From Actinomycetota bacterium (GTDB lineage Bacteria; Actinomycetota; Actinomycetes; JACCUZ01): a DNA stretch of 42,370 nt. Below, piece by piece: positions 1 to 42,370 of the stretch. Location of the stretch: contig JAVEDI010000120.1 in the NCBI GenBank assembly GCA_030841035.1, positions 1 to 42,370 on the forward strand. Reading direction: 5' to 3'. The translations under genes were made by a program, and so were the position numbers. Positions within the stretch are counted from its first letter, which is position 1, and each line of letters starts with the position of its first letter. Below the pieces are notes generated by a model. That model did not search any database. It had not been told where the DNA came from and saw only the letters and a program-made list of their open reading frames with translations.

Positions 1-11
1 GCGCCCCTGGT

Positions 12-65
12 GGTGATCGTGAGGGGAATCGGCACTGGATTGGTGCCGGATCCCCTCACGATCAC
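12..65. repeat. Palindromic intergenic element, copy A
   Basis: The arm GGTGATCGTGAGG (12-24) is mirrored by CCTCACGATCAC (54-65). Between them lies an inner stem, GGCAC paired with GTGCC, so the whole forms a nested cruciform or hairpin. A close copy lies at 27434-27488 with the same inner stem. Both copies are intergenic. It could be a REP-like dispersed repeat, a protein-binding site or a terminator for a gene to the left of the window. No long T-run follows. Confidence 0.8.
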
Positions 66-154
66 GGGAAATGGGCCGGGACGGTGGACAGGCTTGGCGC
101 CCGAACAGCTCGACACCGCGGCCGCGATCCGCAGGAGAGTGCCACGATGCAGCG

Positions 155-853
155 GTGCCCGGTACCCGAGCTCTGCTCTTCGACGTCTTCGGCACCCTGG
201 TCGACTGGCGCAGCAGCCTGGTGGAGCAGGCCGCTGAAGTCGGATCGCGTACGGGCGTCGTGGCCGACTGGCCGGCGGTCGTCGACGACTGGCGACGTGC
301 GTACCAGCCGGCGCTGGACCGCGTCCGCGGCGGCTCCGTGTGGCAGGACCTGGACGCCGTACAGCGCGAGACGCTCGGCGACGTCCTGCACCGGCACGGC
401 TGCGTGCTGCCCGTCGAGGAGCGGGAGACGCTGGTCCGGGCCTGGCGTCGGCTGCGGCCGTGGCCGGACACCCGCGTGGGGCTGCAGCGGCTGCGCCGTC
501 GGTTCCACACCGCAACCCTGTCCAACGGGCACGTGGACCTGCTGGTCGACCTGTTCCGTTTCGCCGACCTGCGGGTCGACGCGATCCTGTCGGCGCAGCT
601 GTTCAGCAGCTACAAGCCCGACCCGCTGGTCTACTCGGCAGGCGCCGCGCTGCTCGGCTGCGAGCCCGGGCAGGCCGCGATGGTGGCGGCGCACGCCGGC
701 GACCTCGTTGCGGCTGCACGGGTGGGGCTGCGGCCGATCTTCGTCAGCCGGCCCGGGGAGTGGGGCGACGGCGGCGGCGAGCCCCCGGTCGGACTGCCCG
801 ACCTGGTGGTCGTCGAGAACCTGCAAGAGCTGGCAGACGTCCTCGGCTGCTGA
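155..853 (+). CDS. HAD-family hydrolase, type II haloacid dehalogenase-like
   Basis: A cytoplasmic haloacid-dehalogenase-superfamily hydrolase of about 232 residues, the usual size for type II 2-haloacid dehalogenases. Motif I is DVFGTLVDW near the N-terminus with the nucleophilic Asp. Motif II is LSNGHVDLLVDL, motif III carries the Lys of SSYKPDPLVY, and the C-terminal AAHAGDL...GLRPIFVSRPGEW block is typical of the dehalogenase subgroup. The family hydrolyses 2-haloacids or phosphoesters; the substrate here cannot be told. GTG at 155 is chosen because it gives MPGTRALLFDVFG, the normal family start. The only good Shine-Dalgarno (AGGAG, 133-137) is ideally placed for an ATG at 147 in another frame, so the start is uncertain. 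It converges on the neighbouring GGDEF-EAL gene with a 7 bp gap. Confidence 0.82.
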   Translation: MPGTRALLFDVFGTLVDWRSSLVEQAAEVGSRTGVVADWPAVVDDWRRAYQPALDRVRGGSVWQDLDAVQRETLGDVLHRHGCVLPVEERETLVRAWRRLRPWPDTRVGLQRLRRRFHTATLSNGHVDLLVDLFRFADLRVDAILSAQLFSSYKPDPLVYSAGAALLGCEPGQAAMVAAHAGDLVAAARVGLRPIFVSRPGEWGDGGGEPPVGLPDLVVVENLQELADVLGC

Positions 854-860
854 GCCGCGG

Positions 861-2930
861 CTACGGCGTGGACTCGGTCTGCCGGGAGGTGAGCAGGGCG
901 TCGAGGCTGTGGGCGGCCTGCGGACGGCCGAAGAAGTAGCCCTGACCCAGCTGGCACCCGAGCTGCGCCACCTGGCTGGCCTGCTCCGCGGTCTCGATGC
1001 CTTCGGCCAGGACGCGCCGGCCCAGCCGGTCGGCCAGGCTGACGACGGCGGCGATGATGGCCTCGTCGGTGTCGGAGCGCCCGAGCCCCGAGACGAACGA
1101 CTGGTCGATCTTGATCAGTCGGACGGGGAACCGGCTGAGGTAGGACAGGGACGAGTACCCCGTGCCGAAGTCGTCGAGGGACAGGCCGACGCCGGTGGCC
1201 GCGATCTCGTCCAACCGGTCCGCCGCACCGGTGACGCTGTCGATGAGGACCCCTTCGGTGATCTCGAGTGTCAGATGGTCCGGCGTGATGCCCCCCTCAC
1301 GCATCGCCCCGGTGAGCACCTCCAGGAACCGCCGGTCGAGCAGCTGGCGGGCGGAGCAGTTCACCGACACACCCAGCGGGCCCAGACCGCGAGAGCCGCG
1401 CTCGGCGTTCCACGCCCCGACCTGGGCGCAGGCCTGCTCGAGCACGAACGTTCCTACCGGGATGATCAGCCCGGTCTCCTCGGCAACCGGGATGAAGGTG
1501 GCCGGCGGGACCGCGCCGCGGACCGGGTGGTCCCAGCGCAGCAACGCCTCCACCCCCACCGGCCGCCCCCCGGCGAGCTCCACCAAGGGCTGGTAGGCCA
1601 CCCACAGCTGGTGGTCGGCCAAGGCCTTGCGGAGGTCCGCGGCGAGGGACGAGCGGTCTGTACGGCGTCGCGCGTCGCTGCGGTGGTAGAGGTGTCGGCG
1701 TCCCCTGCCACCCTCCTTCGCCTGGTGCATCGCCGCGTCAGCGGCATCGATGAGCTGTTCAGGAGAGAGGGTCCGTGTCTCCGGCTCGCCGTAGATGCGG
1801 TTGTGCTCGGCGAGCACGTACCCCACGCTGGCGGTGACCGGGACCCGCTCGCCACCGATGACGACGCCGCCCGAGAGCTGGTCCTCCAGCGACTGGGCCA
1901 GCTGGTCGGCCTGAGCGGCGCTGATCAGTCCTTCGCAGAGGGCTACGAACTCGTCGCCGACCCGGGCCAACGTGTCGGTGGCGCGCACCTGTGCCTGCAG
2001 CTGTCGCGCCGCCTCCACCAGCACCGCATCGCCGGTCTCGTGCCCGCGGGTCTCGTTGATGGCCTCGAGGCGGTCGAGGTCGATGTACAGGACGGCCGTC
2101 AACGTGTCGTCGCGCGCGCTGCGGGCCAGGGCCTGCTGGATACGGTCTAGCAGCAGGCGCTTGTTCGGCAGGCCGGTCAGCGCGTCGTGGTTGGCGCGAC
2201 GGCCGAGCTGGTCGATGAGCCGCAACCGTTCACGCTCGTCCTCAGTCCGTTCTTGCTCGGCCTTCCCGCGCTGGCGGACGAGGAACAGCATCACCACGAG
2301 CAGCGCGAGCAGCACCACGGTCATGACGGAGTTCACGTTCTCCGCCAAGGCCGTGGTCCGCCGCGCTTCCGCCTCCTGGTCTGCCGTCTGCGCCTCCGTC
2401 GCGCGCTGCAGCTCGGCGTCGAGCGCGCGGATCCGGGGCATCGCGGTGCCCGCACCCTGCGGGCTGTCCAGGGCGGCCGGCAGACCTTGCGTACGGCGTA
2501 GCTCGATCGAGCGGGTCATCTCCGCAGTCCTGGCCTGGGCCAGCCCTCGGAGCTCCAGCACTCGCGCGCGGTTCTCGGACCCGGGCTTCGTCAGCCGGAG
2601 CAGCGCGTCCATGGCGGAGGGGAGGCGGCCGGAAGCGTGTCGGTAGGCCCGCAGGTAGGTGCCATCACCGGTGAGCAGGTAGGCCCGCTGGGAGTTCTGC
2701 GCGTCGACGAGGAGGTCACGTACCTGATCGGAGCCGATGGCGGCCAGAGTCGACCGCTCGGCGAGCCTGCGGCTCTCGTTGCTCTGGGACGTGGCGATCC
2801 AGTCCGCGGTGAAGGCGCTGAGCAGGACGAGGATCCCCGCGATCACCGCAGCCGTGAGGCACCAGCCCATGGTGGCGAACCCCGGCTCGCGCCGGGTGGC
2901 CGACCCGACTGCCCTTGCGTGTGGGCTCAT
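861..2930 (-). CDS. Membrane CHASE3-GGDEF-EAL cyclic-di-GMP protein
   Basis: A 689-residue signalling protein that probably controls c-di-GMP at the membrane. Order: membrane helix (about 20-42), extracytoplasmic CHASE3-like sensor with the DAQNSQRAYLLTGD signature (about 50-190), second helix (200-219), GGDEF domain (about 245-410), EAL domain (about 430-685). The EAL part keeps EALLRW (461-466), DDFGTGYSSLSYL and the AEGIET motif and looks catalytically competent as a phosphodiesterase. The GGDEF loop reads RVGDEF, one glycine short, while an RxxD inhibitory-site motif (RATD, 316-319) is kept, so this half is more likely regulatory than a working cyclase. The start is placed just before the first membrane helix; the frame stays open another 240 bases upstream, but that stretch overlaps a separate small gene with its own ribosome site. 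Confidence 0.9.
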   Translation of the reverse strand: MSPHARAVGSATRREPGFATMGWCLTAAVIAGILVLLSAFTADWIATSQSNESRRLAERSTLAAIGSDQVRDLLVDAQNSQRAYLLTGDGTYLRAYRHASGRLPSAMDALLRLTKPGSENRARVLELRGLAQARTAEMTRSIELRRTQGLPAALDSPQGAGTAMPRIRALDAELQRATEAQTADQEAEARRTTALAENVNSVMTVVLLALLVVMLFLVRQRGKAEQERTEDERERLRLIDQLGRRANHDALTGLPNKRLLLDRIQQALARSARDDTLTAVLYIDLDRLEAINETRGHETGDAVLVEAARQLQAQVRATDTLARVGDEFVALCEGLISAAQADQLAQSLEDQLSGGVVIGGERVPVTASVGYVLAEHNRIYGEPETRTLSPEQLIDAADAAMHQAKEGGRGRRHLYHRSDARRRTDRSSLAADLRKALADHQLWVAYQPLVELAGGRPVGVEALLRWDHPVRGAVPPATFIPVAEETGLIIPVGTFVLEQACAQVGAWNAERGSRGLGPLGVSVNCSARQLLDRRFLEVLTGAMREGGITPDHLTLEITEGVLIDSVTGAADRLDEIAATGVGLSLDDFGTGYSSLSYLSRFPVRLIKIDQSFVSGLGRSDTDEAIIAAVVSLADRLGRRVLAEGIETAEQASQVAQLGCQLGQGYFFGRPQAAHSLDALLTSRQTESTP

Positions 2931-2970
2931 GGGCCCGCACTCATGGTCGCCCTGTGTCGGTGCACGGTGG

Positions 2971-3210
2971 TCAGCCTTCCCCCACCGACGTCTCCTGCCC
3001 GGGCTCGTCGCCGTCCTGGCCGGGCGGTCCCAGGAGCTCGTCATGGGGGTCTGAGGCGTGGTCGGCCTGTTCCACCGCGTCGGGGCGCCCGCCGGACCGG
3101 CCGTCATCCGGGCGTGGGTGAGGCGGGTGCAGCGCCTCCTGCTCGACCTGGTCGGAGGCGGCGTTGACACCCTCTGACTGCGCCAGGCCTTGCTCGTCCT
3201 CGGGCCGCAT
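2971..3210 (-). CDS. Small acidic hypothetical protein
   Basis: A 79-residue protein rich in Asp, Glu, Pro, Gly and Gln, with no hydrophobic segment and probably disordered. Its ATG is preceded by GAGGAGGG four to five bases upstream on the minus strand, and its codons have the strongly GC-biased third positions of neighbouring real genes, so I take it as genuine. It lies 40 bases upstream of the GGDEF-EAL gene on the same strand and may be co-transcribed with it. No domain is recognised and no function is proposed. Because it occupies the upstream open frame of the GGDEF-EAL gene, it argues against a longer start for that gene. Confidence 0.6.
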   Translation of the reverse strand: MRPEDEQGLAQSEGVNAASDQVEQEALHPPHPRPDDGRSGGRPDAVEQADHASDPHDELLGPPGQDGDEPGQETSVGEG

Positions 3211-3294
3211 CGGCCCTCCTCACGTCAATGAAACGCAGATGTAACATTACGCAGGTTGTGATCTTCGACTCCAAGGGTGGGTGATGGTGTGGTC
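3211..3294. promoter_or_regulatory. Divergent promoter region with GTAACATTAC dyad
   Basis: An 84-base gap separates the small minus-strand gene from the MerR-XRE-cupin regulator. It contains the short dyad GTAACATTAC (3241-3250) flanked by two direct copies of ACGCAG (3233-3238 and 3249-3254), 16 bases apart. TAACAT (3242-3247) could serve as a -10 hexamer for the plus strand, but no matching -35 is evident. The layout fits an autoregulatory operator; this is inference. Confidence 0.35.
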
Positions 3295-4218
3295 ATGGCG
3301 CAGGCGAAGCGGCAAGGTTCTTCGCGGAACGGCTCCCCACGGCCCAAACCCCGCGAGCCACGCAACAGCGCTGCGCCGGAGCCCTCCCGAACCGCACCCG
3401 GCTCCGTGGACGTCAGCGGCGTCTACATACAGCAGGCGGCCGCGATGGTGGGTACGACGTCGGCGTCCCTGCGCATGTGGGAGAAGTACGATCTGGTCAA
3501 ACCGCGCCGCACTCCGTCGGGCTATCGCATCTATTCCCTCGACGAGATCGAGCGGCTGCGCGAGGTCCAGCATCTGCTGCAGGACGGGGTCAATCCTGCG
3601 GGGATCCTGAAGATCTTCGACGAAGGCAGCAGAACACCGGCGCCCGCAGCCAAGAGTCGTGACGAGAGCCGACGCGCACGGTGCCTGGGCGACACGGTGC
3701 GTGATCTTCGGCGGCGCAGCGGCCTCACTCTGCGACAGGTGTCGGACCGAACAGGCCTCAGCCCCTCCTACATCAGCTCGGTAGAGCGTTCCCTCGCCTC
3801 ACCCTCGATCGCGTCCCTCCAGAAGTTCGCAGGAGCCTTCGACACCAACGTGCCTGCACTGATGAGTGGCTCCGACGAGGCACCCGAGTCACCGCTGGTC
3901 CGCGTCGGAGACCGCCGGGTCCTGCACAGCGACAAGGGCGTCACCATCGAAGACATGTCCACCGCGGGCAGCAACCTCGAGCCGCTCATCTTCACGGTGC
4001 AGCCGGGCGCCGGCAGCGACGGCCCCCTGTCGCACGAGGGCGAGGAGTTCCTCTACGTGATGACCGGTGAGCTGGTGTTGCGCCTCGACGGCACCGACGA
4101 CTTCACGCTGGCACCCGGTGACTCGATGGCGTACGCGAGCCCGCGGCCGCACCAGTTCAGCAATGTCGGCCGTGAGCCGGTCGTCGTTCTCTGGATCAAC
4201 ACGCCCCGCACCTTCTAG
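3295..4218 (+). CDS. MerR-XRE-cupin three-domain transcriptional regulator
   Basis: A 307-residue regulator with two different DNA-binding domains and one ligand domain. After a basic, Pro-rich tail there is a MerR-type winged helix (about 43-112, with IQQAAAMVGTTSASLRMWEKYDLVKPRR cut here as the key stretch around residues 45-72), then an XRE/HTH_3 helix-turn-helix (about 131-188, LTLRQVSDRTGLSPSYISSVE region), then a cupin_2 barrel (about 230-302) with His247, Glu251 and His286 as candidate metal or ligand contacts. It sits directly upstream of, and on the same strand as, the diiron oxygenase operon, which it most likely controls, with the pathway substrate as effector. GTG codons at 3277 and 3289 are alternative starts; none has a convincing ribosome site. 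Confidence 0.88.
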   Translation: MAQAKRQGSSRNGSPRPKPREPRNSAAPEPSRTAPGSVDVSGVYIQQAAAMVGTTSASLRMWEKYDLVKPRRTPSGYRIYSLDEIERLREVQHLLQDGVNPAGILKIFDEGSRTPAPAAKSRDESRRARCLGDTVRDLRRRSGLTLRQVSDRTGLSPSYISSVERSLASPSIASLQKFAGAFDTNVPALMSGSDEAPESPLVRVGDRRVLHSDKGVTIEDMSTAGSNLEPLIFTVQPGAGSDGPLSHEGEEFLYVMTGELVLRLDGTDDFTLAPGDSMAYASPRPHQFSNVGREPVVVLWINTPRTF

Positions 4219-4229
4219 GCCCGACACCT

Positions 4230-4269
4230 CGGCACCGGTCCCTCGGCAGGGGGTCGGTCGACCGTGCCG
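4230..4269 (+). terminator. Nested hairpin after regulator gene
   Basis: CGGCACCGGT (4230-4239) pairs with ACCGTGCCG (4261-4269) with one bulged base, and an inner CCC...GGG pairing lies in the loop. It begins 12 bases after the regulator stop. There is no T-tract, as is common in actinobacteria, so it may be a weak terminator separating the regulator from the oxygenase operon. Confidence 0.4.
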
Positions 4270-4445
4270 TCCGGGCCATTCCTGCCACGTCGCGTAGCCG
4301 CCTGCACCCTCCCGGCGACGACCCGACCACCACCTGGGATTAGTTCCCGCGGCCTCTTGACGATCACCCAGACCTTACTGCACTCTCGCAACCTTAGAGA
4401 ACGGCCGAAGATCACGCGCGAGCAGCAGTCGGAGAAGGAGCCCGC
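4270..4445 (+). promoter_or_regulatory. Leader of the diiron oxygenase operon
   Basis: This gene-free stretch must hold the operon promoter. A TTGACG hexamer is at 4357-4362, but no clear -10 lies 16-19 bases downstream. A small dyad, GGGA-ttagt-TCCC (4336-4348), lies just upstream and is a candidate operator. A good Shine-Dalgarno (GAAGGAG) ends a few bases before the ATG at 4446. No riboswitch fold is recognised. Confidence 0.3.
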
Positions 4446-5912
4446 ATGAAGCCGGCAGAGCAGTACCAGCGCCTCACCCACTCGCTGCACTGGGACCCGA
4501 CGTACGTCAGCGAGGACGCCTACATCCCCGAGGAGTGGCGCACCTCCTGCACGATGCCGGACTGGAAGAAGTTCAACGACCCGTTCCAGATCCTTTTCGA
4601 AGACTACGTACGGATCCAGGCCGAGAAGGAGGACAAGTTCCACGCCGTGCGGGACGCCGGCGCACGGTTCGGTCACATCGGACGCGTGGACCCCCGCTGG
4701 GTCGAGGCCATGAAGTCCTTCAACACGGCGCTCACCTACAGCGAGTACTACAACTACCGGGGCCACGTCCGGGTCGCCCGCTTCGCACCTGCTCCTGCCA
4801 TCCGCATCGCGTCGATGGTGCAGGCGATGGACGAGCGCCGCCACGCGGAGGAGGCGATCTATCAGGCGCGCGACTACGTCAAGCACCACAAGAGCGGCTT
4901 CCTGCTGCCACGTGACCGCATCACGTTCTTCGAACGGCACTGGTACTTCCAGGGCGACCGCTCGTTCTTCGAGGACCTCATCACCACGGACCCGATCGAG
5001 GCGATCATCGGGACCAACCTGGTCTTCGAGACGGCATTCACGAACCTGCTCTTCATCGCCGCGCCCGCGGCGGGCGTAGCCAACGGCGACTACGGGTTCG
5101 GCCAGGCGCACATGACGATCCAGAGCGACGAGACCCGACACATGGCGCTGGGTCAGGCAGTGGCCCGCGCCATGCTGCAGAACGACGACATGAACCTGGA
5201 GCTCATCCAGGACTGGGTCGACAAGTGGTTCTGGCGCTGTCACCGGCTGCTGCTGGCGGTCGTCGGCCCGGTCCTCGACTACTTCCCCAAGGTCAAGCCC
5301 ATCTCCTACCGCGAAGCCTTCCAGCGGTACGTCGTCGAGGACTTCATCCAGGGTTACGTCTCGGAGCTCTCGCAGTTCGGCCTGAAGCCGCCGCGGCACC
5401 TCGACCAGGCGCTGTCCGAGCTGGAGCACGGGTCCCACACCATCTGGCGTGAGCTCTACGCGAGCCGGAAGTCCCTCTGGTTCGACGTGCACCAGCCGAC
5501 TGCCGAGGACATCGAGTGGATGAACGAGAAGTATCCGTCGTTCGACGCCGTACATGGCGACTACTGGCGGGCCGTGGCTGACGGCGCCGACATGCAGGCC
5601 GACAGCCTGCCGATGATCTGCGACATCTGCCACTTCCCCTGCACGTTCCCGGAACCGAAGACGGCTGTCGCACTCCCGGTCGACTACGAGGGGGATCGCT
5701 ACTGGTTCTGCTCGGAGGGCTGCAAGTGGATCTTCGAGCGCGAGGCCAGCAAGTACAAGCGGACCATCGAACCCTCCGCGCTGCTCCTGGGCGACAAGGA
5801 CCCCGCATGGGTCGCGCAGTTCCTCAACATCAGCCCTGACGGCACGCCGCTCGGTGGCACCGCGGCGCCGGAGGGTTACTTCCCCGCCATGCCGGTCCCC
5901 GCCACGATCTGA
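4446..5912 (+). CDS. Diiron monooxygenase hydroxylase alpha subunit (toluene/phenol hydroxylase-like)
   Basis: The catalytic subunit of a soluble bacterial multicomponent monooxygenase, 488 residues, matching TmoA/DmpN in length. All six ligands of the diiron centre are visible: Glu100 (SEYYNYRG), Glu130 and His133 (DERRH), Glu195 (FETAFTN), Glu229 and His232 (DETRH), at almost the same numbers as toluene-4-monooxygenase. The C-terminus carries a YHS-type metal-binding module with Cys392, Cys395, Cys422 and Cys426, as in phenol hydroxylases. The enzyme would insert an oxygen atom from O2 into an aromatic, heteroaromatic or alkene substrate. It leads an operon with beta, coupling and electron-transfer genes; the companion permease and hydrolases point to a nitrogenous ring as substrate. 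Strong ribosome site GAAGGAG supports the ATG. Confidence 0.93.
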   Translation: MKPAEQYQRLTHSLHWDPTYVSEDAYIPEEWRTSCTMPDWKKFNDPFQILFEDYVRIQAEKEDKFHAVRDAGARFGHIGRVDPRWVEAMKSFNTALTYSEYYNYRGHVRVARFAPAPAIRIASMVQAMDERRHAEEAIYQARDYVKHHKSGFLLPRDRITFFERHWYFQGDRSFFEDLITTDPIEAIIGTNLVFETAFTNLLFIAAPAAGVANGDYGFGQAHMTIQSDETRHMALGQAVARAMLQNDDMNLELIQDWVDKWFWRCHRLLLAVVGPVLDYFPKVKPISYREAFQRYVVEDFIQGYVSELSQFGLKPPRHLDQALSELEHGSHTIWRELYASRKSLWFDVHQPTAEDIEWMNEKYPSFDAVHGDYWRAVADGADMQADSLPMICDICHFPCTFPEPKTAVALPVDYEGDRYWFCSEGCKWIFEREASKYKRTIEPSALLLGDKDPAWVAQFLNISPDGTPLGGTAAPEGYFPAMPVPATI

Positions 5913-5941
5913 CGCTCGCCTCGACTCACCAAGGAGAAACC

Positions 5942-7198
5942 GTGCTGGTCTACACGAGGGTCTTCGGCGAGAGCGCTCCCCAGGCGTTCCTGCTCTCCGG
6001 CCCCGATGCCACCGTCGGCGAGCTGATCGAGCGCGTCCGGTCGGTCCGGTCTGCCAAGGGCCGTGACGTCAGCCTGCTGGGAGGAGTGGTCGACCCATCG
6101 TCGCGTCTGGCCGACGTGGGGGTTCACGAGGGTGACCTGGTCGACGTCGTCGCGTCGGGCGAGGCCCGGGCAGCGGAACCCGCCGCCACACTGGACAGCG
6201 GCGTCGATCTCGAGGCACTGAAGGCACATGTGCCGGCCGCACCCAAACGCCTGACCGAGTACGAAGAAGTCACCCAGCTGCTGCAGTGGGGAGCGCCGTA
6301 CCACATCAACGGCGACCGTCCGTCCCATCAGGTCTGGACCAGTGACAGCACCGTGCTGCGCGCCAGTGACTGGGCGACGTACCGCTCGCCGGACAAGCTG
6401 TACTACCGCACCTACACCAGCCGGCAGGCCAAGGCCGAGCGCGCTGTGTCCACCGCCTTCAAGTTCGCCGCGGACTCCGGTCAGCTCGCTCAGGTGGACC
6501 CCGAGCACGTCGCCCTGATGCGCAGCGTCGTCGGCGCGCTCCAGTACCCCGACTGGGGCTTGTGCGTCGTCCACCAGCACGCGACTCGGTTTGCCCTCTC
6601 GTCCTGGATCGCGGGTGCCACCGAGTTCATGATGTTCGACGAGCTCCGGCACGCCCAGCTGTACGCACGGGTGGGGCTCGCCTACGGGGAGGTGCACGAA
6701 GGCTTCGACGACCCACGGCAGGGCTGGATGGACGACGAGCGGCTCCAGGGCACCCGTCGGCTCATCGAGGAGCTGCTTGCAGAGCTCGACTGGGGCAAGG
6801 CAGTCGTCCTGGCGGGCATCGTCATCGAGCCGGTGCTCACCTCGGTCGTGCACGCGATGCTGACCAGCCGCAGCATCCGCGCCGGTGACGCCTTGACGCC
6901 GTTCGTCTGCCAGTCCATCGCCGAGGACAAGGCGCGTCATCGCGACAGCGCCGCCGAGTTCCTCCAGCTGGTCGCCACGGACCGTGCGCACGGCGAGAGC
7001 AATCGTGAGCACGTCGAGGAATGGGTGCGGGACTGGTTGCCCAGGGCGGTGGAGGCAGCCACCTCGCTGGCTGCAGGGGACGCGGCCGGCATGGCGGCGC
7101 TCGCCCAGACACAGGACTGGATCGTCGAGCTGCTGGAGTCGGCGGGTCTCGCGGCGGACATCTTCACCCCGACCACAGTGGGAGCGAGCGGCCGATGA
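5942..7198 (+). CDS. Diiron monooxygenase beta subunit with fused ubiquitin-like (TmoB-type) domain
   Basis: A 418-residue protein. Residues 1 to about 75 form a ubiquitin-like domain of the TmoB/gamma type (LVYTRVFGE..., ending with GDLVDVV), and residues about 105-410 form the ferritin-like helical beta subunit (LLQWGAPYHINGDRPSHQVW onward). In toluene monooxygenases these are separate TmoB and TmoE proteins, so this is a gene fusion. The beta part keeps one ExxH (Glu234-Leu-Arg-His237), while the second has become DKARH (329-333), so a complete second iron site is not expected; its role is structural, docking to alpha. GTG start with AAGGAG ideally spaced, 29 bases after alpha; its stop overlaps the next ATG. 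Confidence 0.9.
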   Translation: MLVYTRVFGESAPQAFLLSGPDATVGELIERVRSVRSAKGRDVSLLGGVVDPSSRLADVGVHEGDLVDVVASGEARAAEPAATLDSGVDLEALKAHVPAAPKRLTEYEEVTQLLQWGAPYHINGDRPSHQVWTSDSTVLRASDWATYRSPDKLYYRTYTSRQAKAERAVSTAFKFAADSGQLAQVDPEHVALMRSVVGALQYPDWGLCVVHQHATRFALSSWIAGATEFMMFDELRHAQLYARVGLAYGEVHEGFDDPRQGWMDDERLQGTRRLIEELLAELDWGKAVVLAGIVIEPVLTSVVHAMLTSRSIRAGDALTPFVCQSIAEDKARHRDSAAEFLQLVATDRAHGESNREHVEEWVRDWLPRAVEAATSLAAGDAAGMAALAQTQDWIVELLESAGLAADIFTPTTVGASGR

Positions 7199-7512
7199 GT
7201 ACCAAGGTGCAGCGTTCGGTCGTCGGCATCGAGCTCATGGCCGGAGAGGAGTGCGACGCGATCGTCTCCGCCGTCCTCGACGACATCCCCCACGCCTCCG
7301 TGGTGCAGGTGCCGGGGATGGTGCAGCTCGACGTGCCCGACCGACTGGTCATCCACGCGTCGGCGGTCGAGACCTACCTGGGCCGTGAGTGGGACACCCG
7401 AGACCTGAACCAGGTGGTCTCCGCCTATCGCGGCTACTTCACCCGCTGGGACGAGGAGCAGGTCGTGCTCAGCTGGGACGCCGAGGACCGAGGCGACGCA
7501 CCGAATGTATGA
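7195..7512 (+). CDS. Monooxygenase coupling/effector protein, MmoB/DmpM family
   Basis: A 105-residue cofactor-less regulatory protein. The family binds the hydroxylase near the diiron site, gates substrate and oxygen entry and couples NADH use to hydroxylation. Visible family features are VGIELMAGEECDAIVSAVLDD near the start, the VVQVPGMVQLDVPDRLVI strand region, and a closing FTRWDEEQVVLSWD-like segment. Its size and position after the beta subunit match TmoD/DmpM. The ATG overlaps the beta stop by four bases, and its own end overlaps the next gene by eight, so the three are translationally coupled. Confidence 0.88.
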   Translation: MSTKVQRSVVGIELMAGEECDAIVSAVLDDIPHASVVQVPGMVQLDVPDRLVIHASAVETYLGREWDTRDLNQVVSAYRGYFTRWDEEQVVLSWDAEDRGDAPNV

Positions 7513-7870
7513 CGACTTCGGGTCCGACGAGCGGATCATCCACGTCTGCGTCAACGTCGACTGCAGGCTGCGTGGATCCGAGGCCGTCCGCGACCGGCTG
7601 CAGAAGCTGGTCGACGAGCAGGACGCCGACATCGAGGTCAACGACTACATCTGCTTTGCCGCCTGTGAGCAAGGTCCCAATCTGTTGATCGAGCACAAGC
7701 GCGCCTTTTACAGCGAGGTCTCCGAGTCGGACGCGGAGGGAGTGCTCGGACACGCGCTCGACGGCCCGGCGGTGGAGGCGATCGACCGCAGCTCGTCGTT
7801 CATCGCGCGAAAGATCTTCAACATGCTGGACGCGGGGTTCAAGCCGGGCGACCTGAGCCTCACGGAATGA
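7505..7870 (+). CDS. NuoE-like thioredoxin-fold [2Fe-2S] ferredoxin
   Basis: A 121-residue electron carrier with four cysteines in the NuoE/HoxE arrangement: Cys15-x4-Cys20 in CVNVDCRLRGS and Cys50-x3-Cys54 in CFAACEQGPN. This pattern binds a [2Fe-2S] cluster in a thioredoxin-like fold and normally passes or receives electrons next to an NuoF-type FMN subunit. In this operon it replaces the Rieske ferredoxin (TmoC type), so it probably delivers electrons to the alpha-subunit diiron centre, possibly as part of a complex with the following NuoF-like protein. The start overlaps the coupling-protein stop. The C-terminal 40 residues beyond the cluster domain are of unknown role. Confidence 0.88.
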   Translation: MYDDFGSDERIIHVCVNVDCRLRGSEAVRDRLQKLVDEQDADIEVNDYICFAACEQGPNLLIEHKRAFYSEVSESDAEGVLGHALDGPAVEAIDRSSSFIARKIFNMLDAGFKPGDLSLTE

Positions 7871-7874
7871 CCAC

Positions 7875-9113
7875 GTGATCGCCACCGTGCCCCGACTGCT
7901 GCCCGGGGACACCGAGTCGCTGACGGCCTACCAGAAGCAGGGTGGCTACCGTGCGCTGGACCAGGCCCGGCGTGACCTCGACACGCTGCGCGACGTGCTG
8001 GCGCGCACGGGCCTGACCGGTCTGGGTGGGGCGCACTTTCCCTTCGCCACAAAGCTGAGCCTGACCTTCGCCGCCCCGGGCCCGCGGGCTGTGGTCTGCA
8101 ACGCTGCGGAGGACGAGCCCGGCAGCCAGAAGGACCGCACGCTTCTCGAACGCAACCCCCACCTCGTCATCGAGGGCACGTTGATCGCTGCTGCCGCGCT
8201 CCAGGCCGACGTCGCGTACTTCTATGTCAGCGAGACCCTCGACGCAGCGTGGCACTCGCTCCAGCGCGCCCTCCAGGAGCTGGCCGACGACCCGCTCCTC
8301 GCCGCCGGGGTCGAGCTGCACCTCCACCGGGCACCGGTCGCCTACGTCGCAGGTGAGGCCACGGCTGCCGTCCGATCGATCGACGGTGGTGAGGCCAAGC
8401 CGATGCAGCAGCCGCCGTACCCGAGCGAGAGCGGGGTGGCGGGGCGGCCGACCCTCGTGTCCAACTGTGAGACGCTCGCCAACCTCCCGCGGCTGTTCGC
8501 CGCGGGGAACAACGGCGAGACAACCGCACAGACCTGGTCGCGCCTCGTGACCATCACCGGTGACATCGATGCGCCGGGCGTCTACGAGATCAGCCCGGAC
8601 GAGACGACGTTCGCGGACCTCATCGCCATGGCTGGTGGCATCACCGGCACCAGTCCGCAACTGAAGGCGATCCAACCGGGTGGACCGTCGAGTGCCTACT
8701 TGCCAGCGTCTGCTGCTGACGTCTTGCTTCGCAACGAAGACATCCGGGAAGCGGGTTCACAACCGGGGTGCCTCGCGGTACGAGTCCTCTCGCAGGCTCG
8801 CTGCCTCGTCGAGGACGTCACTGAGGTGACGGGGTTTTTCGCGCGCGAGCAGTGCGGACAGTGCCCGAGCTGCCGGATGAAGACCCAGGCCTACAGCAAG
8901 CTGATCCAACAGGTGCAGAAGGGACGCGGCACCTGGGACGTGCTGACGCAGCTGTCCGCCGTCGACGAGTTCGTCGCTGACATGCCCAGCCGTTGTGCGC
9001 TCATCTCCATGCCGACTCCGCCGGTGACCTCGGCGCTGCGGCTGTTCCGCGAAGACTTCGCGGCCCATATCGAACGGTCCACCGACGCGCCGGGTTGCGC
9101 CGCCGCCCACTAG
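7875..9113 (+). CDS. NuoF-like NADH dehydrogenase (FMN, [4Fe-4S]) serving the monooxygenase
   Basis: A 412-residue homologue of the 51 kDa Complex I subunit. FMN/NADH-binding motifs are present: GLGGAHFPFATK (49-60), CNAAEDEPGSQKDR (75-88), VAGEATAAVRSIDGG (158-172) and RPTLVSNCETL (191-201). The [4Fe-4S] ligands are Cys327, Cys330 and Cys333 (QCGQCPSCR) and Cys374. A central SLBB-like part (about 222-290) precedes the cluster domain. It should oxidise NADH and pass electrons to the NuoE-like protein. No other Complex I genes are nearby, and it lies four bases after the NuoE-like gene in a monooxygenase operon, so the pair most likely forms the reductase of the oxygenase. The GTG start is inferred from spacing; no strong ribosome site is seen. 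Confidence 0.9.
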   Translation: MIATVPRLLPGDTESLTAYQKQGGYRALDQARRDLDTLRDVLARTGLTGLGGAHFPFATKLSLTFAAPGPRAVVCNAAEDEPGSQKDRTLLERNPHLVIEGTLIAAAALQADVAYFYVSETLDAAWHSLQRALQELADDPLLAAGVELHLHRAPVAYVAGEATAAVRSIDGGEAKPMQQPPYPSESGVAGRPTLVSNCETLANLPRLFAAGNNGETTAQTWSRLVTITGDIDAPGVYEISPDETTFADLIAMAGGITGTSPQLKAIQPGGPSSAYLPASAADVLLRNEDIREAGSQPGCLAVRVLSQARCLVEDVTEVTGFFAREQCGQCPSCRMKTQAYSKLIQQVQKGRGTWDVLTQLSAVDEFVADMPSRCALISMPTPPVTSALRLFREDFAAHIERSTDAPGCAAAH

Positions 9114-9131
9114 CGGTCACGTCACGACGCG

Positions 9132-9173
9132 TCATCCGCAAGCCCTCATCTGCAAGCGTTCATCCGGAGTAAT
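9132..9173 (+). repeat. Three tandem 14-bp repeats
   Basis: Three head-to-tail 14-base units lie at 9132-9145, 9146-9159 and 9160-9173; the first two differ at three positions and the third keeps TCATCCG and then diverges. They occupy the 93-base gap between the NuoF-like gene and the NCS1 permease. They may be protein-binding sites giving the permease and hydrolase genes their own control, or chance. Confidence 0.5.
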
Positions 9174-9206
9174 GACCCGACGCGGTCCGTCAACAAGGAG
9201 AAACGC

Positions 9207-10787
9207 ATGGCCAGCACCGAAGATCAGCTGCATGGCACGGGTCTCGACGTCATCGGTCGCATCGAGACCCGAGGGGTGGACTACATCCCAGAGGTCGAGA
9301 GGCACTCGACCCCTCGGGAGCTGGGGTACGTGTTCTTCGGTACCCAGCTCTGCTTCGGCATCATCGTGCTGGGCTACCTGCCGATCGCGTTCGGCCTGGC
9401 CTGGTGGGGAGCAGTCACGTCCACCATCGTCGGCCTGGCGGTCGGCTCGGCCATGTTCGCGCCACTGGCCCTGCTGAGCACGCGCACCGGCACCAACAGC
9501 GCGGTGAGCAGTGGTGCGCACTTCGGGGTTGTCGGACGGCTCGTCGGGTCACTGGTCGGCATCTTCACCGCCGTCGGGTTCTACGCACTGACGGTGTGGA
9601 CCGGCGGCCAGGCCTTGGTGGTCGGTCTCCACAAGGTCTTCGGGACGCCGGACGGTCGAACGGCACTCATCATCGGCTACGCCGTGCTCGCGGCCGCCAC
9701 CCTCGTCGTGGCCGTCTACGGGCACGCGAACGTCGTGGCAGCAAACCGGTTCCTCATCCCCACGATGGGTGTCCTGCTGATCATCGGAGTCATCGCACTG
9801 TCGCCGAAGTTCACCACGGAGGGGTCGGGTGCGGATCTGCTGCTCGGCACGTATGGGCCCACGTGGATCCTGAGCGCCATCACCGCGGCATCGCTGCCGG
9901 TCTCCTATGCGCCGTACGTGGGTGACTACACCCGCTACATCTCCGGCACCCGCTGGTCGCAGCGCCAGATCATGTTGGCCGGCGGACTCGGGATGTTCGG
10001 CGGCTGTGCTGTGGCTCTCACCTTCGCGATCTATGTCGCGACGACGTTCCCCGCAACGACCACCGACTGGGTCGCCGGGCTCGTGGAGACCTCACCGACG
10101 TGGTACGCCATCCCCATCGTGCTTGTCGCGCTCGCGGGCAGCTTCGCCCAGGGCGGCCTCTGCGTCTACGGAACCGGCTTGGACACCTCCTCGATCATCC
10201 CGGTGTTGAAGCGCGTCCCGGCGACCCTGCTGATCGGTGCCATCGGCACGATCACCGTCTTCGTGGGCACCTTCGTGTCCAGTCTTGTGAGCGCTGCCGC
10301 CGCCTTCCTGATCATCCTGATCGTGGTTACCGCACCCTGGCTGGTCATCAACGTGATCGGCTACTGCCTCACCCGAGGTCGGTACTACGCGCAGGACCTG
10401 CAGGTCTTCAACATGCAGCCACGCATCCGGGGCGGTGCCTACTGGTTCTCGGGCGGATGGAACGTCGCAGCGATGGCGGCCTGGCTGCCGGCGGTCGTCA
10501 TCGGACTGCTCTTCGCGAACACCACCCTGTACGTCGGCCCTTGGGCGAACGCCGCGGGCGGCATCGACCTGAGCTTCATCTCCTCCGCGATCATCGGTGG
10601 AGTGATCTATGCGGTGCTGGTCAAGGCGCTGCCACACAGCGTCGTCGTCCCGACAGAGGTGAGTGAAGACAAGGCAGATCAACGCCTTCGTGACCTCATC
10701 GCTCAGCGCACGGTGTCCCACCGGCCGCTCGTCAGCAACGACCCCACCACCGAGCAGGCCGTCACCGGCGACGCCGTGGCACCGTAG
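9207..10787 (+). CDS. NCS1-family nucleobase/hydantoin-type permease
   Basis: A 526-residue integral membrane symporter of the nucleobase:cation symporter-1 family, about twelve helices between residues 40 and 490 with hydrophilic ends. The N-terminal cytoplasmic part (IETRGVDYIPEVERH) followed by FFGTQLCFGIIVLGYLP and the APYVGDYTRYI segment around residue 235 are characteristic of NCS1 carriers. Known relatives carry cytosine, purines, allantoin, hydantoins, nicotinamide riboside or pyridoxine with H+ or Na+. Lying within the oxygenase operon, it probably imports the oxygenase substrate, which is the main reason to suspect a nitrogen heterocycle. AAGGAG seven bases ahead of the ATG supports the start. 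The C-terminal 50 residues are polar and unusually long. Confidence 0.92.
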   Translation: MASTEDQLHGTGLDVIGRIETRGVDYIPEVERHSTPRELGYVFFGTQLCFGIIVLGYLPIAFGLAWWGAVTSTIVGLAVGSAMFAPLALLSTRTGTNSAVSSGAHFGVVGRLVGSLVGIFTAVGFYALTVWTGGQALVVGLHKVFGTPDGRTALIIGYAVLAAATLVVAVYGHANVVAANRFLIPTMGVLLIIGVIALSPKFTTEGSGADLLLGTYGPTWILSAITAASLPVSYAPYVGDYTRYISGTRWSQRQIMLAGGLGMFGGCAVALTFAIYVATTFPATTTDWVAGLVETSPTWYAIPIVLVALAGSFAQGGLCVYGTGLDTSSIIPVLKRVPATLLIGAIGTITVFVGTFVSSLVSAAAAFLIILIVVTAPWLVINVIGYCLTRGRYYAQDLQVFNMQPRIRGGAYWFSGGWNVAAMAAWLPAVVIGLLFANTTLYVGPWANAAGGIDLSFISSAIIGGVIYAVLVKALPHSVVVPTEVSEDKADQRLRDLIAQRTVSHRPLVSNDPTTEQAVTGDAVAP

Positions 10788-10828
10788 CCGCCCGCCCAAC
10801 CGCATCGCCCCTTACCGAAGGAGATCCC

Positions 10829-11590
10829 ATGACGGTCACTGCCAACAACGACATGAAGGAAGCGCACGGCTATCCCCGGCTCGGCCCCGAGATCATGAAG
10901 CGGCGCGTCCGCGTCATCGACCTCACCCGCGAGATCTTCGAGGGTATGCCGGTCTGGTTCGGTCATCAGAAGACGTTCATCAACACCAACCAGACGCACG
11001 ACCAGTTCAAGGACATCTACAAGACCGAGCTCGGGTTCGAGGCTCACAACCTGCTCATCAGCGAGCATGCCGGCACGCACACCGACGCGGTGTTCGAGTA
11101 CGACCGCAACGGGCCGACCATCGACAAGTCTCCGCTGGAGTACTACTACGGCGACGCCATCTGCCTCGATGTCTCCGCAGTCCAGTACCCGGACTGGCTC
11201 ACACCAGAGATCCTCGCCGACGCGCTCGAACGGAGTGGTCAGGAGATCAGGCGCGGGGACACCGTCCTGCTCTACACCGGCGTGGGGGACCAGCACTACC
11301 CGGATCTCGCCTACACCGACAAGTACCCGGGGCTCACCCGCGATGCAGCATTGTGGCTGGCCGAGCAGGGCGTCGTGAACATCGGCGTCGACAACGTCGC
11401 CATCGACCACAGTGACGACACGGAGTTCTCGGGCCACGTGGTGTGCGGCGAGTACGGCATCGTCAACACCGAGGGACTCACGAATCTCGACCAGATCGCC
11501 GGCCAGCGCTTCCTCTACTTCGGCCTGCCCCTGCTCATCCGTGACGGCACGGGGTCACCGATCCGCGCCGTAGCGGTCCTCGACCTGTAA
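10829..11590 (+). CDS. Cyclase-family metal-dependent hydrolase (kynurenine formamidase/isatin hydrolase-like)
   Basis: A 253-residue member of the cyclase superfamily (PF04199), metal-dependent hydrolases of cyclic amides, lactones and formamides. The metal motif reads H80-AGT-H84-T-D86-AVF-E90; the fourth position is normally His (HxGTHxDxPxH), so Glu replaces a ligand and the usual Pro is missing. His203 and Glu215 in the HVVCGEYGIVNTEGL segment are the other conserved active-site residues. Families include N-formylkynurenine formamidase and isatin hydrolase. Here it most likely opens a lactam or imide ring made by the oxygenase; that is inference from context. AAGGAG before the ATG fixes the start, 41 bases after the permease. 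Confidence 0.87.
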   Translation: MTVTANNDMKEAHGYPRLGPEIMKRRVRVIDLTREIFEGMPVWFGHQKTFINTNQTHDQFKDIYKTELGFEAHNLLISEHAGTHTDAVFEYDRNGPTIDKSPLEYYYGDAICLDVSAVQYPDWLTPEILADALERSGQEIRRGDTVLLYTGVGDQHYPDLAYTDKYPGLTRDAALWLAEQGVVNIGVDNVAIDHSDDTEFSGHVVCGEYGIVNTEGLTNLDQIAGQRFLYFGLPLLIRDGTGSPIRAVAVLDL

Positions 11591-11606
11591 CGAGATGTAC
11601 TCGACC

Positions 11607-11650
11607 CCACCCGCTCCGCGGGTGGCCACGTCAAGGGGCGCCGAACGCCC
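11607..11650 (+). other. Two short hairpins in the cyclase-RidA gap
   Basis: CCACCCGC-tcc-GCGGGTGG (11607-11625) is a perfect eight-pair stem, and GGGCG-ccgaa-CGCCC (11636-11650) is a five-pair stem, both in the 75-base gap between two genes of the same operon. Without T-tracts they look more like mRNA-stabilising or attenuating structures than full terminators. Confidence 0.45.
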
Positions 11651-11665
11651 GGAGGAGACACGACC

Positions 11666-12157
11666 ATGACTGTCATCGACGATGCCGCTGGGACGGTCGG
11701 TAGCCAGCAACGGTCGCCGCGAGAGCGCATCATGCCGGCGGACCACTGGGACTGGCACATACCGACGCCCTTCTCGCACGGCTGGCGCGTCGACAACCTG
11801 CTGTTCGTCGGCGGCCAGCTCTCCGCCGACAAGGACGGGAACGTCCTCGGCGTGGGTGACATCGAGGTGCAGACGCGCAACGTCTTCGAGAACGTCACCA
11901 AGGTGCTCAGCGAAGCCGGCGCCACCTGGCACGACGTCGTCAAGATGAACACCTACTACTGCTTCGAGGGCAGCGGCGACGAGGTCCAGGAGTTCTGGGA
12001 GAAGATGACAGCCATCCGGCTCCAGTACCTGCCCGACCCGGGGCCGGTCGGTACGGCGGTGCGGGTCGCCGGCCTGATGTACGACGGCTTCCTGATCGAG
12101 GTCGACGTCATGGCCGTGTTGCCCGACCGCGTCCCCGAGCCGGCGGCTGGCTTGTGA
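11666..12157 (+). CDS. RidA/YjgF-family enamine/imine deaminase
   Basis: A 163-residue member of the RidA (YER057c/UK114) family, soluble and normally trimeric, hydrolysing reactive enamines and imines to ketones plus ammonia; one branch includes 2-aminomuconate deaminase. The catalytic Arg133 (AVRVAG) and the paired acidic residue Glu145 (FLIEVDVMA) are in place, as is the LLFVGGQLSADKDG strand near residues 45-58. The N-terminal 25 residues are an extension beyond the usual 130-residue core. In this operon it would deaminate an unsaturated amine left after ring opening. GGAGGAG precedes the ATG, and the stop overlaps the following gene by four bases. Confidence 0.9.
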   Translation: MTVIDDAAGTVGSQQRSPRERIMPADHWDWHIPTPFSHGWRVDNLLFVGGQLSADKDGNVLGVGDIEVQTRNVFENVTKVLSEAGATWHDVVKMNTYYCFEGSGDEVQEFWEKMTAIRLQYLPDPGPVGTAVRVAGLMYDGFLIEVDVMAVLPDRVPEPAAGL

Positions 12158-13464
12158 CCCAAGCTGCGCCCGGGCCTCGGGAGTCCCGTGCCAGCGAGGA
12201 AGTAGTGGCCCTGTGCGTCGACCTCCTGAAGATCAACACCTCGAACCCGACGCACGGCGAGGGGGCCGCCGCAGAGTACGTCGCGGCGGCCCTCTCCGAG
12301 GTGGGCCTCTCCTGCGAGTGGTTCGAGCCGGAGCCGCGGCGGACCAGCATCGTGGCGCGCCTGCCGGGGGCCGATCCGGCGCTCGCTCCGCTGCTCGTGC
12401 ATGCGCACCTGGACGTCGTACCCGCCGTGGCCGAGGACTGGTCGGTCGACCCGTTCGGTGGCCTCGTCAAGGACGGGTACGTCTGGGGTCGCGGGGCCGT
12501 GGACATGAAGGGCATGGTCGCCGCCATGGTCGCGGTCGCACGGTCCTACCACGCGGAGGGCTCGCGACCGCGTCGCGACATCGTCATGGCCTTCTTCGCC
12601 GACGAGGAGGCGGGCGGCCGGTTGGGTGCCGAGCACGTGATCCGCACCCGGCCCGACCTCTTCGCCGGTTGTGAGGACGCGATCGGCGAGGTCGGCGGGT
12701 TCAGCCACCGGATCTCACCCGACCGTCGTTGCTACCTGGTCTCCACCGCCGAGAAGGGCGCGCTGTGGGCACGGCTCGACGCGGAGGGACGAGCCGGGCA
12801 CGGCAGCATGATCAACGATGACAACGCCGTCAGTGCTGTGTGTCATGCAGTCAGCAGGATCGCCGAGCACCAGTTCGCGACGGATGTCACCCCGACCGTG
12901 CGGATGTTCCTCGATCGCGTGGGTGCGCTGCTCGGTGTGCCCGGGAGTGACACCGACGACGTGCTGGGCCGGCTGGGACCCCTGGCGAAGATGATCCGCG
13001 CAAGCACGCAGGACACCTGCAACCCGACATCGATCACCGGCGGGTACAAGGCCAACGTCGTCCCGAGTCGGGCGAGTGCGACCGTGGACGGACGTTTCCT
13101 CCCGGGCCACGAGGAGGCGTTCGCGCGCGACCTGCACCGCTTGGCGGGTGACGGAGTGAGCGTCGAGACCATCTTCCGGGGTCCCGCCGTCGAGGCCCCC
13201 TGGGACGTCCCGCTGGTCCACCACATGCAGCAGGCGCTCCAGCGGGAGGACCCCGACGCGGTCATCGTGCCGTACATGAGCACGGCCTTCACCGACGCGA
13301 AGTGGATCTCGCGGCTCGGTATCCGGTGCTACGGCTTCAGTCCGCTGCTGCTGCCTGACGACCTCGACTTCACTGCGCTCTTCCACGGCGTCGACGAACG
13401 CGTTCCGTTGTCTGCGCTCAAGTTCTCGGTCGCCGTGCTGAGAAACCTGTTCGACGAGTACTAG
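12154..13464 (+). CDS. M20-family amidohydrolase (ArgE/DapE-like)
   Basis: A 436-residue dinuclear zinc peptidase/amidase of the M20 family. Metal and catalytic residues are visible: His85 and Asp87 in VHAHLDVVP, bridging Asp118 in GRGAVDMKG, Glu151-Glu152 in FADEEAGG, and a C-terminal His in FHGVDERVPLSAL. The lid-domain motif GHGSMI is present. Relatives deacylate amino acids (ArgE, DapE) or hydrolyse N-carbamoyl amines (HyuC/AllC). As last gene of the operon it is a candidate for cleaving an acyl- or carbamoyl-amide intermediate. GTG start overlaps the RidA stop, so the two are coupled. It converges with a minus-strand thioesterase 48 bases further on. Confidence 0.88.
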   Translation: MTQAAPGPRESRASEEVVALCVDLLKINTSNPTHGEGAAAEYVAAALSEVGLSCEWFEPEPRRTSIVARLPGADPALAPLLVHAHLDVVPAVAEDWSVDPFGGLVKDGYVWGRGAVDMKGMVAAMVAVARSYHAEGSRPRRDIVMAFFADEEAGGRLGAEHVIRTRPDLFAGCEDAIGEVGGFSHRISPDRRCYLVSTAEKGALWARLDAEGRAGHGSMINDDNAVSAVCHAVSRIAEHQFATDVTPTVRMFLDRVGALLGVPGSDTDDVLGRLGPLAKMIRASTQDTCNPTSITGGYKANVVPSRASATVDGRFLPGHEEAFARDLHRLAGDGVSVETIFRGPAVEAPWDVPLVHHMQQALQREDPDAVIVPYMSTAFTDAKWISRLGIRCYGFSPLLLPDDLDFTALFHGVDERVPLSALKFSVAVLRNLFDEY

Positions 13465-13512
13465 GCAGCCCGAGCCGAGACGGAGGCCCACGAGGGGTCC
13501 GGGCAGCGGCGC

Positions 13513-13935
13513 TCAGCCGTCGTCACGGGGCACCGCGTCGGGGTGCCTGCGGCCGGTGAGGTTCTGCAGTCGCACCTTGCCGGTCGCGACGAGGCGCTGC
13601 TGCCCGTCATGGATGTCGACCTGCCACAGCTGTTGCAGCCGGCCGCGATGGATCGGCGTGGCGTGCGCCTCGAGCCTGCCCCGCTTCATGCCACGCAAGA
13701 AGTCGGTGTGGTTGGAGACGCCCACCACGACCCCGTCGGACCCGAGCCAGAGCTGGGCCCCGATGCTCGCCGCCGTCTCCGCCAACGTGCAGTGAACGCC
13801 GCCGTGCAGCAGGCCGTGCGGCTGGTGCAGCGCCTCGGTCACCTCCGCTGTCACCGTGACGGCGTCGCGGGTCATCTGCGTGACTTCCAGTCCGAGCAGG
13901 CCGGTGAGACCAGACTTCATCATGTCGGCGTCCAT
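13513..13935 (-). CDS. Hotdog-fold PaaI-type thioesterase
   Basis: A protein of about 140 residues with the hotdog thioesterase signature PHGLLHGGVHCTLAETAAS, followed by ...WLGSDGVVVGVSNHTDFLRGMKRGRLEAHATPIHRGR-type strands; only the family pattern is claimed. Such enzymes hydrolyse aromatic or short acyl-CoA thioesters in the cytoplasm (PaaI, 4-hydroxybenzoyl-CoA, or menaquinone-pathway DHNA-CoA thioesterases). The ATG at 13935 gives MDADMMKSGLTGLLG, the normal beginning; ATGs further upstream would add 49 atypical Ala/Arg-rich residues. It is divergent from the FMN oxidase gene, 83 bases away. Whether it belongs to the catabolic clusters on either side is unclear. Confidence 0.82.
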   Translation of the reverse strand: MDADMMKSGLTGLLGLEVTQMTRDAVTVTAEVTEALHQPHGLLHGGVHCTLAETAASIGAQLWLGSDGVVVGVSNHTDFLRGMKRGRLEAHATPIHRGRLQQLWQVDIHDGQQRLVATGKVRLQNLTGRRHPDAVPRDDG

Positions 13936-14018
13936 GGCGACAGTGTTCCAGCACCCGAGGACCTGCGACGTTCCGCCGCCCGCTCTCCTGGCAGCGCGCC
14001 ATCGTGTAGAACACAACG

Positions 14019-15242
14019 GTGACCCGTCGGAGCGTGCCGAGATGGTCAGAGCTGCAGCCCCTGCTGAGGCCGCGGGCGGCACCGGGCGACCGCACGGAGC
14101 GCCGCCTCGCCCGGGTGGCCTCCATCCCCGACCTGCGCCTGCTCGCCCGGCGCCGTGCCCCCCGCGCGGTGTTCGACTACACCGACGGGGCGGCCGGTGA
14201 GGAGATCAGCCTGCGCCGGTCGCGTGCGGCCTTCGCCCGGGTCGAGTTCCAGCCGCGGGTCCTGCAGGACGTCTCCTCGATCGACACCAGCACGACGATC
14301 CTGGGCAGTGCGGCCGCGCTGCCGCTGGTCTTCGCACCCACCGGGTTCACCCGCCTGATGCACACCGAGGGGGAGCCCGCCGTGGCCCGAGCCGCTGCGC
14401 GGGCGGCCATCCCCTACGCCCTGTCCACCATGGGCACGACCTCGATCGAGAGGCTGGCTGCCGAGGTGCCGGGGGTGCGTCGCTGGTTCCAGCTCTACCT
14501 CTGGCGGGATCGGGCGGCGAGCCGTGACTTCGTCATGCGGGCGAAGCAGGCGGGCTACGAGGCGCTGGTTCTCACCGTCGACACGCCGGTGGCCGGCGCG
14601 CGGCTGCGCGACGTACGCAACGGTCTGACCCTGCCCCCGTCGCTGTCGGCCAAGACCTTCGCCGAGGGCGCTCTGCATCCACGGTGGTGGTGGGACCTGC
14701 TGACCACCGAGCCGCTGGAGTTCGCGTCGCTCAACCGCTTCGACGGCACCGTCGCCCAGCTCGTCGGCCAGATGTTCGACCCGACGGCGACCGTGCAGGA
14801 CGTCGGCTGGCTGCGCGAGGCGTGGACCGGACCGTTGGTCGTCAAGGGCGTCATGACCGCCGCCGACGCGCGAGCGGTGGTCGACGCCGGAGCCGATGCG
14901 GTGGTGGTGTCCAACCACGGCGGCCGCCAGCTCGACCGGGCCCCCACTCCTCTCGAGCAGCTCCCGCGGGTGGTCGACGCCGTGGGGGACCGCGCGGAGG
15001 TGTACGTCGACGGGGGCATCCTGTCCGGGGGCGACGTCGTCGCCGCCGTTGCGCTCGGTGCCCGGGCTGCGATGATCGGGCGGGCCTACCTCTACGGCTT
15101 GATGGCCGGTGGCGAACGTGGTGTCGTGCGGGCGACCGAGATCCTGACGAAGGAGGTCGCCGGCACGCTTGCGCTGCTGGGCGTCCCGCGGCTCGCCGAC
15201 GTACGTGCCGAACACGTGCTCCTTCGCCCCGGCGTGGACTAG
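14019..15242 (+). CDS. FMN-dependent alpha-hydroxyacid oxidase/dehydrogenase
   Basis: A 407-residue TIM-barrel flavoprotein of the lactate/glycolate/mandelate oxidising family. The N-terminal RVASIPDLRLLARRRAPR and FDYTDGAAGEE segments are typical; Lys276 (VVKGVMT), His300 and Arg303 (SNHGGRQLD) are the proton-abstracting and substrate-binding residues, followed by the phosphate-binding VYVDGGI and GRAYLYGL. It converts a 2-hydroxyacid to a 2-oxoacid, passing electrons to O2 or a quinone; the substrate is not evident. It starts a five-gene group, ten bases ahead of the formamidase gene. The GTG start gives the common RRSVPRWSEL opening. Confidence 0.88.
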   Translation: MTRRSVPRWSELQPLLRPRAAPGDRTERRLARVASIPDLRLLARRRAPRAVFDYTDGAAGEEISLRRSRAAFARVEFQPRVLQDVSSIDTSTTILGSAAALPLVFAPTGFTRLMHTEGEPAVARAAARAAIPYALSTMGTTSIERLAAEVPGVRRWFQLYLWRDRAASRDFVMRAKQAGYEALVLTVDTPVAGARLRDVRNGLTLPPSLSAKTFAEGALHPRWWWDLLTTEPLEFASLNRFDGTVAQLVGQMFDPTATVQDVGWLREAWTGPLVVKGVMTAADARAVVDAGADAVVVSNHGGRQLDRAPTPLEQLPRVVDAVGDRAEVYVDGGILSGGDVVAAVALGARAAMIGRAYLYGLMAGGERGVVRATEILTKEVAGTLALLGVPRLADVRAEHVLLRPGVD

Positions 15243-15251
15243 GTTCCCCGC

Positions 15252-16259
15252 ATGGATGTGCTGGAGTACACGCCGACCCGCGAGCAATACGCCTACACCT
15301 TCGGGGGCGCCGCCCCCGCGATGCGGATCCAGCCGGGCACAGCCCTGCGGCTGTGGTCGGACGACGCCTTCGGCGGTGCACTACGCAGCGTCGAGGACCT
15401 GTCCAGCGCGAAGGTCGACCTGCGGTTCGTCAATCCGCAGACCGGCCCGTTCCACGTCGAGGGCGCGCAGCCCGGCGACACGCTGGTGCTGCACCTCGTC
15501 GCGCTGGAGCCGGCCCGCGACTGGGGCGCGTCGGCGACGATCCCGTTCTTCGGCGGCATGACGAGCACCGACCGGACCGTGACGCTGCAGGCGGCGCTGC
15601 CCGACACGACGTGGATCTACGAGCTGGACCGTGACCGCAACACGGTCGCCTTCGCCGCCCGGCACAGCGACCACCGCATCGAGCTGCCGGTCGAGCCGAT
15701 GCTCGGCACCGTGGGCGTCGCGCCGGCCGGCAACGAGGTGCGCTCGTCCCTGGTACCCGACCGCTTCGGCGGCAACATGGACACGCCGCAGATGCGCGCC
15801 GGCGCGACCGTCTTCCTCGGCGTCAACGTCGAGGGAGCGCTGTTCTCCATCGGTGACGGGCACTACCGCCAGGGCGAGGGCGAGGCCTGCGGCACCGCGG
15901 TCGAGGGCGCCATGACCACCACCCTCATCGTCGACCTCATCAAGGGCGGCGCACCTGCGTGGCCGCGGATCGAGGACGACACGCACTGGATGGCCGTCGG
16001 GTCGAGCCGTCCGCTGGAGGACTCCTGGCGGATCGGCAACGGCGAGCTCGTGCACTGGGTCGGCGAGCTGTACGGTCTGCACCCGATGGACGCCTACCAG
16101 CTGGTCTCGCAGATAGCGCAGGTCCCCGTCGCCAACGTCGTGGACGCCAACTACAGCGTCGTGGTCAAGGCGGCGAAGTCACTGCTTCCGGCCGTCGACG
16201 CGTTCGGCGGCATCCACGCCGACCTGCGGGCCCGGGCGCGGTCGATCGGCTCGACCTGA
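15252..16259 (+). CDS. Acetamidase/formamidase family protein
   Basis: A 335-residue FmdA/AmdA-family hydrolase that releases ammonia from formamide or short amides. The family core is clear: GTVGVAPAGNEVRS, FGGNMDTPQMRAGATVFL, and the metal-site strand SIGDGHYRQGEGEACGTAVE (Asp, His and acidic residues). The C-terminal DAYQLVSQIAQVPVANVVD segment is also typical. In a window full of nitrogen-ring catabolism it may use formamide or another small amide released from a ring. It follows the FMN oxidase by nine bases, suggesting co-transcription. ATG with only a weak purine-rich site upstream. Confidence 0.88.
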   Translation: MDVLEYTPTREQYAYTFGGAAPAMRIQPGTALRLWSDDAFGGALRSVEDLSSAKVDLRFVNPQTGPFHVEGAQPGDTLVLHLVALEPARDWGASATIPFFGGMTSTDRTVTLQAALPDTTWIYELDRDRNTVAFAARHSDHRIELPVEPMLGTVGVAPAGNEVRSSLVPDRFGGNMDTPQMRAGATVFLGVNVEGALFSIGDGHYRQGEGEACGTAVEGAMTTTLIVDLIKGGAPAWPRIEDDTHWMAVGSSRPLEDSWRIGNGELVHWVGELYGLHPMDAYQLVSQIAQVPVANVVDANYSVVVKAAKSLLPAVDAFGGIHADLRARARSIGST

Positions 16260-16264
16260 CGGCC

Positions 16265-16300
16265 CCGTACGACGGCGCCGGCGCCGGCACCGACGTACGG
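16265..16300 (+). other. Hairpin between formamidase and SDR genes
   Basis: CCGTACG (16265-16271) pairs with CGTACGG (16294-16300), enclosing a self-complementary GGCGCCGGCGCC tract. It fills the 74-base gap and may weaken read-through or stabilise mRNA. No T-tract follows. Confidence 0.4.
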
Positions 16301-16333
16301 CGCCTTCCCCTCTCCCGAAAGGCACTGGCTCGC

Positions 16334-17092
16334 ATGGACCTCCAGCTCAGCGGAAAGCGTGTCCTCGTCACCGGCGGAACCCGGGGCATCGGCCGGGCCA
16401 TCGTCGCCGCCTTCCTCGACGAGGGGGCGGTCGTGGGCTTCTGCGCGCGCAAGCCCGACGAAGTCGCTGCCACGGAGAAGGCGCTGAGCGCGCGCGGTGC
16501 CGTCACCGGCTCCGTCGTGGACGTCGGTGACGGCGAGGCGCTCGCCGAGTGGGTGCGGCAGTCGGCCGGGGCGTTCGGGGGACTCGACGTCGTCGTGGCC
16601 AACGTCAGCGCGCTGGCGATCCCCGACAGCGAGGAGAACTGGCTGGCCAGTCTCAACGTCGATCTGATGCACACCGTGCGGCTGGTCCGGGCCGCGATGC
16701 CCCACCTCGAACGCAGCGAGGCAGCCTCGATCATCGCCATCTCGAGCGTCTCGGGGCGCGAGTCGGACTTCGCCTCCGGACCCTACGGGGCAGCCAAGAC
16801 GGCCATCGTGGGCTACATCCACGGGGTCGCCATGCAGCTGGCCGAGAAGGGCATCCGCGCGAACACGGTGTCGCCCGGAAACACCTACTTCGAAGGCGGC
16901 GTCTGGGCCAGCATCGAGGCGGGCGACCCCGAGCTGTTCCAGACCGCGGTCGGTCTCAACCCGACCGGCCACATGGGAACGCCCGAGGAGGTCGCGGCCC
17001 CCGTCGTCTTCCTCGCCAGCCCGCGGGCCGGCCGGATCAGTGGCGCCAACCTCGTCGTCGACGGGGCGCTCACCCGCGGCATCCAGCTCTGA
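16334..17092 (+). CDS. Short-chain dehydrogenase/reductase
   Basis: A 252-residue classical SDR. The nucleotide-binding TGGTRGIG motif is at about residues 14-21, the active-site set is Ser in ISSVSG with Tyr-x3-Lys in PYGAAK, and the tail reads ISGANLVVDGALTRGIQL. An Arg/Lys-bearing segment after the second strand (CARKPDE) suggests NADP(H) preference, which is inference. It oxidises or reduces an alcohol/carbonyl pair; the substrate is unknown. The gene lies between formamidase and a VOC-fold protein in one direction. The ATG at 16334 gives MDLQLSGKRVLVTGG, the standard beginning. Confidence 0.92.
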   Translation: MDLQLSGKRVLVTGGTRGIGRAIVAAFLDEGAVVGFCARKPDEVAATEKALSARGAVTGSVVDVGDGEALAEWVRQSAGAFGGLDVVVANVSALAIPDSEENWLASLNVDLMHTVRLVRAAMPHLERSEAASIIAISSVSGRESDFASGPYGAAKTAIVGYIHGVAMQLAEKGIRANTVSPGNTYFEGGVWASIEAGDPELFQTAVGLNPTGHMGTPEEVAAPVVFLASPRAGRISGANLVVDGALTRGIQL

Positions 17093-17109
17093 CCCGGTCT
17101 GCCCCGGCC

Positions 17110-17523
17110 ATGACCGAGTACCCGCAGCTGCTGCACACCGCCATCGACACCACCGATGCCCGGGCACTCGCGGAGTTCTACCGGGAGCTCTTGGGACTGC
17201 ACTACCGCCCGGGTGACGAGCCTCCCGCGGAGGGTGTCGCCGACGATGCGGACTGGCTCGTCCTGCTCGACGCGAGCGGTGCCCGAAAGCTGGCGTTCCA
17301 GCAGGTCGAGCGTCTGGAGCGGACGACCTGGCCCAGCCATGACGTCCCGATGCAGATGCACCTGGACTTCACCGTCTCCGGTCGCGAGGACTTGCAGCGG
17401 CAGAGGGAGCGGGCGGAGTCGCTGGGCGCACAGCTGCTCATGGACCGCACGAGTGACCCGGACGAGCCGCTCTACGTCCTTGCCGACCCGTCAGGCCATC
17501 CGTTCTGCCTCTTCGTCGCCTGA
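17110..17523 (+). CDS. VOC-superfamily (glyoxalase-like) protein
   Basis: A 137-residue protein with paired beta-alpha-beta modules of the vicinal oxygen chelate fold. HTAIDTTDARALAEFYRELLG opens the first module and MHLDFTVSG the second, ending in YVLADPSGHPFCLFVA. Members include glyoxalases, extradiol dioxygenases and resistance proteins. The length and tail fit the small glyoxalase-like group often seen with catabolic genes in actinobacteria. The substrate is unknown. It follows the SDR by 17 bases and faces the PucR gene with a 45-base convergent gap. Confidence 0.85.
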   Translation: MTEYPQLLHTAIDTTDARALAEFYRELLGLHYRPGDEPPAEGVADDADWLVLLDASGARKLAFQQVERLERTTWPSHDVPMQMHLDFTVSGREDLQRQRERAESLGAQLLMDRTSDPDEPLYVLADPSGHPFCLFVA

Positions 17524-17568
17524 GGCCGCCGGACCCAGGCATCCCCCGTTCCGGCCGGTGCCGGGCCC

Positions 17569-19089
17569 TCAGTGCAGGCGGTCGGCCGACGTCGAGAGGT
17601 CGAGGGCGTGCAGCGCCACGAGCAGGCTGGTGCGCGCGCCGGGGTCGTCCAGGTCGGTGGCCAACAGGCTCGTGATGCGGGACAGCCGCTGGTAGAGGCT
17701 CTGCCGCCGGATGTGCAGTCGAGCCGCCGCTCCCGTCTTGCCCGACGTGCTCTCGAGCAGCGCCCGCAGGGTGTCGACGAGCCGGCCGCCTCGGCGCGCG
17801 TCGTAGGCGAGCAACGGGCCCAGGTGCTCCTCCGCAAGGCTCTGCAGCTGCTCGAGGTCATGCCCGTGCAGCAGCGCGCGCTCCAGCCCGACCTGCCGGC
17901 TCTCCACCACCCGGGTTCGGGGCGCACGGGCCCAGACCACGCGCAACGCGACGCTGGCCTCCTGCGCGCTGCGCGGCAGGTCGTCGACCCGCCTCGCGAC
18001 CGGTCCGATCGCGGCGACGGCGTCGATGCGGGCCAGCGGCATGCCGACCTCCAGGGACTGCCGCACGTCGGCGACGACGACCGGTGCAGCGCTCGCGGCC
18101 GCGATCACCGAGACGACGTACGACGTCCCGGCCGCGATCGCGGTCACGGACGAGGTGGGCGCGGCGCTCGAGCACGCCCGCTCGAGGACCGCGGCGACCC
18201 GCCCCGGTGCGGCACCGCGTCCCACGACGGTGACGTACGACGCCGCGTCCGCCGGCAGGGCTGCCTGGCGCAGCGCCGCCCGCGTGGCCGCGGCCCCGGT
18301 ACCGGTTTCGAGCAGCAGGCCGGCCAGATGCCGCCGACCCGACAGCGTGGCGGCCACAGTGTGCTCGTCACGCATGATCGCCAGGGACAGCGCCGTGGCC
18401 GCGCGCTCCAGAGCGGCCTCGCCCAGCGAGCGGTCGAGGCCCGTCAGATCGGTGTGCAGCCAGCCCGCGACCGCGCCGTGCACCAGCACGGGCACCGCAT
18501 CGGGCAGCTCGCTCGCCACCTCGAGGAGGGCCGCGTCGACGGGCTCACCGAGGCCGCCTTCGGGGACGAAGCGAACGGGGGCGCCGAGCACGTGCGACAG
18601 CCGGTCGAGCGCCTCAGGCACCCCGCCACCACCGACGAGCACCGAGGAGAGCTGCTGTGACACCTCGTCGGCGTGCCGCAACCGGTGCACGGCGGTGTCG
18701 ACGATGACGGCGTTGAGCGCCTCGGTCACCTCGACGAACGGCACGACGCGGTCCAGGCCCACCATCGGCAGCCCGACGCGCTCGGCTTCGGCGACCATCT
18801 CGGCGGGTGCGGCCGTGTAGTAGCGGCAGGTCTCGAGCACCAGTGCTGCGACCCCACGCTGGGCCAGGCTGCGCACGAACGAGCGCGCATCGGCCTCGTC
18901 CCGCCCGACCAGGCCGAGCCCGGTGGTCAGGAGCAGGTCGCCGTCGCGCAGCAGGGGCGCGATCTCGTAGATGTCACTCGAGTGCAGCCAGCGCACCTCG
19001 CGGTCGAGACGGTCCGCCCCGGCCAGCACCGTCGGCGCCCCGCGACGTACCACGGCATGGTCGAGCACGTCGTGGAGCAGCACGGGCAT
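17569..19089 (-). CDS. PucR-family transcriptional regulator
   Basis: A 506-residue regulator. The N-terminal PucR/purine-catabolism domain (about 4-125) begins LLHDVLDHAVVRRGAPTV and includes LRDGDLLLTTGLGL; a GGDEF-like middle part follows, and a C-terminal HTH_30 helix-turn-helix (about 445-500) reads AARLHIRRQSLYQRLSRI. Homologues respond to purine or other nitrogen metabolites. It is divergently transcribed from the codBA operon across 117 bases, so it most likely controls cytosine uptake and deamination and perhaps the upstream amide genes. The minus-strand frame is open far upstream to 20862, but the family start and GAGGGACGGAA site place the ATG at 19089. Confidence 0.9.
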   Translation of the reverse strand: MPVLLHDVLDHAVVRRGAPTVLAGADRLDREVRWLHSSDIYEIAPLLRDGDLLLTTGLGLVGRDEADARSFVRSLAQRGVAALVLETCRYYTAAPAEMVAEAERVGLPMVGLDRVVPFVEVTEALNAVIVDTAVHRLRHADEVSQQLSSVLVGGGGVPEALDRLSHVLGAPVRFVPEGGLGEPVDAALLEVASELPDAVPVLVHGAVAGWLHTDLTGLDRSLGEAALERAATALSLAIMRDEHTVAATLSGRRHLAGLLLETGTGAAATRAALRQAALPADAASYVTVVGRGAAPGRVAAVLERACSSAAPTSSVTAIAAGTSYVVSVIAAASAAPVVVADVRQSLEVGMPLARIDAVAAIGPVARRVDDLPRSAQEASVALRVVWARAPRTRVVESRQVGLERALLHGHDLEQLQSLAEEHLGPLLAYDARRGGRLVDTLRALLESTSGKTGAAARLHIRRQSLYQRLSRITSLLATDLDDPGARTSLLVALHALDLSTSADRLH

Positions 19090-19206
19090 TGACGTTCCGT
19101 CCCTCGTCGGACCCCCAGCTGCTGACGATATGCCCATTGTTCGTGGCTCGTGCTCCGGCCACGCTGACGGCGAGCCGCCTCCCACCCGCCGAGTCGTGGA
19201 GCCCCG
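19090..19206. promoter_or_regulatory. Divergent pucR-type / codBA control region
   Basis: A 117-base gap between two divergent genes must hold both promoters and probably the PucR site. It contains two related words, GGGCATTGACG (reaching into the regulator start) and GCCCATTGTTC, but no convincing -35/-10 pair could be chosen by eye. Confidence 0.3.
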
Positions 19207-20640
19207 ATGGCCAGCGAGACCGCCCCGAGCACCGCCCGCGCGCGCGACATCCAGGAGGAGGTGGAGCTGCACCTGCTGCCGATCCCCGACGAGGCCCGCA
19301 CCTCGACGGCCTCCGCCCAGTTCTGGATCTGGGCAGGTGCGAACATCGCGCCGATCAACTGGGTGCTCGGGGCCTTGGGCATCGCCCTGGGCCTCGGCCT
19401 GAGCGACGTCGTCCTCGTGCTGGTGCTCGGCAACATCATCGGCATGGCCGTCTTCGGCTTCTTCGTGCTGATGGGCCAGCGAACCGGTGTGAGCCAGATG
19501 GTGCTGGCCCGCGCCGCCTTCGGCCGTCGCGGCGCCTACCTGCCGGCTGCGATCCAGGGCATCATCGCCATCGGCTGGTGCGCGATCAACACGTGGATCA
19601 TCCTCGATCTCGTCACGGCGTTGTTCGGCAAGCTCGGGTACGACGGCGGCCGCGGCTTCCGCATCGTCGTCGCGCTGTTCATCATGGCCATCCAGGTCTT
19701 CATCGCGGCGATCGGCTTCAAGGCCATCGCCGCCTTCGAGAGATGGACGGTGCCGATCACGCTCGTCGTCGTCCTCGCCATGACCGTCGTCGGCTGGACC
19801 AAGTCGGGTGTGGACTGGTCGTACTCGGGAGACAACCTGACCGGTGGCGCCCGCATCTCCGCGATGAGCACCGTCATGACCGCGATCGGCATCGGGTGGG
19901 GGATCACCTGGTTCGCCTACGCCTCGGACTACTCGCGCTTCGTGCCACGCTCCATGCCGCGCGCCAAGCTCTTCTGGGCCAGCGTCCTCGGTCAGTTCCT
20001 CCCCGTCGTGTGGCTCGGGGTGCTCGGTGCCACGCTCGCCACGGCGAGCAAGACGGTCGACCCCGGCAAGCTCGTGGTCGACTCGTTCGGGGCGCTGGCC
20101 GTGCCGATGATCCTGCTGGTCATCCACGGACCGATCGCCACGAACATCCTGAACATCTACTCGTGCGGGCTGTGCGCGCAGACCCTCGATCTCACCATCG
20201 ACCGGCGCAAGCTCTCCTACGGCGTGGGCGTGTTCGCGACCGCCTTCACGATCTACCTGATCTACCAGCAGGACTTCGCCTCGACGCTCGACGGGTGGCT
20301 GGCCAGCATGGTCACGTGGGTGGCGCCGTGGGCGGCCATCGTGCTCGTGCAGTACTGGGTCTTCGCCAAGGAGCGCATCGACGTGGATGCCCTCTTCGAC
20401 CCGCCGGGCGGCAGCCGCATCACCGACGTCAACTGGGGCGCCATCTTCGCCTTCCTCGCCGGCATCGTCGCGACGTGGGCGTTCTCCTACGGCGTCCCGT
20501 CCTTCCTGCAGGGTCCGGGCGCCAAGGCGCTGGCCAACACGGACCTCTCGTGGCTGGCCGGTTCCCTGGTGGCCGGAGTCCTCTACTACGTCAGTGGCGT
20601 CTCCGGAGCGCGTCGGGCCTACGAGCCGGCGAAGGCCTGA
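19207..20640 (+). CDS. codB: Cytosine permease, NCS1 family
   Basis: A 477-residue membrane symporter with about twelve helices. Family features include PDEARTSTASAQFWIWAGANIAPINW-type N-terminus (residues about 27-52), the RTGVSQMVLARAAFGRRG loop, AYASDYSRFVPRS in helix 6 and the INWGAIFAFLAG region. Its stop overlaps the start of a CodA-like cytosine deaminase by one base, which makes cytosine (or a close pyrimidine) the likely cargo. It is the second NCS1 carrier in the window, and differs clearly from the one at 9207-10787. Transcribed away from PucR, which is its probable regulator. Confidence 0.9.
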   Translation: MASETAPSTARARDIQEEVELHLLPIPDEARTSTASAQFWIWAGANIAPINWVLGALGIALGLGLSDVVLVLVLGNIIGMAVFGFFVLMGQRTGVSQMVLARAAFGRRGAYLPAAIQGIIAIGWCAINTWIILDLVTALFGKLGYDGGRGFRIVVALFIMAIQVFIAAIGFKAIAAFERWTVPITLVVVLAMTVVGWTKSGVDWSYSGDNLTGGARISAMSTVMTAIGIGWGITWFAYASDYSRFVPRSMPRAKLFWASVLGQFLPVVWLGVLGATLATASKTVDPGKLVVDSFGALAVPMILLVIHGPIATNILNIYSCGLCAQTLDLTIDRRKLSYGVGVFATAFTIYLIYQQDFASTLDGWLASMVTWVAPWAAIVLVQYWVFAKERIDVDALFDPPGGSRITDVNWGAIFAFLAGIVATWAFSYGVPSFLQGPGAKALANTDLSWLAGSLVAGVLYYVSGVSGARRAYEPAKA

Positions 20641-21944
20641 TGCCCCTGCTCGTCCGGGCCGGCCGTCTCGCAGGACACGCCGAGCCGGTCGACCTGCGGG
20701 TCGGCGACGACGGGCGCATCGCGAGCATCGTCGCGACGAGCGACGCGCCGTCGGACGACACCGGTGGCGCCGAGGTCCTCGACGCGGCCGGGCGGATGAT
20801 CGCGCCGCCGTACGTCGAACCCCACGTGCACCTCGACTCCGTGCTGACGGCCGGCGAGCCACGGTGGAACGAGAGCGGCACCCTGTGGGAGGGCATCGAG
20901 CGCTGGACGGAGCGCAAGCCGCTGCTGACCCACGACGACGTGGTCGGTCGCGTCATGCAGGTCCTGAGGTGGCAGGTCGCCAACGGTGTGCTGTTCGTAC
21001 GCAGCCACGTCGACGTCACCGATCCCGACCTGACGGCGCTGCGGGCCCTCGTGGAGGTGCGGGAACGGGTCCGCGACGTCATGACCCTGCAGCTGGTCGC
21101 CTTTCCGCAGGAGGGCATCGTCTCCTTCGACGGGGGCGAGAAGCTGCTCGAGGAGGCCGTGCACCTCGGCGTCGACGTCATAGGGGCCATCCCGCACTAC
21201 GAGGACACCCGCGAGGACGGCGTGCGCTCGGTCGAGATCGCCGTCGACCTCGCGTCGCGACACGGGCTGATGGTCGATGCCCACTGCGACGAGATCGACG
21301 ACGAGCAGTCGCGGTTCGTGGAGGTGCTCGCCACGCTCGCCAACCGGTCGGGTCTGCGCGAGCGGGTCACCGCGAGCCACACGACGGCCATGGGGTCCTA
21401 CAACGCGGCCTACTCCTACAAGCTCTCGCGCATCATCGCCCGGTCGGGGATCAACCTGGTCTGCAACCCGATGGTCAACCTCCATCTGCAGGGGAGGTTC
21501 GACGCCTACCCGAAGCGCAGGGGGCTCACCCAGGTCAAGGAGCTGCTGGGGGCCGGCGTCAACGTCGCCTTCGGTCACGACGACGTGATGGATCCCTGGT
21601 TCCCGCTCGGCACGGCCAACCCGTGCCAGGTCGCACTCGTCGGGTCGCTGGCGACGCAGCTGACGTCGCCGGCGGAGGTGCGTGAGTGCTACCGCGCCGT
21701 CACCGACCGGGCGGCCCGCGTGCTCGGCCTGCAGGGCGGGTACGGCATCGAGGTCGGTCGTCCGGCCTCCTTCGTGGTGCTCGACGCGAGAGACCCGTTC
21801 GACGTCGTACGTCGCCAGGTGCGACCCAGTCACGTCGTGGCGAACGGCCACCTCGTGGCGCGCGGACCGGAGCACGCGTCGACGCTGACCTGGCCTGGTG
21901 AGGACGAGATGTCGGTCGACTTCCGACGGGACGCCGACCGTTGA
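20640..21944 (+). CDS. codA: Cytosine deaminase
   Basis: A 434-residue amidohydrolase-superfamily enzyme that converts cytosine to uracil and ammonia. It keeps the CodA hallmarks in order: metal-binding His62 and His64 in EPHVHLDS, SGTLWEGIERWTERK, VAFPQEGI (Gln contacting the base), DAHCDEIDDEQSRF (metal His and catalytic Glu), ASHTTAM, and FGHDDVMDPW with the metal-site Asp. Similarity to E. coli CodA is strong along the whole length. The ATG overlaps the permease stop (TGATG), so the two are translationally coupled. Related family members deaminate isoguanine or creatinine, but the motif set favours cytosine. Confidence 0.92.
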   Translation: MPLLVRAGRLAGHAEPVDLRVGDDGRIASIVATSDAPSDDTGGAEVLDAAGRMIAPPYVEPHVHLDSVLTAGEPRWNESGTLWEGIERWTERKPLLTHDDVVGRVMQVLRWQVANGVLFVRSHVDVTDPDLTALRALVEVRERVRDVMTLQLVAFPQEGIVSFDGGEKLLEEAVHLGVDVIGAIPHYEDTREDGVRSVEIAVDLASRHGLMVDAHCDEIDDEQSRFVEVLATLANRSGLRERVTASHTTAMGSYNAAYSYKLSRIIARSGINLVCNPMVNLHLQGRFDAYPKRRGLTQVKELLGAGVNVAFGHDDVMDPWFPLGTANPCQVALVGSLATQLTSPAEVRECYRAVTDRAARVLGLQGGYGIEVGRPASFVVLDARDPFDVVRRQVRPSHVVANGHLVARGPEHASTLTWPGEDEMSVDFRRDADR

Positions 21945-22873
21945 GCGAGATTCCCCGCGAGCCACATGCGAGTCGCGACGCGACGCGACCGGCCGACCCC
22001 GTCCCCTGGCCCGACGGCGCCCGAGCGGCCGCGGTGCTGGGCTACGACCTGGACGCCGAAGCGGTGGTGCTGGGCATCGACACGTCGCACGCCGAGCGTC
22101 TGTCGGTCATGTCACACCAGGCCTACGGACCCGTCACCGGTGTGCCGCGGATCCTGAAGATGCTCCGCCGCCAAGGTGTGACGGCGACGTTCTTCTGTCC
22201 CGGCTACAGCGCGGAGCGGTACCCCGACCTGCTGCGGCAAGTGGTCGACGCCGGCCACGAGGTCGCCCACCACGGTTACCTGCACGAGGCGGTCCGCGGC
22301 ATGTCGCCCGCCCAGGAGGGGGCCATGCTCGACCGCGGCCTCGAGGCACTGGAGCGGGTCACCGGCAGACGACCCGTCGGGTACCGAGCACCGCTGTGGG
22401 AGACGACGTACGCCACGCCGGGCCTGCTGCTCGACCGTGGCTTCCTCTACGACTCGAGCCTGATGGACTGCGACGTCCCCTACGAGCTCGCGGAGCATCC
22501 GCGTCCGGACGCACGGTCGATCGTGGAGATCCCGGTGCACTGGGCGCTCGACGACTGGGAGCAGTACGCCTACGTCCCCGAGGCGTTCGGTTCCGGACTG
22601 ATCGAGGACCCGGCGAAGGCACTGTCGATGTGGTCGGCGGAGCTCAAGGAGTTCCACGCCGACGGGTCGTGCTTCTCGTTGACCAACCACCCCTTCCTCT
22701 CTGGTCGACCGGGTCGCTTGCGTGCGGTCGAGACCCTTGTGGAGATGATGCGCGAGCTGCCCGGCCTCTGGATCACCACGGCCGAACAGGTCGCCCGCCA
22801 CGTGCGCGGCCTCGGCTTGACCCCCCGGGTCTTCCCACAGCCGGTCGTCGACGAGGTGGACGGCCAGGCATGA
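21941..22873 (+). CDS. NodB-fold polysaccharide deacetylase-family protein, possibly a cyclic imidase
   Basis: A 310-residue metal-dependent hydrolase of carbohydrate esterase family 4 fold. Metal motif elements are Asp36/Asp38 (GYDLDAE), His111 and His115 (HHGYLHE) and GYRAPLWE (148-155). There is no signal peptide, so it acts in the cytoplasm and is not a cell-wall deacetylase of the usual kind. Cytoplasmic members of this fold include PuuE allantoinase and cyclic imide hydrolases. Overlapping the codA stop by four bases at a TTG codon, it is probably part of the pyrimidine/imide operon. TTG is inferred from the overlap; an ATG at residue 57 would cut into the domain. Confidence 0.8.
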   Translation: MSEIPREPHASRDATRPADPVPWPDGARAAAVLGYDLDAEAVVLGIDTSHAERLSVMSHQAYGPVTGVPRILKMLRRQGVTATFFCPGYSAERYPDLLRQVVDAGHEVAHHGYLHEAVRGMSPAQEGAMLDRGLEALERVTGRRPVGYRAPLWETTYATPGLLLDRGFLYDSSLMDCDVPYELAEHPRPDARSIVEIPVHWALDDWEQYAYVPEAFGSGLIEDPAKALSMWSAELKEFHADGSCFSLTNHPFLSGRPGRLRAVETLVEMMRELPGLWITTAEQVARHVRGLGLTPRVFPQPVVDEVDGQA

Positions 22874-22957
22874 CGAGGCGCGAGATCATCGGGGCGGCCG
22901 ACGCGCCGATGAGGTCCGCGACGGGTGCTCGTCACGGGCCCGGGCATCATGGCAGCC

Positions 22958-23212
22958 ATGAAGCTCAAGCTCGACCTGCATGACATCTACAACCGCGGCG
23001 GCGACATCGACCGCGCCCTGCGCGCGATCATCGAAGAGGCGGTGGCCATCAAGGCACCGCTGGTGGAGATCATTCCGGGGAAGGGCTCCGGGGCCCTGAA
23101 GAAGCGTGTGCTGCGCTTCCTTGACCAGAAGGAGATCAAGGCGCTGTACCACCGGGTGGAGAAGGACTCCGACAACTTCGGTCGTATCCTCGTGCACTTC
23201 CGCTGGAAATAG
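22958..23212 (+). CDS. Small Smr-domain protein
   Basis: An 84-residue stand-alone Smr (small MutS-related) domain: LKLDLHDIYNRGGDIDRAL, then VEIIPGKGSGALKKRVLRFL and a basic, aromatic end (VHFRWK). Smr domains bind nucleic acid and some nick it. The LDLH and GKGSG motifs are both present, but the usual HGxG is here PGKGSG. ATG at 22949 is an alternative four-residue-longer start. It is followed 49 bases later by the methyltransferase-like gene on the same strand. Confidence 0.88.
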   Translation: MKLKLDLHDIYNRGGDIDRALRAIIEEAVAIKAPLVEIIPGKGSGALKKRVLRFLDQKEIKALYHRVEKDSDNFGRILVHFRWK

Positions 23213-23261
23213 GGCGAGCGATACTCGGTCGCGTCCAGCGCTCGACCGGAAGGACGAGGCG

Positions 23262-23972
23262 TTGTCTGCACGGTTCGAGGAGCTCGCCTGGAGCGAGACG
23301 CCGATGGGGGTCATCAGTCTGCGCAGACGGCTGGAGCCATCGCTGAAGGTCGACGTGTACGAGGTGAAGCTCGGTGACGAGTTCCTCATGTCGAGTCTCT
23401 TCACCGTGGCCGAGATCGAGCTGGCGCATCGTGGTCTGGCGATGTTGGCCGGACCGGACCTCGACGTCGTCGTGGGCGGGCTGGGCCTCGGCTACACCGC
23501 TCGCGCCGTACTGCAGGACACCCGCGTGCGGTCGCTGACGGTGGTGGAGGCGCTTGGGGAGGTCATCGAGTGGCATGAGCGCGAGCTGCTTCCTGACACC
23601 GCCGGCTTCGCGTCGGACCCACGGGTTCGTCTGGCGCATGGCGACTTCTTCGCCATGACAGAGGGCGCCGGGTTCGACCCGGGCTCGCCGGGGCGACGGT
23701 TCCACGCCATCCTCGTGGACATCGACCACACGCCGCGACATGTGTTGCACCCCAGCCACGCCGCCTTCTACACGACGGCGGGCCTACGCCGGCTGTCGCA
23801 CCATCTGCACCCCGGTGGGGTCTTCGCGCTCTGGTCGGACGATCCTCCGGACGCCGAGTTCATCGACGTTCTGGGCGAGGTATTTGCCGGCACGAGCGCT
23901 CAGGTGATCACCTTCCCCAACCCCTTCACCGGCGAGGAGTCGGCCAACACCGTCTACGTCGCGACCGGCTAG
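23262..23972 (+). CDS. Spermidine synthase-like methyltransferase-fold protein
   Basis: A 236-residue Rossmann-fold protein of the spermine/spermidine synthase type. VVGGLGLGYTARAVL is the glycine-rich nucleotide loop, LTVVEALGEVIEWH the acidic second-strand motif, VRLAHGDFFAM and FHAILVDIDHTP the following strands. A substrate Asp is present in DIDHTP, but the polyamine-site tetramer of true spermidine synthases is not evident, so it may be a different SAM-dependent enzyme. TTG at 23262 is chosen because GGAAGGACGAGG lies just ahead of it. It converges on the GGDEF-EAL gene with only six bases between. Confidence 0.82.
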   Translation: MSARFEELAWSETPMGVISLRRRLEPSLKVDVYEVKLGDEFLMSSLFTVAEIELAHRGLAMLAGPDLDVVVGGLGLGYTARAVLQDTRVRSLTVVEALGEVIEWHERELLPDTAGFASDPRVRLAHGDFFAMTEGAGFDPGSPGRRFHAILVDIDHTPRHVLHPSHAAFYTTAGLRRLSHHLHPGGVFALWSDDPPDAEFIDVLGEVFAGTSAQVITFPNPFTGEESANTVYVATG

Positions 23973-23978
23973 CGGTTA

Positions 23979-26252
23979 TCACGCACCCGTGGCGGCCGTG
24001 TTCCTGGTCCGTGCGGTCGGCGGGAAGCCGGCGTCGATGGTGACGACTGCCTCGCGGTCGGCCAGCCACAGGCGCAACCGGGTCGGACTCATCGGGCGAC
24101 CCAAGTGATAGCCCTGCACCTTGTCGCACCGGTGCTCCACCAGCCAGGCAAGCTGCTCGCCGGTCTCGACCCCCTCGGCGACGATCTGCAGTCCGAGGTC
24201 GTGCGCCAGGTTGATGGTGGACGCCACGATGGTTGCCGTGCGGTCGTCGGCCAGCAGCTGGTTGGTGAAGCTGCGGTCGATCTTCAGCTCGTTGACCGGA
24301 AGGTCACGCAGGTAAGCCAGACATGAGTAGCCCGTGCCGTAGTCGTCGACAGCGACCTGCACCCCGTGGGCACGCAGCCCGAGCAGGATGCCGTCGGAGA
24401 TCTCCCGGTCCTCCACCAGCAGCGACTCGGTGATCTCCAGGTGCAGGACCGACGCGGGAAGCGCCCGGCGGTCAAGTCCGTCGACGATGAAGCCCACCAG
24501 GCCCGTGTTCAGCAGGTCGGACGCGGACAGGTTCACCGCGATGGGGAGATCCCAGCCGTCGTTGCGCAGGGCGGCTGCCTCGTCGAGGGCGGCGTCCAGG
24601 ACGTAGCGCGTCAGGGTCCACATCAGTCCCGCCCGCTCGGCCATCGGCAGGAACTCGTCCGGGGCGAGGCGACCGCGGACCGGGTGCGTCCAGCGCACCA
24701 GTGCCTCAACCGCGACCGTGCCGCCGTCGGGCAGCGCCACGATGGGTTGCAGCTCGAGGTGCAGGCCACCGCCCGCTAGCGCGTCGCGCAGCTCCTCGAC
24801 GACGGCGAGCCGGTTCCACGCGTCACCGTCACGGTCGTCGTCGTAAAGCTCGACACCGCTGCGGGAGGCCTTGGCCCGGTACATCGCGACGTCGGCCCGC
24901 GCGAGCGCGAGGGTGGCGTCGGTGCCCGCGCCGATGGCGGTGACGCCGATGCTCGCATCGACGTGCAGTGTCATTCCGGCCAGAGTGACCGGTGCCCGCA
25001 GCTGGGCGAGGATGACGGTGGCGAGGCTTTTCGCCGGCGTGGTGTCGTCGTCGGGCAGCAGAACCGCGAACTCGTCGCCACCGAGACGTGACAGCGTGGC
25101 GCCCGTGGTGAGGTGAGCGGACAGGCGCTGGCCGACGGCGTGCAGCAGCTGGTCACCCGTGCGGTGGCCCAGCGCGTCGTTGACCTCCTTGAACCGGTCG
25201 AGGTCGATGAGCAGCAGCGCGCCCCCTCGACTGGCCCGGGTGGTCTCCTCGAGCAGCTCGTAGAAACCGCGCCGGTTCGGCAACCCCGTCAGCAGGTCGG
25301 TGCGCGCCTGGCGGCGCGAGTCCGCGAGAGCGACGACCTCTCGCACGGCCATCGTGGTTCTGATGAACGCCGCGACCAACGCCGCCACGGCGAGCCCGGT
25401 GCCGAGCGGCGGCAGGTCCACCGCGGCTCCGAAGCCCAGGACCCCGATGGATGCCGCCGCGAAGACCGCGGGGATGAGAAAGGACCGGGACTCGGCCGGG
25501 GTCGCGTAGGGTGCGGTCGTCACCGTCGCCGCCAACCCGATCAGGCACATGGCGAGCGCCCACACGGCGTCGACCGGGCTGCCGACGTGGTAGGTGCCCG
25601 CAGCTACCTGCGCGAGGTACCACGAGTCGGCCGCGGCGAAGGTCGCGAACCCGGAACACAGCAACACCAACGTCGGGTTCCGCCAGGCGCCGAGCACAGC
25701 CATCGCGCCCACGGCGCAGGCCACGAGCGCGAGGTCCGAGACCGGGTAGGCGAAGTTGACGATGATCGCGGCGCGTGGACCCTCTCCGAGCGTGGTGAGG
25801 GGGTTGAAGGCGACCAACGCGCCGATGCCCGCCAGGCCCAGCCCGGCGATGAGCCCGTCGAGCCACATGCTCGCCACGGAGCCGGCGGACCGCGCCCGCA
25901 CCGCCATCACGATGCCGGCCAGCACGAAGGGGTAGAACAGCAGCCACAGCAGGTCGGCCACCGACGGATACGGCATCTCCGGCATCGGTTGCAGCCAGAG
26001 GGAGAACACCAAGGTACCGGCGGCGTAGCAGCCGAAGCCGGTCGCGATCAGCGCCCAGGTCACCCGGTCCGTGCGGCTGCGCACTGCCCGGTCGACACAC
26101 AGGGCCACGGCGCACAACGCGATGACGTTGTACACCCCTACCTCCCACAGGCGGGAGTGACCGGGGTGCGACCTCACGTCGGGCAGCACGGACACGCCGT
26201 ACGCCGCTGTTGCAGACACCAGCGCGCCCCGCAGGGCCCTAGTGACGGGCAT
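23979..26252 (-). CDS. Multi-pass membrane GGDEF-EAL cyclic-di-GMP protein
   Basis: A 757-residue protein. The first 300 residues hold about eight to nine hydrophobic helices in a membrane sensor region that I cannot assign to a named family. GGDEF (about 315-475) has an intact RLGGDEF (389-395), without an RxxD inhibitory motif, and EAL (about 485-745) has EALVRW (516-521), the EITESLLVED strand, DDYGTGYSCLAYL and AEGVET. Both halves look catalytically sound, unlike the GGDEF-EAL protein at 861-2930. The ATG at 26252 has a clean GAGGAG six bases upstream. The frame stays open upstream, but without membrane or domain features. Confidence 0.92.
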   Translation of the reverse strand: MPVTRALRGALVSATAAYGVSVLPDVRSHPGHSRLWEVGVYNVIALCAVALCVDRAVRSRTDRVTWALIATGFGCYAAGTLVFSLWLQPMPEMPYPSVADLLWLLFYPFVLAGIVMAVRARSAGSVASMWLDGLIAGLGLAGIGALVAFNPLTTLGEGPRAAIIVNFAYPVSDLALVACAVGAMAVLGAWRNPTLVLLCSGFATFAAADSWYLAQVAAGTYHVGSPVDAVWALAMCLIGLAATVTTAPYATPAESRSFLIPAVFAAASIGVLGFGAAVDLPPLGTGLAVAALVAAFIRTTMAVREVVALADSRRQARTDLLTGLPNRRGFYELLEETTRASRGGALLLIDLDRFKEVNDALGHRTGDQLLHAVGQRLSAHLTTGATLSRLGGDEFAVLLPDDDTTPAKSLATVILAQLRAPVTLAGMTLHVDASIGVTAIGAGTDATLALARADVAMYRAKASRSGVELYDDDRDGDAWNRLAVVEELRDALAGGGLHLELQPIVALPDGGTVAVEALVRWTHPVRGRLAPDEFLPMAERAGLMWTLTRYVLDAALDEAAALRNDGWDLPIAVNLSASDLLNTGLVGFIVDGLDRRALPASVLHLEITESLLVEDREISDGILLGLRAHGVQVAVDDYGTGYSCLAYLRDLPVNELKIDRSFTNQLLADDRTATIVASTINLAHDLGLQIVAEGVETGEQLAWLVEHRCDKVQGYHLGRPMSPTRLRLWLADREAVVTIDAGFPPTARTRNTAATGA

Positions 26253-26489
26253 GCGTCTCCTCGTTCGGTGAACCTGTGTCCTGCTTCCCTCGGCATCACG
26301 GCGGCGCAAATGAAGTACGGGCGGGGCCCCTGTTCGCTCGGGTCGGGCCAGGGACCCGCACCGAGGTGATCCATGGCGACATCCACTGAACGTGGGTCGC
26401 CGGGCGGCGGCTGCGCGGCCTAGCGTCGAGGCCGCGAGGTCGTGCCTCGCACGGCTACGCCCGGGCTCGGTGATCAAGGGAGTCGCGCC
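26253..26489. other. Gene-free divergent spacer
   Basis: The 237 bases between the divergent GGDEF-EAL and ClpP-fold genes hold no repeat, hairpin or clear promoter that I can support. Promoters for both genes must lie here. Confidence 0.5.
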
Positions 26490-27338
26490 ATGTCTGGACT
26501 GGACCTGCTCTGGCTGTTCTTCGTCCTGTCCAGCCTGCAGCCGCTGGTTCAGCAACAGATCCTGGCCGCCCGCCGGGTCCGCCTGCTGCGCAAGCTGGAG
26601 AAGTCGCGGGGCACGCGAGCGATCACCCTCATCCATCGCCGGGAGCAGCTGTCCTTCCTCGGGATCCCGTTCGGAGGGTTCATCGACATCGACGACTCCG
26701 AAGCGGTCATCCGCGCGATCGAGATGACCGGCAGCCAGGTGCCCGTCGACCTCGTCCTGCACACGCCCGGCGGGCTCGTACTGGCTGCCGAGCAGATCGC
26801 TGCCGCGCTGGCGGCGCACCCGGCCCAGGTAACCGTGTTCGTGCCGCACTACGCCATGAGCGGTGGCACGCTCATCGCCCTGGCCGCCGACAGCATGGTC
26901 ATCGCGCCGTCGGCCGTCCTTGGCCCTATCGACCCTCAGCTCGGGGAGTACCCGGCCGCCTCGATCCTGGCCGCGGTCGCCCAGAAGGACGCCAATGAGA
27001 TCGACGACAAGACGCTGATCCTGGCCGACATCTCACGCAAGGCCCAAGGCCAGGTGCGCACCTTCGCGGGAGGCCTGCTGCGCCGGCACATGCCTGACCA
27101 GCAGGCCGACGAGCTCGCTACGACCCTGAGCGAGGGACGCTGGACGCACGACTTCCCGATCAACGCTGAGCTCGCCCGATCGTTCGGGCTGAAGGTGTCG
27201 ACCGAACTGCCCCGGGCGGTCCGCGAGCTCATGGGCCTCTATCCCCAGCCCCGTGGCAGGCGGCCGAGCGTGGAATACATCCCCGTGCCCTACCGGGAGT
27301 CGCGGCCGTCCCACGGGGACGCACGCCCGCCCAGGTGA
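26490..27338 (+). CDS. ClpP-fold membrane serine protease, SDH (PF01972) family
   Basis: A 282-residue protein with an N-terminal membrane anchor (LLWLFFVLSSLQPLVQQQIL, about 5-25) and a ClpP/crotonase-fold protease domain. The oxyanion strand is HTPGGLVLAAEQIA (91-104), and the nucleophile Ser124 lies in YAMSGGTLIAL, followed by SAVLGPIDPQLG. This is the SppA-like serine dehydrogenase-proteinase family, thought to act in membrane quality control with an unusual Ser/Lys-type mechanism. AAGGGAG seven bases before the ATG fixes the start. The last 40 residues are Pro/Arg rich and probably disordered. No functional link to its neighbours is evident. Confidence 0.85.
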   Translation: MSGLDLLWLFFVLSSLQPLVQQQILAARRVRLLRKLEKSRGTRAITLIHRREQLSFLGIPFGGFIDIDDSEAVIRAIEMTGSQVPVDLVLHTPGGLVLAAEQIAAALAAHPAQVTVFVPHYAMSGGTLIALAADSMVIAPSAVLGPIDPQLGEYPAASILAAVAQKDANEIDDKTLILADISRKAQGQVRTFAGGLLRRHMPDQQADELATTLSEGRWTHDFPINAELARSFGLKVSTELPRAVRELMGLYPQPRGRRPSVEYIPVPYRESRPSHGDARPPR

Positions 27339-27366
27339 CCGCCACGCCCCGCCCCGCGCCGCTCCC

Positions 27367-27488
27367 GGTGATCGTGAGGGACGTCTCAGGTGATCGTGAG
27401 GGGACCCGTCGGTGATCGTGAGGCGACGTCTCAGGTGATCGTGAGGAGGTTCGGCACCGAAACGGTGCCGGATCCCCTCACGATCACC
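27367..27488. repeat. Four direct copies plus inverted copy of a 13-bp arm (palindromic element, copy B)
   Basis: GGTGATCGTGAGG occurs at 27367-27379, 27389-27401, 27411-27423 and 27434-27446, spaced 22, 22 and 23 bases, and is inverted at 27476-27488. The last direct copy, an inner GGCACC/GGTGCC stem and the inverted copy form the same 55-base palindrome seen at 12-65. The longer word ACGTCTCAGGTGATCGTGAGG (first 20 bases unique here) appears twice, 45 bases apart, so the extra copies arose by local duplication. It lies between the convergent ClpP-fold and ABM genes. Confidence 0.85.
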
Positions 27489-27507
27489 GGAGGCTGCGCT
27501 GTGGTTG

Positions 27508-27798
27508 CTACTCGCCCGGTCCGGAGAGGTAGTTGTGCACCTGGTACGGGCGGACCTCGGGCTCCGGCAGCCCCACCTCCTGCGTGATGGGTCCGATCTT
27601 CTCCTGCGCGAACCGGTCGAAGTCCTCCTGCGTCTCCCACACGTCGACGACCAGCAGGCCGTCGTCGGTCGCCGTGACCCAGTGGAAGAGCCCGCCGGGC
27701 GCACCGGTGCCCCCCTTCGTGAAGCCCATCTTCTCGATCACCTGGTCGTACTGATCGGTGGTACCGCCGGGGAATCTCAGTTCGAAAGCGACTGCCAT
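27508..27798 (-). CDS. Small ABM-like (dimeric alpha-beta barrel) protein
   Basis: A 96-residue protein: MAVAFELRFPGGTTDQYDQV, then GLFHWVTATDDGLLVVDVWETQEDFDRFAQEKI. This is the ferredoxin-like dimeric alpha-beta barrel pattern of antibiotic-biosynthesis-monooxygenase-like stress proteins, where the WET/WES strand precedes the helix. Function in the family ranges from heme or quinone oxidation to unknown; none can be assigned. A GAGAGG site lies upstream of the ATG on the minus strand. It is the last conventional gene before the disordered stretch. Confidence 0.75.
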   Translation of the reverse strand: MAVAFELRFPGGTTDQYDQVIEKMGFTKGGTGAPGGLFHWVTATDDGLLVVDVWETQEDFDRFAQEKIGPITQEVGLPEPEVRPYQVHNYLSGPGE

Positions 27799-28414
27799 GG
27801 GGTGGGCCTCTCTGCGGGTGACGCCGGGAAGCCTGAAGGTAGTCCCGTGCTGACCCCCCGACAACAGCACCGCGGCTGCTCATTTCGCGCGCATCCTTCA
27901 GCGCGTGGGGAGGAAAGCCGCTGACGTGTCCATGACGGATTTTTCATCTGCCGCAAGTCGGACATCCAAAGGAGCGGCGGCGACAAGCGGGGGGCAAGGC
28001 GCCACCGCTCCCATCTCACTATCGCGTGTTCCCCGGCCCGCCACGCTAGGCGGAATGTCACGAGGCTGTGGACGGCATGTCCCGTCCTTTGGCCGCCGGC
28101 AAGGCTGATGTCTGCCGCGGCGAGCTCGCGAAGCTTGGGCTGGCTCCCGACCGAGGTCGAGAGGCCAATGGCCCGGTCGACGCGGCGATACAAGTCCATT
28201 CCTGTCTGGCGACGGTCGAGTCCGGCCGCTGACCGAACAATAGGATCGCGGTAGTGCAAGACGGACCGAACTTTCGCCGCATCGTCGTATGCCTTACGGT
28301 CAGAGGCGGCAGGATCTTGACTTCGCGGCGAGCAACCGGCCTGCAGGTGGATCACCCGTGACCTCGTGATCGGCATGGCGGGACGCAGGCCAGCATGGAG
28401 GCGGATGGGGCGCC
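27799..28414. other. Gene-free stretch, probably decayed
   Basis: These 616 bases show no gene I can support. Frames are open in places on the minus strand, but the translations are Arg/Ser/Pro-rich and lack recognisable motifs, and base composition is less GC-rich in places than in the flanks. The MFS promoter must lie at the right end; TTGACT at about 28316 is a possible -35 only. Confidence 0.5.
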
Positions 28415-29695
28415 ATGCGCTCGCTAACAGGGGGGAGAGTTCGTGCCATCGGCCGACTACCCGGCCGATGGGGCCCTCTTCGCGACCACGACGCCCGCTT
28501 CTTAGTCGCGGGCAGTTTCGTCGCGAGCCTGGGATATGGCCTCTACACGACAGGCAGCTTGCTGTTCTACACCCGGGTCGTCGGCCTATCGGCACAGGAG
28601 GTTGGGCTCGGCCTGTCTGTCGCTGGGGCTGCGGCGATCGTCAGCGCCCCTTTCGTCGGTCAGTGGGCTGACCGGCTGACCGCGCGCCGGGCTTGCATAT
28701 TCATTGGTATCGCGCAGGCGTTGCTTCTCGCTTCGTCAGTACTTGTAACGTCCTTCGGTTGGTTTGCTCTCGTCATATCGCTGCTCGGAGTGGCTGAGAA
28801 CGGCGGAGCAGTTGCGCGTCAAGCGCTCGTCGCAGACGTGGCCAGTCCAACGGAAAGGGTTCGGCTGGCTGCCCTGCTCCGCAGTTCCTTCACGCTTGGC
28901 TTGACGGTCGGTCTCGCCGTCGCGGGTGCAGCCATCGCATTTGACTCGGCCGCTGTCTACACGACCATCATGCTCGTGAATGGTGCGACGGCTCTGGTTG
29001 CGGTCGGCCTGACCGTGTTCGTCTCGAGCGAAGGCAAGGTGGCGACACCGGCTCCTGCGGCGGCGTTGCTAGGAGCCCTGAGGGATGTCCCATACGTGGC
29101 GGTGGCGATACTGAGTGGCCTTATAGGCATTGTCGACACCATCATTGCCGTGGGGGTGCCTTTGTGGATCGTTGATCGCACGGAGGTGCCGCGGCCGTTC
29201 GCGTCATGGATCCTTGTCCTGAACACGGCGCTGGTCGTCGTTATGCAGGTGCCACTCTCTCGATGGATTCGGGACGCCAAGACGGCCCGGCGTGCCTTCA
29301 TCTTCGCCGCACTTGCCGGAGCAGTTGGGCTTGGGCCTCTAGCGCTCACCAGAAATACGCCAACCGGTGTCGCGCTCTCGGCCTTGGCTCTGAGCGTTGC
29401 CATCCTCACCGGCGCGTCGCTCCTGGGTGCGGGAGCCTCATGGGCGCTCCGATATGGCCTAGCCCCGGAAGGGTCCCAAGGAGTCTATGGAGGCGTGTTT
29501 AGCACGGCCGTGAGCGTCAAGTCGCTCGTTGGGCCAGCGATTGTCACATTCGCCGTTACCCACAGCCTGTCGGGCGGACTGTTGCTCCTCGGAGCCTATC
29601 TTGGTCTGGCAGCGCTCAGTGGGCCAGTGGTTCGCTGGGGATATCGGAGCCGGTCTCGATACGTTGAAGGGAGCTACCTTGTCTCGTCGCCGTAG
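28415..29695 (+). CDS. MFS transporter
   Basis: A 426-residue major facilitator with about twelve helices from residue 30 to 415. The loop between helices 2 and 3 has the family motif GQWADRLTARRA, and VSPTERVRLAALLRSSFTLG-like loop residues follow helix 4. It resembles drug/metabolite exporters. Codon use differs from the rest of the window: AT-ending codons such as ata, att, gct and ggt are frequent, pointing to recent transfer. No functional neighbour is present. The ATG has a weak site; no better in-frame start lies before the first helix. Confidence 0.85.
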   Translation: MRSLTGGRVRAIGRLPGRWGPLRDHDARFLVAGSFVASLGYGLYTTGSLLFYTRVVGLSAQEVGLGLSVAGAAAIVSAPFVGQWADRLTARRACIFIGIAQALLLASSVLVTSFGWFALVISLLGVAENGGAVARQALVADVASPTERVRLAALLRSSFTLGLTVGLAVAGAAIAFDSAAVYTTIMLVNGATALVAVGLTVFVSSEGKVATPAPAAALLGALRDVPYVAVAILSGLIGIVDTIIAVGVPLWIVDRTEVPRPFASWILVLNTALVVVMQVPLSRWIRDAKTARRAFIFAALAGAVGLGPLALTRNTPTGVALSALALSVAILTGASLLGAGASWALRYGLAPEGSQGVYGGVFSTAVSVKSLVGPAIVTFAVTHSLSGGLLLLGAYLGLAALSGPVVRWGYRSRSRYVEGSYLVSSP

Positions 29696-29710
29696 TCCAG
29701 CGGGGTCCCT

Positions 29711-29768
29711 TCACCTGTGGGTGAGGCTGCTAGGCATGTCGTTGTAGAGGTGACGGTGAGCACCGTCA
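29711..29768 (+). terminator. Two small hairpins after the MFS gene
   Basis: TCACC-tgtg-GGTGA (29711-29724) and the perfect TGACGGTG-ag-CACCGTCA (29751-29768) follow the MFS stop within 75 bases. Either may terminate or trim the transcript. No T-tract is present. Confidence 0.4.
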
Positions 29769-29820
29769 CGATCGGCCTATCCCGAAGTACCTGGAGCCAG
29801 CAGCACGATGAGCAGTAGGT

Positions 29821-30072
29821 CGACGAGTCGTACTCCTGATAGGTGATCGGTTCACCTGCCCGGGCACGCACGAATACCTGATCACGAAGTCGACGCCAGT
29901 CGACGTACTCACGTTCCCCGTCAGCCGCGTCAAGGGTCGCTCGGTGGTCGTCGTCGAGATCGGCATATAAGTGGTCACCCCGGACGTTCGCGATCTTGCC
30001 GGCATACGCGGCAGCCACTTCTCGCGCCGGGGTTGACTTCCCAGACCCGCCAGGCCCGTCGAGCACCACCGG
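29821..30072 (-). pseudogene. Remnant of a P-loop (uridine kinase-like) gene
   Basis: The minus-strand translation contains VVLDGPGGSGKSTPAREVAA (Walker A), VRGDHLYADLDDDHRATLDA and YVDWRRLRDQVFVRARAGEP followed by ITYQEYDSST. This order of motifs (Walker A, GDD-like, DWRRLRDEV, YxxYDWDT) is that of small uridine-kinase-like nucleoside kinases. After the YD-S-S-T motif the similarity stops and the remaining catalytic part is missing, and the residue after GKST is Pro rather than the usual Leu. No sound start region is seen. I read it as a truncated, inactive remnant. Confidence 0.6.
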
Positions 30073-30265
30073 CGAACGCTCGCCCGTCGTGTTCCTGTCC
30101 CTTCGACAGGCGTTGCCAAACACTCGGGTTGAGGAGCGGGTTGATGCCGCTCAGCCATGGTCGGGCGAACTTCCGCCTGGTCGAACGGGTGTCGCGGTGA
30201 GTCCCGTGACGATCGGACCGCGTCCGCCCATCGACCGCGCCGTTCACTCTTCGGCCTGCTAGGTG

Positions 30266-30294
30266 TTGACTTCAGCCCTAGACATGCTTAAGTT
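30266..30294 (+). promoter_or_regulatory. Candidate promoter for the sugar/glycoside cluster
   Basis: TTGACT (30266-30271) and TAAGTT (30289-30294) are 17 bases apart, about 100 bases ahead of the agarase-like gene. The -35 match is good and the -10 match is poor. The AT-rich word CTTAAG at the -10 could be part of an operator. Confidence 0.35.
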
Positions 30295-30394
30295 TCGTCC
30301 ACGTCAACTCAAGGTCAGCAGCCTGGCACCAAGCCAGCTGGCACCGACCACCGGGTGCTCGGTCAACTTCTAGTTCCACAGGGAGATCAGCGGG

Positions 30395-31546
30395 ATGTCT
30401 CAACTCTCTTCGTACGGCGGCTCTAAGAAATTCCAGTTTGAGGCCACGGGCTACTTCCGGCTCGAACAGGGCGACAACAGGTGGTGGCTCGTCGATCCAG
30501 AGGGCAACGGCTTCCTGAGCGTCGGCCTCAACCACATCGACGACTCCGACCTGAAGTACGACCACAACCTGGACCTCTGGAAAGAGCGGTACGGCGGGTC
30601 GCGAGACCGGTGGATCAAGGAGGGCGTTGCCCCCGACCTGAAGAACTGGGGCTTCAACACCATTGGCTGGACCCAGCAGTACATCGGCGGCGGCTGGCGG
30701 GAGAAGTTCGACTGGTCGCAGATCGTCGTCGTCGAGCACGGCGCGCAATGGACGACCGACGACTTCGTGAAGGCCGACACTCCGTTCATCGTGCACATGC
30801 GCCTGGCTGAGAACGAGAACTGGAACGGCCGCCCGTTCTACCCCGACCCTTTCGATGCGGACTTCGAGGATCACTGCGCGTATCTCGCTCGCAGCATCTG
30901 CGCAGACCTCGCCGAGAACAAGAACCTCCTCGGCTATTCCTTCGTGGACGCACCGCTTTGGTACCCCCACCCCGCCGGCGAGGACTGGCCTTCGCTTAAG
31001 GGCCTGAGCGAGTCATCGCGAGACGAGAAGCTCTTCGACGTCGCCACCAAGTACTACGAGACGATCCACCGTCACATCCGCAAGTACGACCAGAACCATC
31101 TCATCCTGGGCGACCGCTACAACGGCGACGTATTTCTTCCCGACGCCGTGCTGGAGGCAGCCAAGCCCTACATCGACGTGCTCTCGGTGCAGTACTACCC
31201 CGGCAACACCAAGCAGGAAATCCAGTCGATGAAAGAGCGGGCGACGGCCCTCTACAAGAAGGTCGGGCTCCCCATCCTCATCCCGGATATCGGGAACTGG
31301 ACGCCGACCGAGCTCAACCCCCAGCGCGACATGGACAACGTCGAGACGCAGGCTGACCGGGGTCAGCACTACGTCGACATTTTCAGCGAGATCATCAACG
31401 AGCCCTGGCTGCTCGGCTGGCACTGGTGCGGCTACATCGAGAACCTCAACCGAGGCTGGGGCATGAAGGACCCATGGGACGAGCCGTACTCCGAGTATGT
31501 CGACCAGGTCGCCGACTTCAACCGCAAGGTCTACGACCTGATCTGA
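30395..31546 (+). CDS. Agarase-like TIM-barrel glycoside hydrolase family protein
   Basis: A 383-residue cytoplasmic protein (no signal peptide) with the opening YFRLEQGDNRWWLVDPEGNGFLSVGLNHI seen in agarase-like clan-A barrels (only the motif at residues 15-43 is meant), then LKNWGFNTIGW, LLGYSFVDAPLW, DVLSVQYYP, LPILIPDIGNW and LLGWHWCGYIEN in barrel order. The positions where clan-A hydrolases carry acid/base Glu (normally DNE) and nucleophile Glu (normally GEF/GEY) read DAP and PDIG, so the normal catalytic pair seems absent. It leads a sugar transport and oxidation cluster, 212 bases ahead of the binding-protein gene. It may act on a small glycoside by an unusual mechanism, or only bind one. 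A GGGAG site supports the ATG. Confidence 0.7.
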   Translation: MSQLSSYGGSKKFQFEATGYFRLEQGDNRWWLVDPEGNGFLSVGLNHIDDSDLKYDHNLDLWKERYGGSRDRWIKEGVAPDLKNWGFNTIGWTQQYIGGGWREKFDWSQIVVVEHGAQWTTDDFVKADTPFIVHMRLAENENWNGRPFYPDPFDADFEDHCAYLARSICADLAENKNLLGYSFVDAPLWYPHPAGEDWPSLKGLSESSRDEKLFDVATKYYETIHRHIRKYDQNHLILGDRYNGDVFLPDAVLEAAKPYIDVLSVQYYPGNTKQEIQSMKERATALYKKVGLPILIPDIGNWTPTELNPQRDMDNVETQADRGQHYVDIFSEIINEPWLLGWHWCGYIENLNRGWGMKDPWDEPYSEYVDQVADFNRKVYDLI

Positions 31547-31626
31547 CGCACGTGCTGTGACGTCCTCGCGGGTCTGCCAGTGCGCTGAACTGGGCGATGA
31601 CCTGCCCCACAAGAGCTCGGCAGCTT

Positions 31627-31663
31627 CGCTTGCCGGCGGCGCTCGAAACGCCGTCGGCAAGCG
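31627..31663 (+). other. Strong 15-bp stem-loop between hydrolase and transporter genes
   Basis: CGCTTGCCGGCGGCG (31627-31641) pairs with CGCCGTCGGCAAGCG (31649-31663) with a single mismatch and a seven-base loop. It lies about 80 bases after the agarase-like stop and 95 before the binding-protein ATG. No T-tract follows on either strand. It could be a terminator, an RNase stop protecting the transporter mRNA, or an attenuator. Confidence 0.65.
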
Positions 31664-31758
31664 AGCAGATAAAGCGCGCCCCGCGTTCTGCCTCGACGGC
31701 AGTCCGGCCGGATTCCAATCCAGCCGGTTCCCCCCAGTTCACAAAGGAGTGAGTCCAC

Positions 31759-32823
31759 ATGGGCGAAGTGATGAATGAGTCGGGCATGAACCGGCGGCGG
31801 TTGCTCCAGGCGAGCCTGCTTGGCGGTGCAGGTCTGCTCGGCACCGGCGTTCTCGCCGGCTGCGCAGGCGCTGATGCTGCACCCTCGGCGGTCAGCGACG
31901 GTAAGGGATCTGGATCTGGCTGGGCGAAAGGCATGAACCTGAAGTTCTTCGCCGGCGGCGGTGCCGGCGATCTGTATGCCTCCGTAGTCGTCAACGGCGC
32001 GAAGAAGGCTGCCCAGGACCTGGGCTGCAAGATCGACTTCGTCTACTCCAACTGGGACCCCAATACGGCCATCCGGCAGTTGTCGGAGATCATTGCGACA
32101 AAGCCTGACGGGATCGCGATGGACGGGTCACCAGGTGACGACGCCATCATGCCTCTGGCCGCCCGGGCCGCGGAGAGCGATGTGACGATGACCTATTGGG
32201 ACGTCGACGTACCGAAGGTGAGAAAGGCGTACGGAGGTGGCTACGCCGGCGCTGACCTGTACTCGTTCGGATTCAACCTCGCGACTCAGGCAGCGAAGGA
32301 GTTCGGTCTCGGCGCCGGAGACGGCGCTGTGGTCTATGGCTTCTTCGCGTCGACCGGATTCGGCGTACGCGACAACGGTGTGGCCGAAGGACTGGAGAAG
32401 GCCGGAGTTGACGTCACCAAGATCACGATGCCGGTGGAGTCTGGCTCCAACCCGCAGAGCATCACCCCGATCATCGCCGGTGGTCTCGCGAAGAACCCCA
32501 ACACCAAGCTGATCTCGTTGTCGGGCGGCCAGTGGGTCGGCACCTCACCGGCCTACCTGAAGGCGGCGGGAAAGAAGCCGGGTGAAGTGAAGGTCGTAGG
32601 CTTCGACTTCCTGCCTTCCGTCATCGACGCGATGAACGGCAACTGGGCGCAGATGACGGCGGTCATGCAGCCGTATCTCCAGGGCTATCTCTCCGTGCTC
32701 TCGCTGTGCTTGACCAGGAAGTGGCATTTCCAGCCGCTTGTGGAGAACACAGCGACCGGCTACATGACGCAGGAGAACTACAAGACGTACGTCGAGTTGG
32801 CCAAGCAGGGCATCGCCGGCTGA
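31759..32823 (+). CDS. Sugar ABC transporter substrate-binding lipoprotein
   Basis: A 354-residue periplasmic-binding-protein type I (RbsB/FrcB-like) lipoprotein. The N-terminus has a twin-arginine signal (MNRRRLLQ) and lipobox LAGC at about residues 33-36, so it is exported and lipid-anchored. Features include DFVYSNWDPNTAIRQLSEIIATKPDGI around residue 95 and the C-terminal GFDFLPSVIDAMNGNWAQMTAV region. It should capture a sugar, polyol or glycoside for the ATPase and permease that follow. AAAGGAG ten bases upstream supports the ATG at 31759 rather than the internal ATGs at residues 5 and 10. Confidence 0.88.
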   Translation: MGEVMNESGMNRRRLLQASLLGGAGLLGTGVLAGCAGADAAPSAVSDGKGSGSGWAKGMNLKFFAGGGAGDLYASVVVNGAKKAAQDLGCKIDFVYSNWDPNTAIRQLSEIIATKPDGIAMDGSPGDDAIMPLAARAAESDVTMTYWDVDVPKVRKAYGGGYAGADLYSFGFNLATQAAKEFGLGAGDGAVVYGFFASTGFGVRDNGVAEGLEKAGVDVTKITMPVESGSNPQSITPIIAGGLAKNPNTKLISLSGGQWVGTSPAYLKAAGKKPGEVKVVGFDFLPSVIDAMNGNWAQMTAVMQPYLQGYLSVLSLCLTRKWHFQPLVENTATGYMTQENYKTYVELAKQGIAG

Positions 32824-32865
32824 GGGATCCGACCTGTCCGACCACCAGTACTCCGAAGGATCCTT

Positions 32866-33678
32866 ATGGTAGCGAGCGGCAACCGAGTCCTCGAACTCGA
32901 TGGCATCACGAAGTCATTCGGCGGCGTCAGAGCCGTAGACGGTGCTTCGTTCCACGTAGACGGTGGCGAGGTCGTCTGTCTCCTTGGTGACAACGGTGCG
33001 GGCAAGTCGACGCTTGTCAAGATCATCACCGGCGTGCACACGCCGGACAGCGGGCAGATGTCGATCAACGGCGAGCTGATCAAGCGCTGGAACCCGGCGC
33101 GGGCCCGCGACGCTGGTGTCCAGACGGTGTTCCAGGACCGGTCGCTGGCTGGTCGGCAGACGGTGGCGCGGAACATCTTCATGGGGCGCGAGCTGACAAC
33201 TCGGTTCGGGCTGATCGACGACAAGAGGCAGGAAGCCGAAGCGGAAGCATTGCTGCGCGGCGTAGGGTTCACGTCCAAGGCACTCTCCGCCAGGTCAGAG
33301 GTCCTCAACCTGTCCGGTGGCGAACGGCAGGGGATCGCCATCGCTCGAGCCATGCACTTCGCGGCCCGGCTGCTCATCCTGGATGAGCCCACCGAGTCCA
33401 TGTCGCTCACCCAGATCCGGCTCACCCTTGGCTTCACGCGCGCAGCGCGTGACCGGGGCATTGCCGTGCTGCTGATCTCGCACAACATCGCCGACGCGTA
33501 CGCCGTGGGCGACCGGTTCTTGGTACTGGATCGGGGTCGTGTCCTGGAGACCTTCCACAAGTCGGAGATCTCGGAGGGCGAGCTCGTCCGGTTCATGGAA
33601 CACGCCAACGCTGACTCGGCGGGAACCGGGAGCCGAACTACCTCGGAGCGTCAGACGACCCAGGAAAGTAGCGCGTGA
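32866..33678 (+). CDS. Sugar ABC transporter ATP-binding protein (single domain)
   Basis: A 270-residue ATPase of the carbohydrate-uptake CUT2 type but with one nucleotide-binding domain, like FrcA. Walker A is GDNGAGKSTLVK (about 44-55), Q-loop VFQD, signature LSGGERQGIAIAR, Walker B LLILDEP, and switch His in ISHNIADAYAVGD. It would act as a homodimer beneath the single permease. GAAGG lies ahead of the ATG, 42 bases after the binding-protein gene; the end overlaps the permease start by four bases. The double-domain RbsA-type ATPase at 40775-42322 belongs to a separate system. Confidence 0.92.
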   Translation: MVASGNRVLELDGITKSFGGVRAVDGASFHVDGGEVVCLLGDNGAGKSTLVKIITGVHTPDSGQMSINGELIKRWNPARARDAGVQTVFQDRSLAGRQTVARNIFMGRELTTRFGLIDDKRQEAEAEALLRGVGFTSKALSARSEVLNLSGGERQGIAIARAMHFAARLLILDEPTESMSLTQIRLTLGFTRAARDRGIAVLLISHNIADAYAVGDRFLVLDRGRVLETFHKSEISEGELVRFMEHANADSAGTGSRTTSERQTTQESSA

Positions 33679-34748
33679 TGGCCACTACACGTTTCGCGAA
33701 AGCACCCGCGCCAGCTGAACCCGCACGTAGGGGACCCGGGGGGCGGCAGTTCTTCAGGACCCACCGCGAGCTGACGAGCGCGGCGACCTTCTTCGTCGCC
33801 ATGCTGGGGGTCTTCGCGCTGGCGAACCCCGGAGTGTGGCTGCGCGGCGATATCTTCGCAGCGGTTGCGACGACAATGCCTCAGCTCATGATCCTGTCAG
33901 TCGCCCTTGTCTTCGTTGTCGCACTCGGCGAGATAGATCTCTCCTTCCCGTCCATCATCACGCTCGGGTCCCTCGTCTTCGCGTCCGCAGCCACTGCCGG
34001 CATCCAACCTTCCGTTGCAGTACTGCTTGCGCTGCTTGCCGGGCTGGGAGCCGGTCTCCTCAACGGTGTCCTCGTCGCTTACCTCGGGCTATCGTCGTTC
34101 GTGACCACCCTGGGTATGAACTTCTTCTGGGCGGGTCTGATCAACATCCTGTCCAACGGCAGTGGAAAGCCCTTGCAGTTCATGTCAGGTACAGCTGAGT
34201 TCAACGCGTTCGTGGGAACGGTGTTCGGCATCCCGGTACAGCTCTTCTGGGGACTCGCTGCCGCGGCGATCGGCGGCCTGCTCTTCAGCAAGCACAAGTT
34301 CGGTGCGTACGTGCGTTTCGCAGGTGACAACCGGGAAGCTGCAGCACAGTTGGCCGTTCCCGTGCGTGCCATTAAGGTCGCGAGCTTCTCCTATGTCGGC
34401 CTGTCAGCAGGCCTGGTCGGCGTCATCGTCACCCTCGTCAACGTCAACTTCTACCCCAACGTTGGTGCCGGTCTGCTGCTACCAGCACTCGCGGGCGTTT
34501 TCGTCGGCGGCACTCCGATGTTTGGGGGCGTGGGCACGATCGCGGGTGCTGCAATCGGTGCGATCACGATCAGTTTCATCAATGTCGGCATCATCACCAG
34601 CGGTCTGTCGGGCTTCTGGACCGATTTTGTCTACGGCATCGTCATCGTTCTCTCCTTGGGCGTGCACCGCATCGCCGAGCGCTTCTCGTTCCGGCCGCGG
34701 ACTGGACGCAACAAGCGAGAACCCGCTGCGGTCACGCCCGCGGCATAG
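33675..34748 (+). CDS. Sugar ABC transporter permease (RbsC type)
   Basis: A 357-residue inner-membrane permease of the BPD_transp_2 family with about ten helices. Motifs typical of RbsC are VVALGEIDLSFPSIITLGSL (residues about 72-92), the AYLGLSSFVTTLGMNFFWAG segment and the cytoplasmic coupling loop around FAGDNREAAAQLAVPVRAIK. It completes a three-part importer with the preceding genes and presumably forms a homodimer. Start GTG 33675 or ATG 33678, overlapping the ATPase stop. Followed 41 bases later by the oxidoreductase gene, in one operon by spacing. Confidence 0.92.
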   Translation: MMATTRFAKAPAPAEPARRGPGGRQFFRTHRELTSAATFFVAMLGVFALANPGVWLRGDIFAAVATTMPQLMILSVALVFVVALGEIDLSFPSIITLGSLVFASAATAGIQPSVAVLLALLAGLGAGLLNGVLVAYLGLSSFVTTLGMNFFWAGLINILSNGSGKPLQFMSGTAEFNAFVGTVFGIPVQLFWGLAAAAIGGLLFSKHKFGAYVRFAGDNREAAAQLAVPVRAIKVASFSYVGLSAGLVGVIVTLVNVNFYPNVGAGLLLPALAGVFVGGTPMFGGVGTIAGAAIGAITISFINVGIITSGLSGFWTDFVYGIVIVLSLGVHRIAERFSFRPRTGRNKREPAAVTPAA

Positions 34749-34789
34749 AGGAGCAGCCCAGCGAGATCGAAGTCGGAGGTGGAATTCCC

Positions 34790-35932
34790 ATGACATCCCA
34801 GACGGCCCAACAGACGTTCGGAGTCAGCCGGACAGCGCCGGCAACGCGTCTGCGCTCCGGGATCGTGGGCGTCGGCTTCATCGGTGAGGTACATGCGCGG
34901 GCAGTGCGCGCGGCCGGTGGCACGCTTACGGTCGTGACCGACTCGACCCCTGAGCGGTCCGCGGCGAGTGCGGCACGCCTGGGAGCAGCGTGGGGGGCGC
35001 CAGACGCTGAGGCACTGATCACCTCGGACGACGTGGACGTCGTACACATCTGCACCCCCAACTACCTGCACGCGCCGATAGCACGCGCGGCCCTTCGCGC
35101 GGGCAAACACGTCATCTGCGAGAAGCCGTTGGCGACTAGCCTCAGCGATGCAGGCGAGCTCGTCGCTGCCGCGGCCGCAGCGCGATTAGTTGCGGCAGTG
35201 CCGTTCGTGTACCGCTACTATTCGACGGTTCGTGAGGCCCGCGCGCGGGTGCACAGTGGCGAGAGCGGCCCGTTGCGCCTCATCCACGGTTCCTACCTGC
35301 AGGACTGGCTCTCGAGGACTGATGATCACAATTGGCGGGTGGATCCGGCCTTCGGTGGCGCGTCGCGGGCGTTCGCTGACATCGGCGTGCATTGGTGTGA
35401 CCTCGTGGAGTTCGTCACCGGCCATAGGATCGTGGCCGTCATCGCCCGCCTGATGACCGCGGTGCCGGAACGAAGTTCCGGATCTCGACAAGGCACAGTC
35501 GGAACCGAGGACGCCGCCACTCTCATGTTCGAGACTGACCGCGGCGCCGTCGGCTCCCTCGTCGTGAGCCAGGTCTCACCGGGCCGTAAGAACCGGCTGT
35601 GGTTCTCTCTCGACGGCGCAGCCACCTCCATGGCGTTCGACCAGGAGGCTCCCGAATCGCTGTGGATCGGAAGCCGCGACTCCGCCTCGTTGATCACGCG
35701 CGGCGCCGGGAGCATGTCGGCGGATGCGGCGCGGTTGTCGGTGCTTCCGGCTGGACACCCGCAGGGCTACCAGGACTGCTTCAACGCTCTTGTCTCGGAC
35801 GTCTACGCAGCTGCCGCAGGGGAAGCCAGAGAAGGGCTGCCGACGTTCGCAGACGGTCTCAGGGCGACACAGCTGACCGAGGCGGTGCTGTCGTCAGACG
35901 CCGACGGTACGTGGGTGAAGGTTGCCCCATGA
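34790..35932 (+). CDS. Gfo/Idh/MocA-family NAD(P)-dependent sugar oxidoreductase
   Basis: A 380-residue dehydrogenase. The Rossmann motif GIVGVGFIGEVHARA is at about 24-38, CEKPLATSL carries the conserved Lys of the EKP motif, and DIGVHWCDLVEF gives the usual catalytic Asp/His pair. The family oxidises sugar or inositol hydroxyls, including C3 of levoglucosan and glycosides. Placed after a sugar importer and before two sugar-isomerase-type barrels, it probably makes a keto-sugar or keto-glycoside intermediate. The N-terminal 20 residues are an extension beyond the fold. The GGAGGTGGAATTCCC site lies just before the ATG, and the stop overlaps the next start. Confidence 0.92.
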   Translation: MTSQTAQQTFGVSRTAPATRLRSGIVGVGFIGEVHARAVRAAGGTLTVVTDSTPERSAASAARLGAAWGAPDAEALITSDDVDVVHICTPNYLHAPIARAALRAGKHVICEKPLATSLSDAGELVAAAAAARLVAAVPFVYRYYSTVREARARVHSGESGPLRLIHGSYLQDWLSRTDDHNWRVDPAFGGASRAFADIGVHWCDLVEFVTGHRIVAVIARLMTAVPERSSGSRQGTVGTEDAATLMFETDRGAVGSLVVSQVSPGRKNRLWFSLDGAATSMAFDQEAPESLWIGSRDSASLITRGAGSMSADAARLSVLPAGHPQGYQDCFNALVSDVYAAAAGEAREGLPTFADGLRATQLTEAVLSSDADGTWVKVAP

Positions 35933-36849
35933 AGCTGGGATTTCTCACGGCATGCATGCCGAAGCTCGGTCTTGAGGAGATTGCCGCCTGGGCCGCGTCG
36001 AACGACTTTGAGGCGCTCGAAGTGGCGGCCTGGCCTGACCTCGGTGACCGGCCGTTCACTGCGACCCACCTGTCGGTCGAACAGTTCTCCGAAGGGGACG
36101 CCGAACGCACCGCGAAGCTCTTTACCCACCACGGGCTCACACTTTCCTCGATCGCCTTCTATGACAACAACCTGCACCCGGACGCCAAGGTCCGTCGCGC
36201 GGTCAACGAGCACGTCGCGGCGTGCATCGATGCGGCCGCCTTGCTCGGCTGCCCGACCGTCGGCACATTCGTCGGCCGCGACCCGTCCAAGCCCGTCAGT
36301 CAGAACCTGCGTGAGGCGGAGAAGGTCTTTGCGCCACTGGTTGAGCGTGCGGGAGAGAAGGGGGTCAAGCTCGTTATCGAGAACTGCGTGATGGAGGGGT
36401 GGCATCCCGACGGCTACCCCGGCAACCTGGCCTACTCTCCGGAGCTTTGGGAGTGGATGTTCTCGATCGGGCTCTACCTCAACTACGATCCGTCTCACTT
36501 GGTATGGATGGGCATCGACCCGGTTGAGGCGCTACGTCCGTACGTGGACAAGGTGGCGCACGCTCAGGCCAAGGACATCGAAGTTTTCGCGGGCCGGCGC
36601 AATCGCTATGGATTCCCGGGTAAGGCGGTCAACCGCGAGGACCCGTGGGACGTGGGATGGTGGCGCTACCGCGTGCCGGGACTCGGCGAGGTCGACTGGC
36701 AGCGTGTCGTGGACACGCTCTACGAGGGTGGCTTCGAGGGCGTCCTGTCGGTGGAGCATGAAGACCCCGTGTGGGGAGGCACGGAAGGCCGTGTGCGCAC
36801 CGGTCTTCAGGTCGCCCACCGCACCCTTCGTCCGCTGCTCGTCGCATGA
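35929..36849 (+). CDS. Sugar phosphate isomerase/epimerase-like TIM barrel (AP endonuclease 2 family)
   Basis: A 306-residue xylose-isomerase-like barrel. Probable metal ligands are Glu in LVIENCV, Asp/His in LNYDPSHLVW, His in KVAHAQAKD and Glu in SVEHEDP. The family isomerises or epimerises sugars; relatives next to Gfo/Idh/MocA dehydrogenases catalyse beta-elimination or hydration steps on 3-keto-glycosides and in levoglucosan and inositol breakdown. The ATG overlaps the dehydrogenase stop, so the two proteins are made together. Which of these reactions applies cannot be told from sequence alone. Confidence 0.9.
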   Translation: MKLGFLTACMPKLGLEEIAAWAASNDFEALEVAAWPDLGDRPFTATHLSVEQFSEGDAERTAKLFTHHGLTLSSIAFYDNNLHPDAKVRRAVNEHVAACIDAAALLGCPTVGTFVGRDPSKPVSQNLREAEKVFAPLVERAGEKGVKLVIENCVMEGWHPDGYPGNLAYSPELWEWMFSIGLYLNYDPSHLVWMGIDPVEALRPYVDKVAHAQAKDIEVFAGRRNRYGFPGKAVNREDPWDVGWWRYRVPGLGEVDWQRVVDTLYEGGFEGVLSVEHEDPVWGGTEGRVRTGLQVAHRTLRPLLVA

Positions 36850-36939
36850 CCATGGGGGCGCGCCCGCCGTCCGGAGCGCCCCACTGGCCCCGACCCACCT
36901 TCTCCCATACCTGATAGTGCATCCAGGAGATCGACAGAC

Positions 36940-37974
36940 ATGCATGCCGTTCTGCTTCCAGGCGACCGAGAGGTCAGCATCGTTGACAGGCCCCTTCCCG
37001 CGCCTGGTCCTGGGGAGGTGCTCATCCGCACCCGTGCCTCGGCGATCTGCCGCAGCGACATGGGCCTTTACACTGGCGGCTCCGCGATCGTCGGTGGCGG
37101 TGGCGCCGGTAAGGGCCTCGTCGTACCGGGCCACGAGCCCGCCGGCGAAGTTGCTGAGCTCGGGCCGGGCGTCAAGGGTCTGGCAGTCGGTGACCGCGTA
37201 GCCGGCTACCTTCCGATCGGCTGCATGCGTTGCGAGCACTGCCTGTCGGGCTACTTGATGTTGTGCAACGAATGGCGGTGTCTCGGCTTCGATGTAGACG
37301 GCGGTGATGCCGACTATCACGTTCTGCCAGCGCAGAATTGTCTGCCGTTGCCCGACGAGATCTCTTTCGTCGGCGGCGCATTGATGACCGACATGGTGGG
37401 CTCGCAGTACCACATCCAGAGAGTGCTCGGCGTCCGCGGCGGTATGACGGTCGGAGTCTTCGGTCTCGGCCCGATGGGCGCCGCTGCCGTGATGGTTGCC
37501 AGGGCTTTCGGTGCTCGGGTCATCGCTGTCGACCTGATCGACGCGCGCTTGGACCTGGCCAAGAGACTTGGTGCCGAGCTGACCGTGAACAGCCGACAGC
37601 ACGACCCGGTCAGCGCGCTGCGCGAGGCGACTGCCGGAGTAGGGGTCGACGTGGCCATCGACTGCTCCGGGGCTCCTGCAGGACAGAACGCCGCACTCGA
37701 CGCGGCCGCCAAGCGGGGAGCGGTCGCCTTTGTCGGAGAGTCACGTAAGACCGAGGTCAACCCCAGCGACCAGATCATCCGAAAGCTGCTCACGGTCGTG
37801 GGCGGGTGGTACTTCCCCCTTGGAGAATGGGCGGAGATCTCTCGCTTCGTCGTCGAGAACGAGCTGCCGGTCGAGGAGCTGGTGACACACAGGTTCCCTC
37901 TGTCCGACGCAGCCGAGGCATTCCGCGCCTTCGACGCCAGGGAGACCGAGAAGGCCGTCTTCACCTGGGAATGA
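36940..37974 (+). CDS. Zinc-dependent alcohol dehydrogenase (MDR family)
   Basis: A 344-residue medium-chain dehydrogenase. Catalytic zinc ligands are Cys37 (AICRSD) and the His-Glu pair of PGHEPAGEV; the structural zinc loop is GCMRCEHCLSGYLMLC with four Cys. The cofactor loop is GVFGLGPMGAAAV, and the acidic end of the next strand (VIAVDLIDARL) suggests NAD. It would oxidise a sugar alcohol or secondary alcohol of the pathway, like sorbitol, threonine or inosose-type dehydrogenases. The ATG follows a 90-base gap that contains only a CAGGAG site. It lies between the two isomerase-like genes. Confidence 0.92.
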   Translation: MHAVLLPGDREVSIVDRPLPAPGPGEVLIRTRASAICRSDMGLYTGGSAIVGGGGAGKGLVVPGHEPAGEVAELGPGVKGLAVGDRVAGYLPIGCMRCEHCLSGYLMLCNEWRCLGFDVDGGDADYHVLPAQNCLPLPDEISFVGGALMTDMVGSQYHIQRVLGVRGGMTVGVFGLGPMGAAAVMVARAFGARVIAVDLIDARLDLAKRLGAELTVNSRQHDPVSALREATAGVGVDVAIDCSGAPAGQNAALDAAAKRGAVAFVGESRKTEVNPSDQIIRKLLTVVGGWYFPLGEWAEISRFVVENELPVEELVTHRFPLSDAAEAFRAFDARETEKAVFTWE

Positions 37975-38014
37975 CGCATCTTCCAGTCACTGCTCACTGA
38001 CGAGGAGAACTCAC

Positions 38015-38866
38015 GTGTTCCGCTACACCGCAGAGATCCTTCCGTATCACGACTACTCGCTCGAGGCGTCGATCTCGGAGCTGGCAGACCTCGGGTTCAC
38101 CGAGGTCAACCTCTGGTCCTCCGCGCACCCGCTGGCGTCCCACGTCAACCCCGGTGACGACGTCGCCAAGATCAAGGGTGTCCTCGAGCAGTTCGGCGTG
38201 AAGCCGTGCGGCCTCACGATGTACGGCAAGAACCAGGACGAGATGCTCGAGCGGATCGAGTTCGCCGCTGACCTCGGCATCGATACCGTCATTTTCGACT
38301 GCGAGGCGAACTACTCCGACTTCGTCTCGAAGTTCCTCCCGCCCCTCGTCGAGGCAGGGGAGCGCAACGGCGTGCGGATCGCCGTCGAGAACCACCTGAC
38401 TGTGCCGTTCAGCGCCGACTTCGAGGCTGGCGGGAACGAGGACAAGCGGTGGGACGAGGGGGTTGACACCTTGGCCCAGATCAAGCGCTTGGTCACGGAC
38501 ATCGACCACCCCAACCTGGGCGTGTGCCTGGCCCCTCCGCACCTCTGGGTCAAGGGCGAGACGATCAGCGAGGCCATCATGTTCCTCGCCGAGCGCAAGC
38601 GGCTCTTCTACTACTACATCTGGGACATCGACCGGTCCTACCGTCACGGCGTCGACGGCCTGAACTTCGGTCCCGGGGAGAAGCAACTGCCGCGGCCGGA
38701 CGGCACCATCGACCATGCTGTACCGCTGGCCGTGCTCAAACGGGTCGGCTACGAGGGCGCCGCGAGCCTGAAGTGCCACGGCACGCACGGCTGGTCATTG
38801 GAGAAGGTGACCAGCCAACTACGCGGTGCTGACGCCTACATCAAGGACTGCCTGTCACGGATCTGA
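38015..38866 (+). CDS. Second sugar isomerase/epimerase-like TIM barrel
   Basis: A 283-residue xylose-isomerase-like barrel, distinct from the one at 35929-36849. Candidate ligands are Glu in RIAVENHL, His in LAPPHLW, Asp in YIWDID and His in LKCHGTHGW, a set that differs from the first barrel at two strands. Two such proteins with one Gfo/Idh/MocA dehydrogenase recall the levoglucosan and C-glycoside pathways, where one barrel eliminates and the other hydrates. GTG with an ideal GAGGAGAA site. It is the last intact gene of the cluster; remnants of unrelated genes begin at once after its stop. Confidence 0.88.
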   Translation: MFRYTAEILPYHDYSLEASISELADLGFTEVNLWSSAHPLASHVNPGDDVAKIKGVLEQFGVKPCGLTMYGKNQDEMLERIEFAADLGIDTVIFDCEANYSDFVSKFLPPLVEAGERNGVRIAVENHLTVPFSADFEAGGNEDKRWDEGVDTLAQIKRLVTDIDHPNLGVCLAPPHLWVKGETISEAIMFLAERKRLFYYYIWDIDRSYRHGVDGLNFGPGEKQLPRPDGTIDHAVPLAVLKRVGYEGAASLKCHGTHGWSLEKVTSQLRGADAYIKDCLSRI

Positions 38867-38869
38867 AGG

Positions 38870-39138
38870 AGGACCGACTCGGTGCCGTAGAGGCTCACGG
38901 TCTCTGCGTAGGACGCGAGCGCGCGCATACCCATCTCGAGCGTTGCTGGGGTACGACGCACCCGCAGCTTCGTCATCGCGATCGTCAGCGACGCCGTCCT
39001 GCATGACCAGCGACGGCTCGGGGGCGTGCGGGCTGTGCAGCGCGACAGTCCCAGGCCGACGTCCTCGTGTGCGAAGCCGTCGAGGTTGACCCGCTGCTGG
39101 TCCATGAACCGGATGCGTCCGACGTGATGATTAGCCAC
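38870..39138 (-). pseudogene. Remnant of B12-dependent diol/glycerol dehydratase large subunit
   Basis: Minus-strand reading gives blocks of the PduC/DhaB large subunit in correct order but with gaps. IRFMDQQRVNLDGFAHED matches the N-terminal start, then in a shifted frame VALHSPHAPEPSLVMQDGV matches the next segment, back in the first frame AMTKLRVRRTP matches the M(T/Q)KMRARRTP motif, and MRALASYAETVSLYGTES matches the (C/S)YAETxSxYGTE motif. At least two frameshifts, large internal deletions and a missing C-terminal two thirds make it non-functional. The remnant ends where the neighbouring isomerase gene ends, which marks a recombination junction. Confidence 0.72.
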
Positions 39139-39146
39139 GGGCGAAC

Positions 39147-39430
39147 CTAGTCAACGACGGGTGCGCTGGAGGCCGACTCCCACCGGGCCATGGCGGCGCG
39201 CGCGCAACGGACGTCCTGCTCCACGCTGCCGCCGCTGACCCCGATACCCGCGACCGACCGGTCGCGGGATCAACACGGCAGGCCACCGCCGAACACGACA
39301 TACCGCCCACCACCGCCCGGGACCGGGAGGGCGGTCAGCTGTGGGTGGCCACCTCGTGCACTTCGAGCGGTGAGCACGCGGGCCTGGCGACCAACGGTGC
39401 GTCGAGGACCGCCGCGGACACCATGGTTCG
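39147..39430 (-). pseudogene. Remnant of GlcG/DUF336 (PduO C-terminal-like) protein
   Basis: The minus strand reads ARGGHPQLTALPVPGGGG, then RYVVFGGGLPC, a stop at 39270-39272, then SRDRSVAGIGVSGGSVEQDV and CARAAMARWESASS, ending at the stop 39147-39149. VVFGGGLP and GIGVSGGSVEQDV are hallmark motifs of the GlcG/HbpS heme-binding (DUF336) family. The in-frame stop and the scrambled N-terminal part mean it is broken. DUF336 proteins and domains commonly accompany B12 diol dehydratase genes, so this and the neighbouring remnant probably come from one former cluster. Confidence 0.68.
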
Positions 39431-39498
39431 GCGTTCGGGCCCGTAATCATGGACCGGCGCCGAGGCATGATCCGGCGACGGCCCGCCAAGCCCTGGAC

Positions 39499-39523
39499 GG
39501 CTGTGTCTCGTTCTAAGACAGCC
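39499..39523. promoter_or_regulatory. Dyad upstream of second sugar ABC system
   Basis: GGCTGTGTCT and AGACAGCC face each other across a short spacer with a two-base bulge, about 95 bases before the binding-protein start. It is a candidate operator for the transporter operon, or an upstream part of the decayed region. Weak evidence. Confidence 0.3.
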
Positions 39524-39617
39524 ATGTAACAACAGGGGACACCACGGCGAGGAACCCCCGATCCACACTCACAGCGGCGCGCAACTGCGCGAGGACGTGT
39601 TCTCGGTGGAGGTAGAT

Positions 39618-40778
39618 GTGGGTAGGATCCGGTTTCGTCGCCTGGTTGCCCTAGGCGCGTTGGCTTTTCTAGCGGTGGGGTGTGCCACCGGCGCGGACGG
39701 GACGGGCTCGACCGCAGCCTCCGGGGGTCCCTCGGGCAAGCCGACGACCAAGGAGGTAATCGACCAGTTCCTGCTCACGCCCCCCGACGCCAAGTCGTTC
39801 TCGGCGGAGGAGTCGGAGCCGGTAACTGCGCCGATCCAGGGCGGCTCGATGTCGCTACCGTACAAGCACGTGCTGCCGTTGCCGGATGGACCGATCGGTG
39901 ACGCCAACAAGACCTACACGTTCTGCTTCTCTCAGGCCCTGACCGGCTCGACGTGGGCGGTGGCGCAGCAGGAGAGCGTCATGCTCGAGGCCAAGCGGCA
40001 CCCGAACGTCAAGGTGTTGTACTACAACACCAATAACGACCCGCTGAAGCAGGTCGCCGACCTGGAGACGTGTGCCGCGCAGAAGGTTGACGCCTACCTG
40101 ATCTGGCCGCACTCCGTGGAGCCGCTCACGCCCGAGATCGAGAAGCTGCACAAGAACGGCGGCCTCGTAGTCGGCATGGAGCGCACCGTCGCGACCCGGG
40201 AGTACGACACCTGGATCTACCTCGACAACACCAAGGCCACGGCCGACCTGGCCGACGCGATCGGCAAGAAGCTGGGTGGCAAGGGTGTCGTGGTCGAGAC
40301 CGAAGGCGCGATCGGTTCGTCGCCGCAGATCCTGCGCAAGACCGGGTTCGCCGAGGCGCTGGCCGCGAAGTACCCCGACATCAAGGTCAAGTTCACCGCC
40401 CCCACCGACTACAGCCGTGGCCAGGGGTACAAGGTGGCGCTGGACTTCCTGCAGGCCAACAAGGACCAGCCCATCGACGCGTGGTACACGCACTACACCG
40501 AGATCGGTTTCGGGGTCGCCCAGGCGCTGAAGGACAACAATCGCACGGACATCCCGCAGTTCTCGATCGTCGACGGCAAGAAGGCGGTCGCGAGCGTGCA
40601 GGACGGCACCTTCTTCGCGATCGCCCCGTGGACGCCGGTGCACGGTGACGTGGCCTTCCGGGCCGCGGTCTACCACCTCACCGGACAGGAGGTCCCGAAG
40701 AACATCTCGCTGGTGCAGCCCCCGCTCATCACCGCGGAGAACGCCGCCGACGTCCTGCAGCAGACCTGGCCCGGGTGA
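39618..40778 (+). CDS. Sugar ABC transporter substrate-binding lipoprotein (second system)
   Basis: A 386-residue type I periplasmic binding protein with a lipoprotein signal (RFRRLVALGALAFLAVGC, lipobox Cys near residue 22). A low-complexity Gly/Ser/Thr linker follows, then the two-lobed domain with TYTFCFSQALTGSTWAVAQQ at its first strand and VDAYLIWPHSVEPLTP in the hinge-side strand. GTG at 39618 is preferred over GTG at 39597 because GGAGG lies five bases before it. It feeds the double-domain ATPase next to it. The ligand is not evident; sugars, polyols and quorum signals are possible for the family. Confidence 0.87.
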   Translation: MGRIRFRRLVALGALAFLAVGCATGADGTGSTAASGGPSGKPTTKEVIDQFLLTPPDAKSFSAEESEPVTAPIQGGSMSLPYKHVLPLPDGPIGDANKTYTFCFSQALTGSTWAVAQQESVMLEAKRHPNVKVLYYNTNNDPLKQVADLETCAAQKVDAYLIWPHSVEPLTPEIEKLHKNGGLVVGMERTVATREYDTWIYLDNTKATADLADAIGKKLGGKGVVVETEGAIGSSPQILRKTGFAEALAAKYPDIKVKFTAPTDYSRGQGYKVALDFLQANKDQPIDAWYTHYTEIGFGVAQALKDNNRTDIPQFSIVDGKKAVASVQDGTFFAIAPWTPVHGDVAFRAAVYHLTGQEVPKNISLVQPPLITAENAADVLQQTWPG

Positions 40779-42322
40779 TGCCGACCACGAACAACGCGAT
40801 CATCAGTCCGGAGGGGGGAGAAGGGGACGCACGTCCCCTTCTCTCCCTGACGGGGATCAGCAAGCGGTTCCCGGGAGTCACCGCGCTGGACGACGTGGAC
40901 CTGCAGCTATGGCCCGGCAGGTCCATGGCGCTGGTGGGCGAGAACGGGGCGGGCAAGTCGACGCTGATCAAGGTCGTCTCAGGCGCGCTGCACCCCGACG
41001 AGGGCCAGATCCTGCTGGACGGCCGAGCGGTGAGCATGCGCTCGCCCGCCGAGGCACGCAGGCACGGCGTCAGCCTCGTGCCGCAGGAGCTCTCGGTGGC
41101 CGGCGACCGCAGCGTCGCCGAGAACATCTTCATGGGCCACCTGCCGCGCCGCGGGCCGCTGGTCAACCGGCGCCGGCTGCGGGCCGAGGCGCGCACGCTG
41201 CTGCAGCGGCTGGGCATCCAGGTCGAGCCCGGCTCCGCCCTGGCGGCGCACACCCCGGCCACCCAGCAGATGGTGATGATCGCTCGCGGCATCGCCCTGC
41301 AGGGTCGGCTCTTCATCCTCGACGAGCCGACCGCGGCGCTGACCGACCCCGAGATCGAGCGCCTGTTCGCCGTGCTCCGGGAGCTCAAGGCGGCGGGCGC
41401 TGCACTGCTCTACGTGAGCCACCGGCTGGGCGAGCTGCGCGAGATCGCCGACGACATCACGGTGCTGCGCGACGGGCGCGTGGTCGACCGGGTCTCCGCC
41501 AAGGACGCCACCGAGGACGGACTGGTGCGGGCCATGGTCGGCCGGCCGGTCGAACGGTTCTTCGACACCCGTTCCGCGCACCAGGTGGAGAAGCGCGAAC
41601 GGCTCACGGTGCGCGGCCTGACCCGCACCGGGGTCTTCGAGGATGTCAGTTTCACGCTCCACGGCGGCGAGGTCGTCGGTCTCGCCGGCCTGATGGGAGC
41701 AGGCCGCACGGAAGTCGCCCGTGCGGTGTTCGGCGTCGACCGGGTCCAGGCGGGTCAGGTCCAGGTGGACGGCAAGGCGGTGCAGATCCGCTCACCCCGC
41801 GCCGCGATCGCCGCCGGGATCGCCCTGGTGCCCGAGGAGCGCAAGTCCCAGGCGCTGGTCCTCGACTTCTCGATCTCGGACAACATCGTGCTGCCGCATC
41901 TGCGGGAGCTGGCGAAGGTGGCCGTCCTGCAGGAGCGCAGGCTGCGCTCGTACAGCCGCCGGGTGGCCGAACTGGTCGGCATCAAGGCGCCCAGTGTCAC
42001 CGTGCCGGTGCGCAGCCTGAGCGGAGGCAACCAGCAGAAGGTGGTGCTGGGCCGGTGGCTGACCAACACGCCGAAGATCTACATCCTCGACGAGCCCACC
42101 CGCGGCATCGACGTCGGTGCGAAGGCCGAGATCTATCAGCAGATCGGCCGCCTGGCCGACCAGGGCGCGGCCGTGCTTGTCATCTCCTCCGAGCTGCCCG
42201 AGCTGCTGGGCATCTGCGACCGGATCCTCGTGATGCGCGCCGGCCGGCTGGTGGGCGAGTTGGAGGCGGGTGTGGCGTCGGAGGAGTCGGTGTTGGAGTT
42301 GGCGATGGGGACGGGTGGCTGA
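40775..42322 (+). CDS. Sugar ABC transporter ATPase, double domain (RbsA/MglA type)
   Basis: A 515-residue fused pair of nucleotide-binding domains. Domain 1 (about 25-250) has Walker A GENGAGKSTLIK, Walker B LFILDEP and YVSHRLGEL, but its signature is the degenerate TQQMVMIARG. Domain 2 (about 270-510) has the degenerate Walker A GLMGAGRTEVARA usual in this family, a good LSGGNQQKVVLGRWL signature and IYILDEPTRGIDVGAK. This complementary arrangement is normal for CUT2 importers. The start overlaps the binding-protein stop (GTG 40775 or ATG 40778) and the stop overlaps the next ATG, so the operon is tight. Confidence 0.93.
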   Translation: MMPTTNNAIISPEGGEGDARPLLSLTGISKRFPGVTALDDVDLQLWPGRSMALVGENGAGKSTLIKVVSGALHPDEGQILLDGRAVSMRSPAEARRHGVSLVPQELSVAGDRSVAENIFMGHLPRRGPLVNRRRLRAEARTLLQRLGIQVEPGSALAAHTPATQQMVMIARGIALQGRLFILDEPTAALTDPEIERLFAVLRELKAAGAALLYVSHRLGELREIADDITVLRDGRVVDRVSAKDATEDGLVRAMVGRPVERFFDTRSAHQVEKRERLTVRGLTRTGVFEDVSFTLHGGEVVGLAGLMGAGRTEVARAVFGVDRVQAGQVQVDGKAVQIRSPRAAIAAGIALVPEERKSQALVLDFSISDNIVLPHLRELAKVAVLQERRLRSYSRRVAELVGIKAPSVTVPVRSLSGGNQQKVVLGRWLTNTPKIYILDEPTRGIDVGAKAEIYQQIGRLADQGAAVLVISSELPELLGICDRILVMRAGRLVGELEAGVASEESVLELAMGTGG

Positions 42323-42370
42323 TGGAGGTGGGTCGGGTGGGGGTGTCTGAGGTGGTGGGTTCGGTGGATT
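42322..42370 (+). CDS. Start of next gene, presumably the ABC permease (partial)
   Basis: An ATG at 42322 overlaps the ATPase stop and the frame stays open to the window edge (16 codons, starting MEVGRVGVSEVV). Position in the operon suggests the RbsC-type permease; the sequence seen is too short to show it. Confidence 0.5.
   Translation, partial: MEVGRVGVSEVVGSVD

Follow-up and report, generated by a model that had tools for sequence, protein, structure and literature searches.

A decayed B12-dependent dehydratase operon fragment inside an accessory sugar cluster of an actinomycete genome

A microcompartment locus of the RMM2 type with a diol dehydratase is described in the part of Axen et al. 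2014 (PMC4207490) on which we draw, and the part of Liu et al. 2004 (PMC522871) concerned with pseudogene origins traces many prokaryote pseudogenes to failed horizontal transfer. The DNA analyzed here, called the window, is a 42,370-nucleotide stretch that constitutes contig C46 of G000, a genome of 3.95 Mb in 120 contigs. It contains a gene remnant that can be compared with both. Like PduC/DhaB1 (PF02286), the remnant keeps N-terminal sequence blocks of the large subunit, but it is frameshifted and has neither the C-terminal part nor the medium subunit. Unlike the RMM2 locus in that part of Axen et al., the window retains no more than a short piece of the dehydratase arm. The remnant shares with the failed-transfer pseudogenes treated in that part of Liu et al. 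that it is disabled, shrinking and apparently foreign; it differs in that its source would be a close relative and in that an intact native orthologue is present. It is genuine but ordinary gene decay.

Anatomy of the remnant

A PF02286 (Dehydratase_LU) profile search of G000 matched two places, contig C37 and the window. The window match lies on the minus strand at 38863-38943 (E 4.3e-6; 27 bits, exceeding the family cut-off), and the 100-aa minus-strand ORF 39138-38836 matched in two stretches (E 6.8e-11; 41.8 bits, against a curated cut-off of 25). At best, a single stretch accounts for 26 of the 552 profile positions. At the DNA level, the remnant aligned in order with intact dehydratase genes. 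Its best local alignment score against contig C32 of G001, the only other congeneric genome in the searched set, was 531, compared with a maximum of 38 in 200 shuffles. Window 39138-38869 is thus confirmed as a fossil of the large subunit of a B12-dependent diol/glycerol dehydratase.

A sequence-only reading of this DNA had proposed such a fossil at 38870-39138, with conserved large-subunit blocks preserved in order amid frameshifts and deletions, and had suggested a translated search for the dehydratase family. The profile match above cut-off and the DNA score bear out the identification, and the alignment to G001 bears out the description of the blocks. The interval covers the dehydratase part almost exactly; the strand, which that reading did not state, is minus. 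The reading was correct on the dehydratase part and missed the adjoining GlcG/HbpS-like piece, a local inversion and the intact copy on C37.

No more than about 270 nt of the large-subunit gene survive (minus strand 39138-38869), and deletions and frameshifts leave no complete frame of approximately 550 residues. Since the source beyond approximately codon 235 is wholly absent, a working active site is not expected. Directly upstream, minus strand 39423-39147 is the remnant of a GlcG/HbpS-like gene, which matched the C-terminal 40 positions of PF03928 (E 2.1e-10, with the stop written as X). The total fossil is about 555-607 bp. Its blocks, read on the minus strand of the window, were mapped by blastn against the intact locus of G001 (reverse-complemented contig C32):

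38869-38941, minus strand: dehydratase block G, which carries the PF02286 match to profile positions 208-234; source positions 4011-4083 in reverse-complemented C32; 67/73 identical
38942-38989, minus strand: dehydratase block F, after a deletion of ~230 nt; one 1-nt gap; 53/56 to G001 over 38996-38942
38991-39138, minus strand: dehydratase N-terminal block with a GTG start at 39138; one 1-nt gap; within a 304/327 block to G001; 82% to C37
39147-39315, minus strand: GlcG/HbpS-like 3' end, with one in-frame stop ahead of its own stop; within the same 304/327 block; source of the PF03928 match
39311-39340, minus strand: GlcG block D, collinear; 27/30 to G001
39343-39370, plus strand: GlcG block C, in inverted orientation, as it also is against C37; 26/28 to the opposite strand of G001 (E 1e-6)
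39364-39399, plus strand: GlcG block B, inverted; 32/36 to the opposite strand of G001 (E 3e-8)
39399-39423, minus strand: GlcG block A, collinear; 24/25 to G001
39452-39475, minus strand: possible extra collinear block, from the intergenic stretch between the ROK and GlcG genes; 20/24 to G001, a score reached in 1 of 1000 shuffles

The 304/327 block (window 39315-38991) spans the end of the GlcG/HbpS-like gene and the beginning of the dehydratase gene, which shows that a single operon was the source. The G001 counterpart of the possible extra block, 39475-39452, is the stretch just before the ROK gene, with the order kept.

Relative to G001, source lengths of approximately 109, 27, 230 and 203 nt are missing at the junctions of the remnant, and the further damage consists of three 1-nt gaps, a stop codon in frame and an inverted segment that is in part a duplicate. 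At three of the six junctions, read by eye, 4-5 nt are common to both sides (5 nt at the block F junction that follows the ~230 nt deletion). Inverted block B draws on source sequence that partly coincides with that of blocks D and E, making it a partial inverted duplicate. Because the inverted blocks partly duplicate directly oriented sequence, a template switch fits and a plain inversion does not; the inverted duplicate in the GlcG part therefore probably arose by a template switch. Within 38700-39700 we found no direct repeats and a single weak inverted pair (21 nt, 76%), and neither an insertion element nor a border repeat was evident at the remnant.

The surrounding sugar cluster

The remnant lies between two intact genes, the second of which is followed by a transporter ATPase gene:

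38015-38866, plus strand: TIM-barrel (xylose isomerase-like) gene, intact, left neighbor; PF01261; 86% paralogue on contig C82 of the same genome
39597-40778, plus strand: sugar-binding protein gene SBP2, intact, right neighbor; PF13407; probable start at 39618 by eye
40775-42322, plus strand: sugar ABC transporter ATPase gene ATP2, intact; PF00005 in two stretches

In L031, a Mycobacteriaceae MAG contig, the gene order is alcohol dehydrogenase, TIM barrel, sugar-binding protein, ATPase, and the 445-bp gap between the TIM-barrel and binding-protein genes has no noteworthy match to any dehydratase locus. Plasmid pP27867_2 of Cryobacterium arcticum carries, as a single run, binding protein, ATPase, permease, dehydrogenase and TIM barrel. 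These gene runs indicate that the genes flanking the fossil are one exchangeable catabolic set and that the fossil sits inside it. They rule out the fossil as the end of the sugar cluster, and the proposal that it marks where the cluster joined or stopped is not supported. Arthrobacter plasmid pSI-1 was rejected as junction evidence: it has the dehydrogenase and TIM barrel, but no adjacent SBP2.

A scan for SBP2 across the genome contig collection gave four loci. L030, L032 and L033 have SBP2 and the ATPase with no match to the 38015 TIM-barrel protein, and L031 is the sole empty TIM-SBP2 junction found. SBP2 was found in 1 of 98 genomes of relatives at 1e-60, and the TIM-barrel protein in 1 of 393 genomes of the class at 1e-80; in both searches this was the window's own genome alone. 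The suggestion that relatives might keep an intact diol dehydratase beside the 39618 ABC system found no match either, as a binding protein or ATPase of this type accompanied none of 11 dehydratase loci (C37 and ten relatives' stretches, some with short flanks).

The sugar cluster at window 30395-42322 looks like an accessory island. The G001 matches listed for window 30395-38000 comprise a paralogous one at ~70%, and those listed for window 1-16000 are long blocks at 76-85%. A second, partly parallel sugar cluster is present in the same genome at 4306-13813 of contig C82 (L019), where the oxidoreductase, the dehydrogenase and both TIM-barrel proteins of the window have paralogues at 70-86% protein identity.

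The native operon and the divergence of the remnant

The dehydratase on C37 is intact (PF02286, E 2.9e-234). It encodes a fusion of the large and medium subunits (PF02286 + PF02288), and the solved proteins closest to it in sequence are glycerol dehydratases whose alpha and beta chains are joined (9vii). Small-subunit and reactivase genes follow. On the opposite strand are genes for GntR, SDR, phosphotransferase, BMC, aldehyde dehydrogenase and aminotransferase, and then comes a plus-strand amino acid permease gene. All of these components, from dehydratase and reactivase to permease, liken C37 to the RMM2 locus as presented in that part of Axen et al., and the combination of BMC shell protein, aldehyde dehydrogenase, aminotransferase, GntR and SDR with a diol dehydratase on the opposite strand fits the RMM2 type. 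The complete RMM2-like locus occupies C37 (L003) 3887-19052, with a GlcG/HbpS-like gene directly before the joined large-medium dehydratase gene. The dehydratase is likewise preceded by a GlcG-like gene in 8 of 10 relatives' stretches, the remaining two being without the 5' end of the dehydratase gene.

Both G000 and G001 are fragmented assemblies. C37 3878-6355 matches G001 C32 starting at the first base of C32, and C37 6460-17000 matches G001 contig C342 up to its last base (34984), so the two G001 contigs are probably pieces of one locus corresponding to C37. We regard C37 as the native orthologue. The claim that a deletion in the window removed the organism's diol-utilization genes finds no support, given this intact operon and the closeness of the fossil to G001.

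The remnant is 92.4% identical to G001 (445 columns), 78.2% to G002, 77.8% to G007 and 71.1% to C37 (440 columns). In a tree of 10 sequences (G003 was left out, as its contig starts inside the dehydratase gene), the remnant grouped with G001 with a bootstrap of 98 in IQ-TREE and a support of 1.000 in FastTree. Most change is on the remnant's side (branch 0.077-0.084, versus 0.010-0.013 for G001). Between C37 and G001, the dehydratase genes are 82.6% identical and diverge at 37.3% of third positions; the remnant is thus closer to G001's gene than the native copy is, as expected of a failed horizontal transfer. Background identity between G000 and G001 is 75-87% in long blocks (three 16-kb stretches) and 70-93% in short ones, and one short orthologous block (152 bp) also reaches 93%.

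Substitutions between the remnant and G001, counted over blocks A, D, E, F and G with the two inverted blocks left out, number 9/158, 9/158 and 13/157 at codon positions 1, 2 and 3. This spread is compatible with an even distribution (P 0.20) and incompatible with a functional pattern (P 5e-4). With its frame disabled and its codon-position constraint lost, the remnant is a pseudogene. The third-position difference of ~8% is far below the 37% of the orthologue pair, and a relic kept since the species split would differ far more.

Origin of the fragment

We consider it probable that the remnant is a horizontally captured operon fragment from a G001-like relative, which decayed neutrally while the native operon stayed intact on C37. 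Capture is favored by the higher identity to G001 than to C37, the bootstrap support, the even substitutions and the empty L031 junction. The source would have been a fragment of ~1.1-1.3 kb comprising most of the GlcG/HbpS-like gene plus approximately the first 235 codons of the dehydratase large subunit. It would have come from a relative close to G001, exchanged among close relatives once the species had split, and been placed antisense between the TIM-barrel and sugar-binding-protein genes of the accessory sugar cluster. Never needed while the C37 operon was intact, it may then have shrunk to its present size through deletions, in part at short sequence matches, along with the loss of single bases and one inverted rearrangement resembling a template switch. 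The direction and timing of the transfer, the mechanism of repair and the host of capture (the present one or one that carried the sugar cluster earlier) are our inference; the donor is likewise suggested by one genome. As a counterpoint, L031 may have lost an ancestral dehydratase, since its junction is a single empty one and its neighbor proteins are only 62-80% identical to those of the window. The uneven identity of orthologous blocks between G000 and G001, with the 152-bp block at 93%, the lack of an insertion element or border repeat, and the fragmentation of both assemblies also count against capture. A more doubtful extension of capture is that the sugar cluster itself once resided in a G001-like host and there, where its two modules meet, caught a scrap of that host's microcompartment operon by end-joining or template switching. 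If so, the scrap is a tag of that former host and illustrates how catabolic islands get stitched together.

The sequence-only reading corresponds to vertical descent, with an ancestral second copy or the original dehydratase locus beside the sugar genes being deleted in place. We judge this improbable. The remnant does lie between gene modules, with its end almost at the TIM-barrel stop (a few bases away), and a strong ribosome-binding-like AAGGAGG directly after that stop (38867-38873) has no gene behind it and is perhaps the leftover of a lost downstream gene. However, the native copy is intact and syntenic with G001, the TIM-SBP2 junction is empty in L031, and a neutral relic from before the split would be expected to differ from G001 as much as orthologue third positions do. 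Decay in place of the native operon is ruled out by the intact C37 operon and the too small divergence.

It is very unlikely that a stray G001-like piece was joined into contig C46 by an assembly or binning error. G000 is reported to be 3.19% contaminated and is in 120 contigs, but the remnant, set against G001, shows deletions, a stop and an inverted duplicate, and it is identical to no intact copy found. The rest of C46 also compares with G001 (blocks of 85, 85, 76 and 70% in window 1-16000) much as C50 (75-85%) and C91 (81-93%) do. We give least credence of all to retention as an antisense or regulatory RNA or small protein: ORF 39138-38836 is open and a promoter-like site lies on the minus strand at 39154-39127, but the ORF departs from the old frame and continues into TIM-barrel antisense, the site falls on the old GlcG-dehydratase border, 30000-42370 has no Rfam match, and the substitutions are near-even over codon positions.

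Capture and decay carry a caution, in that a damaged gene next to a cluster is no sure guide to what the organism lost; here, the enzyme is still present. The fossil more likely records gene exchange among close relatives and small-scale repair damage.

Elsewhere in the window, a repeat of ~55-60 bp occurs at 27434-27493 and 12-69, with many copies on other G000 contigs at roughly 80-96% identity. At some places it matched on both strands, which points to a dispersed, possibly palindromic element.
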